Part shown: positions 1 to 64,000 of the stretch, piece after piece
Numbering within the stretch: position 1 is the stretch's first letter
Layout: the number at the start of each line of letters is the position of its first letter
Source of the DNA: Acaryochloris sp. CRU_2_0
GTDB lineage: Bacteria; Cyanobacteriota; Cyanobacteriia; Thermosynechococcales; Thermosynechococcaceae
Assembly (NCBI GenBank): GCA_012034865.1
Contig: JAAUOM010000003.1
Coordinates: 1 to 64,000, forward strand
Length of the DNA: 64,000 bases
Reading direction: 5' to 3'
Program-made: the position numbers and the translations under genes
The notes under the pieces: generated by a model
Databases searched by the model: none
What the model was told of the DNA's origin: nothing
The model's input: the letters and a program-made list of their open reading frames with translations, nothing else

Positions 1-78
1 CAGTTGGCGGTGACACAGCGGTTCAAAAACCTTGCAGAAATCATCCACAGAGCAAAAGAGTTCTTCTAGACTGAGCAT
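1..78 (-). CDS. IS982-type transposase, N-terminal fragment at window edge
   Basis: Reading leftward from an ATG at 78, the frame gives MLSLEELFCSVDDFC and continues open to the window edge (26 residues seen). The LFCSVDDFC start is the usual opening of IS982-family transposases. The catalytic DDE residues lie outside the window, so activity cannot be judged. It sits directly downstream of the truncated iron permease, in the same direction, and is probably what removed the permease C-terminus. Confidence 0.65.
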   Translation of the reverse strand, partial: MLSLEELFCSVDDFCKVFEPLCHRQL

Positions 79-165
79 AGGACTGACCTGTTGCGTTGGG
101 TTTAGCTGACTTTCAGCCTACAGGTTGATCCTTTCCTTATCCAGAACTCACGTTTTTTACAAACA
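1..165 (-). mobile_element. IS982-family insertion sequence, one end (runs off window)
   Basis: The window opens inside an insertion sequence. A transposase start reading off the left edge is preceded by a short leader, and next to that leader the ftr1 homology stops abruptly. The element end is not fixed: it lies somewhere between about 100 (where CAACGCAACAGG-like sequence precedes the transposase) and about 165 (where the permease reading stops looking like its family). The other end and the target duplication lie outside the window. The family is inferred from the transposase N-terminus only. Confidence 0.6.
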
Positions 166-791
166 GATACAACGAGGCCGGAGACAATCAATAGCAAAAA
201 GATGCCCATGATCTGAAAAAAACGGCGAATATTAATGTTGACGCCGAATTTAAACAGACCAAGTCCAATGGCTGCGGCTGCTAGCAAGCCTGCGATCGCA
301 CCCACACTTCCCGCAGCACTCTGTTGAAAATTAGTCAAAATAAATAGCACCGTTTCAAAACCCTCTCGCAAGACTGCCACTCCGATTAGTACAAATACCC
401 CCCATCCTGCGGATTCCTCGTCTTGCTGTAATGTTGTCAACAGCGATCCTTCAATGTCGGCTTTAAGAGAGCGAGCCTGCTGGGTCATCCAGATTAACAT
501 CCAACTGAGCATGACAATGGCTAACAGACAAAGCCCACTCTTCAGCAGAGGGGCAATGATCGGTTCAAGATCAGCATGAGTGAGGGTGAGAAGCTTAAGT
601 ATCCCGTTTAAGAGCAGCCCTGTGAGAACACTCCCCCCTAAACCGACAAGGATCCCAAGATACACCCAATTATTGAGATAAGTTCTCTAAGATTTTTGCA
701 ACCAGGCTAGGACAATACCGACGACAAGAGTCGCTTCTACGCCCTCTCGCAAGGTGATAATAAAAGTTGGTAATGCTGCTGAAAGATCCAT
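102..791 (-). pseudogene. FTR1-family iron permease, broken by a stop codon and an IS
   Basis: From the ATG at 791 the frame encodes an N-terminal membrane segment with REGVEA, the first REGLE-type iron-binding motif of Fe2+/Fe3+ permeases (FTR1/EfeU). After 34 codons a TAG interrupts the frame, which then continues without shift (RTYLNNWVYLGIL) through further membrane segments and the second motif REGFET. At about 165 family likeness ends and about 20 unrelated residues follow up to a stop inside IS sequence. There are thus two independent lesions, one internal amber and one 3' truncation. The upstream AT-rich stretch 811-845 could hold a Fur-type site, but no convincing box is visible. The gene is very probably dead. 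Confidence 0.8.
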
Positions 792-1192
792 GTTTCTGAC
801 TAGGCAAGTTAAAATGATTACAATTATTGAAATAAATTATTAATAAAACAAGTTTAGCAAATTACAGCGTGAACCAAACCAACTTCCTGTCTACGTAGAC
901 TACCAGAAGAACTTTGCCTAGTTTACAATCCTTTCTCAACATCCTCGTATGAGCAATGATGTATGGGATCACCGTATTAGGACATAACTGGTAAGCTTAG
1001 CGATTACTTTTGAGTCGAAGCGTAGATGCAGTTTATCTGACTCAACCTGCACAATCTGCTCCCAAGGCTCGGTCAAAGCCCAACACCCACAAATGGCTTA
1101 ATCAGCAACCTGCAAAATCACGCACAAAATAGTTGCACCGACCTAAAAGATGTCTCTACGGTTTGAGTTGAGGGGAGCTAACTAGAGTTTCC
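792..1192. other. intergenic region, no gene seen
   Basis: Four hundred bases lie between the divergently truncated permease and the VanZ gene. AT-rich sequence (811-845) lies just upstream of the permease and probably carries its promoter. A 12-bp perfect palindrome GTCTACGTAGAC lies near 887-898. I see no convincing reading frame and no RNA gene. Confidence 0.5.
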
Positions 1193-1672
1193 TTACCGAG
1201 AGAGTTCTCGTGCAGCTAGCCAGTAGCCCATGCCAATTCCCAGGGCACTACAGACGAGATCCATTGCATCTAGAGAGCGCGTGGGGGCAAAAGATTGCGC
1301 TCCTTCTTCTATGAGAGTCCATGTGGAAAATGCGACTACCCACATAGATAAGCGATATCGCTCTAGACGCAGAGTAAACCGATGGAATAATCGCTGTCCC
1401 AAATAGGTCGCCACACCATAGAGAATGACATGACCAAACTTGTCGTAGTAAGGGATAGCAGACAGTTGAGACGGTAGATTACCGCTATAGGCCAAGACTA
1501 GAATCCAGCCAAATAAGCAGAGATAAAGCAGGGCTAGCCCTTTTAAGCGACGGTGCGAGGGTCTCCGTTCGCGAAGCGGCTCCTTTGAAGCACTGGCCTT
1601 GGGCCATCGCATTGAAGAGAATAGCGGCATGAGCAAAGAAGAGTAAAAGGTAAACTCCACTCTAGCCTTCAT
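1193..1672 (-). CDS. VanZ family membrane protein
   Basis: A 159-residue protein with about four hydrophobic segments and the VanZ-like pattern: a first helix ending in YSGNLPSQL, then PYYDKFGHVILYGV (the conserved D-K-xx-H in a helix), a WTLIEEGAQSFAP turn and a final R-S-xD-xxD motif (RSLDAMD) before the last helix. VanZ proteins are small membrane proteins of unclear function; the founder affects teicoplanin resistance. The start at 1672 is ATG, but Met22 is also possible because residues 28-40 (SKEPLRERRPSH) come from a dispersed palindromic repeat rather than from the family. It is the last gene of a minus-strand run after cp12. Confidence 0.75.
   Translation of the reverse strand: MKARVEFTFYSSLLMPLFSSMRWPKASASKEPLRERRPSHRRLKGLALLYLCLFGWILVLAYSGNLPSQLSAIPYYDKFGHVILYGVATYLGQRLFHRFTLRLERYRLSMWVVAFSTWTLIEEGAQSFAPTRSLDAMDLVCSALGIGMGYWLAARELSR
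1560..1585. repeat. dispersed cyanobacterial palindromic repeat inside VanZ gene
   Basis: The stretch around TTCGCGAA (1568-1575), read as GGAGCCGCTTCGCGAACG on the minus strand, resembles the GGAGACGCTTCGCGAACGC-type repeats scattered through many cyanobacterial genomes. Here it is translated in frame as KEPLRERRPSH near the N-terminus of the VanZ protein. The assignment rests on recalled repeat consensus; only one copy is evident in this window. Confidence 0.5.
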
Positions 1673-1725
1673 CTTTGCTCAGTGCCCACTAGTGGGTAGG
1701 TAAGGATGATGGGGATATTATGGAT

Positions 1726-1998
1726 CTAGACATCGTAGACCCGACATTCTTCAGCATTGGGATGGTCATTGCAATAGCCTACGAATTGGGAAGGTTGCTC
1801 TTGCATTTTTTGGTGAGCATGTGCCGCTTGGAGTTCTTCGACAATATCCCAGGCAACAGCACAATCTTTAGAGTCACTGCCTTGATCAGCACAGGTTGTG
1901 CGGGCTTGGTTTAAGGCATCTTGCATCCGCTGCTCTAGGGCTACAGATTGTCCAACCTCTAAGGTTTGATTAGCAGTTTTTTCTAGCGTAAGTGGCAT
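1726..1998 (-). CDS. CP12 domain protein (first copy)
   Basis: A 90-residue CP12 protein. CP12 is a redox-sensitive, largely disordered linker that holds GAPDH and phosphoribulokinase in an inactive complex in the dark. The signature AWDIVEELQAAHAH (49-62) and both cysteine pairs (C36/C46 and C76/C85) are present, and the end CNDHPNAEECRVYDV matches the GAPDH-binding tail. Compared with the 75-residue copy at 3173 it carries an N-terminal extension of about 17 residues. It lies 53 bp upstream of the VanZ gene and downstream of the fructosamine kinase, all on the same strand. With both disulfide pairs intact it should be fully redox-active. Confidence 0.9.
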   Translation of the reverse strand: MPLTLEKTANQTLEVGQSVALEQRMQDALNQARTTCADQGSDSKDCAVAWDIVEELQAAHAHQKMQEQPSQFVGYCNDHPNAEECRVYDV

Positions 1999-2180
1999 TT
2001 CAATTCAATTCCTTAAGATTGTGTTTACAGCTAAGTTGTGTTGAGCAGCACTCTACTGACTTCTTCTTTAGACTAGTGGAGCTGACCTAGCCCTGACAGC
2101 GGTGGAAACCCGTAACTTAGCAGTCGGTTTACCAGGAACCAGAACTTGTTCATTCCGTAAACCTACGGATGGACTGAGCA

Positions 2181-3074
2181 CTAAACCCTTGCTAAAACCT
2201 GGTCGATCATGTCCTGGGCTTGGGAAGCATATCCACCCCCAAATAGATTGAAATGATTAAGAATGTGATACAGATTGTAGAGAACTTGACGCTGTTGATA
2301 TCCCTCTGCCAGAGGCCAGGTTTCCTGATAGCCTTGGTAAAAGGTTAAAGGAAAGGCTCCAAACAATGTGGTCATGGCAATGTCCACCTCTCGATCCCCG
2401 TAGTAGATAGCCGGATCAAGCAGAATGGGTTCTCCCATTTGACTAAACGCGGCGTTGCCCGACCACAGATCGCCATGGACTAATGAAGGAACTGGATGAT
2501 GGCCAGCGAGGAGGGTCGGAATGTTCTCAATAAGAGCCGCTGTATGACGAAAATAGCCGCCCCGGCGTTGGGCAAGCTGCACTTGGTAGCCAATCCGCTG
2601 CTCTGCGAAAAATTGCCCCCAGCTTTCCATCCAGGAGTTCAGTTGGGGGGTATCGCCAATGGTGTTATTCCGGTGCCAGCCAAATCCTTGAGGATGGGAT
2701 TGGCGGTGCATCTGTGCCAGTTGTTGACCCATGACGAACCAGGTTTGCGTCTTGCCATGTCCCAGGGGAATCCACTCCATAATGATATAGCTGTACTCAG
2801 AGTCCGTTCCCCAACATAAGGGTTTTGGTACTCGAATACTGCGGGAGTTATGCATCTCTTGGAGTCCGGTCACCTCAGCCTCAAACATTGCTTCTTTGCT
2901 GGCTTGATTGAGCTTGACAAAGTAATGTTGGTTGCCATCAGTGATGTGATAGGCCTGATTGATACTGCCCCCACTGACGGGAGTGCGATGGCCACAGGCC
3001 GGTCCGAGACCATCGCACATCACAAACTCCCGCCCCGTCAACTGCTGAATATGTTGTTGAATCTTTGTCCACAT
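2181..3074 (-). CDS. fructosamine/ketosamine-3-kinase family protein
   Basis: About 297 residues. Fructosamine-3-kinases phosphorylate sugar adducts on protein amines, which then fall off (deglycation). The kinase-like fold is visible: glycine-rich SGGSINQAY, the ATP-binding lysine in YFVKLN, hinge IIMEWIP, catalytic loop VHGDLWSGN and metal-binding LLDPAIYYGDREVD. The ATG at 3074 (MWTKIQQHIQ) is chosen; a longer TTG-start frame from 3107 would begin inside the terminator stem of the upstream cp12 gene. It lies between two CP12 genes on the same strand. The family assignment is firm; the physiological substrate is not known from sequence. Confidence 0.88.
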   Translation of the reverse strand: MWTKIQQHIQQLTGREFVMCDGLGPACGHRTPVSGGSINQAYHITDGNQHYFVKLNQASKEAMFEAEVTGLQEMHNSRSIRVPKPLCWGTDSEYSYIIMEWIPLGHGKTQTWFVMGQQLAQMHRQSHPQGFGWHRNNTIGDTPQLNSWMESWGQFFAEQRIGYQVQLAQRRGGYFRHTAALIENIPTLLAGHHPVPSLVHGDLWSGNAAFSQMGEPILLDPAIYYGDREVDIAMTTLFGAFPLTFYQGYQETWPLAEGYQQRQVLYNLYHILNHFNLFGGGYASQAQDMIDQVLARV

Positions 3075-3096
3075 TAACTGGTCTCGTGAGCCATAC

Positions 3097-3128
3097 AAAA
3101 AAGACAACCTACTCAGGCTGTCTTTTTT
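3097..3128 (-). terminator. rho-independent terminator after cp12 copy at 3173
   Basis: A 10-bp stem AAAAAAGACA/TGTCTTTTTT is extended by CCT/AGG around a 4-base loop and ends in a T-run on the minus strand. It lies 45 bp past the stop of the downstream-oriented cp12 gene, so cp12 and the kinase are probably separate transcripts or only partly co-transcribed. Confidence 0.75.
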
Positions 3129-3172
3129 AAAAACGAATGCAACGTTATCCTAGGCTGAGGAAGGTAGGCGGC

Positions 3173-3400
3173 TTAATCGTCGTAAATTCGGCACTCAGCG
3201 GCATCAGGATTATCATCACAATACTGCTCAAGAGAACTCTTATCTTGATTTTTGGATCCCCGCTGGTGGGCAGCTTCTGCTTGTAATTCCTCTACGGCAT
3301 CCCAGGCAGCAGCACATTCACCGGAAGTGGCTCCGCTGGTATCACAAGTTTCCCGAGCCTGCTCTAATTCTTGTTCAATCTGTTCTTGAATGTTGCTCAT
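3173..3400 (-). CDS. CP12 protein (canonical second copy)
   Basis: A 75-residue protein of standard cyanobacterial CP12 length. It contains AWDAVEELQAEAAH, cysteine pairs C19/C29 and C61/C70, and the tail CDDNPDAAECRIYDD. CP12 bridges GAPDH and phosphoribulokinase and switches the Calvin cycle off when the disulfides form. It is probably the housekeeping copy, with its own terminator at 3097. A second, longer CP12 gene lies about 1.2 kb downstream, so two paralogues are found within 1.7 kb. Confidence 0.93.
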   Translation of the reverse strand: MSNIQEQIEQELEQARETCDTSGATSGECAAAWDAVEELQAEAAHQRGSKNQDKSSLEQYCDDNPDAAECRIYDD

Positions 3401-3754
3401 AGGTCAATTTTTCATCACTCTCATCTATGTATTTCACTGAGCGAACAACGACCATGTCTTGCCACTGCAGTTGGGTCATCCCACAGGAGATTCTGGTTAT
3501 CCTGTTAAGTGTAACCTTAACCCACAATAGTTGACAGAGTAGAGAAATAAATTGCCCTTTAACACTGTTTTAGGAATGCTCTGTAAGGACTGTGTCGAAT
3601 ACTCTTCCTCAAGATCCTGTTTGTAGGATGAACATTACAATTGACCCTGTGTAAATCAAAATACACATTTTTTTACCCAGGTGTAGCGCAGCCTACCACA
3701 TCCCCTTGACAGGGTCGATATACTTCACAGGTATTGAGTCTAGGGAAATTGCTG
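3401..3754. other. intergenic region upstream of cp12 and a small ORF
   Basis: This 354-bp stretch separates the minus-strand cp12 from a plus-strand small ORF. It must contain the cp12 promoter. I see no RNA gene and no convincing paired promoter boxes. Confidence 0.4.
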
Positions 3755-3898
3755 ATGCCCACAATCTGCGACGATACTGATCAAAAAGAGTTGCTGCGTT
3801 TTTGGGTTCGTGAACTGACCCAATTACCCCCCCAGGAAGTTGACAAAATTGTTACAGCTCTGAGTCAACAAAAACCCGTCTTGGATTCCGCCTCCTAA
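3755..3898 (+). CDS. small hypothetical protein, 47 aa
   Basis: ATG at 3755 opens a 47-codon frame (MPTICDDTDQKELLRFW... to LDSAS) ending in TAA at 3898. The composition is balanced and protein-like: an acidic start, an amphipathic helix (KELLRFWVRELTQL) and a second helix (QEVDKIVTALSQQ). There is no signal peptide or membrane segment. I do not recognise the family. It stands alone, 164 bp before the glycosyltransferase gene, on the same strand. It may be a real small cyanobacterial protein, but the evidence is only composition and the clean start and stop. Confidence 0.4.
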   Translation: MPTICDDTDQKELLRFWVRELTQLPPQEVDKIVTALSQQKPVLDSAS

Positions 3899-4062
3899 GG
3901 TGGTTGCATTGGCTGAGGTTAGTCAATACCTCTCTCGGTTCATAGTGGTGTAATGCCCTCAGCCATCTCGTTGCGCTTTGTTCCCTTTGATCTTCTGAAT
4001 CTAATCTGCAAACGAATTCTGTTAGACTGCTCTGGGTATGATTAGCTGATGAGTGTCCTGGT

Positions 4063-5157
4063 TTGCGTTCTGCGGATCAATCCTCTTGGAAACTGCTGTT
4101 TGTCTCCACCCCCCTAGGATCTTTGGGATCGGGTAAAGGGGGCGGCGTTGAAATGACCTTATTGAATATGTGGACTGCCCTCACCCAACGTGGCCATTCT
4201 ATTCAAATCATTGCTCCTCAGTATTCTCAACTCCCTGGTGCCCCTATCATTGCCGTAGAGGGTGCGCCGTCCATACCTGCTCAGACCCAAACCCGGACAG
4301 CCCCCATTGATATGCCTGGGAATTCGGTGCTGGCCAATATGTGGTGGCAGGTATTGGCCTATCAACAAGGGTATGATTTAGTGGTTAACTTTGCCTATGA
4401 CTGGTTGCCGCTGTATTTGACCCCTTTTCTGAGCATCCCCGTTGCCCATTTAATTAGTATGGGTTCCCTCACCGATGCAATGGATCAGATGATTGGTCAG
4501 ATTGCCCAGGACTATCCCTATAGTATTGGCGTGCATACCCAAGCCCAGGCCCGTACCTTTCCCTGTGCCCCACATTGTTATCCCGTCGGTAATGGCTTGG
4601 ATTTATCCCTCTATCAGTTTTCACCAACCTCAGACTCCTATTTGTGCTGGATAGGCCGAATTGCCCCCGAAAAAGCTTTGGAAGATGCAGTTGCCGCAGT
4701 AGCGCAGACGGGTTTACCCCTAAAAGTGATGGGACATCTGCAAGATCAAGCCTATTTTGATCAGATTCAGGCTGAGTTCCCCCAGGTTGACCTAGACTAT
4801 CTGGGTTTCCTGAATACGAACGAGATGCAACAGGTGCTGCGCCACAGTCAGGGATTATTGGTCACCCCCCGCTGGATCGAAGCCTTTGGCAATGTCGTCA
4901 TTGAAGGCCTCGCCTGCGGTGTGCCCGTGATTGCCTATAACCGGGGCGGACCTGCCGAGATCCTACGTCAGGGTGAAACGGGATGGTTGGTGGAACCGGA
5001 TAGTGTGGAGGGGTTAATAGAAGCCATTCAAAAACTCCCCCAGATTGATCGCCATGCTTGTCATCAGCAAGCCGAGCAACAGTATTCCTTACCGGCGTTT
5101 GCGGATCGGTTAGAGGAATGGTTCCAAAAAATTCTGCAATTTTATCCCCAGGGTTAG
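4063..5157 (+). CDS. GT4 glycosyltransferase, probable UDP-glucose:tetrahydrobiopterin glucosyltransferase
   Basis: A 364-residue GT-B enzyme of family GT4. The N-terminal half has the glycine-rich loop GSGKGGGVEMT; the C-terminal donor half has WIGRIAPEKALEDA and the EAFGNVVIEGLACGVPVIA signature with the E(x7)E pair. Stretches such as NFAYDWLPLYLTPF and HLISMGSLTDAMD agree with what I recall of the cyanobacterial enzymes that glucosylate tetrahydrobiopterin (BGluT), so a pteridine acceptor is likely but not proven. A TTG at 4063 is the only start in frame after the upstream TGA. It is followed after 3 bp by the LD-carboxypeptidase gene, so the two are surely co-transcribed. Confidence 0.7.
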   Translation: MRSADQSSWKLLFVSTPLGSLGSGKGGGVEMTLLNMWTALTQRGHSIQIIAPQYSQLPGAPIIAVEGAPSIPAQTQTRTAPIDMPGNSVLANMWWQVLAYQQGYDLVVNFAYDWLPLYLTPFLSIPVAHLISMGSLTDAMDQMIGQIAQDYPYSIGVHTQAQARTFPCAPHCYPVGNGLDLSLYQFSPTSDSYLCWIGRIAPEKALEDAVAAVAQTGLPLKVMGHLQDQAYFDQIQAEFPQVDLDYLGFLNTNEMQQVLRHSQGLLVTPRWIEAFGNVVIEGLACGVPVIAYNRGGPAEILRQGETGWLVEPDSVEGLIEAIQKLPQIDRHACHQQAEQQYSLPAFADRLEEWFQKILQFYPQG

Positions 5158-5160
5158 GTC

Positions 5161-6051
5161 ATGGAGGCTTGTCAGTTACCGCCCCCTTTGTGCTCAGGAG
5201 ATTCTGTGTGGATAATGCTGCCCAGCGGTGCGTTGCGAGAGTTAGCCTCCTTTGAGGAAGGCTTAGGGGTGTTGCGATCGCAAGGCTATACCCTCCATCT
5301 TTCTCCTCACATCCAAGAGCAATGGGGCTATTTGGCTGGCACCGATACCCAGCGCCGTCTCGCCCTCACCACAGGACTTAAAGGCGATTATCAAGGCATT
5401 TTTTGTGGGCGGGGTGGCTATGGTAGCACTCGGATCTTAGAGGATTGGCAATGGCCTCCTACCCCTACTAAATGGCTGATTGGCTTCTCCGATGTGACGG
5501 CCTTACTCTGGGCGTTGGCCAGCCAAGGAATTGCCAGCGTGCATGGCCCTATGATCACCACTTTGAGCCAGGAACCTCCTTGGTCCCAGCAGCGGCTATT
5601 TGATTGTTTAGCGGGTCGATCCCTGGCTCCTTTAACTGGAAATGGCTGGGGGCAAGGCCAAGCCCAAGGCATCCTATTACCAGGGAATTTAACGGTTGCC
5701 ACCCATTTGCTAGGGACGCCGCTTTTCCCGGATTTGCAGGGAGTGATTTTGGCCTTAGAAGATGTCGGCGAAGCCCCCTATCGTCTGGATCGGATGCTGA
5801 CGCAATGGCGCTTGAGTGGGGTGCTGCAACAGGTGAAGGGGATCGCTCTAGGTCAGTTCAGCCATTGCCAAGCCCCGGAGGAGATTCCTAGCTTGACGGT
5901 GCCAGAAGTTCTGCGCGATCGCTTAGGAGATTTAGGGATACCCATCGTTGCCGATTTACCCTTTGGTCATGATGGTCCTAATGCCGCTTTACCTGTGGGT
6001 GTACCCGCGCAGTTAGATGGGGATCAGGGCGTTCTCACTATAAGCATCTAA
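5161..6051 (+). CDS. S66-family LD-carboxypeptidase
   Basis: A 296-residue peptidase of family S66 (LdcA/MccF type), which trims the terminal D-alanine from tetrapeptide stems during murein recycling or cleaves toxic peptide-nucleotide conjugates. The nucleophile serine lies in GFSDVTALLW, preceded by the GRGGYGSTRIL segment. The catalytic glutamate is in LALEDVGEAPYRLDRM and the histidine in DLPFGHDGPNAALPVG. There is no signal peptide, consistent with a cytoplasmic enzyme. ATG at 5161 lies 3 bp after the glycosyltransferase stop. Length and motifs are complete. Confidence 0.88.
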   Translation: MEACQLPPPLCSGDSVWIMLPSGALRELASFEEGLGVLRSQGYTLHLSPHIQEQWGYLAGTDTQRRLALTTGLKGDYQGIFCGRGGYGSTRILEDWQWPPTPTKWLIGFSDVTALLWALASQGIASVHGPMITTLSQEPPWSQQRLFDCLAGRSLAPLTGNGWGQGQAQGILLPGNLTVATHLLGTPLFPDLQGVILALEDVGEAPYRLDRMLTQWRLSGVLQQVKGIALGQFSHCQAPEEIPSLTVPEVLRDRLGDLGIPIVADLPFGHDGPNAALPVGVPAQLDGDQGVLTISI

Positions 6052-6169
6052 GTTATGTAGGGCTACCCGATGTCATTGAAGTGGGTATGCATCAAGCAGA
6101 TCTGGTAAAAGTCTAAAAATCTATTGCCTTTGAAAACGGCAGATCCATAGTATTAAGCCTACCCCAGAT

Positions 6170-7255
6170 TCACTCATATTGCAGGGGCACCGTATAGCCA
6201 TGATCTTCGACAATCTTGTCGCGCTGGGCAGATTTGACATCTTCCGCCATCATTTCAGCCACCAGTTGTTCAAAACTGACTTGCGGAGTCCAGTGTAATT
6301 TTTCTTGGGCTTTGCGAGGATCACCCAAGAGGGTATCGACTTCTGTAGGGCGGTAATAGCGGGGATCGATGGCGACAATACAATGATTGTTCTGATCAAA
6401 CCCCTTTTCTGCCAAGCCTTCGCCTTCCCAGCGGATCTGAATACCAACTTCCTTGCAGGCAGCGGTGACAAAATGGCGAACGCTGTATTGGCGACCCGTG
6501 GCAATCACGAAATCGTCGGGTTGATCTTGTTGGAGCATCAGCCACTGCATTTCTACATAGTCGCGGGCATGACCCCAATCGCGGAGGGAGTCCATATTGC
6601 CTAAGTACAGGCATTGTTGTTTGCCTAAATGAATGCGGGCGATCGCACGGGTGATCTTCCGGGTCACAAAGGTTTCACCCCGTAAGGGCGATTCGTGGTT
6701 AAACAAAATTCCATTACAAGCATACATACCATAGGCTTCACGGTAGTTGACCGTAATCCAGTAGGCATATAACTTGGCCACCGCATAGGGAGAGCGAGGG
6801 TAAAACGGGGTTGTCTCCGTTTGCGGCACTGCTTGCACCAAACCATAGAGTTCAGAGGTTGAGGCTTGATAAAATCTGGTTTTTTGCTCTAGCCCTAGAA
6901 TCCGAATGGCCTCCAACAGCCTCAGTGTGCCAATGCCATCGGCATTGGCTGTGTATTCAGGGGTTTCAAAGGACACCGCCACATGGCTTTGCGCTGCCAG
7001 ATTATAAATTTCATCGGGTTGAACCTGCTGCACAATCCGAATCAGGTTGGTCGAATCCGTTAAGTCGCCGTAGTGCAGAAAAAAGCGGCGATTTTGCTCA
7101 TGGGGATCTTGATACAGATGATCGATGCGATCCGTATTAAAAAGCGAGGCGCGCCGTTTGATGCCATGAACCTGGTACCCTTTGTCCAATAACAGTTCTG
7201 CCAGGTAGGCACCATCTTGACCCGTGATGCCAGTAATCAGGGCGACTTTTGTCAT
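6170..7255 (-). CDS. gmd: GDP-mannose 4,6-dehydratase
   Basis: A 361-residue extended short-chain dehydrogenase converting GDP-mannose to GDP-4-keto-6-deoxymannose, the precursor of GDP-fucose and related sugars. The NAD(P) loop [15 protein letters not shown], the active-site S/T and Glu in STSELYG, and the Y-xxx-K pair in SPYAVAKLY are all present, as is the [16 protein letters not shown] segment typical of Gmd. It stands apart from the exopolysaccharide locus at 31.5-49 kb but could feed it. No GDP-fucose synthase lies beside it. Confidence 0.93.
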
Positions 7256-7351
7256 GAAACGCTTCCTATTTGCACTCTCAACCGAACTTCACCTGCTGTG
7301 ATCTTCGCTGATTGTAATCCCAATCTACCCCTAGTAATTTACTTTATCCAG

Positions 7352-8518
7352 CTACTTCATCGTCTGGATAGCTATGTTTTTATAGTAATACTGCAAAATT
7401 TGCTGGTAAGTATTGCCTTTCTGGGCTAATGCTAAAGCACCCCATTGACTCAGACCTAGCCCATGACCATGGCCTCGACCTTGGAGCGTAAACCCAGAGG
7501 GTTTGCCTGGAACAGGTCGAGATTGGCTCACAACTAAATTAGACTGGGGCACCACCTTAAACAAAGTGCTTTTAAGCTTGAGAGCTTGACGAAACTCTCG
7601 TCCCTGGATGATTTTTGTGCCTAACTCTCCCACAATTTTGATTTGTTTGACGCGACCATGGGTAGTTGTGTCTTGGGGTGTCATGGAAACAATATTACCT
7701 AGCCCAGGGAAGCGCTCTTTCAGTTGAACTTGGGAAAGATTAACAGACCATTGAAAGTTAGGAGCAGCTTGGTCAAAATCAGGAACACCCCTGAGATAGG
7801 GAATGACCCCACTGAAAACCTGCTCTGAGTTTTCGGTATGTCCCCCAGAGTTGGCATGAAACAGGGATTCGATGACTTTGCCCTGATAGGTGAGGATTTG
7901 GCCTGTGGTGACTTTGACCGCAGTTCGCGTGCTTTCTGCCTCTCCATCAATCCCGCCATACACCTGATCACTGGTGGTATTCACCAAATCATAAAGGGGA
8001 TTTTTTTGTTTGCTACGCCGATAAATGGCAAAAGACCGCGACGCAACAGCCTGGGCTTTTAAGGCTTCTTGGGGCCAAGCTCTGGGCATTTCTTTGCCCA
8101 CAACTCCAGCCAAATAGTCGTCTAAGTCAATTTCATTGATGACACTCATTCCCTGGGCAGTGGTGACAAGTCTAACTTGGCCGCGATACCAGCGATCGCC
8201 AATATAGACAAAGCCCCCTTCGGTCGGTTCAACAGTCAATTGCCATCCTTTCTGACCGAAGAACGTCACGGCTCCCGGCGTAGATTTAGCAAAAAAGCCT
8301 TCTAGGGGCGGTAGGGTGCCAAGAGATTTTCCCTGGCCATTGACAATCTTAGCTGGCGTCGAACTACCAATAACCAATTCCGCCTGTTTCTGGAACAAGG
8401 CCACTCGTAGTTCTAATGCCGCAGCAGGGCTAGTGACCACTAGACTGAAAAACAACGCTAAGCCTCCCCTGCGGACTGACTTAGAAACAGAGAGGGTGCG
8501 AAATAGAGCCGAAAACAT
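7352..8518 (-). CDS. SpoIID/LytB domain protein, exported
   Basis: A 388-residue protein with an N-terminal signal or anchor (hydrophobic stretch ending SPAAALELRVALF). The SpoIID fold follows: VNEIDLDDYLAGVVGKEMP, then WPQEALKAQAVASRSFAIY and HANSGGHTE, ending with GRGHGHGLGLSQWGA. SpoIID proteins are murein lytic transglycosylases in sporulating bacteria; cyanobacterial members are probably cell-wall enzymes acting in the periplasm. The aligned Glu (GKEMP) is present. It runs in the same direction as gmd with a 96-bp gap. The family is sure; exact activity is inferred. Confidence 0.85.
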   Translation of the reverse strand: MFSALFRTLSVSKSVRRGGLALFFSLVVTSPAAALELRVALFQKQAELVIGSSTPAKIVNGQGKSLGTLPPLEGFFAKSTPGAVTFFGQKGWQLTVEPTEGGFVYIGDRWYRGQVRLVTTAQGMSVINEIDLDDYLAGVVGKEMPRAWPQEALKAQAVASRSFAIYRRSKQKNPLYDLVNTTSDQVYGGIDGEAESTRTAVKVTTGQILTYQGKVIESLFHANSGGHTENSEQVFSGVIPYLRGVPDFDQAAPNFQWSVNLSQVQLKERFPGLGNIVSMTPQDTTTHGRVKQIKIVGELGTKIIQGREFRQALKLKSTLFKVVPQSNLVVSQSRPVPGKPSGFTLQGRGHGHGLGLSQWGALALAQKGNTYQQILQYYYKNIAIQTMK

Positions 8519-8521
8519 AGG

Positions 8522-8732
8522 CTAATAATGCTCAAATAAAAGATTAATAAGAGGTAGTGGCAATCCCTTATGCCCTGCGGTACTCAATCCCCGACAAAGG
8601 ATGTTTCTAGCTGCATTATGGTCACGGTCTAACACACAGCCACACGAACACACATGAGTCCGCGTAGACAATGTTTGCTTGACCATGGTGCCACAGTTAG
8701 AGCATTCCTGGCCAGTTCCATAATGCTCAAAT
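8522..8732 (-). pseudogene. TnpB (IS200/IS605 OrfB) C-terminal remnant
   Basis: A 5'-truncated reading frame encodes the zinc-ribbon end of TnpB: QECSNCGTMVKQTLSTR, then THVCSCGCVLDRDHNAARNIL, with the CxxC...CxC cysteines and the last catalytic Asp in LDRDHNAA. It stops at 8522. Immediately upstream the frame is closed by TGA, and no RuvC core or start remains. The remnant is bracketed by a 13-bp direct repeat (8525-8537 and 8720-8732), so both ends translate as FEHY. The upstream parts of the transposon were probably lost by deletion. Confidence 0.88.
8525..8732. repeat. 13-bp direct repeat bracketing the TnpB remnant
   Basis: ATAATGCTCAAAT occurs at 8525-8537 and again at 8720-8732, 195 bp apart in the same orientation. 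The left copy spans the end of tnpB and its stop; the right copy marks where tnpB likeness begins. Confidence 0.8.
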
Positions 8733-8786
8733 CTTCATAGAGCGATAGTATCGTAGTGTTGCGTCTCAATCTTGTTACTCTGGTTC

Positions 8787-9173
8787 ATGCAGCCCAATTA
8801 TCGTCGGTGCATTAGTTGTCGTCAGGTTGCCCCTAAATCGGAATTTTGGCGGATTGTTCGGGTTTATCCTGACCACAGGGTGCAACTGGATGAAGGTATG
8901 GGGCGATCCGTCTATCTCTGTCCCCAGACCGATTGCTTAAAGACCGCGCAAAAAAAGAATCGGCTGGCCAAAGTGCTGAGAGCCAAGGTTCCAGATCCTG
9001 TTTATCAGACCCTATGGGAGCGACTAGAAACCCAAGAAGGTACACTCCTCAAAGAGCAATCTGAAGATACTGGTGAGCTACTATCGATCGCAGACGCTCA
9101 GATCCCTCCTGCATCAAGGCTAGCTTCTAGCCATTCCCTCCACTCCTCTTCTGCCCCTCTGCGTAACGGCTAG
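8787..9173 (+). CDS. ylxR: YlxR family RNA-binding protein (RnpM-like)
   Basis: A 128-residue protein. The YlxR fold fills the first 80 residues: NYRRCISCRQVAPKSEFWRIVR, GMGRSVYLCP and CLKTAQKKNRLAKVLRAKVP. YlxR binds RNA, and in Gram-positive bacteria modulates RNase P. ATG at 8787 is chosen; a TTG at 8772 would add five residues. The gene usually sits between nusA and infB, but here it has a TnpB remnant upstream and a convergent lysozyme gene downstream. Its last 54 bp overlap the end of that lysozyme gene on the other strand. The C-terminal tail is serine-rich and unconserved. Confidence 0.85.
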   Translation: MQPNYRRCISCRQVAPKSEFWRIVRVYPDHRVQLDEGMGRSVYLCPQTDCLKTAQKKNRLAKVLRAKVPDPVYQTLWERLETQEGTLLKEQSEDTGELLSIADAQIPPASRLASSHSLHSSSAPLRNG

Positions 9174-9839
9174 TTCTTCGGCTAACATCCGCTCATAAAT
9201 GTGGGCCAAATGCGGGGTGACTTCATTGGTTTCGATGCCATAGCCCAAGCTCGTCCAAGTATTAGAAAGATACTGTAATACCGTGGGCAGTTGTCCCTCT
9301 TTGAGAAGTTGGGGAATATCAACGCCCCAGTAGTTAACATCTGCTAACCAGGCATAAACGACCCGATCTTGATATTCGGGGGCAAAGCTGTAGCTTCGCC
9401 AAAACCACTCACCATTGGGGGCAGGATGGTATCGTTCTGCCGTTTCTAGCCAAGTGGTGGTAATAAATTGATAGCGTCCCGCCGCCGTTGTACACTGCCC
9501 GTGATTCGGTCCCCATTGAATGGGGATACAGAGATCGGGATGCTCCGCGAGATCTTGGACATGAGTACCCCCATACAAGACGGTATAGGGACTGGCATCA
9601 TTGGCTTCACTTGCAGAAATCGTTCGCATTAAAGCCCGCAAATAGGGATTACCTCCGGCCATGGCTAAGGGGGCAATGGTGCCCGGTTCTGCCGTTGGCC
9701 AGGAGAACTGCTTAGGATCAAAAGGAGGAAACGTCATCAAGGCACCTAGCCCCAAGAGCAGGATGACAAACCACCAAACTAGCCGCCTGTCACGCTTAGG
9801 AGGCGGTTGGTCAGATTTAGATAACGAACTAGACGCCAA
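9120..9839 (-). CDS. lambda-type lysozyme (GH104-like muramidase), membrane-anchored
   Basis: A 239-residue protein with one N-terminal membrane anchor (WWFVILLLGLGALMTF) and a periplasmic domain like phage lambda endolysin R. ISASEANDASPYTVLYGG carries the catalytic glutamate, TTAAGRYQFITTTW matches the GAGRYQ segment, and the end NTWTSLGYGIE matches the ASLPGAGYG region. The lambda enzyme is a lytic transglycosylase cutting murein. There are no phage genes around it, so it is probably a domesticated wall enzyme. It converges with ylxR, overlapping its last 54 bp. Confidence 0.75.
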   Translation of the reverse strand: MASSSLSKSDQPPPKRDRRLVWWFVILLLGLGALMTFPPFDPKQFSWPTAEPGTIAPLAMAGGNPYLRALMRTISASEANDASPYTVLYGGTHVQDLAEHPDLCIPIQWGPNHGQCTTAAGRYQFITTTWLETAERYHPAPNGEWFWRSYSFAPEYQDRVVYAWLADVNYWGVDIPQLLKEGQLPTVLQYLSNTWTSLGYGIETNEVTPHLAHIYERMLAEELAVTQRGRRGVEGMARS

Positions 9840-9949
9840 CGATCAACTCCTGCACAATTGACGACTCTAGGATTCAGTTAACTGAACCTTGAGAGAAAGG
9901 CACAACTCTTTGTGAGTGTGTTATAAAAATGACCTGGAACCATAGCTGA

Positions 9950-10606
9950 TTAAACACTAGCAAATAAGTCGGGGATTGGGCGATTCACGGCTTCTGGCGG
10001 GGCGACAATTTCTACAATTTTATTGTGAGCAGCGGCTGTGGAGAGAGCCTCAATACAGACTTGAGCCACCTTAGTGCGAGGAATACTGCCTTCAAAGAGC
10101 GTATCGGCAGCAGACATGACCAGGGAATTGCCGTTATCTTCATTTCGCAAACCACCGGGGCGAACGATGGTATAGGTCAAGCCACTGTTTTGCAGATATT
10201 GCTCAGCTTGTTTCTTCCACACCAGGATTAGGAAAAATAGATTCAACGGATGCAAGAGTTTAGAAGTACACAGGGAAGTCACAAGGACAAACTGTTCCAT
10301 ATTCTTGGCCTTGGCTGCATCTACTAAATTTTTAGTGCCTAGATAATCCACCTGTAAAGGAGCCAAGGGATTGAAGCCAGGAGCCGCTCCTGTAGCACAG
10401 AGGAGAACCGTACTGTCTGCGATCGCATCCCCCAACGAACTGGCATCTAAAACATCTCCCACCACCAACTCGGCAGCATCGGGCAAGAGGGTTTTGGCGC
10501 GATCGATATCGCGAACCAAGGCCCGCACCGGAATACTCCGCTCTACCAATTGCGAGACAATCCGACGCCCTGTTTGTCCCGTTGCCCCAGCTACAAATGC
10601 TTTCAT
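9950..10606 (-). CDS. NAD(P)H-binding atypical SDR protein (NmrA/Ycf39-like)
   Basis: A 218-residue atypical short-chain dehydrogenase. It starts with the dinucleotide loop VAGATGQTGRRIV and continues with VRALVRDIDRAKTLL, VVGDVLDASSL and the TIVRPGGLRNED segment. The canonical Tyr-xxx-Lys catalytic pair is not obvious, as in NmrA-type proteins that bind nucleotides without clear chemistry. Related plant and cyanobacterial proteins attach to photosynthetic complexes. It is a lone gene between the lysozyme and serine hydrolase genes, on the same strand. Function cannot be named further. Confidence 0.8.
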   Translation of the reverse strand: MKAFVAGATGQTGRRIVSQLVERSIPVRALVRDIDRAKTLLPDAAELVVGDVLDASSLGDAIADSTVLLCATGAAPGFNPLAPLQVDYLGTKNLVDAAKAKNMEQFVLVTSLCTSKLLHPLNLFFLILVWKKQAEQYLQNSGLTYTIVRPGGLRNEDNGNSLVMSAADTLFEGSIPRTKVAQVCIEALSTAAAHNKIVEIVAPPEAVNRPIPDLFASV

Positions 10607-10697
10607 GGTTCTATTCTCCTCAGCTTCATTACTGTTAGGGTTGTTATCTGCTCAACACCATCCCCAGCATGGCATTATCCTTAGAGGCAGAAACCCT

Positions 10698-11909
10698 CTA
10701 CCTCTTCAGTGTAGCGACCGATTGAGGTCTATGCGGATCGCTCCTAGAAGCTTTTGAACGCAGATCGCGGATCAACGTATTGGCAAGAACCGCATCATCC
10801 CAGGTTTGGGCACTCTCCCCCACTCGCAGAATAATCAGATCATAAGAGGGCACCACATACACGCGCTGATGATGAGCCCCATCTAGATAGAACAGATCCG
10901 TAGCTAAGAAAGACTCCGATGCCATCTTGTCATACCCCCCTACAGACCGCGTTCGAGCTTGCAGCCAGATATGATACCCATACCTAGGCTCCAGCTTAGA
11001 GGGAGTAATCATTTTCTTAATCCAATCTGTGGGAACAATTTGACGGTTTCCGACCTTCCCAGATTGCAAGAGTAATTGGCCCACCCGTAGCCAATCGCGC
11101 GATCGCGCAAACAAACAACAAAAAGGCTTAGGATTGCCCCTTGGTCGATCTAACCACAGTTGAGCCGACTGCGCCCCCAGGGGTTGCCATAATCGGGTCG
11201 TCAGATAATGGCCGAAGCGCTCACCCGTGGCGCGCTCTAAGACCAGTCCTAAAATTTGGCTATTGGCATTGACGTACTCAAATTGTTGTCCTGGTGGCCG
11301 CTGAGCAGGCACTTTGAGCGCAGTGGCATTAGCATCTGATCCCAAATACATCTGCACCGCATCTGAAAAAGGATCTTTGGATGACTCATAATCGCGCAAG
11401 CCCGATTGCATCCGCAGCAAATCTTGGATTGTAATTTTAGATCGCTCATCTTTGACCCACTCCGGCACATATTTGGCCACTGGATCCAATTCCGATTGAA
11501 TATGACCTTCTCCAATGGCAATCCCAATCAGCAAGGATAAGACTGTTTTAGCCATAGACATGGAATTGGTATAGGCATCTGGATCATGGCCTCGCCAATA
11601 GCGTTCCCGCACAATTTTGCCCTGATGCATCACTAACAGAGCCGCTGAGTTTTGGGTTTGAGCATAGCGCTCGATCTCGTCTAAGGCGGCTGCAGAAATC
11701 TGCGTATTAGCTGAGGGCAAGGGTACTCCAGCCCCACCAGGGACGGTTTCCATTGGCTGATACCAATCCAAACGGGTGACGGGATCATCGGGATAGGTGA
11801 AGGCACGATGGATAAACGCCCAATTCCAAACCACCAGCCCACTCCCCACCACCGCCACACCGGAGACAAGGCCACCTAGAAGAATGAGGACTCTGCTGAA
11901 TCTGGTCAT
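10698..11909 (-). CDS. beta-lactamase-fold serine hydrolase, membrane-anchored
   Basis: A 403-residue class C beta-lactamase/esterase-fold protein with one N-terminal membrane segment. The catalytic SxxK is in NSMSMAKTVLSLL, the YxN motif in EYVNANSQILG, and RMQSGLRDYE matches the family loop. Such proteins include esterases, D-amino-acid peptidases and penicillin-binding-like enzymes, so the substrate is unknown. ATG at 11909 directly abuts the stop of the upstream D27-like gene, indicating one transcript. The first residues and the anchor suggest a periplasmic active domain. Confidence 0.85.
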   Translation of the reverse strand: MTRFSRVLILLGGLVSGVAVVGSGLVVWNWAFIHRAFTYPDDPVTRLDWYQPMETVPGGAGVPLPSANTQISAAALDEIERYAQTQNSAALLVMHQGKIVRERYWRGHDPDAYTNSMSMAKTVLSLLIGIAIGEGHIQSELDPVAKYVPEWVKDERSKITIQDLLRMQSGLRDYESSKDPFSDAVQMYLGSDANATALKVPAQRPPGQQFEYVNANSQILGLVLERATGERFGHYLTTRLWQPLGAQSAQLWLDRPRGNPKPFCCLFARSRDWLRVGQLLLQSGKVGNRQIVPTDWIKKMITPSKLEPRYGYHIWLQARTRSVGGYDKMASESFLATDLFYLDGAHHQRVYVVPSYDLIILRVGESAQTWDDAVLANTLIRDLRSKASRSDPHRPQSVATLKR

Positions 11910-12554
11910 TCAGGTATCTCTAAGGTGAGGACAGACAGGAGTACGGGGTTGGGCAAGGGCACAGGCTTCCACCAAACAAGGCTGGTGATAGATCGGTTCT
12001 TCTGCCAAGGGCGGGGCAGGATGGCCAAAGACCATCTCACAACTCATATCTTCAAAATTAGGCGTGAGGGTGAGGGGAAAGCCAAATTCTTGGGCAAAAA
12101 ACTCCTGCGTCGGCAGTTTGCATAGGTTGACACACATGCCGACACAACCGCTTTCCTCTAGATAGCGGCATTTTTGAATATGTAGACCACTGCGCTGGGT
12201 TCTGACTTGGCCATTTTCGCCGACGACCTCCACCGCTTGCAGATCACAAGAACCCACCAGCCAGGTAAATAGGCGACTCGCAAACCAGGCATTCCATTCC
12301 AAGATCCGCTGGCTGGGAGAAAACAGGGTGCGGATAGCCCACAAGACATAGCTGGGGATCAGCGATCGCAACACCCCAGCCAGCGCTTCTTGCTGCTCCC
12401 TAGAATTACGACCTTGCATAATCTGCTTAGATAGATCCACTAACCCCGCATAGCCCGCTAGCTCACTCTTGTTGCCAGCCACTTCAGCCATTTTGCGCGA
12501 GAAAAACCAAATAAACAGGCGGTCAATGGGATTGTCCTTATAGTCCGTTTTCAC
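11910..12554 (-). CDS. D27-like beta-carotene isomerase family protein (DUF4033)
   Basis: A 214-residue protein of the DUF4033 family, which includes plant DWARF27, the iron-dependent beta-carotene 9-cis/trans isomerase opening strigolactone synthesis. Visible features are KCRYLEESGCVGMCVNLCKLPTQ, with clustered cysteines, followed by the PNFEDMSCEMVFGHPAPP segment and a cysteine-containing end. Cyanobacteria make no known strigolactone, so the role is probably carotenoid isomerisation in general. It abuts the serine hydrolase gene with no gap. Confidence 0.82.
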   Translation of the reverse strand: MKTDYKDNPIDRLFIWFFSRKMAEVAGNKSELAGYAGLVDLSKQIMQGRNSREQQEALAGVLRSLIPSYVLWAIRTLFSPSQRILEWNAWFASRLFTWLVGSCDLQAVEVVGENGQVRTQRSGLHIQKCRYLEESGCVGMCVNLCKLPTQEFFAQEFGFPLTLTPNFEDMSCEMVFGHPAPPLAEEPIYHQPCLVEACALAQPRTPVCPHLRDT

Positions 12555-12646
12555 CCAGATCTCCTATCTCTCCGTCATTCCCCCAATATAACGGTTATAC
12601 ACACCCCTTCGTCAGGAGAGAGAAAGATCTAAGAGGTAGTCTCAGA

Positions 12647-13120
12647 TTACCGACTACCAGCCCAAGTCACCCAGGAATGGGATTCACCACTATGCTGAGC
12701 CGTTTGACTCAATTCCGCCTGACTGAGATTGGCTCCTGTGATCTCGGCTCCACTCAGTTCAGCCCCATCCAGACAGGTTCCACTCAGATCCGCATCACTG
12801 AGATTGGCACATCGCAAATCAGCACCTTTTAAATTAGCTCGACCTAATTGAGCCCCCCTTAAATCAGCACCAATCAGATTCACATGGCTCAAATTGGCAC
12901 TGCGTAAATCAGCCCAACTTAAATCTGCATCCGTCAAGTTAGCACGACTCAAATTAGCCCTACTCAGGTTAATTCCACCTAAGTCTGCTTGGCTCAAATC
13001 AGCTTCAGACAAATCGATCTGGCTTAATTGAACCCCTTTCAAATCAATCTGATGTAAATAAGCCTTGCGAAAATCTCGCTGACCCTGTTCATAATCTTGC
13101 AAAAGTTGTTCATGTTTCAT
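12647..13120 (-). CDS. pentapeptide repeat protein
   Basis: A 157-residue protein consisting, after about 28 residues, of roughly 20 tandem A(D/N)LxX pentapeptides (for example ADLSQADLGGINLSRANLSR), which fold into a right-handed quadrilateral beta-helix. There is no signal peptide or membrane segment. Such small helices in cyanobacteria have mostly unknown roles; some bind DNA gyrase. It is a single gene, transcribed away from the 377-bp gap at 13121-13497. Confidence 0.88.
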   Translation of the reverse strand: MKHEQLLQDYEQGQRDFRKAYLHQIDLKGVQLSQIDLSEADLSQADLGGINLSRANLSRANLTDADLSWADLRSANLSHVNLIGADLRGAQLGRANLKGADLRCANLSDADLSGTCLDGAELSGAEITGANLSQAELSQTAQHSGESHSWVTWAGSR

Positions 13121-13497
13121 CAGATTTCCCTCCTGGTTGCAGGAATTTTACGGGGGAAATCCATCACAACAACTCAAATTTATTGGATTCACCCCAAAAA
13201 TCAAATTGTATTTCTCTTCTAAAAAATTTGGAAGACTAATGCAAGAGAAAAGAATAAAAATAACAACATTAGTAGCACTGAAAAAACCACACCCAGAGGA
13301 TCGCGGTGTAGGATGTCACCATCCCCCTTGGGATGAACGGAATTTGTATTCATGACTTCTTCTGCCTTTATCCTAGCCACAAACAAAGTGCAAGATCAAA
13401 ACAAATTTTGTTGTTTAGAATGCCTTACACAACTTCCCTATTCAGGGTATAAGAAAAATTTGAGGATTCTGTGAGGGATACGCTCAGACGCATATTT
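13121..13497. other. intergenic region, nothing clear
   Basis: This AT-rich 377-bp stretch lies between two minus-strand genes and presumably contains the pentapeptide gene promoter. A 72-codon plus-strand frame within it has a composition unlike a protein and was not accepted. Confidence 0.4.
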
Positions 13498-13956
13498 TCA
13501 GGCAATCTCCGTCGGCGGGGGTTGGTGTTGGCGGAGTCGATCTTGAACCAAGTGTTGAAGCTCTTGTCGAGTCAGCTCCTGACTTTCACCCAGATTTCCA
13601 GTTTTTTCGACAAAGAGAATGCTATCGACCAGCTCTAAAGCCAATACCTGAAAGAGTAATGGAATCACAGGCATCGGCAGCGCCACCAACTCGGCTGAAT
13701 GGCTGGATCGCGTTGCCCCTTGCAAATGGGCAAAGGCATAGACAACGGTTTTCTCTAGCTCTGGTCGCTGTCGATGCTGAAGGGTCGTCAACTGCCAGTT
13801 GCCCTGCAAATTTTGCAAAATATAATATTGCGGGTAATGTAACCGCTGCGAGGCTACTTCCTGCAATAACGGCGCAATCACTCGAATCGCTGCTGGCATT
13901 TGCCCTTCGGTTGGGGCTTCTTCAATTAAGGCTTGCACCTGTTGTTGTAAATCCAT
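13498..13956 (-). CDS. conserved cyanobacterial hypothetical protein
   Basis: About 152 residues starting MDLQQQVQALIEEAP. ATG at 13956 is chosen because it lies 2 bp after the ilvB stop; a longer GTG/ATG frame to 13977 would run into ilvB. A beta-rich middle (YYILQNLQGNWQLTTLQHR) is followed by a hydrophobic LPMPVIPLLFQVLALELVDS stretch and an amphipathic C-terminus. I do not recognise a named domain. It is tightly coupled to ilvB. Confidence 0.6.
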   Translation of the reverse strand: MDLQQQVQALIEEAPTEGQMPAAIRVIAPLLQEVASQRLHYPQYYILQNLQGNWQLTTLQHRQRPELEKTVVYAFAHLQGATRSSHSAELVALPMPVIPLLFQVLALELVDSILFVEKTGNLGESQELTRQELQHLVQDRLRQHQPPPTEIA

Positions 13957-13958
13957 CC

Positions 13959-15766
13959 TTACAACTTCGTCCCACATTCAGGGCAAAAGCGATGCATTGA
14001 GGCATTCTTAGCCCCACAGCTACTGCAATAGATCAGTTCTGCGGCTTTTTCTAGCTTTTTGTGCTCCGGCAAACCCAGCATTTGAGCATTACTTTTACCG
14101 GGTGCCACCATAGGGTAGCAGTTTTCATCGCGGGTCACATGGGCATCTAACAGGTAGGGACCCTCCCAGGCCAACATCTGGGCGATCGCACCTTCTAGAT
14201 GGCTGCGCTCTCGCAGGATTGCCCCTTTAATGCCAAAGGCAGACGCCAATTTCTCAAAATCTGGCATTCCTGCTTCCATATTGGAATTAGAATAGCGCTC
14301 TTCAAAGAAGGCTTGTTGCCACTGGCGCACCATCCCCTGCCAGAAATTATTGATAATGACCGTTTTGACATTGATGCCGTACTGAGCAAGGGTTGCCAGC
14401 TCTTGCAAATTCATTTGAAAGCTGGCATCCCCACTGATACAGATGACTTGCTGAGCGGGGAGAGCCACCTGCACACCCATGGCTGCGGGCAGACCATAGC
14501 CCATCGTTCCTAGGCCACCACTCGTCACCCAGTGCCGGGGACCATTCTTAAGAAACTGAGCGGCCCACATCTGATGTTGGCCACATCCGTCGTATAGTAG
14601 GCATCGGGGGCTTGCCGCCCCAGTTCAAAAATGACTTCTTGGGGCGATAACTGATGCACAGGCTGGGGCACCGTCAAGGGATAGTCTTGCTGCCAGCGCT
14701 GAATCCGAGTTCGCCATTCTTGGGTTTGATTGGGATCAACGGTCGGCGACTGCTGTGCTAGCTTCAGGAGTTCCACTAATACTGGCTTGACGCTGCCGAC
14801 AATGGGCACCGTGGGTGCGCGATTTTTGCCCACCTCTGCTGGATCAACATCAATATGGATCACCTTGGCCCTAGAGGCAAATTCCTCTAGCTTACCGGTG
14901 ACGCGATCGTCAAAGCGCGCCCCCACGGCAATCAGCAGATCACATTCGCTGACGGCAAAATTCGCATAGGCCGTACCATGCATCCCCAACATGCCTACGG
15001 ATAAGGGATGAGACTCATCAAAGGAACCTTTCCCCATTAAGGTTGTGGTCACGGGGATCTGAAACCATTCCGCCAACGCTTGCAGCTCAGGATGAGCACT
15101 AGAGGCAATCGCCCCACCGCCGACATACAACAGGGGGGATTTAGCTTGCTGAATCAGCTCCAATGCCTGCTTAATTTGGCGAGGATTGCCTTTAACGGTA
15201 GGCCGATACCCCTTGAGGTGAACTGCGCCCGGTTGCACGGGAACATAGTCAAATTCTTGCAAGCCCACATCTTTGGGAATATCCACCAAGACGGGACCAG
15301 GCCGACCTGTACTGGCAATATGAAAGGCCTCAGCTATAATTCTGGCCATATCTTCAGGATCGCGGACGACGTAGGAATGTTTGACCAAGGGCAAGGTAAT
15401 GCCAAAGATGTCCGTTTCTTGAAAGGCATCACTGCCGATCGCAGCTCGGTTGACTTGCCCGGTAATCACAACCATGGGGATCGAGTCCATGTGAGCAGTG
15501 GCAATTCCGGTCACCAGATTGGTTGCCCCTGGACCTGATGTGCCAAAACAGACCCCTACTTTCCCAGTAGCCCGCGCATACCCATCGGCAGCATGGGCAG
15601 CCCCTTGCTCATGGCGTACTAGAATGTGTTGAATGTCGCCGCGCTGCTCAGAGCGATACACCTCATCATAAATGGGTAAAATCGCACCACCGGGATACCC
15701 AAAAATATGTTGAACACCGTGATGCTTCAAACTATCCATTAATGCAAAAGCGCCGGTTGCACGCAC
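13959..15766 (-). pseudogene. ilvB: acetolactate synthase large subunit, one-base frameshift
   Basis: The two frames together give about 602 residues of acetohydroxyacid synthase, the thiamine-diphosphate enzyme opening branched-chain amino acid synthesis. The N-terminal part (to about 14575) has [14 protein letters not shown], the catalytic Glu in [15 protein letters not shown], and FAD-binding [10 protein letters not shown]. The second part has [14 protein letters not shown] and the ThDP/Mg site [12 protein letters not shown]. Between them, TTDVANIR replaces the expected [14 protein letters not shown]: one G is missing from a GGG run (plus strand C run at 14581). The protein ends in a C-terminal zinc ribbon, CSSCGAKN...CPECGTKL. 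The start is GTG at 15766. The single indel may be a sequencing error. Confidence 0.9.
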
Positions 15767-15925
15767 GGGAGAACCTCACAATATTGATTCAGGTGAATAA
15801 ACCGAGTCTAAGGACTTCTGAGCAGGAGTGATGACTGCGTTAATCTTCTAGTGTAATCCCCGGCACTCAGCCCTGTCGATAAAAGTTTTTGAAGTTTTTG
15901 TAAAAAGCAATAACCTGAACAGCTT

Positions 15926-17211
15926 TTAGATGGCATCTTGCAAGACTTTGCGAGTGCTGCGCCAAGTCCATACCCCAGCGATGATCACAGAAATCCCCAT
16001 GGCGATCAGAACCCGACGCAATTTAAATATATCTACCAGAATACCTGCGATCGCCAAGGGGAAAATTAAGGCAATATTGACCACATTATTCTGAAACCCA
16101 AATACTTTGCCCCGCATGTCAGCCGGGGTATGCACCTGAATCAAGGTTTGCATCGGCACCCCCACCATCGCTGCCCCGATTCCCAAGAAGAGGCTCAGGC
16201 TTAAACTCAGAGCAATACTTAAATCCTTGCCTAACCATTGGATCTCAATCAGACAAAAAGGATGAGAACCAACCCCATGCTCATAAATCCAATCAGGGGT
16301 AAAGGCAAATGATGAAACCGCTCTCCCCACTGACCCAAAATCGCCGCGCCCACAAACAAGCCCACGCCAGCCGCCGCCAGCAAAAAACTAAATTGACTGG
16401 GTTCTTCAAAGCCCACTCGTTTAGCCAAGTCAATGGCCAACACTAGCAAGGCCGCAAACACAGAATACAAAACGGTTAGTTGGATCATGGCATTACTTAT
16501 GAGTCGATTCTTACGGAGATACTGAATACCCATTTTTAAATCAGCCCAGGGGTGCAGGGCTAGAGTCTGATCCACTTTGTCTTCTTCAATAGTCAATCCA
16601 CACAGAATAAGAGCCGATAGTATATATAATCCACCTACTAAGTATTCCGGACCATGCAACCCACCCCAGGTTTGCGACCAACTCAGCAGTGGAGCACCCA
16701 CCGCAAAGCCGACTACAAATGATCCCATCATGGTCGTTGTAAACAGGGCATTCGCAGACATGAGATTCTGGGGCTTGACCAAAGCTGGAATGGCAGCTTG
16801 CTCAGCCGGGGCAAAAAATTGGGTCAGAATTGACTCTAAACCGGACACTAACAGCAGCAAAGGAAACCAGGATAATTCTTTGGGTAATAGTGGAATCAGC
16901 AACGTGATGAAACCTCGGATGAAGTTGGAACTCCAGAGAATTTGTTTTTTAGACCAGCGATCTACAAAAATCCCCGCAGCCGATCCCAACAATATAGCGG
17001 GCAAGGTGTTGGCAATCATCACTGAAGATCGCATAAAGTTCTCGATATTCTCAGGGGGTTGATAGGCCGCCACCAAGGTAATCAGCAACAGTAAAAAACT
17101 CTTGTCAGCAAGTTGGGCAACAATCTGTCCCACCCACAGAATCACAAACTGCCGATTCTTCATCAAAGATCGAAAGCCACTGCCAGAAGGTTGGGGTTCA
17201 GAGGTCAACAT
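15926..17211 (-). pseudogene. MFS transporter, one-base frameshift
   Basis: Two overlapping frames make one 12-helix major facilitator protein of about 428 residues. The first frame (17211 to about 16255) covers MKNRQFVILWVGQIVAQLADKS and the signature FVDRWSKKQIL between helices 2 and 3. The second (to 15926) holds TPADMRGKVFGFQNNVVNIA and the last helices. The break lies in a run of five A at about 16254-16259 (plus strand); a sixth would restore LILFCLIEIQW. The substrate is unknown. The reading frame is otherwise clean, so a base-calling error is as likely as real decay. Confidence 0.85.
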
Positions 17212-17402
17212 AGATCGATTGTGCCTTCACAGAGAACTGAGCTTTATCAGCACCAGATGTGACCATAGATTTCCCTAAATCCATCCAGTGTAACCAAACT
17301 ACCGCAATATTGTACATGAACTACTCCCAGCTACAGAGCGCAGGGAGTGACTAATGCCTCACTTCAATACCGTTGTCGAAATTCTCGCTTGCCAAGATCC
17401 AC

Positions 17403-17431
17403 AAAAAATAACCCTGGCTGGTGCCAGAGTT
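17403..17431 (-). terminator. rho-independent terminator after hpf
   Basis: A 9-bp stem AACTCTGGC/GCCAGGGTT with a 4-base loop is followed on the minus strand by A and T6. It lies 26 bp after the hpf stop. Confidence 0.75.
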
Positions 17432-17456
17432 ACAAATACAAACTTGATTGGTAGAT

Positions 17457-18080
17457 TTAGACTGCCTGATAGTCTGCTGAGACCACACGACCATTCTGAT
17501 CGGCTTGACCATTGCGGGGTTGAATGACACCGTACCCACCATGATTTCGCTCGTAGATAACGTTAAGCTGACCCGTTTCAGCATTCTGAAACATATAAAA
17601 GTCGTGGTCAACCAGTTGTAATTGCTCTAAGGCGTCTCGAATGGTCATGGGAGACATGGCAAAGTATTTACAGCGAACGACTTCTTCTGGTAACTCAGGG
17701 GCGCGATCGCCCGTTAAATCTCCTAACAACGGTTGTTCTTCTACAGACTGAACCACCTCTTTAGTACGACTAGAGCCTTTGGTTTGCCGTTTTTCCTTAT
17801 ACTTACGCAGTTGACGGGCGATTTTATCGGCCACGAGGTCTATACTGGCGTATAGATTCTCAGAGCTTTCTTCAGCCCGAATCACAGAACCATTTACATA
17901 TAGGGTAACTTCAGCCGTTTGCTTGGTGGTTATTCTCGGATTGCGAGCAACCGATAAATGCACATCAATTTCGGTAGTTAAATTCTGGTAATGATTGGCA
18001 GCCTTTTCAATTTTCTGGTGGACATACTCACGAATGGCATCGGTTATCTCAATATTCTTACCGTGAATAACAAGCTTCAT
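17457..18080 (-). CDS. hpf: ribosome hibernation-promoting factor, long form (LrtA)
   Basis: A 207-residue long HPF. The N-terminal RaiA/HPF domain ([20 protein letters not shown] through [14 protein letters not shown]) binds the 30S decoding centre. A charged linker and the C-terminal dimerisation domain ([37 protein letters not shown]) allow 100S ribosome dimers. In cyanobacteria this gene is the light-repressed transcript lrtA, which is stabilised in the dark. A leader of about 140 bp separates it from divergent lipB, and a good terminator follows. Confidence 0.93.
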
Positions 18081-18220
18081 AGGGTCGCCTCCCCTAAATC
18101 CAGGATTAACCTCACCCTAACATTTTGTATTCTGCAAGCGGGAGTGTTTCACTTTGTCTTTAATATGCTTTGCATCCCGTGATAATTCGTGACATTCTCT
18201 CACCACAAGATTAGGAGAAA

Positions 18221-18946
18221 ATGCCCTTGATTTCATCTGAGCAATCGACTAAGACCCTCCCAGATAGGCCAACTGCTCCTAGACCCTGCTGGCTCTATCA
18301 ACTCGCTCAGGTAGACTACCTCACAGCATGGGAGTGGCAACGGCAATTGGTGGGCGATCGCATCCGCAATCCCCACACACCTGACACCCTTATTCTCCTA
18401 GAACATCCCTCAGTCTACACCCTAGGACAAGGAGCCAGTTTAGAATTTCTCAAGTTCACTCCTGACCAAGCCCATCCTCCAGTCCACCGGATTGAAAGGG
18501 GTGGAGAAGTTACCTATCACTGTCCCGGCCAACTGGTCGGCTATCCCATCCTCAACCTCAAATATCACCAACCTGATTTGCATTGGTATCTCCGTCAGCT
18601 AGAAGAAGTGATTCTACGCACCCTAGCGGTTTATCACCTCTATGCTGATCGTATTCCTGGCCTCACAGGGGTCTGGTTAGGCAATACCAAAGTGGCGGCC
18701 ATTGGCATTAAAGTCAGTCGTTGGATCACCATGCATGGCTTCTCCCTCAACGTTAATCCTGATCTGGCTGGATTTGAGCAGATCGTCCCCTGCGGGATTC
18801 ACAACTGCTCCGTCGGCAGCTTAGCCCAATTCAATCCCCATATTTCTATGCTTGAGGTTCGTCAGACCCTCGCCGATCAATTCGCTCAAGTGTTTCACCT
18901 CAACTTGATCACAGATGTTCCTGAACCATTCACACCCGAGATCTAG
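18221..18946 (+). CDS. lipB: lipoyl(octanoyl) transferase
   Basis: A 241-residue LipB moving octanoate from acyl carrier protein to the lipoyl domains of 2-oxoacid dehydrogenases. [18 protein letters not shown], the lysine in [16 protein letters not shown] and the acyl-accepting cysteine in IVPCGI are intact. An N-terminal extension of about 20 residues is of the kind seen in cyanobacteria. ATG at 18221 follows GGAGAAA. It is divergent from hpf and followed 40 bp later by moaE. Confidence 0.93.
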
Positions 18947-18986
18947 CTTACTCCCTTTAGGATAAGAGAACGTTCTCTTGACTTCC

Positions 18987-19478
18987 ATGACCTCACTTTT
19001 GTCTACCCCTACTCACACTAATGACCATTTCCAGATCACCTTTGCCCCCCTCAATCTGGCGCAAATTTATTCGTTGGTAGAGGATCCTGGGAATGGTGCG
19101 ATCGCAATTATGAGTGGTACCGTTCGTGACCAAACCGAGGGCAAAGCGGTCCTGTCTCTGGAGTATCAAGCCTACCAGCCGATGGCCCTCAAAGTCTTCC
19201 AGTCCATTGCTAGTGAGATTCGTCAACGCTGGCCAGAGGCGAACCGTATCGTCATCCACCACCGAACTGGCCATTTAAAAATTGGCGAAATCAGTGTCCT
19301 AGTAGCCGTGGGTTGCCCTCATCGATCGGAAGCATTTCAAGCTTGTGAATATGCGATCGATACTCTCAAACACAACGCGCCCATCTGGAAAAAAGAACAT
19401 TGGGCCAATGGATCAAGCAGTTGGGTGAATATTGGTGCCTGTGAGCCAGAAAACTCAGATCCCAATCAACAAAACTGA
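18987..19478 (+). CDS. moaE: molybdopterin synthase catalytic subunit
   Basis: About 163 residues of MoaE, which with thiocarboxylated MoaD puts the dithiolene sulfurs into molybdopterin. GTVRDQTEGKAVLSLEYQAY, HHRTGHLKIGEISVLVAV, HRSEAFQACEYAID and the active-site lysines in LKHNAPIWKKEHW are present. ATG at 18987 is preferred over the TTG nine bases upstream. No moaD lies beside it. It converges with the yceD gene, leaving only 3 bp between the two stops. Confidence 0.92.
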   Translation: MTSLLSTPTHTNDHFQITFAPLNLAQIYSLVEDPGNGAIAIMSGTVRDQTEGKAVLSLEYQAYQPMALKVFQSIASEIRQRWPEANRIVIHHRTGHLKIGEISVLVAVGCPHRSEAFQACEYAIDTLKHNAPIWKKEHWANGSSSWVNIGACEPENSDPNQQN

Positions 19479-19481
19479 GAC

Positions 19482-19994
19482 TCAGATCTCGTGCTGCAAT
19501 TGCGTCCTCAAGGACTCTAAAGCTGCCCAGCGCCGATCCAGGGGTTGCTCAACCTGTTGTGCGATTTCTTCCATCAAGCCTTCACAGTTTTGATCACAGA
19601 GCTGACGATAGGGCAACTGCAAACTGAGCTGCTGATAAAGCCAATCTTGAGGGTCAAAGTACCCTTGCGGGGATAGGGTTTCGACTGGATCATCTAAGGT
19701 GACCTCAATTTCCAGGTTCGGCTCTACCGCTGCATCACTTTCAGGCGATAACCAGATCAGTTCCGCCGCTTCTACGGTTAAGCGATGGTTGTATTGCTGC
19801 AAACAGCGATCGCACTTCAGCGTCACAATGGCTTGAGCCTCCGTTGACACTTGCAAATAATTGCCCTGATGGATAATTTGTAGTTGACCTTGAATGGGTG
19901 TCAGGGAATCTAACCCTAGCAGAAATTCATCAATCTCTAGAACAACGGTATGCTGGGGTAAGGCTTCTAACCCTGGAATGTGAATCTTTTCCAT
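19482..19994 (-). CDS. YceD/DUF177 family protein
   Basis: About 170 residues of the YceD (DUF177) family, which in other bacteria and plastids is tied to ribosomal RNA and L32 metabolism. The cysteines typical of the family are present: KCDRCLQQY in the middle and QLCDQNC near the end, a probable metal site. Acidic strands (VEPNLEIEVTLDD) separate them. ATG at 19994 (MEKIHIPGLEAL) is preferred; a GTG at 20024 would begin directly after the jag stop. It is the last gene of the rpmH-rnpA-yidC-jag run. Confidence 0.82.
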   Translation of the reverse strand: MEKIHIPGLEALPQHTVVLEIDEFLLGLDSLTPIQGQLQIIHQGNYLQVSTEAQAIVTLKCDRCLQQYNHRLTVEAAELIWLSPESDAAVEPNLEIEVTLDDPVETLSPQGYFDPQDWLYQQLSLQLPYRQLCDQNCEGLMEEIAQQVEQPLDRRWAALESLRTQLQHEI

Positions 19995-20024
19995 CCGCTC
20001 TAGACCCTTAAAAAATTCCTCCAC

Positions 20025-20558
20025 CTACTCATCAGCATCCTCTTGAACGCGATCAGCAGCAGCTTGCGTGACAACCAATCTGCGATCAGGTTCTTGACCG
20101 CGACTAAAGGTTTCTAAATCCGCTTCCTCAAACAATAACGTATGCACTAATCGTCTTTCCGCAGAAGACAGGGGTGGCATCTCATAGTCCTGCCCTGTTT
20201 GCCGAACCCTTTGGGCTGCTTGCGCTGCTAACTCAGCCACCTCACCATAACGAGTTATGCGAAAACCAGACAACTCAATGGTATAAGCTGTGCGATCGGC
20301 TCGATCCTTACCCAGGTTGAGGGTGGAATTAATCAGATATTGAATCGCATCCAACATCTGACCCTGATCACCAACCAATACATCCAGCTGATCTTGCGAA
20401 AGGCTTTGATCATTAATGGTCAGCCAAAAGCCACCAAAGTCCTTAAACTGAGTTCGGACAATCTCCGGTTTATCACTGAGAACCTGGGTAGTCATCCCTA
20501 AATGACCCAGTAAACGCATCAGCCATTCTTCACCCCGTTGAATATGTGGATTACTCAT
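20025..20558 (-). CDS. jag: Jag/KhpB RNA-binding protein (KH-R3H)
   Basis: A 177-residue RNA-binding protein. The KH-like domain (VLVGDQGQMLDAIQYLINSTLN) is followed by the R3H domain, with MPPLSSAERRLVHTLLFEE and the basic RGQEPDRRLVV end. The N-terminal Jag_N segment found in Firmicutes is missing, as is normal for cyanobacteria. KhpB binds many transcripts with KhpA. It is placed 8 bp after yidC, the conserved pairing. Confidence 0.9.
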   Translation of the reverse strand: MSNPHIQRGEEWLMRLLGHLGMTTQVLSDKPEIVRTQFKDFGGFWLTINDQSLSQDQLDVLVGDQGQMLDAIQYLINSTLNLGKDRADRTAYTIELSGFRITRYGEVAELAAQAAQRVRQTGQDYEMPPLSSAERRLVHTLLFEEADLETFSRGQEPDRRLVVTQAAADRVQEDADE

Positions 20559-20566
20559 GAATAACC

Positions 20567-21787
20567 CTAACTGGAAGCTTTCTTCTTACTAGAATATTCA
20601 GGCTCAAAAGGCAATGCACCTCGTTCTTCCGTACCATCTTTAGCCAGAACCTTGGATGCTCTTTTTTCCTTGTCCAGTTTTTTCTGTTCCTCATCCACAA
20701 TCTTCTGTAGATTTTCAGGCAATGGCTCCTTAGACAGGAAATAGCTTTGAGCCGTTTGAAAAATATTGGCAATCAGCATGTAAAGCAACACACCAGACGG
20801 TAGAGGGAAGAACAAAAACATCCCAGAAAACATCACAGGCATATACTTGTTAATCGCTTGTTGCTGGGATGCAGAATCACCACCCTGACCCGAGAGCAAT
20901 TGATTGACATACAGAGATACACCAAAGCCGATCACCATCAACAAAATATCCCAATGGATAACCTCCAGATGCAATTGAGCCCCTTCATCCGTCTTAGAAA
21001 TAAGCTCACCCCCCAAAGCACCAACCCGTCCTAAAGCCTTAATAAACAGAAATCCCTTATCAGAAGCAATGCCATTGATGGTTCCTTGCACCGTTGCATC
21101 CCCCGGTTGCAGAGCAACAATATGGCCGGAGTCATCAATTTTGATGCGATCTTCACCCTTCATCACCTTCCAACTGGGACGAATTTCCGAGTTTAAATCG
21201 TCAGGAATAACACGTTGCAGAGGTTTACCCCCCACAGTCTGAAATTGAAAATCCACAGACTGCCCCACAGCCAACTCTTTTCCCGTCGGTAAAATCCCAA
21301 TAATGGGATAATGTTTTTCCTCAGCGACATAGATATTTTGAGGCTTTGTTGTAAACGGGGTAGACTGAATTTGCTCTACTTGATCTTGAGGCAAAATTTT
21401 CAAGTTTATAGGATAGTTAACATTGGCAAAGGGCGAACCCCTTAGGGTTGCAAACAACGCAAATAGAATCGGCATCTGAATCAACAGCGGTAAACAACCC
21501 GCTAATGGATTGCCAAACTCTTGGAGCAGCTTCGCCTGTTCTTCCTGCAACTTAGCTGGATCATCTTTGTAGCGGTCTCGGATTTCTTGCTGGCGTTTTT
21601 GCATCACGGGCTGAGCAACCTTCATCCGCCGCATATTGCGGATTTGCCCTGCACTCACTGGGTATAGAGCAAAACGGGTCACTAATGTCAAAGCAACAAT
21701 CGCTAATCCATAACTAGGCACAATCCCGTAGAAAAAATCCAGGATCGGCAGCATTACGTTTTCTGAGATAAATCCGATAAAGTTCAT
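20567..21787 (-). CDS. yidC: membrane protein insertase YidC/Oxa1
   Basis: A 406-residue Oxa1-type insertase. The core helices are at [34 protein letters not shown] (about 100-115) and three C-terminal ones ([17 protein letters not shown] onward). The positively charged cytoplasmic loop [18 protein letters not shown] is typical. Between helices 2 and 3 lies a large lumenal insertion (about 130-240) with an Ig-like group 2 pattern ([18 protein letters not shown]), which I recall from other cyanobacterial YidC proteins. It inserts membrane proteins alone or with Sec. Confidence 0.93.
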
Positions 21788-22055
21788 TCGTTGTTAGCCG
21801 ACCTATGGGCGAAAATGAGCAAATTTTCGATTTTAAAACTAAAGTTCTCAAGATTCGCAGCGAGTCATTGAGTCCATGGATAGAGTATATAGACACAGCA
21901 TCTTCGTGCTGAATAATTCAGTCGATTCCAAAACTATTTACCAGTTTAAGGTTGAGAAGAAACTTGGGCAATCCTTTTATCATACTCACTCCAGCTCAGC
22001 ATTGAAGTCATTGTAGCCCTGTTGGAGGGTTCAATCTTCATTCATCTAAAGACTC

Positions 22056-22457
22056 TTAAGAGGTCGAACCAGTGGCAACAAAGGATTTCGCTTGAGATTT
22101 TGCTTCGATTCTTTCTTCGATATATGCAGCAATCTCTCGAAACTTGGGCAAGGATTTTAGCTCAATCCGGCTGCCATCTTTGAGAACAATGACCATGTCG
22201 CCCCAAAATCCTAATCCCCTAGGAATAACGGAGACTTCGGCCATTTCAGAATAGACAATATCCGTGCGATTACGCCCAAACCAACCCCCATTAACCGTCA
22301 CTCGACGACTGGTAATCCGAAAGCGCAACCAAACAGCTCTGACAATGGCACCAATCGTCAGGGGTATAAAAAAAATCGTCAAAGCTAAGAACGAATTTAA
22401 GATTAAATCCCCAATATGAGGTCTGCCTTCGTAATAGACTTCCTCCTTAATACCCAT
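22056..22457 (-). CDS. PH-domain membrane protein
   Basis: A 133-residue protein with one or two membrane segments (LILNSFLALTIFFIPLTIGAI) followed by a bacterial PH-like (bPH/DUF304) domain: WLRFRITSRRVTVNGGWFGR and DMVIVLKDGSRIELKSLPKF. It overlaps the end of rnpA by 11 bp, so translation is coupled. Its position between rnpA and yidC is common in cyanobacteria and suggests a link to membrane protein biogenesis, but the function is unknown. Confidence 0.8.
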   Translation of the reverse strand: MGIKEEVYYEGRPHIGDLILNSFLALTIFFIPLTIGAIVRAVWLRFRITSRRVTVNGGWFGRNRTDIVYSEMAEVSVIPRGLGFWGDMVIVLKDGSRIELKSLPKFREIAAYIEERIEAKSQAKSFVATGSTS

Positions 22458-22812
22458 TCAGAATTTCCACCTCTGCAAACAACTTTCTTAATTGTTGCAG
22501 AAATTGCCAGTAATCGCACCGAACAGCAGCCGAGCGAACCACCACAACGACATCCCAACCGGGTTGTAAATTGGGTAAGAGCTGATAGCAGACTACCCTA
22601 AGCTGCCGCTTGATCCGATTGCGAACAACAGCTTGTTTGCTGACTTTGTGGCTGATGGAGAACCCAATTCGAGTCGGATGCGGATCGGCTGGGGATACAG
22701 GACGATGCTGATAAGCTCTTAAAACCAAAGCTGAACACGAGCAGCGTTTGCCAAGCCGATAGACAGTAACAAAATCTTGGGAGCAAGTTAGTCGATGAGG
22801 TTTAGACAACAT
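22447..22812 (-). CDS. rnpA: ribonuclease P protein component
   Basis: About 121 residues of the RNase P protein, which helps the catalytic RNA bind pre-tRNA leaders. The signature is VSKQAVVRNRIKRQLR, preceded by FVTVYRLGKR and FSISHK. ATG at 22812 (MLSKPHRLTCSQDF) matches the family start; an upstream ATG at 22833, overlapping the rpmH stop, would add seven residues. The gene follows rpmH directly. Confidence 0.92.
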   Translation of the reverse strand: MLSKPHRLTCSQDFVTVYRLGKRCSCSALVLRAYQHRPVSPADPHPTRIGFSISHKVSKQAVVRNRIKRQLRVVCYQLLPNLQPGWDVVVVVRSAAVRCDYWQFLQQLRKLFAEVEILNGY

Positions 22813-22832
22813 CCAAGTTGACTCATCTTGCA

Positions 22833-22970
22833 TTAAACCGCTAAACGGTGCCGACCTTTACGTCGACGCGCGTTAATCACATTTTTACCACTCTGAGAAC
22901 GCATCCGGGCTCGAAACCCAGAGGTTCGTTTACGTTTGCGGCAAGTGCCACCTAAGGTTCGTTTTGTCAT
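22833..22970 (-). CDS. rpmH: ribosomal protein bL34
   Basis: A 45-residue basic protein, [19 protein letters not shown] through GRHRLAV, the full length of bL34. It includes the conserved TSGFRARM and [16 protein letters not shown]. It is the first gene of the rpmH-rnpA-PH-yidC-jag run and divergent from dnaA, the classic arrangement beside a bacterial replication origin. Confidence 0.97.
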
Positions 22971-23110
22971 AATTTATTGGGTCAAAGAATTGGGATAAGG
23001 TCTAGCACATGACCTAGAAACCATAGTTTACAATCTTATCACCTGCTCTTGCCAGACCAGGTGAAACCCCTTAATCTCAGATGTTGCTCAGCTTGCTGTC
23101 GAGGTCATCC

Positions 23111-24481
23111 ATGGAAACTTCTCTTGAAAATCTTTGGAGTCAAGTCCTAGAGCGATTGCAATTGCAACTGAGCCGACCCACCTTTGAAACGTGGATTAAG
23201 ACGGCGAGTGCCGAACAATTGCAAGGGGATTGTCTTGTCATTCGGACGCCCAATCCTTTTGCCCGTAATTGGTTACAGAAGTACTACGTCAAAACAATTC
23301 GAGATGTTGTCCATGAGATTCTAGGATATCCCGTAGAAATTCACATCGAAATTGCTAACGGAGACACAAATACCAGTATTTCTGTACCAGAAATTGCCTC
23401 TACGTTTCCAGCTCCATCGAGTCCTACAGAAAATGCCAATCCTCAGCCCAGGCAACAAGCAAGCCTCAACCCTAAATATGTGTTTTCTCGTTATGTGGTG
23501 GGTCCTAACAATCGCATGGCCCATGCTGCTTGTCTGGCGGTGGCTGAGTCGCCGGGTCGGGAATTTAACCCGCTGTTTTTATGCGGAGGAGTTGGTTTAG
23601 GCAAAACCCATTTAATGCAAGCTATTGGTCATTATCGCTTGGAGATTTCACCCAATTCTAGGATTTTTTATATCTCTACTGAGCAATTTACAAATGATTT
23701 GATTGCCGCTATTCGTAAAGATGGTATGCAAAAATTTCGAGAGCATTACCGAGCGGTAGATGTCATGCTAGTGGATGATATCCAATTTATTGAAGGCAAG
23801 GAATATACGCAAGAGGAGTTTTTCCACACCTTTAATACCTTGCATGAAGCGGGAAAACAAGTGGTTTTAGCCTCGGATCGTCCCCCCAGTCAAATCCCAC
23901 GATTACAAGAAAGACTTTGCTCTCGCTTTTCAATGGGCTTAATTGCAGATATCCAACCCCCTGACTTAGAAACACGGATGGCCATTCTGCAAAAGAAAGC
24001 TGAATATGAGAATATTCGACTCCCCAGAGAAGTTATTGAATATATTGCTTCTAGTTATACCTCCAATATTCGAGAGCTAGAGGGAGCCTTAATTAGAGCG
24101 GTGGCTTATATTTCCATATCTGGATTACCGATGAATGTGGAAAATATTGCCCCCGTTCTCAATCCTCCCACTGCTAAGATCACTGCTTCTCCTAAAACCA
24201 TCATTAGCACGGTAGCAGACATGTATAGTGTCTCTATAGAGGATTTAAAGGGTAACTCTCGGCGACGAGAAATCAGTATGGCTCGTCAGATTGGTATGTA
24301 TTTAATGCGACAACATACAGACTTGAGCTTGCCCAAAATTGGTGAGGAATTTGGAGGTAAAGACCATACCACCGTGATTTATAGCTGTGATAAGGTTTCA
24401 GATCTGCAGAAAACAGATCCAGAATTAGCCCAAGCTCTTCGGCAACTGGGCGATCGCATTAAACTAGCCAACCAACCCTAA
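23111..24481 (+). CDS. dnaA: chromosomal replication initiator DnaA
   Basis: About 456 residues. Domain I ([23 protein letters not shown]), a variable linker, AAA+ domain III with Walker [18 protein letters not shown] and Walker [12 protein letters not shown], and domain IV with the signature [15 protein letters not shown], which reads DnaA boxes. ATG at 23111 (METSLENLW) is preferred to the in-frame ATG at 23081. The downstream intergenic region holds a dense DnaA-box array. It is followed by dnaN on the same strand. Confidence 0.95.
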
Positions 24482-25090
24482 CCCGAACTGCGCTTCAGAC
24501 CAGATCCAATCTCTAGTTTGCCCAAGGCAATCTCTGTCTGAGCTTGTGGATAATTTTTGTCGGCGATGATTATTCATCCTTGGTAAGCGCTAAGCTACCC
24601 CTCACCAGGGATTACAAATTCAGAGTTATTAGTCAGCGTAAGCTTTTCCAAGTAAGGCTTATAAGCCAATCAATTACTCAGTGATTAGCGATCCCAAATA
24701 TAACCTTAAGTATTTTATAAAGAAATGTAAACTCAAAAAATAGCCTGTGGAAAACTCGGTTTTTTCTGTGGAAAACCCTGGTAAAAACTTGTGGAAAACT
24801 TCGAACTTCTGTGGAGAAAAATTTTTTTCTCCACAGCCTGTGGAAAACTACCCAATTTTTTCCACAGGTTTTCCACAGGCTGATGATGCTTTAAAGGCTT
24901 GAGATAACGTACTTTTTTCAGTTTTTCCACATTTTCCACAGCCCCTACTACTACTACTATATTTAAAATTTAAAGAACAGTAGAGAGTAGAGAGGCTAAA
25001 TTTTCCAGCGAACTCCTCATCCATTTTGCTGAGCAGAGCAATGGTGTTACGATATTGCTCCGAAGAGTTTTGATGAACCCCTGGCAGGTT
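24482..25090 (+). other. oriC: candidate replication origin (oriC): DnaA boxes, DnaA-trio-like run, AT-rich element
   Basis: The dnaA-dnaN gap contains eleven DnaA-box-like 9-mers. TGTGGATAA lies at 24545. TGTGGAAAA lies at 24746, 24767, 24790 and 24839, and TTTTCCACA at 24858, 24869, 24923 and 24932. Near matches are at 24810 and 24827. Boxes at 24810/24827 form a 28-bp palindrome (24809-24836). The last box (24932-24940) is followed by a short GC spacer, five CTA triplets (24945-24959) and an AT-rich tract (24958-24974), the layout described for Bacillus DnaA-trio unwinding elements. Origin function is inferred. Confidence 0.85.
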
Positions 25091-26209
25091 ATGAAACTGG
25101 TTTGCAAGCAAAGTGATCTCAATTCGAAACTCTCACTCCTGAGTCGAATTGTGCCGTCTAATCCAACACACCCTGTTTTGGCTAATGTTCTCCTAAGCGC
25201 CCAGAATGAACGTCTGGGACTGACGGTGTTTGATTTAAGCTTGGGGATTCAAGTTTGGATTGCGGCTGATGTGGAGGAAATTGGCTCTTTGACCCTGCCT
25301 GCCCGATTTCTCAGTGAGATTGTCTCCCGATTACCAAACTGTGAAATTCAAGTTCAGAGTGAGGGAACTGAGGTCACCTTGACTTACAGTTCTGGCCATT
25401 ATCAAATGCAGGGTCTGGTGGCTGAAGAATTCCCGGAATTGCCAACCTTGGAGAAGGTTTTAGCTTTGTCTGTACCTTCTGAGCTTTTCCAAGAAGGATT
25501 GCAAGCAACTTTGTTTGCGGCTAGCACCGATGAAAGCAAACAGATTCTCACGGGGTTGCACTTAAATGCTTCTGAGTCTGGGTTTGAGTTGGCCACTACG
25601 GACGGCCATCGCCTTGCGATCGCGCATTTTCCCGACTTAGTGAGTGCAGAACCTATGACTGTAACAATTCCTGCTAAAGCGTTACGGGAATTGGAACGGA
25701 TGTTGGGGCGAGTCAGCGCTGATGTTGCCCTCAGATTCGATACCAATCAAGCCACCTTCGAATTAACAGGAGAGCAAGGAACAGAACGTCTGAGTTGCCG
25801 TTTATTAGAGGGTCAGTATCCGGCTTACCCTCAGTTAATGCCCAAGCAGTTTGAACGCCAAGTTACCGTGGAACGTCAATTGTTCCTAAGCAGCGTCGAG
25901 CGCATCGCTGTCTTGGCTGCTCGCAAGAACAATATCATTCGGGTGAAATTAGATAATGCCCAACAGCAAGTCGCATTGTCCGCCGAAGCGCCAGAGCTAG
26001 GGGTAGGGGAAGAGACATTACCTGCTCAAATCTCAGGAGATGATTTGGACATTGCTTTTAATGCTAAATATTTGAGTGATGGGCTTAGAGCAATGGGTAG
26101 CAAAGATGTGCAGTTGCAGTTGAATTCAGCAACCATGCCAGTGGTGTTATCGCCCTTGTCAGGCCAGAAAATTACCTATCTGATTATGCCGATTCAAATT
26201 CGTAGTTAG
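25091..26209 (+). CDS. dnaN: DNA polymerase III sliding clamp, beta subunit
   Basis: About 372 residues. ATG at 25091 (MKLVCKQSDLNSKLSLLSRIV) matches the family start; the longer frame from 25055 is not needed. Three repeats of the clamp fold are seen, with LTGLHLNASESGFELATTDGHRLA in the middle and the C-terminal YLIMPIQIRS, close to the usual MPMR end that forms the peptide-binding pocket. It directly follows the candidate origin. Confidence 0.95.
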   Translation: MKLVCKQSDLNSKLSLLSRIVPSNPTHPVLANVLLSAQNERLGLTVFDLSLGIQVWIAADVEEIGSLTLPARFLSEIVSRLPNCEIQVQSEGTEVTLTYSSGHYQMQGLVAEEFPELPTLEKVLALSVPSELFQEGLQATLFAASTDESKQILTGLHLNASESGFELATTDGHRLAIAHFPDLVSAEPMTVTIPAKALRELERMLGRVSADVALRFDTNQATFELTGEQGTERLSCRLLEGQYPAYPQLMPKQFERQVTVERQLFLSSVERIAVLAARKNNIIRVKLDNAQQQVALSAEAPELGVGEETLPAQISGDDLDIAFNAKYLSDGLRAMGSKDVQLQLNSATMPVVLSPLSGQKITYLIMPIQIRS

Positions 26210-26471
26210 CCTTCAATAGTGTGAGTATATGAGGGCATAAATGTAGAAACCCTTCAAAACTCCTAAAAAGAGTATGGTTCAAAAATCAAATTGTACCTTT
26301 TGCCTTTTTACTTCCGCTTAGCGATATTAGGAACTGTCTTTATATTAAGTTTGCAAGAGAGATGTGGATCCTTCGGCAAAGATCCTTTAGGATGAAGCTA
26401 AATATGCTTAGTCTAAAAATTATAAGCTGCTCCAAAGATCCCTAACCTTACGCCAGTAAGAGGTCAAATCA

Positions 26472-26690
26472 ATGAGAGAATTAGTCGTCTTAGTGCTGTC
26501 TATAGGGCTAGTGGGGGCATTAGCAAGCACCGCTAATGCCCTGCGTTCCTTCTCCAGCTCTCCTCAAGTTGATCATGGCCAAAACCTTGAGGCCGTATTG
26601 GACAAACCTGACAGCAAAGATAAACTCTCTCCCATTGTTGCAGATCAGCCCCCTGATGATGATGAGCATTGGCCAGGTCGTCGAGAGTAA
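26472..26690 (+). CDS. small secreted hypothetical protein
   Basis: A 72-residue protein with a clear signal peptide (MRELVVLVLSIGLVGALASTANA, cleavage after ANA) and a short hydrophilic, acidic tail (PPDDDEHWPGRRE). The gene follows dnaN by 262 bp and has CGCCAGTAAGAGG upstream. I do not recognise the family. The signal peptide and good composition suggest a real protein. Confidence 0.55.
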   Translation: MRELVVLVLSIGLVGALASTANALRSFSSSPQVDHGQNLEAVLDKPDSKDKLSPIVADQPPDDDEHWPGRRE

Positions 26691-26753
26691 GGTTTCTCAA
26701 AGTTAGGGTTTGTAGTGGGGGTGAGGCAGCTATAAGGAATACTTACCCAGCCA

Positions 26754-27089
26754 TTATTTTTGGACTTGGATTGAAACAGGGGCAGTCCCACTCTGAAGTA
26801 CACCGATTTGTTGAGCCGCTGCTTTACTCAGGTCGATACCACAATTGCATCTATCGTTAATACGGACACTGACGGAAGCACCGTTATTTAAGTTAGTGAC
26901 CTGTACCCACGTCCCAAATGGAAGACTAGGATGGGCAGCAGTATAACTCCAAGTATCAAATGTTTCACCTGAAGCCGTAGATTGGCCTTGGTAAGCGTCA
27001 CTGTAGTAGGTTGCTGTTTCAGCCAGAACGGCAGATTGAACAAGCACAGCGGCTGCGAAGGTAAGGGGAACGATCAGTTTTTTGAGCAT
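26754..27089 (-). CDS. RlpA-like septal ring lytic transglycosylase (double-psi beta-barrel)
   Basis: A 111-residue secreted protein with a signal peptide (ending AVLA) and an RlpA-type double-psi beta-barrel: TATYYSDAYQGQSTASGETF, LPFGTWVQVTNLNNG and VRINDRCNCGIDLSKAAA. RlpA cleaves murein strands lacking side chains. This is a minimal form with no SPOR domain. The conserved catalytic-type Asp (INDRC) and the Asp of IDLS are present. It converges with the small secreted protein gene. Confidence 0.85.
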   Translation of the reverse strand: MLKKLIVPLTFAAAVLVQSAVLAETATYYSDAYQGQSTASGETFDTWSYTAAHPSLPFGTWVQVTNLNNGASVSVRINDRCNCGIDLSKAAAQQIGVLQSGTAPVSIQVQK

Positions 27090-27334
27090 AATTACTTATT
27101 CTTGCCAAGTGGCTTATAGCTTACCACCCTAAAGGGCGTTTGAAAAGCCTGCTACAATCCTTGCAACTACGCTCAAATGGCCTTAAAACTGCGGATGGAT
27201 AGCCACACCACATTCAGATTATCCAGGGGTAAAGTGCTACCTATAATCTTCTATAGACAAGACTGATGTGTGATTTTTAAGCTTGTGTTGGCTCTTTAGA
27301 GATTGTCTTGAAGCCCACATTCCACAACGTAAAT

Positions 27335-28105
27335 TTATTTATCAAAGACTTGAATAACTTGACCAGAACTCGGCAAACTGCTGCTAGTAACTGTGATGGC
27401 GTTGCTGCCCATTCGTCGAATGGTTGTTCCTTTCATCAAGGATAGAAAATCTTCAACAGGCTGGAGATCACAGGTCTTAGGATCTGTTGCTGCCGTCTTG
27501 TAATGGGTGGGAATGACGAGCTTAGGATTAAGGGTCTCGATAGCGGTTTTGGCTTCTGCTGGGGTGTAGGCTTTGGCACTCCCCCCCACCGGAATCAAGA
27601 GGACATCTGGCCGACTCATGAGGATTTTTTGCTCTACACTAATCGGTGAGGCAATTCCCCCTAAGTGAACGACATTAATCCCTCCTTGTACCCATTTCCA
27701 GGCAACATTGGTGCCAAATCGATAGCCATTTACCCGATCATGGAGGGTGCGAATCCCTTGAAATTGCAAGCCATTGGTTTTGTAGGCTCCTGGCTCAAAT
27801 AAAAGTTTAGGTTTACCTCCTAAACCTTCGACAACACCTTCATCTAAGAGTCGGCTACTAATCAAAACAATATTGGCTGAGACGCGGGGAGCGGCATATT
27901 TTGCTGTACAACCAACGGGGCGAAAGGGGTTGACTAAGACCTCTAAACCATCACCAGAGAATAAAAAACAAGTATGGCCTAACCAGCGAATGCCTAAGGA
28001 GCCTGCCGCTTGCGCTGAAGAAGCTTGCCAATGGGTGGCAATGCCACCACCTAGACCCGTAATTAACCCTGCCTGCACATAGTGCATGAACCGTCGCCGC
28101 TTCAT
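27335..28105 (-). CDS. MBL-fold metallo-hydrolase (UlaG-like), Tat-type leader
   Basis: A 256-residue protein with an N-terminal twin-arginine-like leader (MKRRRFMHYVQAGLITGLGG) and a beta-lactamase fold of the UlaG type. The metal-binding pattern appears degenerate: RWLGHTCFLF keeps one histidine, HDR follows, and HLGG and PTHYKTA carry later histidines. A typical HxHxDH is absent (VLISSRLLDE stands there). It is probably exported to the periplasm or lumen. The substrate is unknown. Confidence 0.75.
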   Translation of the reverse strand: MKRRRFMHYVQAGLITGLGGGIATHWQASSAQAAGSLGIRWLGHTCFLFSGDGLEVLVNPFRPVGCTAKYAAPRVSANIVLISSRLLDEGVVEGLGGKPKLLFEPGAYKTNGLQFQGIRTLHDRVNGYRFGTNVAWKWVQGGINVVHLGGIASPISVEQKILMSRPDVLLIPVGGSAKAYTPAEAKTAIETLNPKLVIPTHYKTAATDPKTCDLQPVEDFLSLMKGTTIRRMGSNAITVTSSSLPSSGQVIQVFDK

Positions 28106-28156
28106 AATGTTTTTGTTCGTCTCCCTAAATGGTTTGCTTGGTTGAAAACTGCTTGA

Positions 28157-28762
28157 TTAATGTCTACCATCAGGGCTGAGATTACTCAAGAAGTTTTGCA
28201 GCAATTGCTTGCCAGAAGTAGTCAGAATACTCTCTGGGTGGAATTGGACGCCTTCAATATGCAGATAGTTCCGATGACGCACCCCCATAATTGTCCCGTC
28301 TTCAGTCCAGGCTGTAATTTCCAAGACATCTGGACAGGTTGGACGATCAATAACCAGACTATGATACCGAGTTGCGGTAAAAGGATTCTCTAAACCCGCA
28401 AAAACCCCTTTAGAAGTGTGGGTAATGGGGGATGTTTTCCCATGCATGAGGACTGGTGCCGCCACAATAGTTCCACCAAAAACTTGGCCAATACTTTGAT
28501 GACCTAGACAGACCCCTAAAATCGGCACCTGAACCCCCATGGTCTCAATTAATTCTAAGGAAATCCCTGCATCTTCAGGTCGGCCAGGACCTGGAGAAAT
28601 AACGATGGCGTCTGGTTTGAGGGTTTCAATTTCTTTGAGGGTAATTTGATCGTTCCGGTAGACCTGGATGTCTTGGGCAACCTCAAAGGTGGTGGCCAGT
28701 TCTCCTAGATACTGAACCAGGTTGTAGGTAAAGCTGTCGTAATTATCAACAACCAGTAACAC
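28157..28762 (-). CDS. trpG: anthranilate/aminodeoxychorismate synthase glutaminase subunit
   Basis: A 201-residue class I glutamine amidotransferase that supplies ammonia for anthranilate or 4-amino-4-deoxychorismate synthesis. Visible features are [31 protein letters not shown], the catalytic cysteine in [11 protein letters not shown], and the His/Glu pair in [10 protein letters not shown]. The start is GTG at 28762. No trpE lies next to it, so it may serve both tryptophan and folate, as an unlinked subunit in cyanobacteria often does. Confidence 0.92.
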
Positions 28763-28844
28763 TGTTGCGGCTCCCGTGCATAGAGAAAGTTATCTCTCTA
28801 ACTTATCGCGTTTTCCTATCCTTGCGGGTGCAAGGGGCTGGTCG

Positions 28845-29297
28845 TCAACGGCTTTGTACAAGCGTAACGAAGGGGGGAATGAGTAAAAATGCAGCAATAA
28901 TTAGGGCTGCGATCGCAGAAACAAGCACAGCCGCAGCAGCACAATCTTTAGCAATTTTAGCTAAATCATGATAGGTACGTTGAACCGTTAGATCGACTAC
29001 CGCTTCTAGGGCAGTATTCAGTAATTCCATCACCAACACCAAGCCACTGGTCAGAGCAATCACAGCCAGCTCCACAGGTTGCAGTTGCAGACCAATGCCT
29101 AAGCTCAACGCCACACTGCCAATGACGGTATGAATGCGAAAATTGCGCTGAGTTAAAAAGGTATAGCTAAGACCTGCCCAAGCATATTTGAAACTGACCC
29201 ATAAGTTGGGAGCCACCTTAAAGGACAACTCACGCCTGATAGACCGCGCTTCAGGCTTAGCCTCAGTTTGTGAAGAAGTCAAAGATTTATTTGACAT
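28845..29297 (-). CDS. dgkA: diacylglycerol/undecaprenol kinase family protein
   Basis: A 150-residue DgkA-type kinase with about 35 extra N-terminal residues, then three membrane helices. The family motif is seen in NFRIHTVIGSVALSLGI and the signature VLVMELLNTALEAVVDLTVQRTYHDLAKIAKDCAAA, split here at ELLNTALEAVVD and AKIAKDCAAAAV. In Gram-positive bacteria and probably cyanobacteria it phosphorylates undecaprenol for cell-wall carrier recycling. It lies upstream of trpG and downstream of ybeY on the same strand. Confidence 0.9.
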   Translation of the reverse strand: MSNKSLTSSQTEAKPEARSIRRELSFKVAPNLWVSFKYAWAGLSYTFLTQRNFRIHTVIGSVALSLGIGLQLQPVELAVIALTSGLVLVMELLNTALEAVVDLTVQRTYHDLAKIAKDCAAAAVLVSAIAALIIAAFLLIPPFVTLVQSR

Positions 29298-29451
29298 AAA
29301 TTTAATCTTTTTCGTGATTCTACACTATGGTAGCGGTGGATATCCGATGACTTTGCCTGAGGCTAATGACTAATAATGCCTTCTCCCTCATCTATACAAT
29401 GGGACATTTATAACGAGCTTGAATATCTTTAATTACCCGTTCTAGCAAACT

Positions 29452-29997
29452 CTACAGGAGCTGCCTAGAGGATCTGCCAATTTGCTCTAGAAGTTTTTGC
29501 TGTTGGTGGAGCATCAAATTGAGTTGCTCTGGATTAGGATGATCCCAGCCCAACAGATGGAGCAGACCGTGGGTTGCTAGCCAAGCCAATTCTTGCGCTA
29601 GGGTATGGTGATGTTCTTGGGCTTCCAGGGCTGCTGTTTCTACAGAGATAATAATGTCCCCCAGTTCAACCGGAACCTCTGACCACAGGGTTGTGGGTAG
29701 GAATTGCTGATCTAGGGCGGCAAAGGCCAACACATCCGTGGGTCGATCTTGGTGGCGATAGGCAGCATTGAGAGCCTGAATGTGCGTGTTATCGGTCAAC
29801 AGCAGGCTCAGCTCGTAGGAGTGGATGGGAGAGATCTCTGGTTGTAGGCAAATAAACCATTGCCCAAACCACTCATTCCAGGTTAGCGCTGAAATCTGTT
29901 TTGCTGCTGTGAATTGCTCTGCCAGCCGGCCAGAAGACGCTAAAGTAGTCTGAATCGGTTTATCTAGATCCCATTGGACATGGACGGCAACTTGCAT
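29452..29997 (-). CDS. ybeY: endoribonuclease YbeY
   Basis: About 181 residues of the rRNA-maturing metalloendonuclease. The zinc site HGLLHLLGWDH is complete, and NAAYRHQDRPTDVLAFA is the conserved substrate segment. ATG at 29997 (MQVAVHVQWDLD) is chosen; the longer frame to 30066 overlaps the DUF3285 gene. It is followed by dgkA, a common ybeY-dgkA pair. Confidence 0.93.
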   Translation of the reverse strand: MQVAVHVQWDLDKPIQTTLASSGRLAEQFTAAKQISALTWNEWFGQWFICLQPEISPIHSYELSLLLTDNTHIQALNAAYRHQDRPTDVLAFAALDQQFLPTTLWSEVPVELGDIIISVETAALEAQEHHHTLAQELAWLATHGLLHLLGWDHPNPEQLNLMLHQQQKLLEQIGRSSRQLL

Positions 29998-30040
29998 CCT
30001 GATGGCTCTGTTTGGGTAAAAAGGGGTTACTGAGGGTTGG

Positions 30041-30268
30041 TTACCGGGTGAGATAGGATAGGCCAATTAACAAGGCTAATAAACCTACAGCGGTTAATCC
30101 AAATTCTAATAAGGATCGTTTGGGTTTGCGAACCATGTTCCGCATGGCTAACTTGGTATAACTATCACGGGGCGAGGGAATCGGTGCGTCTGCGGGAGTG
30201 GATTCTGCCTTTGGATCTTCCGCAGGGTTAGGGTTCATATCGTCAATTCCAGAAGGATCAGCACTCAT
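30041..30268 (-). CDS. DUF3285 family small membrane protein
   Basis: A 75-residue protein with a proline- and acid-rich N-terminus and one C-terminal membrane helix (SLLEFGLTAVGLLALLIGLSYL). The segment DSYTKLAMRNMVRK is the hallmark of DUF3285, a family found in cyanobacteria. ATG at 30268 is used. It lies directly upstream of ybeY on the same strand. The function is unknown. Confidence 0.82.
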   Translation of the reverse strand: MSADPSGIDDMNPNPAEDPKAESTPADAPIPSPRDSYTKLAMRNMVRKPKRSLLEFGLTAVGLLALLIGLSYLTR

Positions 30269-30362
30269 GATTAACAGCAACCTTTATGACACAGTATCCA
30301 GAAAGCCCGATTAAATCTCCCACTATTCAAGATTAGAGAATTCAAGGGCTTCCCTATCCATT

Positions 30363-31073
30363 TTAGGCAACCGCTGCTTGCTGAACAGCGGAACTGGCCA
30401 ACAACCCTTGAAACAGTTGGAGACCATCGGTATAGCCCAAGGTTGGATCAGAAGCTCGTTCGGGATGGGGCATCATGCCAACCACATTGCCTTGGAGATT
30501 ACAGATGCCAGCAATATTCTCAACGGAGCCATTGGGATTAGAGACGGTATCGATTTCACCGCTGGAGTTACAGTACCGGAATAAGATTTGGCGATTGGCT
30601 TGGAGAGCCTTTAGCGTAGTCTGATCGGCGTAATAGCAGCCTTCGCCGTGGGCAATAGGAAGGGTAATCACTTGTTGGGGTTGATAGGCTTGGGTCCAAG
30701 GCAGGTCTGTTCTTTCGACTCGGATAGAAAGGCGATCGCAAATAAAATGCAACTCACGATTGCGCACTAAAGCTCCTGGCAGCATGCCCGACTCCGTCAG
30801 CACTTGAAATCCATTACAAATACCCAAGACGAGCTTACCTTGCTGGGCATGGGTAAGGGTGGCCTGCATCGCTGGCGAAAAACGAGAGATCGCTCCACAG
30901 CGCAGATAATCGCCATAGCTAAACCCGCCAGGGATAATCACCACATCTAGGTCACTCAGGTCAGTTTCTTGGTGCCAGACCATGCGGGTGGGTTGTTTGA
31001 GTAAATCACGGGTGACCAGAGCCACATCGCGATCGCAATTTGATCCTGGAAAAATCAGAACACCAAACTTCAT
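30363..31073 (-). CDS. purQ: phosphoribosylformylglycinamidine synthase subunit PurQ
   Basis: A 236-residue glutaminase subunit supplying ammonia for the fourth step of purine synthesis. [23 protein letters not shown], the nucleophile in GICNGFQVL and the GMMPHPERA end are intact. ATG at 31073 overlaps the purS stop by four bases (ATGA), so the two subunits are made coupled. purL is not in the window. Confidence 0.96.
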
Positions 31074-31357
31074 CGTGGGTCTTCTCCTGCAACAACCGTA
31101 GGCATTAATTGCAGATCAAAACGATAATTCTCAATCACAGGATTTGCTAAAAGTTGATCACACATGCGATCTACCTGTTGGCTAGCAGTTGATTCATCAT
31201 CAGCAACAAGGGTTAACTCAATATATTTGCCGATGCGAATCGAACCAATATTGTCGTTGCCTAATTGCTTCAGCCCCGTTTGTACTGCTGTTCCTGCGGG
31301 ATCTAAGACCGAAGGTCTCAGGGTTACATAAATTTTTGCCTGATAGATTTGCGTCAC
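31070..31357 (-). CDS. purS: phosphoribosylformylglycinamidine synthase subunit PurS
   Basis: A 95-residue PurS, the small bridging subunit of the three-part FGAM synthase. YVTLRPSVLDPAGTAV and the GSIRIGKYIEL segment are typical. It is coupled to purQ by a 4-bp overlap. The 194 bp upstream separates it from the end of the exopolysaccharide transcript running in the same direction. Confidence 0.95.
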   Translation of the reverse strand: MTQIYQAKIYVTLRPSVLDPAGTAVQTGLKQLGNDNIGSIRIGKYIELTLVADDESTASQQVDRMCDQLLANPVIENYRFDLQLMPTVVAGEDPR

Positions 31358-31551
31358 AATTTCTTGAAAATATAGCGTTAATTTAGTTTTGGACTAGAAA
31401 TGATATCTAAATCAATATCTCTACTGATTCAATTATATTCTCAACTATTGCTCTCTATTGAAAATAAATGAGAATTTCAGCTTTGAAAGTCTTTATCAGA
31501 AGTGGTTTCAGTCGTAATTCTAAAAAAATGCTGTAACCTGCTGAAGCTGGT

Positions 31552-32016
31552 TTACAAGTTTTTCTCTAACTTCAGGCAGTTTTGATAGCTCGTTGGGCGC
31601 TCGTAGGCAATTTGCCATCCTTTATCGGTCATCAGCTTTAGCAAAATGATGCTTCCCCAATGGGCTTGCCGCTCAAGCGGATCAAATCTGTGGTCTGATG
31701 TAATCTGATGCATAGCTTGCAGATTGAGATCGAAATCAAACGCTTTTCCCTGATCCCAAATCCAAATCCTTAACACCTGGGAAGAAACTTGCACCTCTAG
31801 TGCAATGGGCGTACTAGGTGGTAGATGCTGATGGGCGTGCTGAACCGCGTTTGTAAATCCCTCAACAATAGCGATTTGGGCTTCTAGCCAGGTTTGTTGG
31901 CAAATTAGAGGTTTCTTAAATTGTTCAAACCAGGTGACAACGTCCGTCAATTTCTCTAAGTCCGTCTCAACCGTTAACCTGATGGTCTGGGTTTGAGGAT
32001 GTGAGTCTACTGACAT
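31552..32016 (-). CDS. RsbW-like anti-sigma/serine kinase (HATPase_c_2)
   Basis: A 154-residue GHKL-type serine kinase of the RsbW/SpoIIAB family. The N box is EGFTNAVQHAHQ and the G1 box WIWDQGKAFDF. The G2 region reads QAHWGSIILLKLM instead of the usual GxGL loop, so its ATPase should be tested. In partner switching such proteins phosphorylate a STAS partner or hold a target. ATG overlaps the stop of the STAS-sugar transferase gene (TGATG), so it is made coupled to its probable substrate. It is the last gene of the left exopolysaccharide arm. Confidence 0.85.
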   Translation of the reverse strand: MSVDSHPQTQTIRLTVETDLEKLTDVVTWFEQFKKPLICQQTWLEAQIAIVEGFTNAVQHAHQHLPPSTPIALEVQVSSQVLRIWIWDQGKAFDFDLNLQAMHQITSDHRFDPLERQAHWGSIILLKLMTDKGWQIAYERPTSYQNCLKLEKNL

Positions 32017-33017
32017 CAGACCGCTCCCGAGTCTTTGGTGAACAGAACAGCCACTGTTTTTAGGATTAATTTCAAGTCGTACATTAAACTCCAGTTTTTC
32101 TGGTAATGCAAGTCCAAGCGCATTACATCCTCAAATTTACGAACTTTAGAGCGACCATTGACTTGCCATTCTCCGCTCAGACCTGGTCTTACGTCCAAGC
32201 GCTGCCAATTTAAAACTTCGTATTGGCTAATTTCTTCGGGTGTTGGAGGGCGAGTACCGATCAGGCTCATATCCCCTTTGAGGACATTCCAAAACTGGGG
32301 TAACTCATCTAAGCTGGTTTTGCGTAAAAAACGCCCAACGCGAGTAATTCGCGGATCGTGATCATTTTTGAAAAAAGCTCCTTGCACTTGATTGGCAACT
32401 TCATGTTTCAGTGTTTCGGCATTGGTCACCATTGAGCGAAATTTCCAAATCCAAAAGCGTCGTCCCATTAACCCACACCGGACTTGCCGAAATAAAATGG
32501 GGCCTGGACTGTCCAGTTTAATGGCGATCGCGATGGGAACGAAAAGAATTGTTGTTATTCCTAACCCAACCAGGGAACCCACGATGTCGCCCGCCCGCTT
32601 AATCGGAGACTTCACAGACCGATGGGTGAGCAAGGGGCGTTGGGCAATCTGACGATTGGGTGTGGTGGGTGTGGGATCGGTATTCGGTTCTAACTCAAAG
32701 AGTTGCTCTAACCCTGCTAATGAAAACGCAAACTGGACTTGCGAATTGAGGCTCCACACGACAACCTTGATATTGCGTTGTTGCGCCATTTTTAAGCTGG
32801 CCAAGAGAGCGCCAATCCCACTGCTATCGATCAGTGTGGTTTGGCTAAAATCCAGAATCACCTTCTTCAGCGCGGCTTCTTTTTGCAGCAGCTCTTGGAA
32901 ATGGGTGCGGAAGCTAGGAGCCTCAATCACACTCAAGCGAACTGGAACCTGAATCAGTAGTGTTTCATTGACCAGGGTTGATGCCAGTGGAGGGGTTGGG
33001 GAAGAGTCAGAAAACAT
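32016..33017 (-). CDS. STAS domain fused to priming polyprenyl-phosphate sugar transferase
   Basis: A 333-residue fusion. Residues 15-112 are an anti-sigma-antagonist STAS domain with phosphorylatable serine in LIDSSGIGALLASLK (Ser65 by analogy with SpoIIAA). After a Pro/Thr-rich linker, residues 135-333 form a bacterial sugar transferase of the WbaP/WcaJ C-terminal type: one membrane helix (about 145-167), FRQVRCGLMGRRFWIWKFRSM split around WKFRSM, KTSLDELPQFWNVLKGDMS with the catalytic Asp-Glu, and GTRPPTP. It should load the first sugar phosphate onto undecaprenyl phosphate. The STAS part suggests direct control by the adjacent RsbW-like kinase and the PP2C at 43674. The first 112 residues closely match the free STAS protein upstream. 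Confidence 0.92.
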   Translation of the reverse strand: MFSDSSPTPPLASTLVNETLLIQVPVRLSVIEAPSFRTHFQELLQKEAALKKVILDFSQTTLIDSSGIGALLASLKMAQQRNIKVVVWSLNSQVQFAFSLAGLEQLFELEPNTDPTPTTPNRQIAQRPLLTHRSVKSPIKRAGDIVGSLVGLGITTILFVPIAIAIKLDSPGPILFRQVRCGLMGRRFWIWKFRSMVTNAETLKHEVANQVQGAFFKNDHDPRITRVGRFLRKTSLDELPQFWNVLKGDMSLIGTRPPTPEEISQYEVLNWQRLDVRPGLSGEWQVNGRSKVRKFEDVMRLDLHYQKNWSLMYDLKLILKTVAVLFTKDSGAV

Positions 33018-33495
33018 AGGCTTTTGGTGAGTTAATCAACAATGTTAGCGGGAAGAGACTGAATCTTGTCCTGAGCCAAACTGTTATTCGGTTCCAACTC
33101 AAAGAGTTGATCTAACCCCGTTAATGAAAATGTAAACTGGACTTGCAAATTGAGGCTACATACAGCAACTTTGATATCGCGTTGTTGCGCCATTTTTAAG
33201 CTGGCCAAGAGAGCGCCAATCCCACTGCTATCGATCAGTGTGGTTTGGCTAAAATCCAGAATCACCTTCGTCAGCGTGGCTTCTTTTTGCAGCAGCTCCT
33301 GGAAATGGTTACGGAAGCTAGGGGCTTCAATTACACTCAAGCGAGCTGGAACCTGAATCAGTAGTGTTTCATTGACCAGGCTTGATGCCAGTGGAAGGCT
33401 TTGGGAAGAGGTAGGAAACATAGGCTTTTAGTGAGTTAATCAATAACGTTAGTGTTAGTGTGAAGAAACAGAATCTTGGCTTAAGCCAAACTGTT
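32681..33495 (-). repeat. tandem duplication of about 404-410 bp covering STAS and the alg13 tail
   Basis: Unit 1 (32681-33085) and unit 2 (33085-33495) are diverged direct repeats. Each holds a STAS coding block, the spacer beginning CATAGGCTTTT, and a block ending GCCAAACTGTT that in unit 2 is the 3' end of the Alg13-like gene. Start codons of the two STAS copies lie exactly 404 bp apart; the spacers differ by six bases. The join at about 33085 places alg13-tail DNA, read in another frame, at the end of the free STAS gene. Confidence 0.85.
33032..33421 (-). CDS. free STAS-domain protein (anti-sigma factor antagonist type)
   Basis: A 129-residue STAS protein. About 95 of its first 112 residues equal those of the STAS part of the downstream fusion, including the phospho-acceptor motif TLIDSSGIGALL. 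Its last 17 residues (SLAQDKIQSLPANIVD) have no STAS counterpart and are translated from a duplicated piece of the alg13 3' end in a different frame. It lies 14 bp upstream of the fusion gene. It could compete with the fusion for the RsbW-like kinase and the phosphatase. It clearly arose by tandem duplication of the locus. Confidence 0.9.
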   Translation of the reverse strand: MFPTSSQSLPLASSLVNETLLIQVPARLSVIEAPSFRNHFQELLQKEATLTKVILDFSQTTLIDSSGIGALLASLKMAQQRDIKVAVCSLNLQVQFTFSLTGLDQLFELEPNNSLAQDKIQSLPANIVD

Positions 33496-33955
33496 GACGC
33501 AAGTTTTGACACAGGGAGATGGCCGCTGTTTCAGAGAAATCTGTTACAGTCACCTTCTGGGGAGCTTGCAAAAAGCGCACTAAATCTCCAGGAGACCAGG
33601 CGATCGGAACATTTACAGATGCTAATGCCAAAGCCATTTCTATCTGATGATCATCGACATGTTCTTTGAAGGCGTGGCAACGGGGTACCAAAATAAAGGG
33701 TTTGTCTAATGCATCAAGCAGAAGAACGCTCCCTTCTCCACAATGAGCTATAATCACCTGTGCTTGCTGAATTAAATCCTGAAAGCGATCTTCTTTTAGA
33801 ACCTTATAAACCTTGGCACCGGAAGGCAGAATTGTACTGCTGCCATATTGCACCACGACTTCATCCACAATCAGATTGTGGTTAAGCAACGCATCAATCC
33901 AATTCATCAGGCGATTAAAAGGATATTGCTCCGTTCCGACGGTCACTAAAATCAT
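33455..33955 (-). CDS. Alg13/PssE-like glycosyltransferase subunit
   Basis: A 166-residue protein like the C-terminal, UDP-sugar-binding half of GT28 enzymes: MILVTVGTEQYPFNRLM, the IIAHCGEGSVLLLDAL loop, then FILVPRCHAFKEHVDDHQ. Alg13-type subunits work with a membrane-bound Alg14 partner, encoded immediately upstream with a 4-bp ATGA overlap. Together they add the second sugar to a lipid-linked intermediate. Its 3' end is part of the tandem duplication that created the free STAS gene. Confidence 0.88.
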   Translation of the reverse strand: MILVTVGTEQYPFNRLMNWIDALLNHNLIVDEVVVQYGSSTILPSGAKVYKVLKEDRFQDLIQQAQVIIAHCGEGSVLLLDALDKPFILVPRCHAFKEHVDDHQIEMALALASVNVPIAWSPGDLVRFLQAPQKVTVTDFSETAAISLCQNLRQQFGLSQDSVSSH

Positions 33956-34407
33956 GAAGCCTCCGGGATTGTTACGAGTTCTGCTTGAGGATATCGGGCT
34001 TTTAAGCGTGGCCAGTGAACATAAATGACGCTTAAAAAGGGTAATGCCAGTCTGGCAGAGAGACTTAAGCTGCTCACCCGTGTTACTGACTCAATGAAAA
34101 CGGTGTTACTTCCCCATAGTTTGCCCAAAATTAAAAAGGGAACGGCCACACCTGCTCCCGTTGAGAGAATTAAATCGGGTTGTTCTTGCCGGAGTACCTT
34201 GACAGCAAGCCCTAGATTCCTCACCAGGTTTGGTAAATTCCGATTCGTGGGGCTATAAGCCCAAGCAACCTTGGCATCTTTTAAGAATACTTCGGTTGTT
34301 CCCGTCCGAAACGTAACCCAAGTGCAATCATGATCTTGCCAGAAGGGTTGCAATTGCTGGAGGGCTTTAAAATGTCCGCCGGATGAACAAACCAGTAATA
34401 TTTTCAT
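33952..34407 (-). CDS. Alg14/PssD-like glycosyltransferase subunit
   Basis: A 151-residue membrane-associated partner of Alg13. It starts with MKILLVCSSGGHFKALQQL, has the VTFRTGTTEVF segment, a GAGVAVPFLILGKL helix and FIESVTRVSSLSLSARL. Alg14/PssD binds the lipid-linked acceptor and recruits the catalytic partner. The stop overlaps the start of the Alg13-like gene, so the two halves are made in equal amounts. Confidence 0.88.
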   Translation of the reverse strand: MKILLVCSSGGHFKALQQLQPFWQDHDCTWVTFRTGTTEVFLKDAKVAWAYSPTNRNLPNLVRNLGLAVKVLRQEQPDLILSTGAGVAVPFLILGKLWGSNTVFIESVTRVSSLSLSARLALPFLSVIYVHWPRLKARYPQAELVTIPEAS

Positions 34408-34481
34408 AGGTAGTCTCTGGGTATTGGATGATTAAATAACCTGTCTCAACTCCTGCCTGATGAGAAGTTCCTGAACTAGAA

Positions 34482-35507
34482 TTAAGCGGATCGCTGCTCC
34501 TGCTGAATGCGCCTACGTTGGCTTAATCCTGTTATCCTCATTGCAACTGTTTCCAGTTGCTGATAGATCGCTGGTGGTAGAAGACGGAGAAAATAAACGG
34601 CACCAATGGTTAATAGGGTTCGGCGAGGTTCCTCTCGTAAGATTGTCCAGTCCGTCGCCAACGCTTTATGAAGAAGTTGCGTGGCAATTGTGGGCGATCG
34701 CTGGCTGGCAGCCCGTCGCGCTAAATACCGCAACTGGTAAGCTCTGGCTTTATCTGCCCACTGGTGCACAAAGTCGGGATGTTCCGCTTGAGTTTTCGTG
34801 ATGATGCGCTCCCACGCCTCATACTGCTTGAGAATATTGGCCGACAGTCCCCCCATATTGACGCGATAGAGAGTTAGGGCATCGGGAATGCCTGCAATTT
34901 TCCAGTTAGACTTCAAGGCAATGCGTAACCAACACTCAATATCTTCAGATTGGCGAAAGCTATCGTCAAAATAAAAGTCTTCTGGGTCTCCATATAAACT
35001 AGCCTGGAATTTAATGTCCTCCAGTACTTCTCTGCGTATGACAACGGCTGAACCATTACTAATCGGGTTCCGACAAAACAAATAACCGGGTGTGATATCT
35101 GTTAGTTTCGGCATTTGATAAATGCCCAAGGGTTGACCTTGTTCATCAATAAAACTAGAACGGCAGAAACTGACCCCAATGTCAGGATGGCGCTGGAAGT
35201 GTTCGATGTGCTTGGCCAGTTTTTCGGGTTGCCAGAGATCATCGCTATCTAGAAAGGCTAGATATTGACCTTGAGCGTGGCGAATCCCGGTGTTTCTAGC
35301 TCCTGCTAATCCTCGGTTTTGCTGATGAATGATGCGGATACGGGAATCAGAATAGCTTTGGCAAATTTCAATACTGCGATCGCACCCCCCATCGTCAATG
35401 ACAAGAATCTCAAAATCTGTAAAGGTCTGCGCCAAGACCGAATCCATCGTGGCGGCAACAGTACGCTCGGAATTATAAACGGGAATAATGACAGATACAG
35501 TGGGCAT
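34482..35507 (-). CDS. GT2 glycosyltransferase
   Basis: About 341 residues of a family 2 inverting glycosyltransferase. ATG at 35507 (MPTVSVIIPVYNSERTV) is preferred to the longer frame from 35534. The GT-A core has LVIDDGGCDRS, LAGARNTGIRHAQG, the metal-binding FLDSDDLWQPEKL and a SEDIECWLRIAL segment with the catalytic-type Asp. The C-terminus (EEPRRTLLTIGAVYFLRLLPP) may touch the membrane. It is a paralogue of the next gene upstream (35552). It probably adds a sugar to the lipid-linked repeat unit in the cytoplasm. Confidence 0.88.
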   Translation of the reverse strand: MPTVSVIIPVYNSERTVAATMDSVLAQTFTDFEILVIDDGGCDRSIEICQSYSDSRIRIIHQQNRGLAGARNTGIRHAQGQYLAFLDSDDLWQPEKLAKHIEHFQRHPDIGVSFCRSSFIDEQGQPLGIYQMPKLTDITPGYLFCRNPISNGSAVVIRREVLEDIKFQASLYGDPEDFYFDDSFRQSEDIECWLRIALKSNWKIAGIPDALTLYRVNMGGLSANILKQYEAWERIITKTQAEHPDFVHQWADKARAYQLRYLARRAASQRSPTIATQLLHKALATDWTILREEPRRTLLTIGAVYFLRLLPPAIYQQLETVAMRITGLSQRRRIQQEQRSA

Positions 35508-35551
35508 AGGGGGAATGGGGAATAGAAGGATCAAGGGTCATCAAAACAGTT

Positions 35552-36514
35552 TCAATCAGGGCTTTGGCTTGGTTTTGTTCTGGGATATTGCCCAGGTATT
35601 TGTGCAAGGGCATGTTGACCATAAACGGCGAGGAGTGTGGAGATCGTGCGGCGGGGTTCTTGCCACAACAGCGCCCGGTGCGATCGCAGCGATCGGTTGA
35701 TAAAATCTACCCCCACAGTTGAGTCCACCTGCAACCGAAAAGCGCGACGGGCTAAATAGCGCAAGTGAATGGCTTGGGCTTTGGCAAAGTGGCGATGCAC
35801 TAAATCGGGCGCATAGGTTTTCGCTTGGCTAACCAGGGTATTCCAGCCCGTTTCCATCCGATAGAGATCAGCAGACAAGCCGCCGGAACTCGTGCGATAA
35901 CGGGTCAAGACCTGGGGAATACCTTCAATTTGCCAATCCTGGGTACACATCACCCGCAGTAACCATTCCAGGTCTTCGGAATAGCTCATCGTTGGGCAAA
36001 AGCCCCCCACTGCGTTCCAAACCGCACGGCGGATCACCCAATTGGACGTGGTGGTTGTAGGGTTCTCCGAGAGAAAGTCTTCGGGTTTTAATCCTGTCAA
36101 ACGAGATGTGGATCGCTGCCCCGTCGAGGCTCCAGTCTGAGTGAGGATCTCCACTTGGGCAAAGCTTACCCCCACGTTTGGCTGGGATTGAAAGTGATCT
36201 AGGTGGGTTTTGAGTTTGGTCGGTAGCCATTGATCGTCAGCATCCAAGAACGCAATGATCTCACCTTGGCTTTCAGCAACCCCGCGATTTCTGGCAGTGG
36301 AAACTCCTTGGTTCCCTTGACGAAGGAGCCGAATGCGGGAGTCTTTTTGTTGATGGGCTTGGGCAATCTCAGCCGTGCGATCGCGCGACCCATCATCCAC
36401 AATCAGCAGTTCCCAGTCTTGAACCGTTTGCTGCTGGACTGAAGCGATCGTTTCTACTAAGAAATCCGCCGCATTGTAGGCGGGAATAATCACTGAAACC
36501 GCTGGTTGGATCAT
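35552..36514 (-). CDS. GT2 glycosyltransferase, C-terminus possibly frameshifted
   Basis: About 320 residues. ATG at 36514 (MIQPAVSVIIPAYNAADF) overlaps the flippase stop as ATGA. The GT-A motifs LIVDDGSRDRT, GVSTARNRGVAESQG, FLDADDQWLPTKL and YSEDLEWLLRVM are intact. It is a paralogue of the gene at 34482. After LLAVY (about 35620) the frame continues as GQHALAQIPGQYPRT, but another frame gives VNMPLHKYLGNIPEQNQAKALIETVLMT, which resembles the paralogue's end better. A two-base deletion there is possible. Confidence 0.85.
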   Translation of the reverse strand: MIQPAVSVIIPAYNAADFLVETIASVQQQTVQDWELLIVDDGSRDRTAEIAQAHQQKDSRIRLLRQGNQGVSTARNRGVAESQGEIIAFLDADDQWLPTKLKTHLDHFQSQPNVGVSFAQVEILTQTGASTGQRSTSRLTGLKPEDFLSENPTTTTSNWVIRRAVWNAVGGFCPTMSYSEDLEWLLRVMCTQDWQIEGIPQVLTRYRTSSGGLSADLYRMETGWNTLVSQAKTYAPDLVHRHFAKAQAIHLRYLARRAFRLQVDSTVGVDFINRSLRSHRALLWQEPRRTISTLLAVYGQHALAQIPGQYPRTKPSQSPD

Positions 36515-37788
36515 AAAATCACCTCCCGAAAGGCAGGTTTGAGAACTTGGCGGGTTGCCCAGAGGGTATAGAGGGGTTGCAAGATTAAATGGGTGAGCAT
36601 CACGGCGATCGCAGCGCCTAAAATTCCCCAAGTGGTGCCGATCCAAATGGCGGTGGCTAGACAGACCGTAAAGACGAAATTCCAGCGCAACTCAATTTGA
36701 GTGCGGCCAAAGGCTCTAAACATCAGGGATGCCGCATCGGCAAAGGGACGAGATAGAGCCGAAGCACAAATCAAAATTAAGATGGGAATTGCGCCTCGCT
36801 CGACCCACTTGTGACCAAAAACTAACGGCACATACAAGGGCGCTAAACTCGATTGCAAAACGACTAGCGGCACAATCAAAAAGCCAATTTTGCGTAAACT
36901 TTGGCTGTAGCGTGCCAGAAAGGCGGTCGTGTCCGCCTTGAGATCGCACAGATCAGAAAAGAGGGATACTCGAATGGCATTAATGACGCTTAAGCTAATG
37001 CCCAAACCCGCATTAAAGGCAAAATAATAAACCCCTAAAGCCTCAACCCCTACAAATCGACCAATTAACAAATAATCGACGTTTTCGCGGAAGGTTGTCA
37101 GCAACTCCACACTCAAAATCCGCGAGGCAAAACCAGTGATTTTGCGCCATTTGGCTAGTGTTAAGGATTGGGTCATCCGCCAAGGATGGTACTTAAAACT
37201 GAGGATGATCCAAATGGGAGCCACCAAGAACTTCGGTAAGACAATCGCCCACATGCCCCAACCGAACAACGCCAGGATCGCCGTCAAAACGTTATCCACG
37301 GAAACTTGCACTGAGCTTATCAGTGCTAGAATGTTTAAGCGATTTTCTCTCCGAATTAAGGCTGTTTGTATTGTGGCGAGGGGATAAATCAAATAGGTGA
37401 GGGCAATTAAGCAGATGGGCAAAATTAGCTTGGCGTTGGCATAAAACCCTGCGATCGCAAAGGCTGCCAAACATTGCACCGTAAATAGGACTGCCGCAAT
37501 CAGCCAATTGAGTCCATAGGCGGTTCGGCATAGTTCTTCGACTTCATCCGCATCGGCTTGGACAATTTTGTCGGCAATGCCATTGCGGGTAAAAACGCGA
37601 ATAAACTCATGAGTCGTCAGGACGATCGCCGCAAGGCCATAGTCTTCTGCGCTGAGAAGCCGTGCCAGGATCACCGTTGTACCGAGTCGAAAGATCCGGA
37701 TCACCATTTCCGATGCACCCATCCAGCCAATATTACGGACAAAGCGATCGCTCTTTAGGGCAGACAGTCTTTGGGTAAGCGACTTCAT
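36511..37788 (-). CDS. Wzx-type oligosaccharide flippase
   Basis: About 425 residues with roughly 12 membrane helices and the polysaccharide-flippase (MOP/Wzx) pattern: VRNIGWMGASEMVIRIFRLGT at the first helix, LARLLSAEDYGLAAIV next, and ESLGVYYFAF-like (EALGVYYFAFNAG) in the middle. It moves the undecaprenyl-linked repeat unit across the membrane. The ATG at 37788 overlaps the upstream GT4 stop (ATGA), favouring it over the frame from 37815. Confidence 0.9.
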   Translation of the reverse strand: MKSLTQRLSALKSDRFVRNIGWMGASEMVIRIFRLGTTVILARLLSAEDYGLAAIVLTTHEFIRVFTRNGIADKIVQADADEVEELCRTAYGLNWLIAAVLFTVQCLAAFAIAGFYANAKLILPICLIALTYLIYPLATIQTALIRRENRLNILALISSVQVSVDNVLTAILALFGWGMWAIVLPKFLVAPIWIILSFKYHPWRMTQSLTLAKWRKITGFASRILSVELLTTFRENVDYLLIGRFVGVEALGVYYFAFNAGLGISLSVINAIRVSLFSDLCDLKADTTAFLARYSQSLRKIGFLIVPLVVLQSSLAPLYVPLVFGHKWVERGAIPILILICASALSRPFADAASLMFRAFGRTQIELRWNFVFTVCLATAIWIGTTWGILGAAIAVMLTHLILQPLYTLWATRQVLKPAFREVIL

Positions 37789-38783
37789 GCCACCGCCTCC
37801 AGGAGGGCTTGCCATTGACTAAGATACCGATCCCAGGCTGATTCAGCAGAGCAACGGCCTTGCTGACCTAAGTTTGCCAATGCCTCTGGTGAACGATGGG
37901 CTAAATCCTGGATCGCCTTTGCCAATGCAACGGGATTTTCAGGTGGAACCAGTAGTCCACAGGCCTGCACCTGCTCACTCAACCCATCTACGGTAGAGAT
38001 AATCACAGGTGTTGCTGTGGCTCTCGCTTCTAGGCAAACATTGCCCCACGGTTCCCAGCGGGAGGGAATGACAACCGCATCACAGCGGCTCAAGAAACTG
38101 GGGACATCATCGATCCGCCCGACAAATTCTACAGTGGAACAACTTGCTGCTTGTTGTTTCAAGGGAGTTTCGTCTGTACCCGTTCCCCCAATCACAAGCT
38201 GGATACTGGGATCAGTCAGACCTTGCATGGCAGCAATCAAAACATCAAAGCCCTTTTGCGGACATAAGCGACCATAAGCACCCAGAACAAAGGGTTGATC
38301 GAGGTGTCTGGGCTTGGGGGGAACCGCCAGAAAATTGTCCACAATCCGGGAGGCTTGAATCAGGGCAATTTTAGATTCATCCACAAGACGATTTTTGATC
38401 ATCCATTGACGCTGGGCTTCGGAAACTGCTATGACGCGATCGCTCAGTCCGTAGGACAACCGCAGCATTGTTCGGAAGCGCAGCTTTGACGAAACGTTGA
38501 ACGTCTCAAAGTTGGCGGAATAGTGATGCTCGGTCAATAGCACTGGAGCGATCCGTTTCAGTTGCCACAAAGTTTTGAGTCCTTTCCAAGAACTGGGGGC
38601 ATGAAGGGCGATCGCAGTCGGTTTTTGATGGGGAGGATTGGCTAAAAAGTGATCTAAATTCATTCCCTCAAATGTGAAGGAATCAGCAAGGCCAGACTCC
38701 ATTAGGCTTTTGAGTGTCGCAGAGATACCCCCTGTCCATCCCATGCCATGACTATTGATCAAATGAAAGATCGTTGGTTTCAT
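37785..38783 (-). CDS. GT4 glycosyltransferase
   Basis: A 332-residue GT-B enzyme of family 4. The start region has the glycine-rich MGWTGGISATLKSLM and the acceptor-side LLTEHHYSANFE. The donor half has GAYGRLCPQKGFDVLI, VVIPSRWEPWGNVCLEARA and TPVIISTVDGLSEQV with the E(x7)E region. It is joined to its neighbours by 4-bp overlaps on both sides. The sugar is unknown. Confidence 0.9.
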   Translation of the reverse strand: MKPTIFHLINSHGMGWTGGISATLKSLMESGLADSFTFEGMNLDHFLANPPHQKPTAIALHAPSSWKGLKTLWQLKRIAPVLLTEHHYSANFETFNVSSKLRFRTMLRLSYGLSDRVIAVSEAQRQWMIKNRLVDESKIALIQASRIVDNFLAVPPKPRHLDQPFVLGAYGRLCPQKGFDVLIAAMQGLTDPSIQLVIGGTGTDETPLKQQAASCSTVEFVGRIDDVPSFLSRCDAVVIPSRWEPWGNVCLEARATATPVIISTVDGLSEQVQACGLLVPPENPVALAKAIQDLAHRSPEALANLGQQGRCSAESAWDRYLSQWQALLEAVA

Positions 38784-39841
38784 GGTGCGATCGCCCGTTG
38801 ATAGCAGTCTTGAAAATCCTGTTGCACCTGCTGCCGAATGGGAGCATGGTCAAAGGTTTGGTCAGCCGTTTTTTCCATTACGCTAACCTGGGCTTCTGGA
38901 TCAAACTCTTCAAGGCTACAGCCGGGAATTTGTAACCGCTGGGTAAGATCTCGCCCTTTATTGGAGTAGTACAAATTAAACGGAACCCGCCCACTAGCAA
39001 GGCTCAAAATGGCAGTGTGATAGCGAACTGCGACGCTAAAACGACAAATTGCCAGGGCAGCCATTACCCGTTCCCAGTTCGCACAGCGATACTCACCGAC
39101 AAAGGGATCGAAAATTTTAGTGGCTGGCACCTGCTGGACAATGGTTTGCGCGATCGCTAAATCATGATCCGCTCCATAGGCTTTAGCCTGAAGTAACAGA
39201 ACGGGTTGATGTCCTCGACTCAGTAGAGTACGGCACAGTGTTACCAGATGGCGCTGAAACTGGGTATTGTCCTGGGTATACATGGAGTCGAACCCACGCA
39301 ATGAAATCAGTACGGCGGTGTCAGGTGTAATATCTAATGACTGAAACCCCTGGACTGCTTCCTGCTTAGCCGCTGCCCTCAGCGATAAACTAAACGCCAC
39401 ATCATAGGACAACTGCGCTGCAACCCCTGCTTGTGTCAGACGCTTGTGACTCTCGACGTCCCGCACACACACCGCTGCCAAGCGTCGAAAACAAAACGCT
39501 AAGGCCTGAAAGCTCAGACCATGACAGGACCGTGGAATGGATTGACCAAACACAAGTGTGTGCTGGGGCGATCGCCACAGTTGGCGCAAATTTAGTAAAA
39601 AGGCTTTGGTCACCAGCCTTTCACGGGCGTTGTTGAAGATATCTCCCCCCACACTGATATAGGCATCACAGGGGGGGAGGGCTTCAATAACTTGAATTCC
39701 GGGGGTATATTCAGTCTGGAAATCTTGAAACTGAGCGAAGACCCTAGCATCGGGCAGCATCCCTGCAAAGGCGCTGTAGATGGCTGAATCCCCAATATTG
39801 AGGGTTGAGTAGGTATTAATAAGACCTATCTTAGAATCCAT
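38780..39841 (-). CDS. polysaccharide pyruvyl transferase family protein
   Basis: A 353-residue protein of the CsaB/WcaK-type pyruvyl transferase family, which puts ketal-linked pyruvate on polysaccharide sugars. It opens with IGLINTYSTLNIGDSAIYSAFAG, the usual start with a nucleotide-type loop, and has ISVGGDIFNN, FGQSIPRSCHG and the C-terminal VAVRYHTAILSLASGRVPF carrying the conserved R-H. It is the first gene of the left arm. A 246-bp divergent promoter region separates it from the sensor kinase gene. Confidence 0.87.
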   Translation of the reverse strand: MDSKIGLINTYSTLNIGDSAIYSAFAGMLPDARVFAQFQDFQTEYTPGIQVIEALPPCDAYISVGGDIFNNARERLVTKAFLLNLRQLWRSPQHTLVFGQSIPRSCHGLSFQALAFCFRRLAAVCVRDVESHKRLTQAGVAAQLSYDVAFSLSLRAAAKQEAVQGFQSLDITPDTAVLISLRGFDSMYTQDNTQFQRHLVTLCRTLLSRGHQPVLLLQAKAYGADHDLAIAQTIVQQVPATKIFDPFVGEYRCANWERVMAALAICRFSVAVRYHTAILSLASGRVPFNLYYSNKGRDLTQRLQIPGCSLEEFDPEAQVSVMEKTADQTFDHAPIRQQVQQDFQDCYQRAIAP

Positions 39842-40087
39842 GAGTTTTAGAACCTCATGCTAGAGTTGTCAACGATCGTAACCGACCAACATAACTCGAT
39901 CTTCATTGTGCCTAGCTGCCGCTTGTAGCGAAACGCTTGTTTTTTAGGACTTATCAGTGAGTATGCCCGAATCACCCAGAGAAAGAACAATCCTAATGAC
40001 TTTTCTGGGCGGGTGCCTGAGAAGTATCCGACGCTGCTTTTGGGTACCCTACGGTTTTGAGGTACTGTGTAGCGGGTATTCACACTC

Positions 40088-43000
40088 ATGCCTTCCATCT
40101 CTAAACGGTTATGGACGCTAGTTAAGACCCAACCTTGGCTACTGGGTAAACAAAATCCTGGTTCTATCCCTTTACGAGTGATTTTGGTTGTCCCGTTTGC
40201 CCTCCAAATTTGTGGGGTAGTTGGACTGGTGGGATGGCTATCATTCCGAAATGGTCAACAAGCCGTCAGCAACCTGGCCAATCAGTTAATCGATAAGCAT
40301 CATCACGTGATTGCAGACCATTTGAAACAGTATATGGCTGAACCCCATCGGATTAACCGCTTAAACGCCGATGCCATCCAACTGGGGCAACTCAATTTAA
40401 AAGATTTTCAGCGATCGGGGCATCATTTTTGGAAACAATCCCAGCACTTTGACGTAACTTATATTGGAGGCGCACTTCCCACTGGAGAGTTCTCAGGAGC
40501 AGGGCGTTGGTTACCTGGTCAAGGAACAACGATTGATGAGCGCTCAGCACGCCTGGGCCACAGAAACTATACCTATGCCACCGATGATCAGGGCAACCGG
40601 AAAAAAGTGGTTTACATTTACGGTTATGATCCCAGGGAAGAAAACTGGTTTTCTGCTGCCATTCAATCCCGAAAACCCGTATGGTCTGCTGTCTTTAACT
40701 GGGACGAAACACCAGAATTATTATCCATTGATGCGGGATACCCGGTGTATGATGCCCAAAATCGGTTGATGGCTGTTTTAGATACTTCCTTATTGCTTTC
40801 CGATATTAGTGCATTCTTAAGAACACTTGACATAAGCACTCCTGGATCGGTGACCATTATCGAGCAAGATGGCGCACTGATAGCGAGTTCGAAGGCCGAA
40901 AAACCCTTTGACTTGGTGAATGGTAAGGCTGAGCGCCTCAATATTCTCAAGAGCCGTGATCCGGAAATCCAGGCCATAGGGAAGCATATCCAGCAACAGT
41001 TTGGGAATTTCCAGAATATAAAAATCAAGCAAGTTTTCAGCTTTGAACATCAGGGGCAACGACAATTCCTCCAGATTGAACCTTGGCGAGATGAGTATGG
41101 TTTGATCTGGCTGGTGGCGATCGCCATTCCTGAGTCTGAGTTTATGGCACAAACTCATCAAAATAGCCGTAACACAATTATCTTATGTTTACTGGCTTTA
41201 GCTGTTGCAATAGGTCTGGGTTTACTGACGACAAAATTAATTTTGCATCCGATTCAGCAATTGATCCAAAAAATATCGCGATCGCCGTGGGAGACTTTAC
41301 CTTCCCCTACAATCCTAGTGCAATTTTTGAATTAGATCAGTTGTCAAAAATTTCCCATTCAATGGCTCAGCAATTGCAGGAATCTCTAGAAGCATTAGAG
41401 TTGCGGGTTGCCGATAGAACCAAGATCTTACAGAAAACTGAGCAAAGATATCGGAGTATCTTTGAAAATTCCAGAGAAGGTATTTTTCAAACGATGCCAA
41501 ATGGTGATTATATTACCGTTAATCCAGCCTTAGCTTACATGTATGGCTACCATTCCCCCGTAGATTTAATCAAAAATTTAAGCAATGTCAATCGAGGACT
41601 TTATGTCGATCAAAATCGACGGGCAAAGTTTATTGAGATAATTGAAAGAGATGGCTCAGTTATAGGATTTATTTCCCAAATTAAAACCAAAACTGGGCAA
41701 CGAGTTTGGATCGCTGAGAATGTCCATCGTGTTTGTGACGATCAAGGACAATTACTGTATTACGAGGGTACGGTACAAGATATTACAGCCCAAAAAAAGA
41801 CTGAGGCCATTCTTCAGCGGCAGTTATTAGCCTTTGAGGTCGCCAGTGAAGGAATTGCCATCTTAACCGATCAAAAATTCATCTATGTCAATCCTGCCCA
41901 TGTGGAACTCTTTGGCTACAGAAACGTTGACGATATGATGGCCAAATCCTTAAACATGTTTTATCCACCCGAAGAGAATCAGCATTTTGAGCAAGAAGTT
42001 TTTCCCATTCTGGAATCTCAAGGACATTGGCAAGGAGAAGCCATTGCCATGCGAAAAGATGGTAGTTTATTTGTCGAAGAACTCTCATTAGCATTAGCGG
42101 ATAATGGAGATTGGGTTTGCATCTGTCGAGATATTTCTGAACGAAAAAAAATGCAGGATAGTCTAGAGAAATCACGATATGAAGCCGAAAGTGCCAATCG
42201 CACTAAAAGCCAATTTCTGGCAAATATGAGCCATGAGTTGCGAACGCCATTGAATGCCATTTATGGATTTTCTCAATTACTTGATCGAGATACTACCCTC
42301 TCTTCAGAAAGTCGAGAATATGCTGAAATAATTAATAAAAGTAGCACCCATCTTTTGGGTTTAATTAATGACATTTTAGATATGTCAAAAATCGAGGCAG
42401 GATTGGTGAATATTGTCACCCATAATTTCGATCTCTATAAACTGCTGGATATGATTGCAGCAATGTTTAAGCTCAAGGTTGATTCGACGGCTGTTAGTCT
42501 GAACTTTTCGTGCCAACAAACTGTTCCTCGTTATGTCGTCACGGATGAAAATAAATTACGTCAGGTATTAATTAACCTGGTGGGAAATGCAGTGAAATTT
42601 ACAACAATGGGTTACATCCATGTGAACGTGTCAGCCACTGGACAAACGCTGTCTATCCCCGAATCTTCGGTATCCCTCCATTTTAGTGTTGAAGATTCTG
42701 GGTCTGGGATTGCCAACGCAGAACTGGATAGTTTATTCAAACCCTTTGTCCAAACGACAAGCGGTCGGCACCTCCAGCAAGGAACGGGACTAGGACTGAG
42801 TATTAGTCAAAAATTTGTAGAGTTGATGGGGGGCAAACTCACCGTAGAAAGCACCGTGGGGCAAGGAACAACTTTTCAATTCTGGATCAAGGCTCACGTT
42901 GGACAGTCTGAAGTCATGGCCAGTAGCTTATCAGCGAGGACGGTAATCGGGCTGGCTCCCCATCAGCCCACCTATCGCATCTTGATTGCGGATGATCAAG

Positions 43001-43602
43001 CAAATAATCGTCGCTTGTTAGTGCAACTCCTTTCCCCGCTGGGGTTTGAGCTTAAAGAAGTGACCAATGGCCGTGATGCGATCGCACAATGGGAAAACTG
43101 GTCACCCCATTTGATTTTGATGGATATGCGGATGCCAGAGATGGATGGTTACCAGGCAACACGCTATATCAAGGCACAGTCACAGGGGGCTTCTATCCCA
43201 ATTCTGGCTTTGACCGCTAGTGCTTTGTTAGAACAGCAATCGGAGATCTTGGCAGCCGGGTGTGACGATTGTATTTACAAGCCATTTCATGAAGGAGAGT
43301 TGTTTAGCAAGCTTGAGGAGCATCTCTCGGTTCAATTTCTCTACCATTCATCCCCCCAAGAAATGGATCAAACAGCCTTATCTCCAGACTTACCCCTATC
43401 CCCTCATGAGTGGGTAAGTGTGATGTCTCCAGATTGGATTGCAGCCCTCCACACCGCTGCTAGGAGTGGCGATGATGACCAAATTCATGACCTCATTTCC
43501 CAGGTTCCACCTGAGCAAACTCGATTCATTGAGCAGCTAACGGAGTTAGCCAATCAGTTTGCCTTCGAGAAAATTTTAAAACTCACTTCATTTCAAAGTT
43601 AA
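40088..43602 (+). pseudogene. Cache-PAS-PAS hybrid histidine kinase, one-base frameshift
   Basis: Two frames form one kinase of about 1,171 residues. The first has a membrane helix (VILVVPFALQICGVVGLVGW), a large extracytoplasmic double-Cache sensor (for example YGYDPREENWFSAAIQ) and a second helix (IILCLLALAVAIGLGLL). The second frame has two PAS domains, HisKA with phospho-His in FLANMSHELRTPLNAIYGF, an ATPase (LVGNAVKF, GTGLGLSIS) and a receiver (LILMDMRMPEMDGYQ). The break lies in six A at about 41270-41275; a seventh restores QKNIAIAVGDF. It is divergent from the glycan genes and 71 bp upstream of the PP2C regulator, its likely target. Confidence 0.9.
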
Positions 43603-43673
43603 AAACCTGGGTCAATAATTTTGACTTTGATCGCATTCTCAAGCTAACCCAACTTAACGAGAGAATTCAAACC

Positions 43674-44792
43674 ATGCAAGATAAAAACCCTGCTGATATT
43701 TTAGTGGTAGATGACACACCTGCTAATATTCGTTTATTAGCTCAGATGCTTTCTGTTCTAGGCTACAAGGTCAGAAAAGCAACCAATGGTGAAATGGCGC
43801 TGGATGCAGTCTCCATGATACCCCCTGATTTAATTTTGCTAGATATTAACATGCCTGGCATGGATGGCTATCAAGTTTGTCAACGGCTCAAAGATAATGC
43901 TAAGACCGCTGATATTCCAGTTATTTTCATCAGCGCTCTAGATGAAATTATGGATAAGTTAAAAGGTTTTAATGTCGGTGCGGTGGATTACATCACCAAA
44001 CCTTTTCAACTGGTGGAAGTTCAGGCTCGTGTCAAAACCCACATTTCCCTCCAACAGCTCCAGAAAGAGTTACAACATAAAAACCAACTGTTAGAAGAAG
44101 AACGCTTAAGAGCAGGTCAAGTACAAGCCGATTTACTCCCTAAAGATATCCCGAAGTTACCTGGGTTTAGCCTAGCCGCTTACTGTCTGCCCGCTAAAGA
44201 AGTCGGTGGAGACTTCTATGATTGGCAAATGGATGATTCAGGATATTTTAATTTCTTGCTCGGTGATGTAATGGGCAAAGGAATGCCGGCTGCCTTATTA
44301 ATGACGACAGTTCGGGCAACACTCAGAGCCTTGAGTACCCAACTGACCCTCAGCAGCCGCATTAATGCTGCTCAATCCCTCTTGGCTACGGATTTTGGCC
44401 ACTCAGAAAGTTTTGTAACCTTATTCTGCGGGCAACTCAACTGTCAAGATCGTCACCTCTCCTATATCGATGCAGGTCATGGCGTGGTTTTTATAAAACG
44501 GGCTTCTAGTACGATTGATCTGCTAGCTAACAGTGGCATTCCCCTAGGAATTCTCCCTCAGCAAACCTACAAAACCGGAACATTCCATTTTCAACCTCAG
44601 GATGCCTTGCTATTATTCAGTGACGGCATTCTTGAGCTATTACCTGATGCCAATCAAAATCCTCAAATCTTTGCCTCCCTATTACAAGGGGTAACTGGAG
44701 CAAGGGAGATCGTAGATCGAATCCTCAGTATTCTGCCGCAAGATCAAGAACTAGGTGATGATTTGACAATACTTATTTTGTCCTGTCACTGA
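43674..44792 (+). CDS. response regulator with SpoIIE/RsbU-type PP2C phosphatase
   Basis: A 372-residue protein. Residues about 8-125 form a receiver (ILVVDDTPANIRLLAQML, phospho-Asp in LILLDINMPGMDGYQV, Lys in YITKPF). A coiled coil (about 130-155) leads to a PP2C-type serine phosphatase with KEVGGDFYDWQ, LGDVMGKGMPAALLM and DDLTILIL carrying the metal-binding aspartates. RsbU/SpoIIE enzymes dephosphorylate STAS proteins, so the two STAS proteins at 32-33.4 kb are natural substrates. It follows the hybrid kinase and precedes wza. Confidence 0.93.
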   Translation: MQDKNPADILVVDDTPANIRLLAQMLSVLGYKVRKATNGEMALDAVSMIPPDLILLDINMPGMDGYQVCQRLKDNAKTADIPVIFISALDEIMDKLKGFNVGAVDYITKPFQLVEVQARVKTHISLQQLQKELQHKNQLLEEERLRAGQVQADLLPKDIPKLPGFSLAAYCLPAKEVGGDFYDWQMDDSGYFNFLLGDVMGKGMPAALLMTTVRATLRALSTQLTLSSRINAAQSLLATDFGHSESFVTLFCGQLNCQDRHLSYIDAGHGVVFIKRASSTIDLLANSGIPLGILPQQTYKTGTFHFQPQDALLLFSDGILELLPDANQNPQIFASLLQGVTGAREIVDRILSILPQDQELGDDLTILILSCH

Positions 44793-44894
44793 ATCTTTCC
44801 CTACCTATAAATTGACTTCGTCTGTTTAGATATTATTTGTATAGGGGTACTCTGAAACTTGTATGAGAGTTTCTGGGTAAAATTGATGTAATTT

Positions 44895-45938
44895 ATGCTC
44901 AAATATTTATATCTCTCGCTCTACAGTTTTCTCTTGAGTTGTGTGTGGGTACTTCCTGGCTGGGGGTTGCCACTGTCTCCAGGCGATCGCCTAAAAATCA
45001 GCATTCCTGAAGGTGAAGAGTTCAACGGCATCTATGAGGTCAATGTAGATGGGACTCTGGGGATTCCCTATCTAGAACCTTTACCCGTTGTCGGGTTAGA
45101 ACTACCGGAGGTACAGCAACAAGTAACCCAATCGCTGATCCAAGGGGGGTTTTTTCAGCCCTCATTTTTAAGAGTGAGTGTGAATCTTGTTCAGTGGGCT
45201 CCCATTGAAGTCTTTGTCAGTGGCGAAACCTATTTGCCAGGACGTGTTCTGATCAATGAGCAATCGGATGCTGAAAAAACGCAACCTCTTGTACCAGTGA
45301 CAGGGCAATACGCCAGCCAGAGAATGCTCACGAGTGCGATTCGGAATGCAGGCGGCATCAAACCCAATGCCAATATCCAAGCCATTCAACTCATCCGCAA
45401 TGGGCAAACTCGACTGTTTGATTTATCCGGCATTTTTACAGGCATTCCTGTTGAAGATGTGCCTTTGGTCGCGGGCGATCGGATCGTTGTCCCAGACGCA
45501 GGGGAGATCAATCCGTCCCTGGTGCGCCCCTCTGCCATTACCCCAGTGGGGGTGAAAATTTTTCTATCTAATCTGACCGTTCCTGCTACGGGTAATGCGA
45601 TTTCGGGGATTGGACGGGACGCAACCTCCTTTCCCTACGGTTCTCGGTTTTCTCATGGGGTAACCGCAGCCAATTGTGCTGGAGGCACGAAAACCACCAA
45701 TGCAGGTCGGCGCGCGCTTCTCGTTAGAACCGATCAACTCACTGGAAAAACCCAATATTTAGAGCGCAAGGTGGATGACATTCTCAAAAAATCTATTAAT
45801 GATGCTGAGAACCCTTTCTTGATGGCGAACGATTCCATTGCTTGCTACGACTCGCCCACGATCCAAGCACGAGATATTGTAGACACCATTGTCAAATTCT
45901 TATCGCCTTTTTCTCTAATTAAAGAGTTATGGCCATGA
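44895..45938 (+). CDS. Wza-like polysaccharide export protein
   Basis: A 347-residue periplasmic/outer-membrane exporter. A signal peptide (LYSFLLSCVWVLPGWG) is followed by the polysaccharide export domain (LSPGDRLKISIPEGEEFNG, VNVDGTLGIPYLEPL) and a SLBB-type repeat (PIEVFVSGETYLPGRVLI, then LTSAIRNAGGIKPNANI, VAGDRIVVPDAG). A lipobox cysteine is not in the usual place. The C-terminal third is variable. It overlaps the Wzc-like gene by 10 bp. Confidence 0.9.
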   Translation: MLKYLYLSLYSFLLSCVWVLPGWGLPLSPGDRLKISIPEGEEFNGIYEVNVDGTLGIPYLEPLPVVGLELPEVQQQVTQSLIQGGFFQPSFLRVSVNLVQWAPIEVFVSGETYLPGRVLINEQSDAEKTQPLVPVTGQYASQRMLTSAIRNAGGIKPNANIQAIQLIRNGQTRLFDLSGIFTGIPVEDVPLVAGDRIVVPDAGEINPSLVRPSAITPVGVKIFLSNLTVPATGNAISGIGRDATSFPYGSRFSHGVTAANCAGGTKTTNAGRRALLVRTDQLTGKTQYLERKVDDILKKSINDAENPFLMANDSIACYDSPTIQARDIVDTIVKFLSPFSLIKELWP

Positions 45939-47347
45939 CGGAAATCATCCCTATTCCTAACTCTATAGCCAAAAGGAAAGGCATCATTGGCCTACTGACG
46001 AATCGTTGGACTCGTTACATTGTCCTCTGTGGATGTGCCAACATGTTTATCTGGGGATCCTCTCTCGGCTATTTAAAAAAAGCACAGCCGATCTATACCA
46101 GTCACTGGGTGCTCATTTTACCGGGAGCTTCTTTTGGCGTGAACTTCAACCTACCTGAAATCGGCCAAGCCTCGTCTTCCAATGGCTCTGGAATGGGAAG
46201 TTCTACCTATGATCCTAGAGCGAATTACGAATATATTTTTACGAGTGATCCAGTGATTGATCTAGCCGCCGAGATCGCCAAAGTTCCTGCTGGATCGTTC
46301 GGCAAACCCCGGATTAAATTGCTGGATAACACTACCATGATGGAGTTTGAGCTAACTGGGAAAAACCCTCAAGAAGCTCAGCGAAAATCGTGGGCGATGC
46401 ACCAAGCCGTGGTCAAGCAACTCAATGGCCTTCGCGATCGCGAAATTCGCCAGCGACAAAGCCCCACTCAAACTATCCTCAAGTCCGCGCAGCAAAAACT
46501 CGAACAATCCCAATCCAAACTCTCTGCTTACAAAGTCTCCTCTGGTCTGAGTTTCCCTGAACAACTGAGTAACCTCTCCGTTAATATTGAACAGTTGCGT
46601 CGTCTTCGGGTTGAAACCCAAGCCCAGGAACAACAAGCTGCTAAGCGAGTACAAAAACTAGCGATCGATTTAGGGCTATCTTCAACCCAAGCCGCAGAAG
46701 CCTTTCTCTTACAATCGGATCAAATTTTTCAACAAAATCTCAAGGACTATAGCGAAGCCACTGCCACGTTGGAAGTGTTACAGAAGAAATTTGGTCCTAA
46801 TCATCCCCAAGTCGCTAAAGAAGTAAACCGTCAACTCTCGGCAGGATCAGCCCTATCCCAGCGCGGTCAGACATTATTAGGTCGATCAGTAGATCAAGCC
46901 CACCTCATTCAATTGAGTCTGGCTACCAATGGAGCCGGACGAGACCCGTTATTCCAGAATTTGGTTTCGTACCAAGCCGATCAACGCGGCCTACAAGCCC
47001 AAATCAAGTCCCTCAATCAACAAATTCCTAAGCTCGAAAAGCAATTGGAAACCCTAGCGCAACGACAGTCCACCCTGGATAACCTCAAGCGAGATATGCA
47101 AATTGCGGAAGCAGTATTTGCCTCTACTCTGGCAAAGCTTGATCTTAGCCAAGGGGATCTATACTCAGCATACCCTTTAGCACAAATGGCTGTAGAACCC
47201 AGCTTACCGGTTGCACCCACGTCTCCTAAAAAAGGTGTTATTTTGGCGGGTTCTGCTCTTGGCTCTATATTTACAACCCTGGGCTTAACGCTGATGTGGA
47301 TTCGTAAACCCTGGATTAAAAAACTATCGAAGCTCATCTCACCTTAG
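45929..47347 (+). CDS. Wzz/GumC-type polysaccharide co-polymerase
   Basis: A 472-residue chain-length/export protein with two membrane helices (YIVLCGCANMFIWGSSLGYL and GVILAGSALGSIFTTLGLTL), flanking a long periplasmic coiled coil rich in Gln (about 170-400). The typical Wzz proline-rich segment is near the end (PSLPVAPTSPKKG). There is no cytoplasmic tyrosine kinase domain, unlike Wzc. The start may be Met3 (45935), which would overlap the wza stop as ATGA. Confidence 0.87.
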   Translation: MAMTEIIPIPNSIAKRKGIIGLLTNRWTRYIVLCGCANMFIWGSSLGYLKKAQPIYTSHWVLILPGASFGVNFNLPEIGQASSSNGSGMGSSTYDPRANYEYIFTSDPVIDLAAEIAKVPAGSFGKPRIKLLDNTTMMEFELTGKNPQEAQRKSWAMHQAVVKQLNGLRDREIRQRQSPTQTILKSAQQKLEQSQSKLSAYKVSSGLSFPEQLSNLSVNIEQLRRLRVETQAQEQQAAKRVQKLAIDLGLSSTQAAEAFLLQSDQIFQQNLKDYSEATATLEVLQKKFGPNHPQVAKEVNRQLSAGSALSQRGQTLLGRSVDQAHLIQLSLATNGAGRDPLFQNLVSYQADQRGLQAQIKSLNQQIPKLEKQLETLAQRQSTLDNLKRDMQIAEAVFASTLAKLDLSQGDLYSAYPLAQMAVEPSLPVAPTSPKKGVILAGSALGSIFTTLGLTLMWIRKPWIKKLSKLISP

Positions 47348-47377
47348 GATCGTGAATTTATTAACCCGTACATTCTC

Positions 47378-47519
47378 GCCCTCACCCCCAACCCCTCTCC
47401 CCTCGCGCAGCGTGCCTGAAAGGCGTAACTTTGGGAGAGGGGAGCCGGACAGCCTACCCATCTCTGAACAACTCCCCCCTCGCCCAGTATTGGGAGAGGG
47501 GGGCTGGGGGGGTGAGGGC
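47378..47519. repeat. imperfect inverted-repeat element, C-rich/G-rich arms
   Basis: The left arm GCCCTCACCCCCAACCCC (47378 onward) pairs with the right arm ending GGGGGGGTGAGGGC (to 47519). Two smaller hairpins lie inside (CCCCTCTCCC with GGGAGAGGGG at 47392/47433, and CCCCCTCGCCC with GGGAGAGGGG). Elements of this make-up are common between genes in many cyanobacteria. It lies between the co-polymerase and polymerase genes and could fold in the transcript and lower expression of the polymerase. Confidence 0.75.
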
Positions 47520-47552
47520 TGTGATTTTGCTGAGACATAGTTTGACACCTTA

Positions 47553-48884
47553 TTGAATTCTCGATCCTTAGCTTTACAACTAAACGTGAATATTTTTGCC
47601 AGAATAACACCTCAAGATCCGCTCAAGCCCGAAAATCTACCGGAGAAATTTGTCTGGGTTTCAATTGCTTATACCTATGCCATTTGGGTAGTCGGGGGAC
47701 TTTACGTGGTTGGCTCCCTGCTAGGTTGGATTCTATTAACTTTTTTAGCTATTAAATTATTAGCACAGGATGAAGAAACACCAGAGCAGGAGAAGATTTC
47801 CATCTCTTTTAGCATTTGGCTGTGGATTATTGGTATGTTGGCCATGCAGGTTGCCCTGATTATGGGGCATCTCGACTATAACCTCAGTACCGGGCAAATT
47901 ATTAAATCATCCATTGGCTGGATGAAAGGCTGGGCAGCTTTAGCGTTATATCCTTTAGCTGGGTGTCTCAAAATCCGGCCTGAAATTATCTATCGAGCGG
48001 TGTGTGTGGTGGGTTTCTGCACGTTATTGATTACCCCAGTTTTGCTGGTTACACCTAGCTTACATCTACCACAAGTCCTGTATGTGTCTCCACTCAGGGC
48101 AGTGGGAGGCCCCGGCAATGAATTTTTTGATGTCCCCCTCTACGAAATTGACGGTAGCACTGGCGATCTCCGCTGGCGACTCTTCACCCCCTGGGGACCT
48201 GCATTAGGATTTGTCGGCAATGTCAATTTTATGTTGGTGCTACAGGAGAAAAATAAGGCTTGGCGCTGGCGAGGCTTGGCGGGTGCAGTGCTGATGTGCT
48301 TTGTCTGTAAGTCGCGTTTGGCTCAGCTTTGTATTGTTTTAATTCCGCTGCTGACCACGCTGTTATCGAAATTCAGTCGTCCCCTGATGATGGTTGGTAT
48401 GGGGTTTGCCAGTTTCTTGAGTGGAATTTTTTCTCCTGTCATTCTGCTGGCGCTCGAAAATTACTGGGAAGGTTTTAAGTCGGCTCGTGCGGGATCAACA
48501 CGGGTTCGCATGGCACTCAAACGGATTGCGATCGAGCGTTGGCAACGGGAAGCCCCTACCTGGGGGCATGGGGTTGTGGAAGATGGTCCCCATATTGTTG
48601 AATATATGCCCATTGGCTCTCACCACACTTGGGCTGGGGTCTTGTTTGTCAAAGGTATTGTGGGATTCTTTGCGGTTGGGATCCCAATGGTGTGGAGCTT
48701 TGTTGTCTTACTGTTCAAATCAATGAACCCCCGCAATCCCACTGCTGGCACTGGGTTAAGTGTGGTGATGATTTTATTTCTCTATACCTTTGGCGAAAAC
48801 TTAGAAATCTTATCTTACCTGTATTGGCATGGCTTAATCGTGATGGGTATTGCTTTTCAAGAATCTCCGCGTGATTTTCCTTAG
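47553..48884 (+). CDS. Wzy-like O-antigen/exopolysaccharide polymerase
   Basis: A 443-residue integral membrane protein with about ten helices and a long outer loop (about 165-215, containing GGPGNEFFDVPLYEIDGSTGD). The end pattern, WGHGVVEDGPHIVEYMPIGSHHTWAGVLFVKG with the SHHTWAGV motif followed by a helix, matches O-antigen ligase/polymerase family proteins. It should polymerise flipped repeat units in the periplasm. The frame starts at a TTG (47553); a GTG at 47586 is an alternative start. It is the last gene of the right arm. Confidence 0.83.
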   Translation: MNSRSLALQLNVNIFARITPQDPLKPENLPEKFVWVSIAYTYAIWVVGGLYVVGSLLGWILLTFLAIKLLAQDEETPEQEKISISFSIWLWIIGMLAMQVALIMGHLDYNLSTGQIIKSSIGWMKGWAALALYPLAGCLKIRPEIIYRAVCVVGFCTLLITPVLLVTPSLHLPQVLYVSPLRAVGGPGNEFFDVPLYEIDGSTGDLRWRLFTPWGPALGFVGNVNFMLVLQEKNKAWRWRGLAGAVLMCFVCKSRLAQLCIVLIPLLTTLLSKFSRPLMMVGMGFASFLSGIFSPVILLALENYWEGFKSARAGSTRVRMALKRIAIERWQREAPTWGHGVVEDGPHIVEYMPIGSHHTWAGVLFVKGIVGFFAVGIPMVWSFVVLLFKSMNPRNPTAGTGLSVVMILFLYTFGENLEILSYLYWHGLIVMGIAFQESPRDFP

Positions 48885-49327
48885 CAACAAATGGTTTTTG
48901 CACACCTATAAGGGTAAAAATTGAAGGGAACCGACTCTCTGGCTAAAAATGTTTAGGGCTAATTTCGATTCCAGATTCCGCAGGTTGATTGAGAGAACCT
49001 GATAATTTAATCTGAGTTGTTTTCTCAAGGATAAACAATTGCAGATCAACATTGTAGTCTTTCTATAGATAAGGATTTCAGGCTTTTTGTTTTAAGGAGC
49101 TGAAAGTTTTAATATTAACCAACTGATCTCTAGGGCTGCCTGCATGATGCAGGCATCATGCAGGAGAAGCGAGGTTTATGTCGGTGAGCCAACCGGACTT
49201 TAAGAGTTGTGGGCACCGTATTATTTAGATTGGATGGAGCGAACGTTCATCACCAATGCGACAATAAACACACAACTAGGATTAAATTTGTTGACCAGCA
49301 TCGGAAAACGGGTGAAGGACAAACAGC
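48885..49327. other. intergenic region with a 26-bp perfect palindrome
   Basis: Between wzy and the PsbP-like gene there are 443 bases without a convincing frame. AT-rich sequence dominates 48990-49130. The only structure seen is the palindrome at 49139-49164. The promoter of the lipoprotein gene probably lies here. Confidence 0.45.
49139..49164. repeat. perfect palindrome, 12-bp arms with 2-base centre
   Basis: The left arm CCTGCATGATGC and its exact complement flank a central AG. An inner 17-base inverted repeat shares the left arm. There is no T-run after it, so it is more likely a protein-binding site or RNA hairpin than a terminator. Confidence 0.8.
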
Positions 49328-49867
49328 ATGCTCAAAAGAATCGTAGCACTTGCACTCATTATCTTAAGTCTGACCTTACAAGCCTGCGCCTCTGGAACAG
49401 CCGGTTTGCAAGCTTATGCGGACAATATCGATGGCTACACTTTTATGTACCCCAATGGTTGGGCACCTATTAAAGTCCCTGGCAGTTCTGATGTAGTTTT
49501 CCATGACTTAATTGAGGAAACGGAAAATGTCAGTGTGGTAGTCAGTGACATCACCAGCGACACTCAATTAACGGATTTAGGTGATCCCACTCAAGTGGCG
49601 CGCACCCTCTTAAACTCAGTGATTGCCCCCTCTAAATCAGGGCAAGAGGCCGATTTGTTAGCAGCCGATTCGCGCACAGAAGAGGATAAAGTCTACTACA
49701 GTCTGGAATATACCGTTGATTTACCGATTGGTGAACGCCATAATCTGTCTACCGTTGTCGTTCGCCGAGGCAAGCTTTTTACCTTGAGCTTATCTACCCC
49801 TGAAGGTCGTTGGTCTAAGGTTGCACCTATCTTTCATCGGGTCGTTGATTCTTTTTCGGTTTATTAA
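49328..49867 (+). CDS. PsbP family lipoprotein (CyanoP-like)
   Basis: A 179-residue lipoprotein with lipobox LTLQAC, so it should be attached to the lumenal or periplasmic membrane face. The PsbP fold is recognisable: YADNIDGYTFMYPNGWAPI, VVFHDLIEETENVSVVVSD, and YYSLEYTVDLPIGERHNLST near the end with RWSKVAPIFHRVVDSF. CyanoP takes part in early photosystem II assembly. It stands alone upstream of tRNA-Ala. Confidence 0.88.
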   Translation: MLKRIVALALIILSLTLQACASGTAGLQAYADNIDGYTFMYPNGWAPIKVPGSSDVVFHDLIEETENVSVVVSDITSDTQLTDLGDPTQVARTLLNSVIAPSKSGQEADLLAADSRTEEDKVYYSLEYTVDLPIGERHNLSTVVVRRGKLFTLSLSTPEGRWSKVAPIFHRVVDSFSVY

Positions 49868-49967
49868 TGTGACCTTGTAGCTGAGGTGAGTCTGCTAGCC
49901 GCTCTGAATTGACAGCGCTAAAACAGACTCACTAGAATATCTGAGTGCAGCTAGAGTCACGTTTTTT

Positions 49968-50040
49968 GGGGAATTAGCTCAGTTGGTAGAGTGCTGCGAT
50001 CGCACCGCAGAGGTCAGGGGTTCGAATCCCCTATTCTCCA
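49968..50040 (+). tRNA. tRNA-Ala (anticodon CGC)
   Basis: A 73-base cloverleaf. Acceptor GGGGAAT pairs with ATTCTCC, including the G3-U70 wobble that marks tRNA-Ala; D arm GCTCAGTTGGTAGAGT, anticodon arm CTGCG-ATCGCAC-CGCAG and T arm AGGGG-TTCGAAT-CCCCT complete the fold. Bases 50001-50003 (CGC) read the GCG codon. No CCA end is encoded. The octamer GCGATCGC (HIP1) covers the anticodon region. Confidence 0.93.
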
Positions 50041-50229
50041 TCATTAAGATCATCAAACTCCAATTCATATCTTTATATGTGATGCTTTTGCCGTCTCAGG
50101 GGCACAGTAGGCTGTGAAGCGCAATCAAGAAAAACAACCAGTAGAAACTATGTACTGCAAACGCTATGGGTATGCAAAGCTATATTAGAGAGACTACTTG
50201 ATTAGAGACCGCTTGATTTAAGTGCTGTT

Positions 50230-50550
50230 ATGGCTCAAACCACTGATACTGACATCAGAGAACTGAAAGACTTGATTCTTGGCCTAGACAAGAAGATAGA
50301 TGCTCTAGACAAGAAGATAGAGGTTTCTGTTGCTAAGACTGAGGAACGTTTCAACAGTATTGATCGAAGGTTTGACAGTGTTGATCAACGAATAGCTGAC
50401 CTAGACAAGTCCTTAAACAAGCGCATTGACTCTCTTGAGCAACGTGCTAACGGCCAAGAAACTCGCTTCTGGAGTTTGGTGGCTATATTGGCTACCTCAC
50501 TACTAGGGATTATCGGTAAGGTGGTTTTCTTCCCTGTAAACAAACTGTGA
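50230..50550 (+). CDS. small coiled-coil membrane protein
   Basis: A 106-residue protein. A heptad coiled coil (LKDLILGLDKKIDALDKKIE to ERFNSIDRRFDSVDQRIADL) is followed by a C-terminal membrane helix (FWSLVAILATSLLGIIGKVVFF). It has no enzyme motif. Such proteins occur often beside toxin-antitoxin and other mobile genes; a YefM/YoeB pair lies 140 bp downstream on the same strand. The function is unknown. Confidence 0.7.
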   Translation: MAQTTDTDIRELKDLILGLDKKIDALDKKIEVSVAKTEERFNSIDRRFDSVDQRIADLDKSLNKRIDSLEQRANGQETRFWSLVAILATSLLGIIGKVVFFPVNKL

Positions 50551-50629
50551 GCAAAGGTTCCATCATTATTGGGTATAGCATTAATTGAGAACACGATTCT
50601 CTGGATATCTATATAGGACATCCTACGAC

Positions 50630-50676
50630 TTGCACCATAGAGTGGTTCCTCTTATACTGGTACAGTAATACTGTAC
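50630..50676 (+). promoter_or_regulatory. promoter and operator of the YefM/YoeB-type pair
   Basis: A -35 box TTGCAC (50630-50635) and a -10 box TATACT (50653-50658) are 17 bp apart. Directly downstream is the inverted repeat GTACAG-TAATA-CTGTAC (50660-50676), just before the antitoxin start at 50689. Antitoxins of this family bind palindromes with a TGTACA-type core, so autoregulation is likely. Confidence 0.65.
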
Positions 50677-50688
50677 GAATCGTAAATA

Positions 50689-50973
50689 ATGCTGTCTCAT
50701 GAACTCACGTATACCCAAGCCCGCGCCAACCTACGCTCAACCCTAGACGAAGTCATAGACAATCACTCAATTGTTGTGATTCGCTCCCAAAATAAACCCG
50801 GTGTTGCTTTAATCGCAGAAAGCGAACTAACGGCAATGATGGAAACGATTCACCTTTTTCGCAGTCCGGCAAATGCTCGTAGACTCTTGGATGCTTTAGA
50901 TGAGGCTGACAATCACAAAGAACCTGCAAAGGATGATATTCAGGCCGTTGTCAAGGAACTAGGCTTTGACTAA
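50689..50973 (+). CDS. Phd/YefM-family antitoxin
   Basis: A 94-residue antitoxin. The N-terminal DNA-binding fold includes MLSHELTYTQARANLRSTLDEV, then VVIRSQNKPGVALIAESELTAMMET; the acidic tail (EADNHKEPAKDDIQAVV) wraps the toxin. It overlaps the toxin gene by 8 bp and would repress through the palindrome at 50660. Confidence 0.9.
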   Translation: MLSHELTYTQARANLRSTLDEVIDNHSIVVIRSQNKPGVALIAESELTAMMETIHLFRSPANARRLLDALDEADNHKEPAKDDIQAVVKELGFD

Positions 50974-51226
50974 GGGCTGTTTACTCGTTCGGCAATTCAG
51001 GGAAGACCTCGCCTATTGGATTAAACAGGATCGAAAAATTGCCAGCAGAATACTGGAATTGGTTGAGAATATACTAGAAACACCATTTAAGGGTCTGGGT
51101 AAACCAGAACCCCTTCGCTACGGCAAAAGCAACCTTTGGTCTAGACGGATCACGCAAGAGCATCGCCTGGTCTATAGGGTATCTGATGACCGGATAGAAT
51201 TTTTACAAGCTAGATATCACTATTAA
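50966..51226 (+). CDS. YoeB-type mRNA interferase toxin
   Basis: An 86-residue RelE-superfamily endoribonuclease that cuts mRNA on the ribosome. The YoeB hallmarks are KPEPLRYGKSNLWSRRITQEHRLVYRV and the terminal ARYHY with the catalytic His-Tyr. The Glu in ENILETPF and the Arg pair of SRRI are in place. The start is a TTG at 50966 within the antitoxin end, an 8-bp overlap, giving translational coupling. It looks active. Confidence 0.92.
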   Translation: MTKGCLLVRQFREDLAYWIKQDRKIASRILELVENILETPFKGLGKPEPLRYGKSNLWSRRITQEHRLVYRVSDDRIEFLQARYHY

Positions 51227-51412
51227 ACTATTGCCATCAGCTAAAGGGTGCTCCTCCAATGCATGGCATAGGCTTGTCTGTTCTCGATTAACCCAAATCG
51301 TTTTACAGTAGATCAAGCAACCCTGCTGGTTGGCATCATGACTTAACCTAGTGAAACAGCGGTATGGGTTGACTTGAGAACCTGTTAGCCATTATTTCTC
51401 TAGAGGCCCTTC

Positions 51413-52437
<1,025 letters not shown>

Positions 52438-52603
52438 CCATGAGAGGGAAGCAAGTCTCTTTTTTCTTAAAGTTTCTGGAGAATATATTACCGCAAGCCC
52501 TAGACAGGTACCTGATGATCGATGATCTGGAATGGCTGCAGCAATTCTGACAGGTGCGTGCCATTTTGATAGGTTAGGGATAGATTTGCGGAGATAGTCT
52601 GCT

Positions 52604-52882
52604 ATGTCACCCACTCAAATTCAGATTGGACAGTTGCACCTTCATCTTCAAGAAGAAGGAGAGGGTCACCCAGTTCTCCTGCTCCACGGATTTCCAGATT
52701 CTTCCTATCTTTGGCGGCATCAAATCCCCGTCCTTGCCCAGGCAGGGCTGTACGTCATTGCCCCAGATCTGCGTGGCTTTGGCGAATCTGATCAGCCAAC
52801 AGAGATAAAGTCATACCGCTTACAACTGATTCTTGAAGAGGATGACTTGGTCAAAGTGCTGACTGAGAACTTGGGTCGCTAG
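52604..52882 (+). pseudogene. alpha/beta hydrolase, N-terminal fragment
   Basis: About 70 residues match the start of epoxide hydrolase-like alpha/beta hydrolases: LLLHGFPDSSYLWRHQIPVL with the oxyanion HGFP, then VIAPDLRGFGESDQP. The frame then turns into unrelated sequence (EEDDLVKVLTENLGR) and stops at 52882. The nucleophile elbow, acid and histidine are missing, so it cannot be active. It probably lost its 3' part by deletion. Confidence 0.8.
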
Positions 52883-53119
52883 GAGTGCCGGTCACACTAC
52901 CGCCAATGACAATAGCTTGTTGGGCAGGATGGATGCTGTTCATGAAATACGTTCATTCTTGACGCTACTAACAGAGATACGACAGTCACTCTAGATTTGG
53001 ATTTATCTGTTAGTCGGTTAATCCATGATCCCAATCACTGCAACAGAGCGGCTGGAAACACCCCAGTTTCCTCAGCAGTTTCTTAGACTATAGGTAACTG
53101 AAGATACACCATAATTCTC

Positions 53120-53461
53120 ATGTCCTCACTCTCATTCATCCTACCGCTCCTTGTTGGTCTAACAATGGCTGTGTGGGGATCCCCTGCTTTAGGGGGAACC
53201 TCAACCCAGGGCAATGGCAATCCCACCCCTTCAGACTCAGCAAAAGCGCTGGGCGGCACACTGTTACCGACAAAGACTATATTTCCGCAGGTCGGCAATC
53301 TAACCATCACTCCCGTACCTACCTCAGACCTCACCCTCGAAGGGGTAGGGGTCAGGAAACGACCCTTGGTGAAGTCTAACAATTCCGATCCTTGGGAATC
53401 TGAATTACTGGATGTGCAACGGCGCAGCGAATCGGGTTTTCTCAAAATTCCCATCAATTGA
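53120..53461 (+). CDS. secreted hypothetical protein
   Basis: A 113-residue frame with a signal peptide (MSSLSFILPLLVGLTMAVWG, cleavage near SPALG) and a hydrophilic, Pro/Thr-rich mature part ending SESGFLKIPIN. No known domain. The minus-strand frame covering the same bases has no signal or fold pattern and was left out. I regard this as real but unproven. Confidence 0.5.
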   Translation: MSSLSFILPLLVGLTMAVWGSPALGGTSTQGNGNPTPSDSAKALGGTLLPTKTIFPQVGNLTITPVPTSDLTLEGVGVRKRPLVKSNNSDPWESELLDVQRRSESGFLKIPIN

Positions 53462-53548
53462 GCTAAGCCTGCAAGCCGATCTTTGACACTGAAGTGTCCA
53501 TGAGAACCGTGCCGTTTGAAAGGATATTGCTGATCAATTACTTAGAAT

Positions 53549-53848
53549 TCAGCAGCTTAAAACGGTAGGACGTTCATAGGGTGAGATGCCTTGCCCATCA
53601 CTCGCGATCGCTGGCCAACACAAGTCTTCCTCATCATAAAGGGTTAGTACTTCCGGTTGAGCGCGAGTAATTTTGGCGACAATTTCTAAGGCATGCTCAT
53701 GGACCAAGTCTTCCACATAGCCCGGTTGATGGGCTTTCGCTTCTTCTAGGCTGGCGAAGGGGCCAAAGAAATATTGACAAGCAGGAAGGGTTGTGTGAAC
53801 CTCAACCCACCAGGGAATTAAAGGGTCTCTCATCAAAAAAGTAGACAT
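53549..53848 (-). CDS. DUF1816 family protein
   Basis: A 99-residue protein with the DUF1816 pattern PWWVEVHTTLPACQYFFGPF, then SLEEAKAHQPGYVEDLVHE. The family is nearly confined to cyanobacteria and has no known role. The C-terminus is longer and more acidic than usual. It is the last of three small minus-strand genes here. Confidence 0.8.
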   Translation of the reverse strand: MSTFLMRDPLIPWWVEVHTTLPACQYFFGPFASLEEAKAHQPGYVEDLVHEHALEIVAKITRAQPEVLTLYDEEDLCWPAIASDGQGISPYERPTVLSC

Positions 53849-53898
53849 AAAAACCTCTTCAATTATAATTTTTTAGTTTTAATGAATGGATGAATGGG

Positions 53899-54102
53899 TT
53901 AAGTTTCGTCAACACTGAAAGAGGTTTCTATCCAATGAAACACTGCATTCAGCTCCTCTAATGTAATCAGCCCGTACTGCCATAACATCATGGGTAAAGG
54001 GCCTTGCTGTTGCGATTTGAGGGCAACATGGATCGACGCTGACGAAACCCCTAGCTCTTGTTGTAAAAAATCGATGAGTTGTTGATAACGTTTTGATTTC
54101 AT
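53899..54102 (-). CDS. DUF2949 family protein
   Basis: A 67-residue protein, MKSKRYQQLIDFLQQELGVS to FHWIETSFSVDET. The core SASIHVALKSQQQGPLPMML and WQYGLITLEELNAVF match DUF2949, a small all-helical family of cyanobacteria. ATG at 54102 is chosen; the longer frame to 54168 overlaps the next gene. The function is unknown. Confidence 0.78.
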   Translation of the reverse strand: MKSKRYQQLIDFLQQELGVSSASIHVALKSQQQGPLPMMLWQYGLITLEELNAVFHWIETSFSVDET

Positions 54103-54131
54103 CTCAAGCACCTCAACACGGCAAATGCTTG

Positions 54132-54425
54132 TCAAATTAGTTCTGTTAAACGGAGTGACAGATGACACATCCCTTGCTGGAGCAGGCGTTCGATCTCAAG
54201 GCGTTGAGCCGTCGTCTGACCCCGTGGGGAGATATCTGTCTCTGTCTCCTGTAGGGCATAGGTATTGGGGATGCGGCTGAGAACATAGGCAATGAGTTCT
54301 TGTCTCAGTTGAGGATTACCCACCACCGCTTGATAGTCATGATTGGGGAAATGCTCCCCCAGTAAATTCGCTTCTTCCCACACTATCGGTAGTGTTCGAT
54401 TCACGAGGGTCTTAGTCATAATCAA
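54132..54425 (-). CDS. ComFB-like small protein (tentative)
   Basis: A 97-residue protein. NRTLPIVWEEANLLGEHFP followed by LRQELIAYVLSRIPNTYALQE resembles the ComFB pattern of helix, then IAYALNRxPPxYxTS. Cyanobacterial ComFB proteins (CdgR) are c-di-GMP receptors, but the C-terminal zinc and ligand residues are not clear here. It starts the run of three small genes and lies close to the sensor cluster at 54.6-60 kb. Confidence 0.5.
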   Translation of the reverse strand: MIMTKTLVNRTLPIVWEEANLLGEHFPNHDYQAVVGNPQLRQELIAYVLSRIPNTYALQETETDISPRGQTTAQRLEIERLLQQGMCHLSLRLTELI

Positions 54426-54640
54426 TTGAATAATAAAAGTGTTGATTCAGATGCGGATCAGCCTAAATATTTAAGGTAACTGGCGGTTTGGGGATAAAAC
54501 CAGTTGCGCTTGGATGTTATCCAGGTGGTGATCTCGTATGTGGAGCCTACTCCTCAAACATGGGGAAAATGTGAGGATAGACCTGAGAGTATGAGCTTTT
54601 GTATAGGATCGAGCCAGAAGTTTTTAGGGGAGTGGCACAG

Positions 54641-55021
54641 CTATAGTTGCCAGCCTAATACGCTAGCAATCTGGGTAGGGAGTTGCAAGGGATCAAAGGG
54701 TTTAGGAATCGTGGCGAGAACACCTAAATCTTTGTAACGGTTGTGATCCACGTTTTGGACTTTGGCAGTGAGCAACAGCACGGGGATTTTTTGTGTGCAG
54801 AGATTGGTTTGCAGTTTCCGAAAAGTTGTGGCTCCGTCCATATCCGGCATCATCACATCTAAGAGAATCACATCCGGCTGTTCTTTTTCGGCTTTGAGGA
54901 TGCCTTCAGCTCCAGAACTCGCGGTGACCACCTGCCAATTTTCAATGGTTTCCAAGGCAATCTGCACTACTTCTTGAATATATTGCTCGTTATCAATCAC
55001 GAGGATGCGCTTGGTTGTCAT
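54641..55021 (-). CDS. CheY-like response regulator, single receiver
   Basis: A 126-residue receiver: RILVIDNEQYIQEVVQIAL, phospho-Asp in ILLDVMMPDMDGATTF, Thr/Lys in LLTAKVQ and IPKPFDPLQL. There is no output domain. Its ATG overlaps the upstream sensor kinase stop (ATGA), so it is the direct phosphate acceptor of that kinase. Confidence 0.92.
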   Translation of the reverse strand: MTTKRILVIDNEQYIQEVVQIALETIENWQVVTASSGAEGILKAEKEQPDVILLDVMMPDMDGATTFRKLQTNLCTQKIPVLLLTAKVQNVDHNRYKDLGVLATIPKPFDPLQLPTQIASVLGWQL

Positions 55022-57654
55022 GAATTCGTTTTACTCCTCTCAATCACAGATGCCTCACCTTGAATGGGTAAGGTAAAGGAAAAAGTGCTGCCCTGTCCGG
55101 GTTGGCTTGCTACCCAAATCTCTCCTCTGTGTTGGTGAACAATACTATGACAAATCGCTAGCCCTAGTCCTGTGCCTTCATGGTTGCGCGCATCGGAGGA
55201 ATCAGCTTGTTGAAATCGCTCAAAGATCGTGTCAATTTTTTCGGGAGGAATGCCTCGACCTTGATCGCGAACATGAATACACACCTGCGTCGGTTCGATG
55301 TCGTTGGGCTGCCGCGCCTCCGTTGGTAGCAATGCATCACTGATAGAACAACTGGGGGGAGTGAGGGAAACTTTGGCTGCCGTCAGCCAGACCGTGCCGC
55401 CAGGGGGCGAGAACTTGATGGCATTACTGAGGAGATTCGTCAGGGTTTGAACGATGCGATCGCCATCGACATCGGCCAAGACCGATAAGGGTCTGACTGA
55501 CAAGGTGACCTGCATTTGCGTGGCCAATCCCTGCATAGTATTTGTGGCTTGAGTCATCAGATCAGCAATATTGCAAGGCTGCTTGCTCATACTGACTTGG
55601 CCTGACTCAATTCGTTCCACATCGAGAATATCGTTGATCAAACGTACCAAACGGTCGGTGCTGTCCACCGCGATTTTGAGCAGACGCTGGCTCTTTTCCG
55701 GTTGAGCCGCCAAAAGTCCACTGGTGAGCATCCGTAACGACCCATGAATCGAGGTGAGGGGCGTGCGTAATTCATGGCTGACGACGGAAATAAACTCATC
55801 TTTCATGCGCTCGACGATTTGGCGATCGCTAATATCTTTGAAGGTAATGACTGCGCCGACAATCTGGGTTTGTTCTCGAATCGGTGTACTCACGTACTCG
55901 ACGGGGAAGATCGACCCATCTCGACGCTGAAACTCATCGCTAATAAAGCGATGGGTTGCCCCTGATCTTAAGGAGTCCACAAAGGGATAAGGTGACTGGG
56001 GCGCTGCACCTAATTGCTGAGGATTGGGTCCTAAAATCAGCTCTACAGATTGGCCAATCAGGTCGGCAACGGCATATCCCAACATGTCCGCAGCAGCGGG
56101 ATTGATAAAGGTGATTTGGGTATCCAAATCCAGGCCACATAATCCTTCTCCCATCGAATTTAAGATCAATTCGTTTTGACGGGTCAGTTGGGCTAAAGAG
56201 GCTTGCGCTTCGATCCGCTCGGTGATGTCGCGCAGAATGGCTGTGAAGACTTCTTCGTTCCCCAACTGTAATTTGGAGATGGAGGCTTCAGCATTAAAGG
56301 AGGTTCCATCTCGGCGTCGCGCCAAGATCGGACGTCGCCCCTCCCCCATTTGATGAGCTGGTGCGTTGGAGTGAGCATAATCTTGAATCTGCTGCTGATG
56401 GGTTGTCACAAATTCGGGAGGCAAGAGCAGATCCAAGGGTTGACCCAAAATCTCTTGGCGGGTATAGCCAAACATCTTTTCCGCCCCTTGATTAAACAGG
56501 GTAATGGTTTGGGAACCATCCACCGAAATAATGGCATCTTCGGCAATTTCTAAGATGCCAGCAAAGCGCGCCTGCGAGTGTTGCAAGGCCGCTTCGGCTT
56601 GCTGCCGGGTTTTCAGTTCGGCGCGCAGTTTTGCGTTGGTGGTTCGCAGTGCCGTTGTCCGCTCTGCGACTCGCTGCTCCAAGTCATGTTTGGCTTCTTG
56701 CAATACCACTTCGACTTGTTCACGCTCACTGAGTTCGGCTTGTAGTTGGCAGTAGAGTTCGGATTGTTGAATTGCGATCGCCAATTGGGTGGCCAGTCGC
56801 TGCAACAGCTTCACTTCTAGGGGCTTCCACTGGCGAGAACCTCGACAGTGGTGGGCAATCAGCAGACCCCAAACCCGATTCTCTTGCAAGATAGGCACCA
56901 CCAAGTTGGCCTGAACCTGAAATTGGATGAGCAGATCCCGATGGCAGGGGGTGAGAGGGGCAGTGTAGATATTCTCAATGGAACTGGTTTGAATAGGCTG
57001 AGCCGGATTGCCAAAAATATCTGGAAAGCAGGGATCGTGAATTTTCGTCCCTAAAAGGGAAGACCACTGATCGCTATTGACAGATTCCACCAAAACCATC
57101 CCCCGCCAATTTTCTGCCAAGCGGAAGATCAGCACCCGATCGGTTTGTAATAATTGCCGGACTTCTGCCACGGTGGTATTGAGAATGGTGTAGAGGTCAA
57201 GGGACTGGCGAATTCGAGCTGCGATCGCACTCAATAATTGCTCATGCTCAATCTGCTGCTGCAAGGTTAAAGCCGATTGCTGCTGTTCGGTAATATCAAT
57301 GCCAGTACCAATCACCAGTTGTACTGTATCACCTGTCGTCAGCACCGTATTAGACCAAGCAATCAAGCGCTGTTGTCCCGTTTTGGTCAGCCAGTGATTT
57401 TGATGTTGATTAGGGGATTGCTGGACAAGCAATTGCTCAAAAACGGCTTGGACGGCTGCTGTTTCTTCCGGCAACAGTAGCACCTCCGAGATCAGACGGT
57501 TTTCAACTTCCGCAAACGTATATCCAGAAACACGTTCACAGGCTTGGTTAAAACCGATGATATGTCCTTCTACATCCAGAATCACCACTAAAGTCGTCAT
57601 CCAATGGGATTGATGACGTAAGAGATCGGCGGTGTCTTCCTGTTCCCTCGTCAT
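55018..57654 (-). CDS. PAS-GAF-PAS-PAS sensor histidine kinase with DXCF cyanobacteriochrome-like GAF
   Basis: About 878 residues. Order: PAS (near 20-125), GAF (about 140-300), coiled coil, two PAS domains (GILEIAEDAIISVDG and NELILNSMGEGLCGLD), HisKA (FISVVSHELRTPLTSIHGS) and ATPase (NLLSNAIKF, DQGRGIPPEKI, GTGLGLAIC). The GAF domain holds DPCF and, exactly 28 residues later, PCHRDLL; these are the Asp-x-Cys-Phe and chromophore-binding Cys-His of DXCF cyanobacteriochromes, so a bilin light sensor is likely. ATG at 57654 follows the upstream regulator's stop by 4 bp. It is coupled to the CheY gene downstream. Confidence 0.88.
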   Translation of the reverse strand: MTREQEDTADLLRHQSHWMTTLVVILDVEGHIIGFNQACERVSGYTFAEVENRLISEVLLLPEETAAVQAVFEQLLVQQSPNQHQNHWLTKTGQQRLIAWSNTVLTTGDTVQLVIGTGIDITEQQQSALTLQQQIEHEQLLSAIAARIRQSLDLYTILNTTVAEVRQLLQTDRVLIFRLAENWRGMVLVESVNSDQWSSLLGTKIHDPCFPDIFGNPAQPIQTSSIENIYTAPLTPCHRDLLIQFQVQANLVVPILQENRVWGLLIAHHCRGSRQWKPLEVKLLQRLATQLAIAIQQSELYCQLQAELSEREQVEVVLQEAKHDLEQRVAERTTALRTTNAKLRAELKTRQQAEAALQHSQARFAGILEIAEDAIISVDGSQTITLFNQGAEKMFGYTRQEILGQPLDLLLPPEFVTTHQQQIQDYAHSNAPAHQMGEGRRPILARRRDGTSFNAEASISKLQLGNEEVFTAILRDITERIEAQASLAQLTRQNELILNSMGEGLCGLDLDTQITFINPAAADMLGYAVADLIGQSVELILGPNPQQLGAAPQSPYPFVDSLRSGATHRFISDEFQRRDGSIFPVEYVSTPIREQTQIVGAVITFKDISDRQIVERMKDEFISVVSHELRTPLTSIHGSLRMLTSGLLAAQPEKSQRLLKIAVDSTDRLVRLINDILDVERIESGQVSMSKQPCNIADLMTQATNTMQGLATQMQVTLSVRPLSVLADVDGDRIVQTLTNLLSNAIKFSPPGGTVWLTAAKVSLTPPSCSISDALLPTEARQPNDIEPTQVCIHVRDQGRGIPPEKIDTIFERFQQADSSDARNHEGTGLGLAICHSIVHQHRGEIWVASQPGQGSTFSFTLPIQGEASVIERSKTNS

Positions 57655-57658
57655 GGCC

Positions 57659-60034
57659 TTACCTATCATTCGCAAGTCCCACATAGGATTCACCTTCACT
57701 CCTGGGGAGGTGGGTCAAGGTTACCGCGTTCTGATCCACCGCTTTATACAGGGTAGAGAGGGTTGCTCCTGCCTCAGGATATTGGACGACACCCATCTTT
57801 ATCTTGATCAAAACGGGTTGATCAGGGGTTTCATGGCGGTAGCCCTCACACAGATGCTGTAAATGCTGCTCTGCTTCTGCCTGAGAGACACCGTAGAGAC
57901 CAATCAAAAATTCATTGCCACTCCAACGGGTCACCACATCCTCTTCCCCACAGCCCTGGCACAATTGCCGACCCACATGACGCAGAACCGCATCACCCGT
58001 TGCCAAGTCATGGTCATAATTGATTTGCCGTAGATTAGAAATCTTAACCAGGGCAATACACAAGGGCTGCTGCAATCCTTGAGCCTGTTTGATCATCTGT
58101 TCGAGCCTGAACATAGCAGGTTGGCGTTTATCAGCCTTGGTCAGGGTATCCACTTTCCATAACTGCTGTGACAATTGCATCCGTTCTAGACGATTGACAA
58201 GCCGAACCACTAGCTCTGGTCCGACAACGGGCTTGCTGACAAAATCATCCGCCCCTGCCACAAAAATCTGGTTTACGATCGCAGCTTCAGTGTGCGCGGT
58301 CAAAAACAGAATGGGGAGGTTGTGCCAGTAAGGATCATTGCGGACTACTTGGCAAAGTTCCATGCCGCTCACATAGGGCATTTCCACATCCAGAATCAAT
58401 AGATCGGGAGCGATCGTCACCAAGGTTTGCCAAAAGAGCCTGGGATCAGCGAGGGTATTGACCTTAAATCCCCAGGGTTCTAACAAGGGCGGCAGCATCT
58501 GCAAGATCTGATCATCATCATCGACAATCATGACTTTCGCGGTCATCGCTTGGGCTTGTTGGAGGACCTCATCCACTGCATGGAGAATCTGAATCGGTGC
58601 AATGGGTTTCTCTAAATAAACTTTGCCCCCCAAGCGAACCACTTCCAGGCGAGAATGCAAACTGTCAGGATTTCCCAAAAATAACACGGGAATCCTAGGA
58701 ATCTGCCGATTGACCTGCTCTACAAAGGCCAAGGTCTGATTTTTATTTTGGCCAACGTCTGGATCAATTAAAATAACTTGGGGTGGATCCTGCATAAGAA
58801 CACGGTAGGCAGCCTCCAAATCAGCCACTGCTTGGAGATGCCAATCCCAATGGGTAGCTTGCGCTGTGAGATCGAGTACCCATTGTTGATCAGCATCAAT
58901 CACTAGCAAGGACGGTACCGTAGCCGAGGAAGCAGTGGCCTGTTCTAAAGAGGCGTGGGCAGAGTGATCTACCGTTTGCCGGAGGTGATCAACTGCTTGC
59001 TGAAGTTCCTGGATATGCTCAGTTGCCAAAGGTCTCGGCATTTTCAGGATTTGTTCAATATTACGAGCCAGCTCTGTTCCTTTCTGCATGCCGAACATCC
59101 CCAAGGAGCCAGCCAAGGTATGGGTTTCTTGCTCTGCTTTTTGTTGGAGGGTCGGATCAATCAGCCCTGGGTTAGCGGTTAGGGCTGAACTGGCCTGTTC
59201 GATCACTTGCACCTGATTACTAATGCGGGGTTGATAGCGTTGCCAAATCGTGGCAATGGTCTTCGCCTGGTTCTCAAGGATCGCCCCTCCAGCATTCTGC
59301 TGTGATGGGGACTGAGCATTCTTGAGGGTTAATGCCTGAGCATTTATCGTTTTCAGCTCAGACAGCGGCTTCAGACGATAGCCAATGCCGTACACCGTCT
59401 CAATCACATCTGGGGGAGCAGTGGCATCGCGCAATTTATGGCGAAGCCCTTTAATGTGGGTTCTCACCGCCTCTTCCCCCGGCATATCTTGGTAGATCCA
59501 CAGATGTTCTAGTAACATACCGCAGCTAAACACCCGGCGAGGGTTACGCATCAACAGTTCTAGCAAGGCATATTCTTTAGGGGTTAAAGAGAGGGGCTGG
59601 TTCCCATAGTTGACCTGAGTAGAACTGGGATCTAGTTCGATGCCTGCCCATTCTAAGATGGGTGTGGTGTGGAGTTGACCCCGCCGCAACAAGGCTCGAA
59701 TCCGAGCTTCTAACTCTTCTAAATCAAAGGGTTTGACGACATAGTCATCTGCACCCGCATCCAGGCCTACCGCTTTTTCATGGCTATTATCATTCCCTGT
59801 TAACAAGAGAATGGGCATGGCATACCCTTGGTTGCGAAGCTGGCGACAGAGGGTGATGCCATCCAGCTTAGGCAACTTTACATCCAGCAACAGCAGATCA
59901 TAATCAAAAGCCTCGACCATATCCGCTGCACTTTCGCCATCAGTAGTTGTTTCTACCGCGTAACTGCAATTTCTAAGGAGTGTAGTCAAGGCAGCAGCAG
60001 TGGCTTGGTCGTCCTCAACAACCAGTATCCTCAT
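57659..60034 (-). CDS. multi-domain response regulator REC-wHTH-Hpt-REC-REC-GGDEF(degenerate)
   Basis: About 791 residues. ATG at 60034 has AGGAG upstream. Order: receiver (LLLLDVKLPKLDGITLCRQL, KPF), OmpR-type winged helix (LSLTPKEYALLELLMRNP, VRTHIKGLRHKL), Hpt with HTLAGSLGMFG, a receiver-like domain (VILIDPDVGQ), a full receiver (DLLILDVEMPYVSGMELC) and a GGDEF domain whose signature is SGNEF instead of GGDEF, so probably no cyclase activity. It directly precedes the sensor kinase. It suggests a phosphorelay with DNA-binding output. Confidence 0.9.
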   Translation of the reverse strand: MRILVVEDDQATAAALTTLLRNCSYAVETTTDGESAADMVEAFDYDLLLLDVKLPKLDGITLCRQLRNQGYAMPILLLTGNDNSHEKAVGLDAGADDYVVKPFDLEELEARIRALLRRGQLHTTPILEWAGIELDPSSTQVNYGNQPLSLTPKEYALLELLMRNPRRVFSCGMLLEHLWIYQDMPGEEAVRTHIKGLRHKLRDATAPPDVIETVYGIGYRLKPLSELKTINAQALTLKNAQSPSQQNAGGAILENQAKTIATIWQRYQPRISNQVQVIEQASSALTANPGLIDPTLQQKAEQETHTLAGSLGMFGMQKGTELARNIEQILKMPRPLATEHIQELQQAVDHLRQTVDHSAHASLEQATASSATVPSLLVIDADQQWVLDLTAQATHWDWHLQAVADLEAAYRVLMQDPPQVILIDPDVGQNKNQTLAFVEQVNRQIPRIPVLFLGNPDSLHSRLEVVRLGGKVYLEKPIAPIQILHAVDEVLQQAQAMTAKVMIVDDDDQILQMLPPLLEPWGFKVNTLADPRLFWQTLVTIAPDLLILDVEMPYVSGMELCQVVRNDPYWHNLPILFLTAHTEAAIVNQIFVAGADDFVSKPVVGPELVVRLVNRLERMQLSQQLWKVDTLTKADKRQPAMFRLEQMIKQAQGLQQPLCIALVKISNLRQINYDHDLATGDAVLRHVGRQLCQGCGEEDVVTRWSGNEFLIGLYGVSQAEAEQHLQHLCEGYRHETPDQPVLIKIKMGVVQYPEAGATLSTLYKAVDQNAVTLTHLPRSEGESYVGLANDR

Positions 60035-60159
60035 GGTGGGTCTCCTGACGTTGGCTTCGAAAGCATCTCTAAGACAATTGCTACTCCAATTATCGGTAAA
60101 AAATTGCAGTTGCAACATAGAGATTTCTTGCGAAATGCCATCAGAATCCATCTTGAGGG

Positions 60160-60612
60160 TCAATTGGCTGCTCTCAAGATCGGCGGATTATTTAACCCTG
60201 AACGCAACCATTGGTAGGATACCCCATTGAGTAACAGGCCAATTCCTAATAAATAGGCCATCAAAAACAACTGATAGCTGGGAACACCAACCCGCACATC
60301 TAAGAGCAAATGCAGGGCATTAATGAGCGTATACAGGAGGGTCAGCCCCAAATGCAGCTTTCGATATCGGCAGTTTTCGACAAGGGCGGTAGCGATGATT
60401 GCCGCCAGAGCAATCCCAAAGACGGCCAACATCAACCAGAGGATAGTGGCTAAATTCAAATACTCATGGGTATGGGATTCTGCCACGCTCAGACCATGAA
60501 ATAGCGGCATGAGGGCGAGTTGAGTATGAAACAACATTCCTAAGAGGTAGGCTGTCCACAAAGTGATAATTTTAATCCGATAGCTCCAGCTATTCCGCTC
60601 AATGCTCATCAC
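60160..60612 (-). CDS. hypothetical membrane protein
   Basis: A 150-residue protein with about four membrane helices (ITLWTAYLLGMLFHTQLALM, LATILWLMLAVFGIALAAII, LTLLYTLINALHLLLDV, FLMAYLLGIGLLLNG). HTHEYLNLA and NALHLLLD may bind metal or cofactor, but I do not recognise the family. It lies upstream of the large regulator on the same strand. Confidence 0.6.
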   Translation of the reverse strand: MMSIERNSWSYRIKIITLWTAYLLGMLFHTQLALMPLFHGLSVAESHTHEYLNLATILWLMLAVFGIALAAIIATALVENCRYRKLHLGLTLLYTLINALHLLLDVRVGVPSYQLFLMAYLLGIGLLLNGVSYQWLRSGLNNPPILRAAN

Positions 60613-60717
60613 CTACCTCCTCTAGCCATACCGCTTCTATCGCCAGCTTATGGATCAATTTTGAGGAACTTGTGAGTTCTCAAAACTGGCGGTAGGGTTG
60701 GCGGCGAGTTGTGATGA

Positions 60718-61458
60718 TCAAGGATTAAGGATCTCTAGCCCTTCTGTAATCGCATTTTGAATCGTGGGTTCAGACTCTTGTTGCAGGAGTAACTGCAAAT
60801 ATTCTCGCAGCTCCTGAGTCCGCTGAGAATCGAGGCAGGTTGATTCGACAAAATGGTTGATCTGCCGTATGGCAATCAGGCGCTTCAGGGGATCGAGGGC
60901 AGTGAGATGATTGATCCAATAGTCTATTTGGGTTGGGGTCAGCCGCTGTTTGTCTTGCTTAAACAGTTGCCAAAGGCATAGCCCCAACACACTCAACACC
61001 CCTAAACCTTGTAAAAGGATGGCTAGGGCTAACCAAAAACTATTCGTATCCCGCCAGATTAGCAAGGTGATATAGCTGGCAATCAGGGACAATAGACCAC
61101 AGCCCACCGCAAGGATGCTGGTGGTATAGGAGCCTGTAAACCATTTAACAAGGGTTTGCCAAGAGCAAAGGGGTCGAGAATACACCTGCTGCACCAGCAG
61201 TGTTGTCCCCAAACCCATCAATAGGGAAAACAACAGTAAGCCATTCCACCGCATCAAGAGGAGAGTGACTCCTAAAGCGATCAACCATACCCCTAGACCT
61301 TGTCGTTCAATCAGGCGTGTCCATCGACTGACCCTGGTTTGGAGTCCATGCAGGATCTTGGCCATCAGATCGGTGAATAGGGTGTGTCTGACGGGTGAGA
61401 TGGTGTGGTTGGCAAACCAGTGCCAGACCGTGTGATGGAGGGATGAAACCTTGACCAT
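60718..61458 (-). CDS. hypothetical membrane protein with helical C-terminal domain
   Basis: A 246-residue protein. Four hydrophobic helices (LGVWLIALGVTLLLMRW, GLLLFSLLMGLGTTLLV, ILAVGCGLLSLIASYITLLI, WLALAILLQGLGVLSVLGLCL) precede a soluble helical part (ALDPLKRLIAIRQINHFVES, QELREYLQLLLQQESEPTI) that resembles HEAT-like repeats. No known family is recognised. Confidence 0.65.
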   Translation of the reverse strand: MVKVSSLHHTVWHWFANHTISPVRHTLFTDLMAKILHGLQTRVSRWTRLIERQGLGVWLIALGVTLLLMRWNGLLLFSLLMGLGTTLLVQQVYSRPLCSWQTLVKWFTGSYTTSILAVGCGLLSLIASYITLLIWRDTNSFWLALAILLQGLGVLSVLGLCLWQLFKQDKQRLTPTQIDYWINHLTALDPLKRLIAIRQINHFVESTCLDSQRTQELREYLQLLLQQESEPTIQNAITEGLEILNP

Positions 61459-61514
61459 GGGGCTGATCTGAATAGGGAGTGAAATAACGAAAGGGCAGAT
61501 CTTATGAGTCTAAC

Positions 61515-61925
61515 TTACCATTTCCCATAACTCCGACGAATTTGCCAATTGTCGAAGCTGTAGCGACCTGATCCGGTTTGCGCTAGTAGCAACAGCCCTC
61601 CAATTAACCCTACATTCTTGAGAAACTGGATGGGTGCCATCGGATCACTAAAATTCAAATGAAACATCAAGGTGGCAGGAATCAAGAAAAGGATGAGGGC
61701 GATCGCACCCCAACGGGTCTTAAAACCCAGCAACACCGAAAAGCCACCCCCCAGTAACAAGACAATGGCACCGATGGCCATCGCCATCGCTAAAGAATGC
61801 GGAAATCCTTTGCTGGCAATGGCTTGTTGCATACCCGCGAACTTGAAGCAATGATTAATCCCCGCATGAATAAAGATAGCCGACAGAAACCCTCTAGCAA
61901 TGACGGGCAGCAATTGGTCAATCAT
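61515..61925 (-). CDS. DoxX family membrane protein
   Basis: About 136 residues, starting at ATG 61925 (MIDQLLPVIARGFLSAIFIH). Four helices with the DoxX pattern: IFIHAGINHCFKF, the AIGAIVLLLGGGFSVLLGFKTRWGAIALIL block (split GGGFSVLLGFKTRW) and MFHLNF, then FLKNVGLIGGLLLLAQTGSGRYSFD. DoxX proteins are small quinone-linked or scaffold membrane proteins. Confidence 0.88.
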   Translation of the reverse strand: MIDQLLPVIARGFLSAIFIHAGINHCFKFAGMQQAIASKGFPHSLAMAMAIGAIVLLLGGGFSVLLGFKTRWGAIALILFLIPATLMFHLNFSDPMAPIQFLKNVGLIGGLLLLAQTGSGRYSFDNWQIRRSYGKW

Positions 61926-62060
61926 GGTTTTGTCTCTCTTTACATGCTGACTCTCTTTAACCTTATGCAAAAACTACTTTTCGTCAACTCTGATCAGGGG
62001 ATGGATCTCCTGAACTAGGGATACCCTTCCCAAAACTATAATGGAGAATAAAACCATCCA

Positions 62061-62873
62061 TTGAGACAATCCGTGACCTCTCCTGATCTAGAAACTGTGA
62101 CTGCCAATCCTCAGCCAGACCTCGACTCAGCCCCGTCGTCTTCCCCAGACGAAACCGTTGAGGATAGCGGACTGAACGATGTTGAGATGTCCCTGTTTGA
62201 GCATTTAGAGGAACTCCGCCAACGGATTTTCTATGGGCTGATTGCGGTTGCGATCGCCATTTTCGGCTGTTTCTTCAAAGTCAATTGGATTGTCAAGGTT
62301 CTAGAACAACCTGCCCAAGGGGTTAAATTTTTACAATTGGCTCCTGGAGAGTATTTCTTTGTCTCTCTGAAGGTGGCGGCCTACAGCGGTGTCTTGGTTG
62401 CCAGCCCATTTATCCTCTATCAAATTATCCAATTTGTCTTACCGGGGTTAACCCGCTCGGAACGCAGACTTTTAGGTCCCATTGTTTTTGGATCATCTGT
62501 CCTCTTTTTCGTGGGTTTGCTCTTTGCTTACGTGGCCTTAATTCCTGCTGCCCTGAATTTCTTTATTGAATATGGTGCAGATGTTGTTGAGCAACTGTGG
62601 TCTATTGACCGTTATTTTGAGTTTGTGTTGCTGCTGATGTTTAGTACGGGGATTGCCTTTCAAATTCCTGTCATTCAGATGTTATTGGGTTTAACAGGAC
62701 TGGTCTCTAGTCGGCAAATGCTATCGGGATGGCGCTATGTCATCCTGGGTGCTGCGGTTCTCGGCGCTGTTTTGACCCCCTCCACGGATCCGCTAACGCA
62801 AAGTTTGTTAGGGGGTGCGGTCATTGGTTTATATTTTGGCGGCACCGGGTTAGTGATCTTGACCGGGCATTAG
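62061..62873 (+). CDS. tatC: twin-arginine translocase subunit TatC
   Basis: A 270-residue six-helix core of the Tat translocase that recognises twin-arginine signals. A 40-residue acidic N-terminal extension precedes [41 protein letters not shown] and the [20 protein letters not shown] end are typical. The frame opens at a TTG (62061), with a GTG at 62073 as alternative. petC, whose product needs Tat, begins 660 bp downstream. Confidence 0.93.
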
Positions 62874-62891
62874 CGATCGCCTGAGAACGGT

Positions 62892-63209
62892 TTAGAACTT
62901 TTCGAGTAACCACTCTGAGGTGCGCCCTCCCAGTTCCAAAGGGATGCTGACGGCTTTGCCCAACCGAGGCCGTTGTTTGGTGCTTTCAATGAAATCTTGA
63001 ACTTGCTGCACCGCTTGCCAACCCTGAATATAGGTTGCGATCGCACCTAAGTGTTCCAAGTACTCTGGTTCCGTCATCGGGAAAGATGCCTGCTCCAAAT
63101 AGCGCCACATGATCTGCACAAAAATTTTGCCTTGCGTGCGGCGCAATTGCACATCGTAGGAGCGTCCCCACTTTTCGATCAATAGCTGATGAAGTTGTTC
63201 ACCCGTCAT
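62892..63209 (-). CDS. DUF3067 family protein
   Basis: A 105-residue soluble protein: MTGEQLHQLLIEKWGRSYDV, QLRRTQGKIFVQIMWRYLEQ, then RPRLGKAVSIPLELGGR. This is the DUF3067 family of cyanobacteria and plastids, role unknown. It lies convergent with tatC (18 bp apart) and divergent from petC, so it may share control with the Rieske gene. Confidence 0.88.
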   Translation of the reverse strand: MTGEQLHQLLIEKWGRSYDVQLRRTQGKIFVQIMWRYLEQASFPMTEPEYLEHLGAIATYIQGWQAVQQVQDFIESTKQRPRLGKAVSIPLELGGRTSEWLLEKF

Positions 63210-63531
63210 CGTAATGATGCTTTATCCCTTGCGGATCACATTTACCCCCATTCTGTCGTTTCTAGGCAAGGAGAAGCAAGCTTGGGTCAGGGCGTGTCGG
63301 CAGGATAAACCAGGAGTAATTTACATTTCGTATGAAATAGAGGCTCATCAAGTGTGATAATAATGTCAAGAAATGTTATGACGCCTGGTGGTGATTCGCA
63401 ACATGTTTTCAACTCAATAACCTATCTAGGTTTGAGAGCAGGAAAAATCGTATTGCACGAGCATGGGCAGTGCCATCGGAGTCTAGCTTGAATGCTATCC
63501 GTCCATTACATCAGTAACATCACCGTAAATC
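63210..63531. other. divergent promoter region upstream of petC
   Basis: The 322 bases between DUF3067 and petC have no frame. AT-rich sequence around 63315-63380, including the small inverted repeat ATTTCGTATGAAAT (63326-63339), probably holds the petC promoter. I could not fix -10 and -35 boxes. Confidence 0.45.
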
Positions 63532-64000
63532 ATGGCTCAAGTCTCTGGATCTTCTGACGTGCCCGACATGGGTCGTCGTCAATTTATGAATTTGTTGACC
63601 TTTGGTACGATTACCGGCACCGCCTTAGGAGGGTTATACCCTGTCGTCAAATATTTCATCCCTCCTTCAAGTGGCAGTAGCGGTGGTGGCATTAACGCCA
63701 AAGATGCCCTGGGTAACGACGTCGTCGTCAGTGACTTTCTAGCAAGCCATAGTCCAGGTGAGCGTACCCTCACTCAAGGATTCAAAGGAGATCCAACCTA
63801 CGTTGTGATCACGGATGACAAAACCATTGCAGACTATGGGTTGAATGCTATCTGCACCCACCTCGGTTGTGTGGTTCCCTGGAATGCTGGCCAAAACAAA
63901 TTTATTTGCCCGTGTCATGGTTCACAGTACGATGCCACTGGTAAAGTGGTTCGCGGCCCTGCACCCTTATCCTTGGCTCTTGTCCATGCCAACAACGTCG
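63532..64000 (+). CDS. petC: cytochrome b6f Rieske iron-sulfur subunit, partial
   Basis: The frame from ATG 63532 runs to the window end (156 residues). The N-terminus [22 protein letters not shown] is an uncleaved twin-arginine-type anchor. A Gly/Ser-rich hinge follows ([10 protein letters not shown]), then the soluble domain with both cluster-binding boxes, [10 protein letters not shown] and CPCHGSQYD. The protein takes electrons from plastoquinol to cytochrome f. petA probably follows outside the window. Confidence 0.95.

Follow-up and report, generated by a model that had tools for sequence, protein, structure and literature searches.

A STAS domain fused to a putative priming sugar transferase and encoded beside an RsbW-type kinase in a cyanobacterial polysaccharide locus

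Could a partner-switching kinase and phosphatase act on the first enzyme of polysaccharide assembly itself, without a sigma factor? This question is raised by a locus in the window, i.e. the whole stretch of 64,000 nucleotides of Acaryochloris sp. CRU_2_0 DNA analysed here. Genes for a free STAS protein, a fusion of STAS to a phosphoglycosyl transferase (PGT) and an RsbW-type kinase lie side by side on its minus strand, and the arm of this Wzx-type locus that runs the other way encodes a SpoIIE phosphatase with a receiver (REC) and a hybrid histidine kinase with a Cache sensor. Both halves of this arrangement had been claimed in the original prediction, and indeed the positions, strands and Pfam domains (including Response_reg and SpoIIE in the phosphatase) agree with it. 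The features are as follows.

31552..32016, minus strand: RsbW-type serine kinase P0001, with HATPase_c_2
32016..33017, minus strand: STAS–sugar-phosphate transferase fusion P0002, putative priming enzyme
32823..32825, minus strand: Ser65 codon in the DSSG motif of the STAS part of P0002; putative phospho-acceptor
33032..33421, minus strand: free STAS protein P0003, a tandem copy of the STAS domain in P0002 and not HmpV-like
33455..33955, minus strand: PssE/Alg13-like half of a putative second-sugar transferase, score under the PssE model cut-off
33952..34407, minus strand: PssD/Alg14-like half of a putative second-sugar transferase
34482..35534, minus strand: glycosyltransferase family 2
35552..36646, minus strand: glycosyltransferase family 2
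36511..37815, minus strand: Wzx-type flippase
37785..38783, minus strand: glycosyltransferase group 1
38780..39841, minus strand: polysaccharide pyruvyl transferase
40088..41335, plus strand: sensor portion (Cache-like) of a histidine kinase; the frame stops within the gene
41185..43602, plus strand: PAS-PAS-HisKA-HATPase-REC part of the same histidine kinase in another frame (P0005)
43674..44792, plus strand: REC-SpoIIE (PP2C-type) phosphatase P0006, candidate for the STAS domains
44895..45938, plus strand: Wza-type polysaccharide export protein
45929..47347, plus strand: weak chain-length determinant family match, far under cut-offs
47553..48884, plus strand: possible Wzy polymerase, several hydrophobic stretches, no family match

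We propose that the product of the locus is a polysaccharide exported by a Wzx-type route. The locus had been predicted to be of the Wzx/Wzy type, of which the Wzx-type flippase was recovered but not the Wzy: no Wzy family model matched within the locus, and the product of 47553..48884, with six membrane stretches predicted by hydropathy, is a candidate only.

The fusion P0002 carries STAS (53.3 bits) and Bac_transf (222.7 bits) domains, an architecture that recurs in the alignment A2 (Bac_transf in 51/51, STAS in 50/51 rows). It has the hallmarks of a small membrane phosphoglycosyl transferase, namely Bac_transf, one preceding hydrophobic helix and an Asp-Glu pair, D237 and E238, which is invariant across the 51 rows and which we take to be the catalytic pair. 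In a structural model of modest confidence (pLDDT 77, pTM 0.56), the transferase part matched the fold of PglC and the STAS part fitted the SpoIIAA chains 1tid, 1th8, 1til and 1thn with 1.4-1.6 Å rmsd. As in STAS domains of the anti-sigma-antagonist type, this fold is combined with a D-S-[ST]-G motif containing a candidate phospho-acceptor, Ser65, the leading serine of the DSSG in P0002 as well as in P0003. Ser65 is kept in 121 of the 122 fusions compared (51/51 with and 70/71 without a kinase), but since the Ser of DSSG may also be retained for structural reasons, its conservation alone is no proof of phosphorylation. Gly69 of the DSSG-region motif is lost in five of the 122 fusions, all of them without a linked kinase and three in genomes with weak kinase-profile matches only.

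The kinase P0001, whose ATG overlaps the stop of the fusion gene by one base (TGATG), matched HATPase_c_2 with 41.5 bits (cut-off 27.4), and SpoIIAB and RsbW chains ranked first against its structural model. The 42 kinases of A1, which all come from fusion loci and all carry HATPase_c_2 (42/42), share E52, N56, G90 and G121 without exception; the conserved residues presumably represent the N-box Asn and G-box Gly. P0001 thus has the domain, the fold and the conserved Asn and Gly residues of the RsbW/SpoIIAB type, and it scores under the equivalog cut-offs for RsbW (38.2 bits vs 145) and SpoIIAB (19.1 vs 135). In the kinase tree, the fusion-linked kinases do not form a single group, and kinases adjoining SpoIIE-type phosphatases fall mostly into a branch (93/89) apart from P0001. 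The STAS domains and kinases co-diverge, their distances correlating beyond the PGT background (partial r 0.57, 0/2000 permutations, 39 pairs), which speaks for a pairing of the two, although co-inherited neighbours can also yield such a correlation; the PGT–kinase correlation given STAS was 0.31, likewise above all permutations.

P0003 (STAS, 60.9 bits) groups with the fused STAS in the tree (100/99) and 310 of 345 bases are alike; judged by its sequence, it is a recent copy of the fused STAS. An HmpV-like identity was rejected by the tree, in which the free STAS proteins of HmpUVW-like modules elsewhere form a separate group (no named HmpV was among those compared). Free STAS genes lie near 13 of 51 kinase-bearing fusions and are absent from the flanks of the other 38, and free STAS, kinase, phosphatase and fusion occur together in ten loci (L064, L067, L075, L121-L123, L147, L162, L169 and L171).

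P0006 combines Response_reg (104.2 bits) with SpoIIE (132.2 bits), i.e. the SpoIIE domain of PP2C-type phosphatases with a receiver, and its sequence contains four Asp-bearing motifs, which we assume to be metal-binding. Its place in the proposed circuit is weakened by its location about 10 kb away on the opposite arm and by its divergence: identity to the REC-SpoIIE phosphatases beside other fusions is about 28-32%, which also leaves an assignment as HmpU-like unsupported, though the REC-SpoIIE architecture is identical. Likewise against it, no full-length relative of P0006 was found at E<=1e-40 in G006 (same genus) or G014 (same family), both of which have fusion and kinase. Among the four SpoIIE matches of the source genome, P0006 is the most likely cognate phosphatase.

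The neighbouring sensor had been described as a single Cache hybrid kinase, which holds for its domains but not for an intact single gene, because two overlapping frames are present here. P0005 contains PAS (two stretches), HisKA, HATPase_c and Response_reg, and the Cache part scores below the cut-off for dCache_1 (39.5 vs 45) and above it for MCP-like_PDC_1 (29.3 vs 27). Since the relative in G017 is one intact ORF of 1250 aa with Cache, HAMP, PAS, GAF, HisKA, HATPase and REC, the copy in the window is probably frameshifted or misassembled. A histidine kinase was detected in the flanks of five of 12 phosphatase loci, adjoining the phosphatase in three.

Conservation in relatives was the test that the original prediction had set itself, and the fusion-kinase linkage is conserved in many of them, but not universally. 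A same-strand kinase frame up to 600 bp downstream of the fusion was present in 50 of 122 hand-picked loci (11/43 and 39/79 in the two sets), compared with a kinase in 0/37 control PGT loci without a fusion, which were rescanned with the final profile. Counting any kinase in the flanks, 51 of the 122 fusion loci have one and 71 have none; after thinning at 80% identity, the ratio was 35/80 vs 0/37 controls (Fisher p=1e-7). A SpoIIE phosphatase occurs in 12/51 kinase-bearing loci vs 0/71 others (thinned: 9/35 vs 0/45, p=3e-4). Since the controls lack the kinase and the phosphatase is found only where the kinase is present, a chance neighbourhood of fusion and kinase is unlikely. The linked kinases of the second set are spread across 14 of 26 sampled families, and its 39/79 is no population frequency because the loci were hand-picked and thinned. 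In G019, which belongs to another genus and whose locus is split over two contigs, free STAS, fusion, kinase and the remaining minus-strand genes follow the same order, and a 69%-identical phosphatase is encoded between histidine kinase and export gene.

The first set comprises those 43 (L035-L076 and L078) of 80 retrieved loci whose ORF holds STAS and PGT. The second consists of 80 hand-picked regions, reduced to 79 by dropping L200, which has no fusion; only three loci of family f13 were kept, and some close relatives from other families were omitted. The sets overlap (e.g. L072 and L181 have identical kinases). In one set the flanks covered up to 10 kb, in the other up to 8 kb, and they were shorter near contig ends, with less than 1 kb downstream at L037, L126 and L167 and less than 200 bases at the kinase-less L037 and L167. 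All 37 controls (L077 and L079-L114) have at least 2.9 kb downstream and 33 have at least 5 kb; in two of them a free STAS gene directly precedes the PGT gene, one has a STAS match at a distance of about 6 kb, and L111, L113 and L114 are non-cyanobacterial by title. Kinase frames were read stop to stop and distances counted from the open frame instead of the start codon; any overlap of the kinase's start codon with the fusion gene in relatives is not visible in such frames and was dropped as support.

The original prediction further held that the switch acts directly on the first polymer enzyme without a sigma factor. The window's 112-kb contig (C179) contains no sigma factor match, all 15 Sigma70_r2 matches of the source genome (92% complete) being located on other contigs, and among the matches listed only one of 16 genomes with linked modules has a sigma match up to 10 kb from the fusion (G130, about 9 kb off). 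Together with the linkage, the retained Ser and the phosphatase found near fusions only in the presence of a kinase, the sigma-free contig supports that claim in part. We consider it probable that kinase and phosphatase set the phosphorylation of the STAS domain carried by the priming enzyme, with no sigma factor involved, and a built-in switch beside its kinase suggests that the first step of polymer making can itself be controlled. We infer the transfer of the phosphate and its removal, as well as the signal and the sign of control. P0001 would bind and phosphorylate Ser65 of the fused STAS and of the tandem free copy, and a receiver-driven PP2C phosphatase, most likely P0006, would take the phosphate off, driven by the neighbouring hybrid histidine kinase. 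STAS phosphorylation or the kinase-bound state would determine how active the attached transferase is, which partners it has or where it is placed, and synthesis would therefore be gated at the first committed step by protein modification. The dephosphorylated form may be the active state, which is a guess by analogy with HmpV and SypA, and the free STAS copy might compete for the kinase.

Alternatively, the fused STAS could be an anti-anti-sigma domain and the kinase an anti-sigma factor titrated by the membrane enzyme, with transcription via a distant sigma factor as output. Such an arrangement is in line with the kinase and STAS folds, which match SpoIIAB/SpoIIAA and RsbW/RsbV, whose output is a sigma factor, and with the 15 Sigma70_r2 matches elsewhere in the genome; however, we regard it as improbable in view of the sigma-free contig, of G130 as the only one of the 16 genomes with a nearby sigma factor among the matches listed, and of HmpV of the related system, which sections of PMC6495340 describe as an output in its own right. 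It is also unlikely that the fused STAS serves as a scaffold independent of phosphorylation, for dimerisation or the binding of lipids or nucleotides, while other STAS proteins are the targets of kinase and phosphatase: the kinase missing at all control PGTs, Ser65 retained in all but one fusion, and Gly69 lost in so few, kinase-less loci, three of them in weak-kinase-match genomes, argue against it, whereas the 71 loci without a kinase in their flanks, the free STAS genes near 13 kinase-bearing fusions, three same-genus fusion genomes with just 33-42-bit kinase-profile matches, and Synechocystis XssP, which works despite its altered motif DSAAIVYL, would fit it.

That the free STAS is the true output on another target and the fused copy a decoy only would be compatible with the ten four-component loci, but P0003 was copied recently from the fused STAS and is not HmpV-like, and most kinase-bearing loci (38/51) have no free STAS in their flanks, which makes this very improbable. 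A wider reading is possible, if rather doubtful: throughout the phylum, the fusions may serve cyanobacterial partner switching as an effector that needs no sigma factor, with an adjacent kinase being dedicated and, elsewhere, the genome's HmpW-like kinase and phosphatase acting on the fused STAS in trans. If this were true, the fusions would supply the target class still missing for the Hmp system, and polysaccharides of coat, slime and heterocyst envelope would share one post-translational tap.

Among known systems, SypE/SypA of Vibrio fischeri, cited in the original prediction as a known switch of this sort, turned out not to be the closest relative, as kinases homologous to P0001 sit in modules that look like HmpUVW. 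In sections of PMC8256260 and PMC4517449, serine phosphorylation of the STAS protein SypA controls polysaccharide output, the unphosphorylated form being active; SypE, as described in part of the literature, is a dual kinase/phosphatase response regulator, whereas the window has no such single protein but separate kinase and REC-SpoIIE phosphatase genes and a STAS domain on the enzyme. P0001 homologues elsewhere in cyanobacterial genomes have a SpoIIE-type phosphatase nearby in 26 of 40 loci, 17 of these with a free STAS in addition. In a comparison without named Hmp sequences, they were likened to HmpUVW by their architecture and by the locus tags of hmpU and hmpW, which are neighbours according to parts of PMC10581220, where hmpV lies elsewhere. 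The likeness to HmpU/HmpV/HmpW thus lies in P0001-homologous kinases near SpoIIE-type phosphatases, and the difference in the fusion of STAS to the priming transferase and in the separate grouping of fused and module free STAS. HmpV of Nostoc punctiforme is described in sections of PMC6495340 and PMC8256260 as an output onto an undefined effector.

With RsbW/RsbV and SpoIIAB/SpoIIAA the window shares the kinase and STAS folds and conserved motif residues, but unlike them its locus is without a sigma factor and the STAS carries an enzyme. In SiaA/B/C/D of Pseudomonas aeruginosa, a phosphorylated partner protein also controls an enzyme directly; in contrast to the window, this enzyme, a diguanylate cyclase, is a protein separate from the partner. 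A SiaB-SiaC entry was a weak fold match to the P0001 model.

The fusion itself is shared with all4160 of Anabaena, named a STAS-transferase fusion in sections of PMC8256260 and required for heterocyst envelope polysaccharide according to parts of PMC4390870, and with XssP of Synechocystis (identified by position). Sections of PMC8205485 call XssP a priming glycosyltransferase, whose deletion abolished bloom formation and suppressed EPS, and describe its regulation as transcriptional, through XssQ/R/S. XssP differs from the window in that no kinase or phosphatase match was found in the 28 kb around it, and by term search neither XssP paper (PMC8205485, PMC13125312) has the word STAS in its main text.

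A literature search, covering mostly papers outside subscription, returned no description of this circuit. Partner switching is already known; the proposed variant with STAS on the priming enzyme would be new, but not a new kind of switch. Control of cyanobacterial exopolysaccharides is described at the transcription level in sections of the synechan papers (PMC8205485, PMC13125312); a switch by phosphorylation of the priming enzyme would need no fresh transcription and would come ahead of carbon commitment, and it would give partner switching a direct, assayable output where the effector is undefined in sections of PMC6495340 and PMC8256260. Since the fusions XssP and all4160 have already been studied genetically, the idea in general could be tested in model strains. 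As far as gene content tells, many cyanobacteria have a start enzyme for coat polymers with a built-in switch, often beside a kinase and sometimes a phosphatase. No natural kinase-STAS fusion was present among the scanned ORFs; the two long fusion ORFs considered as such, L173 and L185, have the domain order Alg13/Alg14-STAS-PGT.

Domain matches place an RsbW-type kinase, a free STAS protein and a STAS-sugar-phosphate transferase fusion next to each other on the minus strand of the window and a phosphatase and a histidine kinase on the divergent arm, as the original prediction had stated.

Features of the polysaccharide locus, each strand in transcription order
minus strand: pyruvyl transferase, group-1 glycosyltransferase, Wzx flippase, two family-2 glycosyltransferases, PssD/Alg14-like protein, PssE/Alg13-like protein
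33032-33421, minus strand: free STAS protein (P0003)
32016-33017, minus strand: STAS-sugar-phosphate transferase fusion (P0002)
31552-32016, minus strand: RsbW-type kinase (P0001)
40088-41335, plus strand: Cache-like sensor frame (P0004)
41185-43602, plus strand: PAS-PAS-HisKA-HATPase-REC frame (P0005)
43674-44792, plus strand: REC-SpoIIE phosphatase (P0006)
plus strand, continued: Wza-type export protein, weak chain-length-determinant match, candidate Wzy

The candidate Wzy is a protein with several hydrophobic stretches, which may represent the polymerase. The stop codon of P0002 and the start codon of P0001 have one base in common (TGATG), and the first serine of the DSSG motif is Ser65 in both P0002 and P0003. 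The hybrid histidine kinase is divided over two overlapping frames (40088-43602), and a relative in genome G017 is a single ORF, beside which lies a P0006 relative with a receiver and no SpoIIE match above threshold (L270:7909-8976). The genome of the window encodes one kinase of the P0001 family at E<=1e-22 and has four SpoIIE matches; a weak STAS match and two SpoIIE phosphatases, one of which includes a Cache-like region similar to P0004, share a contig (G000:C181:12370-20672) and may form a second partner-switching cluster.

The predicted structure of P0001 (pLDDT 87, from 13 sequences) ranks SpoIIAB and RsbW chains first among its fold matches, and RsbW is the nearest solved chain by sequence. 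The model of P0002 (pLDDT 77, pTM 0.56, from 29 sequences) matches PglC best, followed by WbaP and then by SpoIIAA and other STAS chains, and WbaP, PglC and SpoIIAA are also nearest by sequence.

We scanned 122 fusion loci, hand-picked in two partly overlapping sets, using local profiles seeded with P0001, P0003 and P0006. The expected linkage to the fusion was recovered for the kinase in 51 loci, 12 of which also carry the phosphatase, and was missing from the flanks scanned at the other 71. A same-strand kinase frame lies within 600 bp downstream of the fusion in 11/43 loci of the first set and 39/79 of the second, 38 of these 50 frames being no more than 100 bp away, and L125 holds one further kinase, convergent to the fusion. 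The second set spans 26 families, and kinase-bearing loci occur in 14 of them. Pfam assigned HATPase_c_2 to all 42 aligned kinases from fusion loci. In contrast, none of 37 related transferase loci without a fusion has a kinase or a phosphatase; two of these controls are directly preceded by a free STAS gene, and another has a STAS match about 6 kb away. After thinning at 80% identity, the kinase is found in 35/80 fusion loci versus 0/37 controls (p=1e-7), and the phosphatase in 9/35 kinase-bearing versus 0/45 other fusion loci (p=3e-4; 12/51 versus 0/71 before thinning). SpoIIE was confirmed by Pfam in all ten phosphatases checked; of the eight beside fusions, seven carry a receiver, complete or partial, and the one from Laspinema (L064) has PAS domains.

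Ser65 is retained in 51/51 fusions with a linked kinase and 70/71 without, and five of the unlinked fusions have C, M, T or K instead of the serine that follows. Gly69 is missing in five fusions, all without a linked kinase. Three of these (L190, L195, L197) come from same-genus genomes with a best kinase-profile match of 33-42 bits; L182 is the unlinked second fusion of G235, a genome in which the other fusion (L181) keeps the motif intact and is linked to a kinase; L194 has lost both Gly69 and Ser65, yet a 141-bit kinase match exists in its genome. The tie between Gly69 loss and an absent linked kinase involves few evolutionary events and is only suggestive. With transferase distance held constant, the distances of the fused STAS domains correlate with those of their linked kinases at 0.57 (39 pairs, 0/2000 permutations); given STAS distance, transferase and kinase are also correlated, more weakly (0.31).

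In the proposed mechanism, the kinase would phosphorylate Ser65 of the enzyme-borne STAS domain and the phosphatase would remove this phosphate. By analogy with SypA and HmpV, our guess is that the dephosphorylated state would be active. The locus lacks a sigma factor, as predicted: none was matched on the contig, and all 15 matches in the genome lie on other contigs. Among the matches listed for 16 genomes with linked modules, one sigma-factor match is near a fusion (G130, about 9 kb away). It is already known that the STAS output of partner switching can be something other than a sigma factor, and a STAS-transferase fusion has appeared in the literature before (PMC8256260). For a conserved linkage of kinase (and phosphatase) to the priming enzyme, no description was found in the literature searched, which covered few subscription papers.

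Synechocystis 6803 carries a fusion 52% identical to P0002 on pSYSM (56854-57807; L273:12855-13808, NC_005229), with DSAAIVYL in place of DSSGIGAL in its N-terminal STAS domain; the surrounding 28 kb gave neither a kinase nor a phosphatase match. Because it is placed before a STAND/NACHT regulator and two-component genes, we identify it as XssP, called the priming glycosyltransferase of synechan by its authors; when it was deleted, bloom formation was abolished and EPS suppressed (PMC8205485). By term search, the word STAS is absent from the main texts of the two XssP papers examined. In Anabaena, all4160 has been named a STAS-glycosyltransferase (PMC8256260), and the heterocyst envelope polysaccharide is described as depending on it (PMC4390870).

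Matches spanning both P0002 domains occur in many cyanobacterial families and in a single purple sulphur bacterium, Rhabdochromatium marinum (L071:7840-8991, 54% identity), where the fusion is a likely horizontal transfer. The tally of 264/388 genomes takes in STAS-free transferases and is not a number of fusions. Among 51 aligned fusions, Bac_transf was found in 51 and STAS in 50 at E<=0.001. Single ORFs join Alg13-like and Alg14-like glycosyltransferase, STAS and Bac_transf (L173:8001-10022, L185:6789-9008) or Alg13-like glycosyltransferase, STAS and Bac_transf (L125:8001-9419), with the first-sugar and second-sugar steps of the pathway combined in one protein. Free STAS genes immediately upstream of STAS-free priming transferases (L086:9298-9768, L089:9444-9869, L200:8902-9297) are a split form of the fusion.

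Among 40 loci that surround related kinases at other sites, a SpoIIE-type profile match is present in 26 (one phosphatase, L237, Pfam-checked), and 17 of the 26 have a free STAS as well, a composition shared with HmpUVW. One of the 40 loci, L245, actually adjoins a broken fusion. In Nostoc and Leptolyngbya the locus tags of hmpU and hmpW are neighbours, and that of hmpV is distant (PMC10581220). The kinase tree places P0001 as sister (99/92) to the kinase of G019, a genome of another genus in the same family, within a branch (100/97) of 25 rows, 23 labelled fusion-linked and two, including L245, labelled orphan. A separate 35-row branch (93/89) holds 23 of the 26 phosphatase-linked kinases, and the fusion-linked kinases overall do not form one group (4 changes needed). 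The tree of 135 STAS domains (96 fused), which are short and leave many forks unresolved, unites 36 free STAS domains (100/96), 15 of them beside fusions. P0003 lies outside this group and with its own fused STAS (100/99), to which 310/345 bases are alike (dN 0.092, dS 0.166); by sequence, it is a copy of that domain. The DNA likeness of about 90% (33032-33421 versus 32673-33017), with a more diverged pair in G019, suggests a recent duplication or gene conversion.

The first G019 contig keeps the minus-strand gene order of the window (kinase, fusion, free STAS, PssE, PssD, two family-2 glycosyltransferases, Wzx, group-1 glycosyltransferase, pyruvyl transferase), with about 1 kb extra ahead of the pyruvyl transferase, and ends within the Cache frame. 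A second contig carries the remaining histidine kinase sequence, a phosphatase that shares 69% identity with P0006, and the beginning of the export gene; several of the frames named here, including the fusion, are broken in this assembly. In family f32, gene-by-gene comparison showed that L121 and L124 share the polysaccharide genes, fusion and kinase of the window and have an adjoining REC-SpoIIE gene, and fusion, kinase and phosphatase are also present in L122 and L123. Two lineages, with different sensors, thus bring a histidine kinase, a REC-phosphatase, the kinase and the STAS-transferase together within a single polysaccharide locus. Against a joint circuit count the histidine kinases detected in the flanks of only 5/12 phosphatase-bearing fusion loci, and genomes G006 and G014, which have fusion and kinase without a full-length P0006 relative at E<=1e-40. 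L121-L123 hold an additional free STAS of a type other than that of the window, and HNOBA-GAF-HisKA-REC-Hpt hybrid kinases adjoin their phosphatases (L121:11624-15166, L122:11467-15453, L123:11436-15434). In L121, the one locus searched for it, an H-NOX gene lies next to this kinase (15075-15737, minus strand), which suggests haem/NO or O2 sensing of polymer priming in f32.
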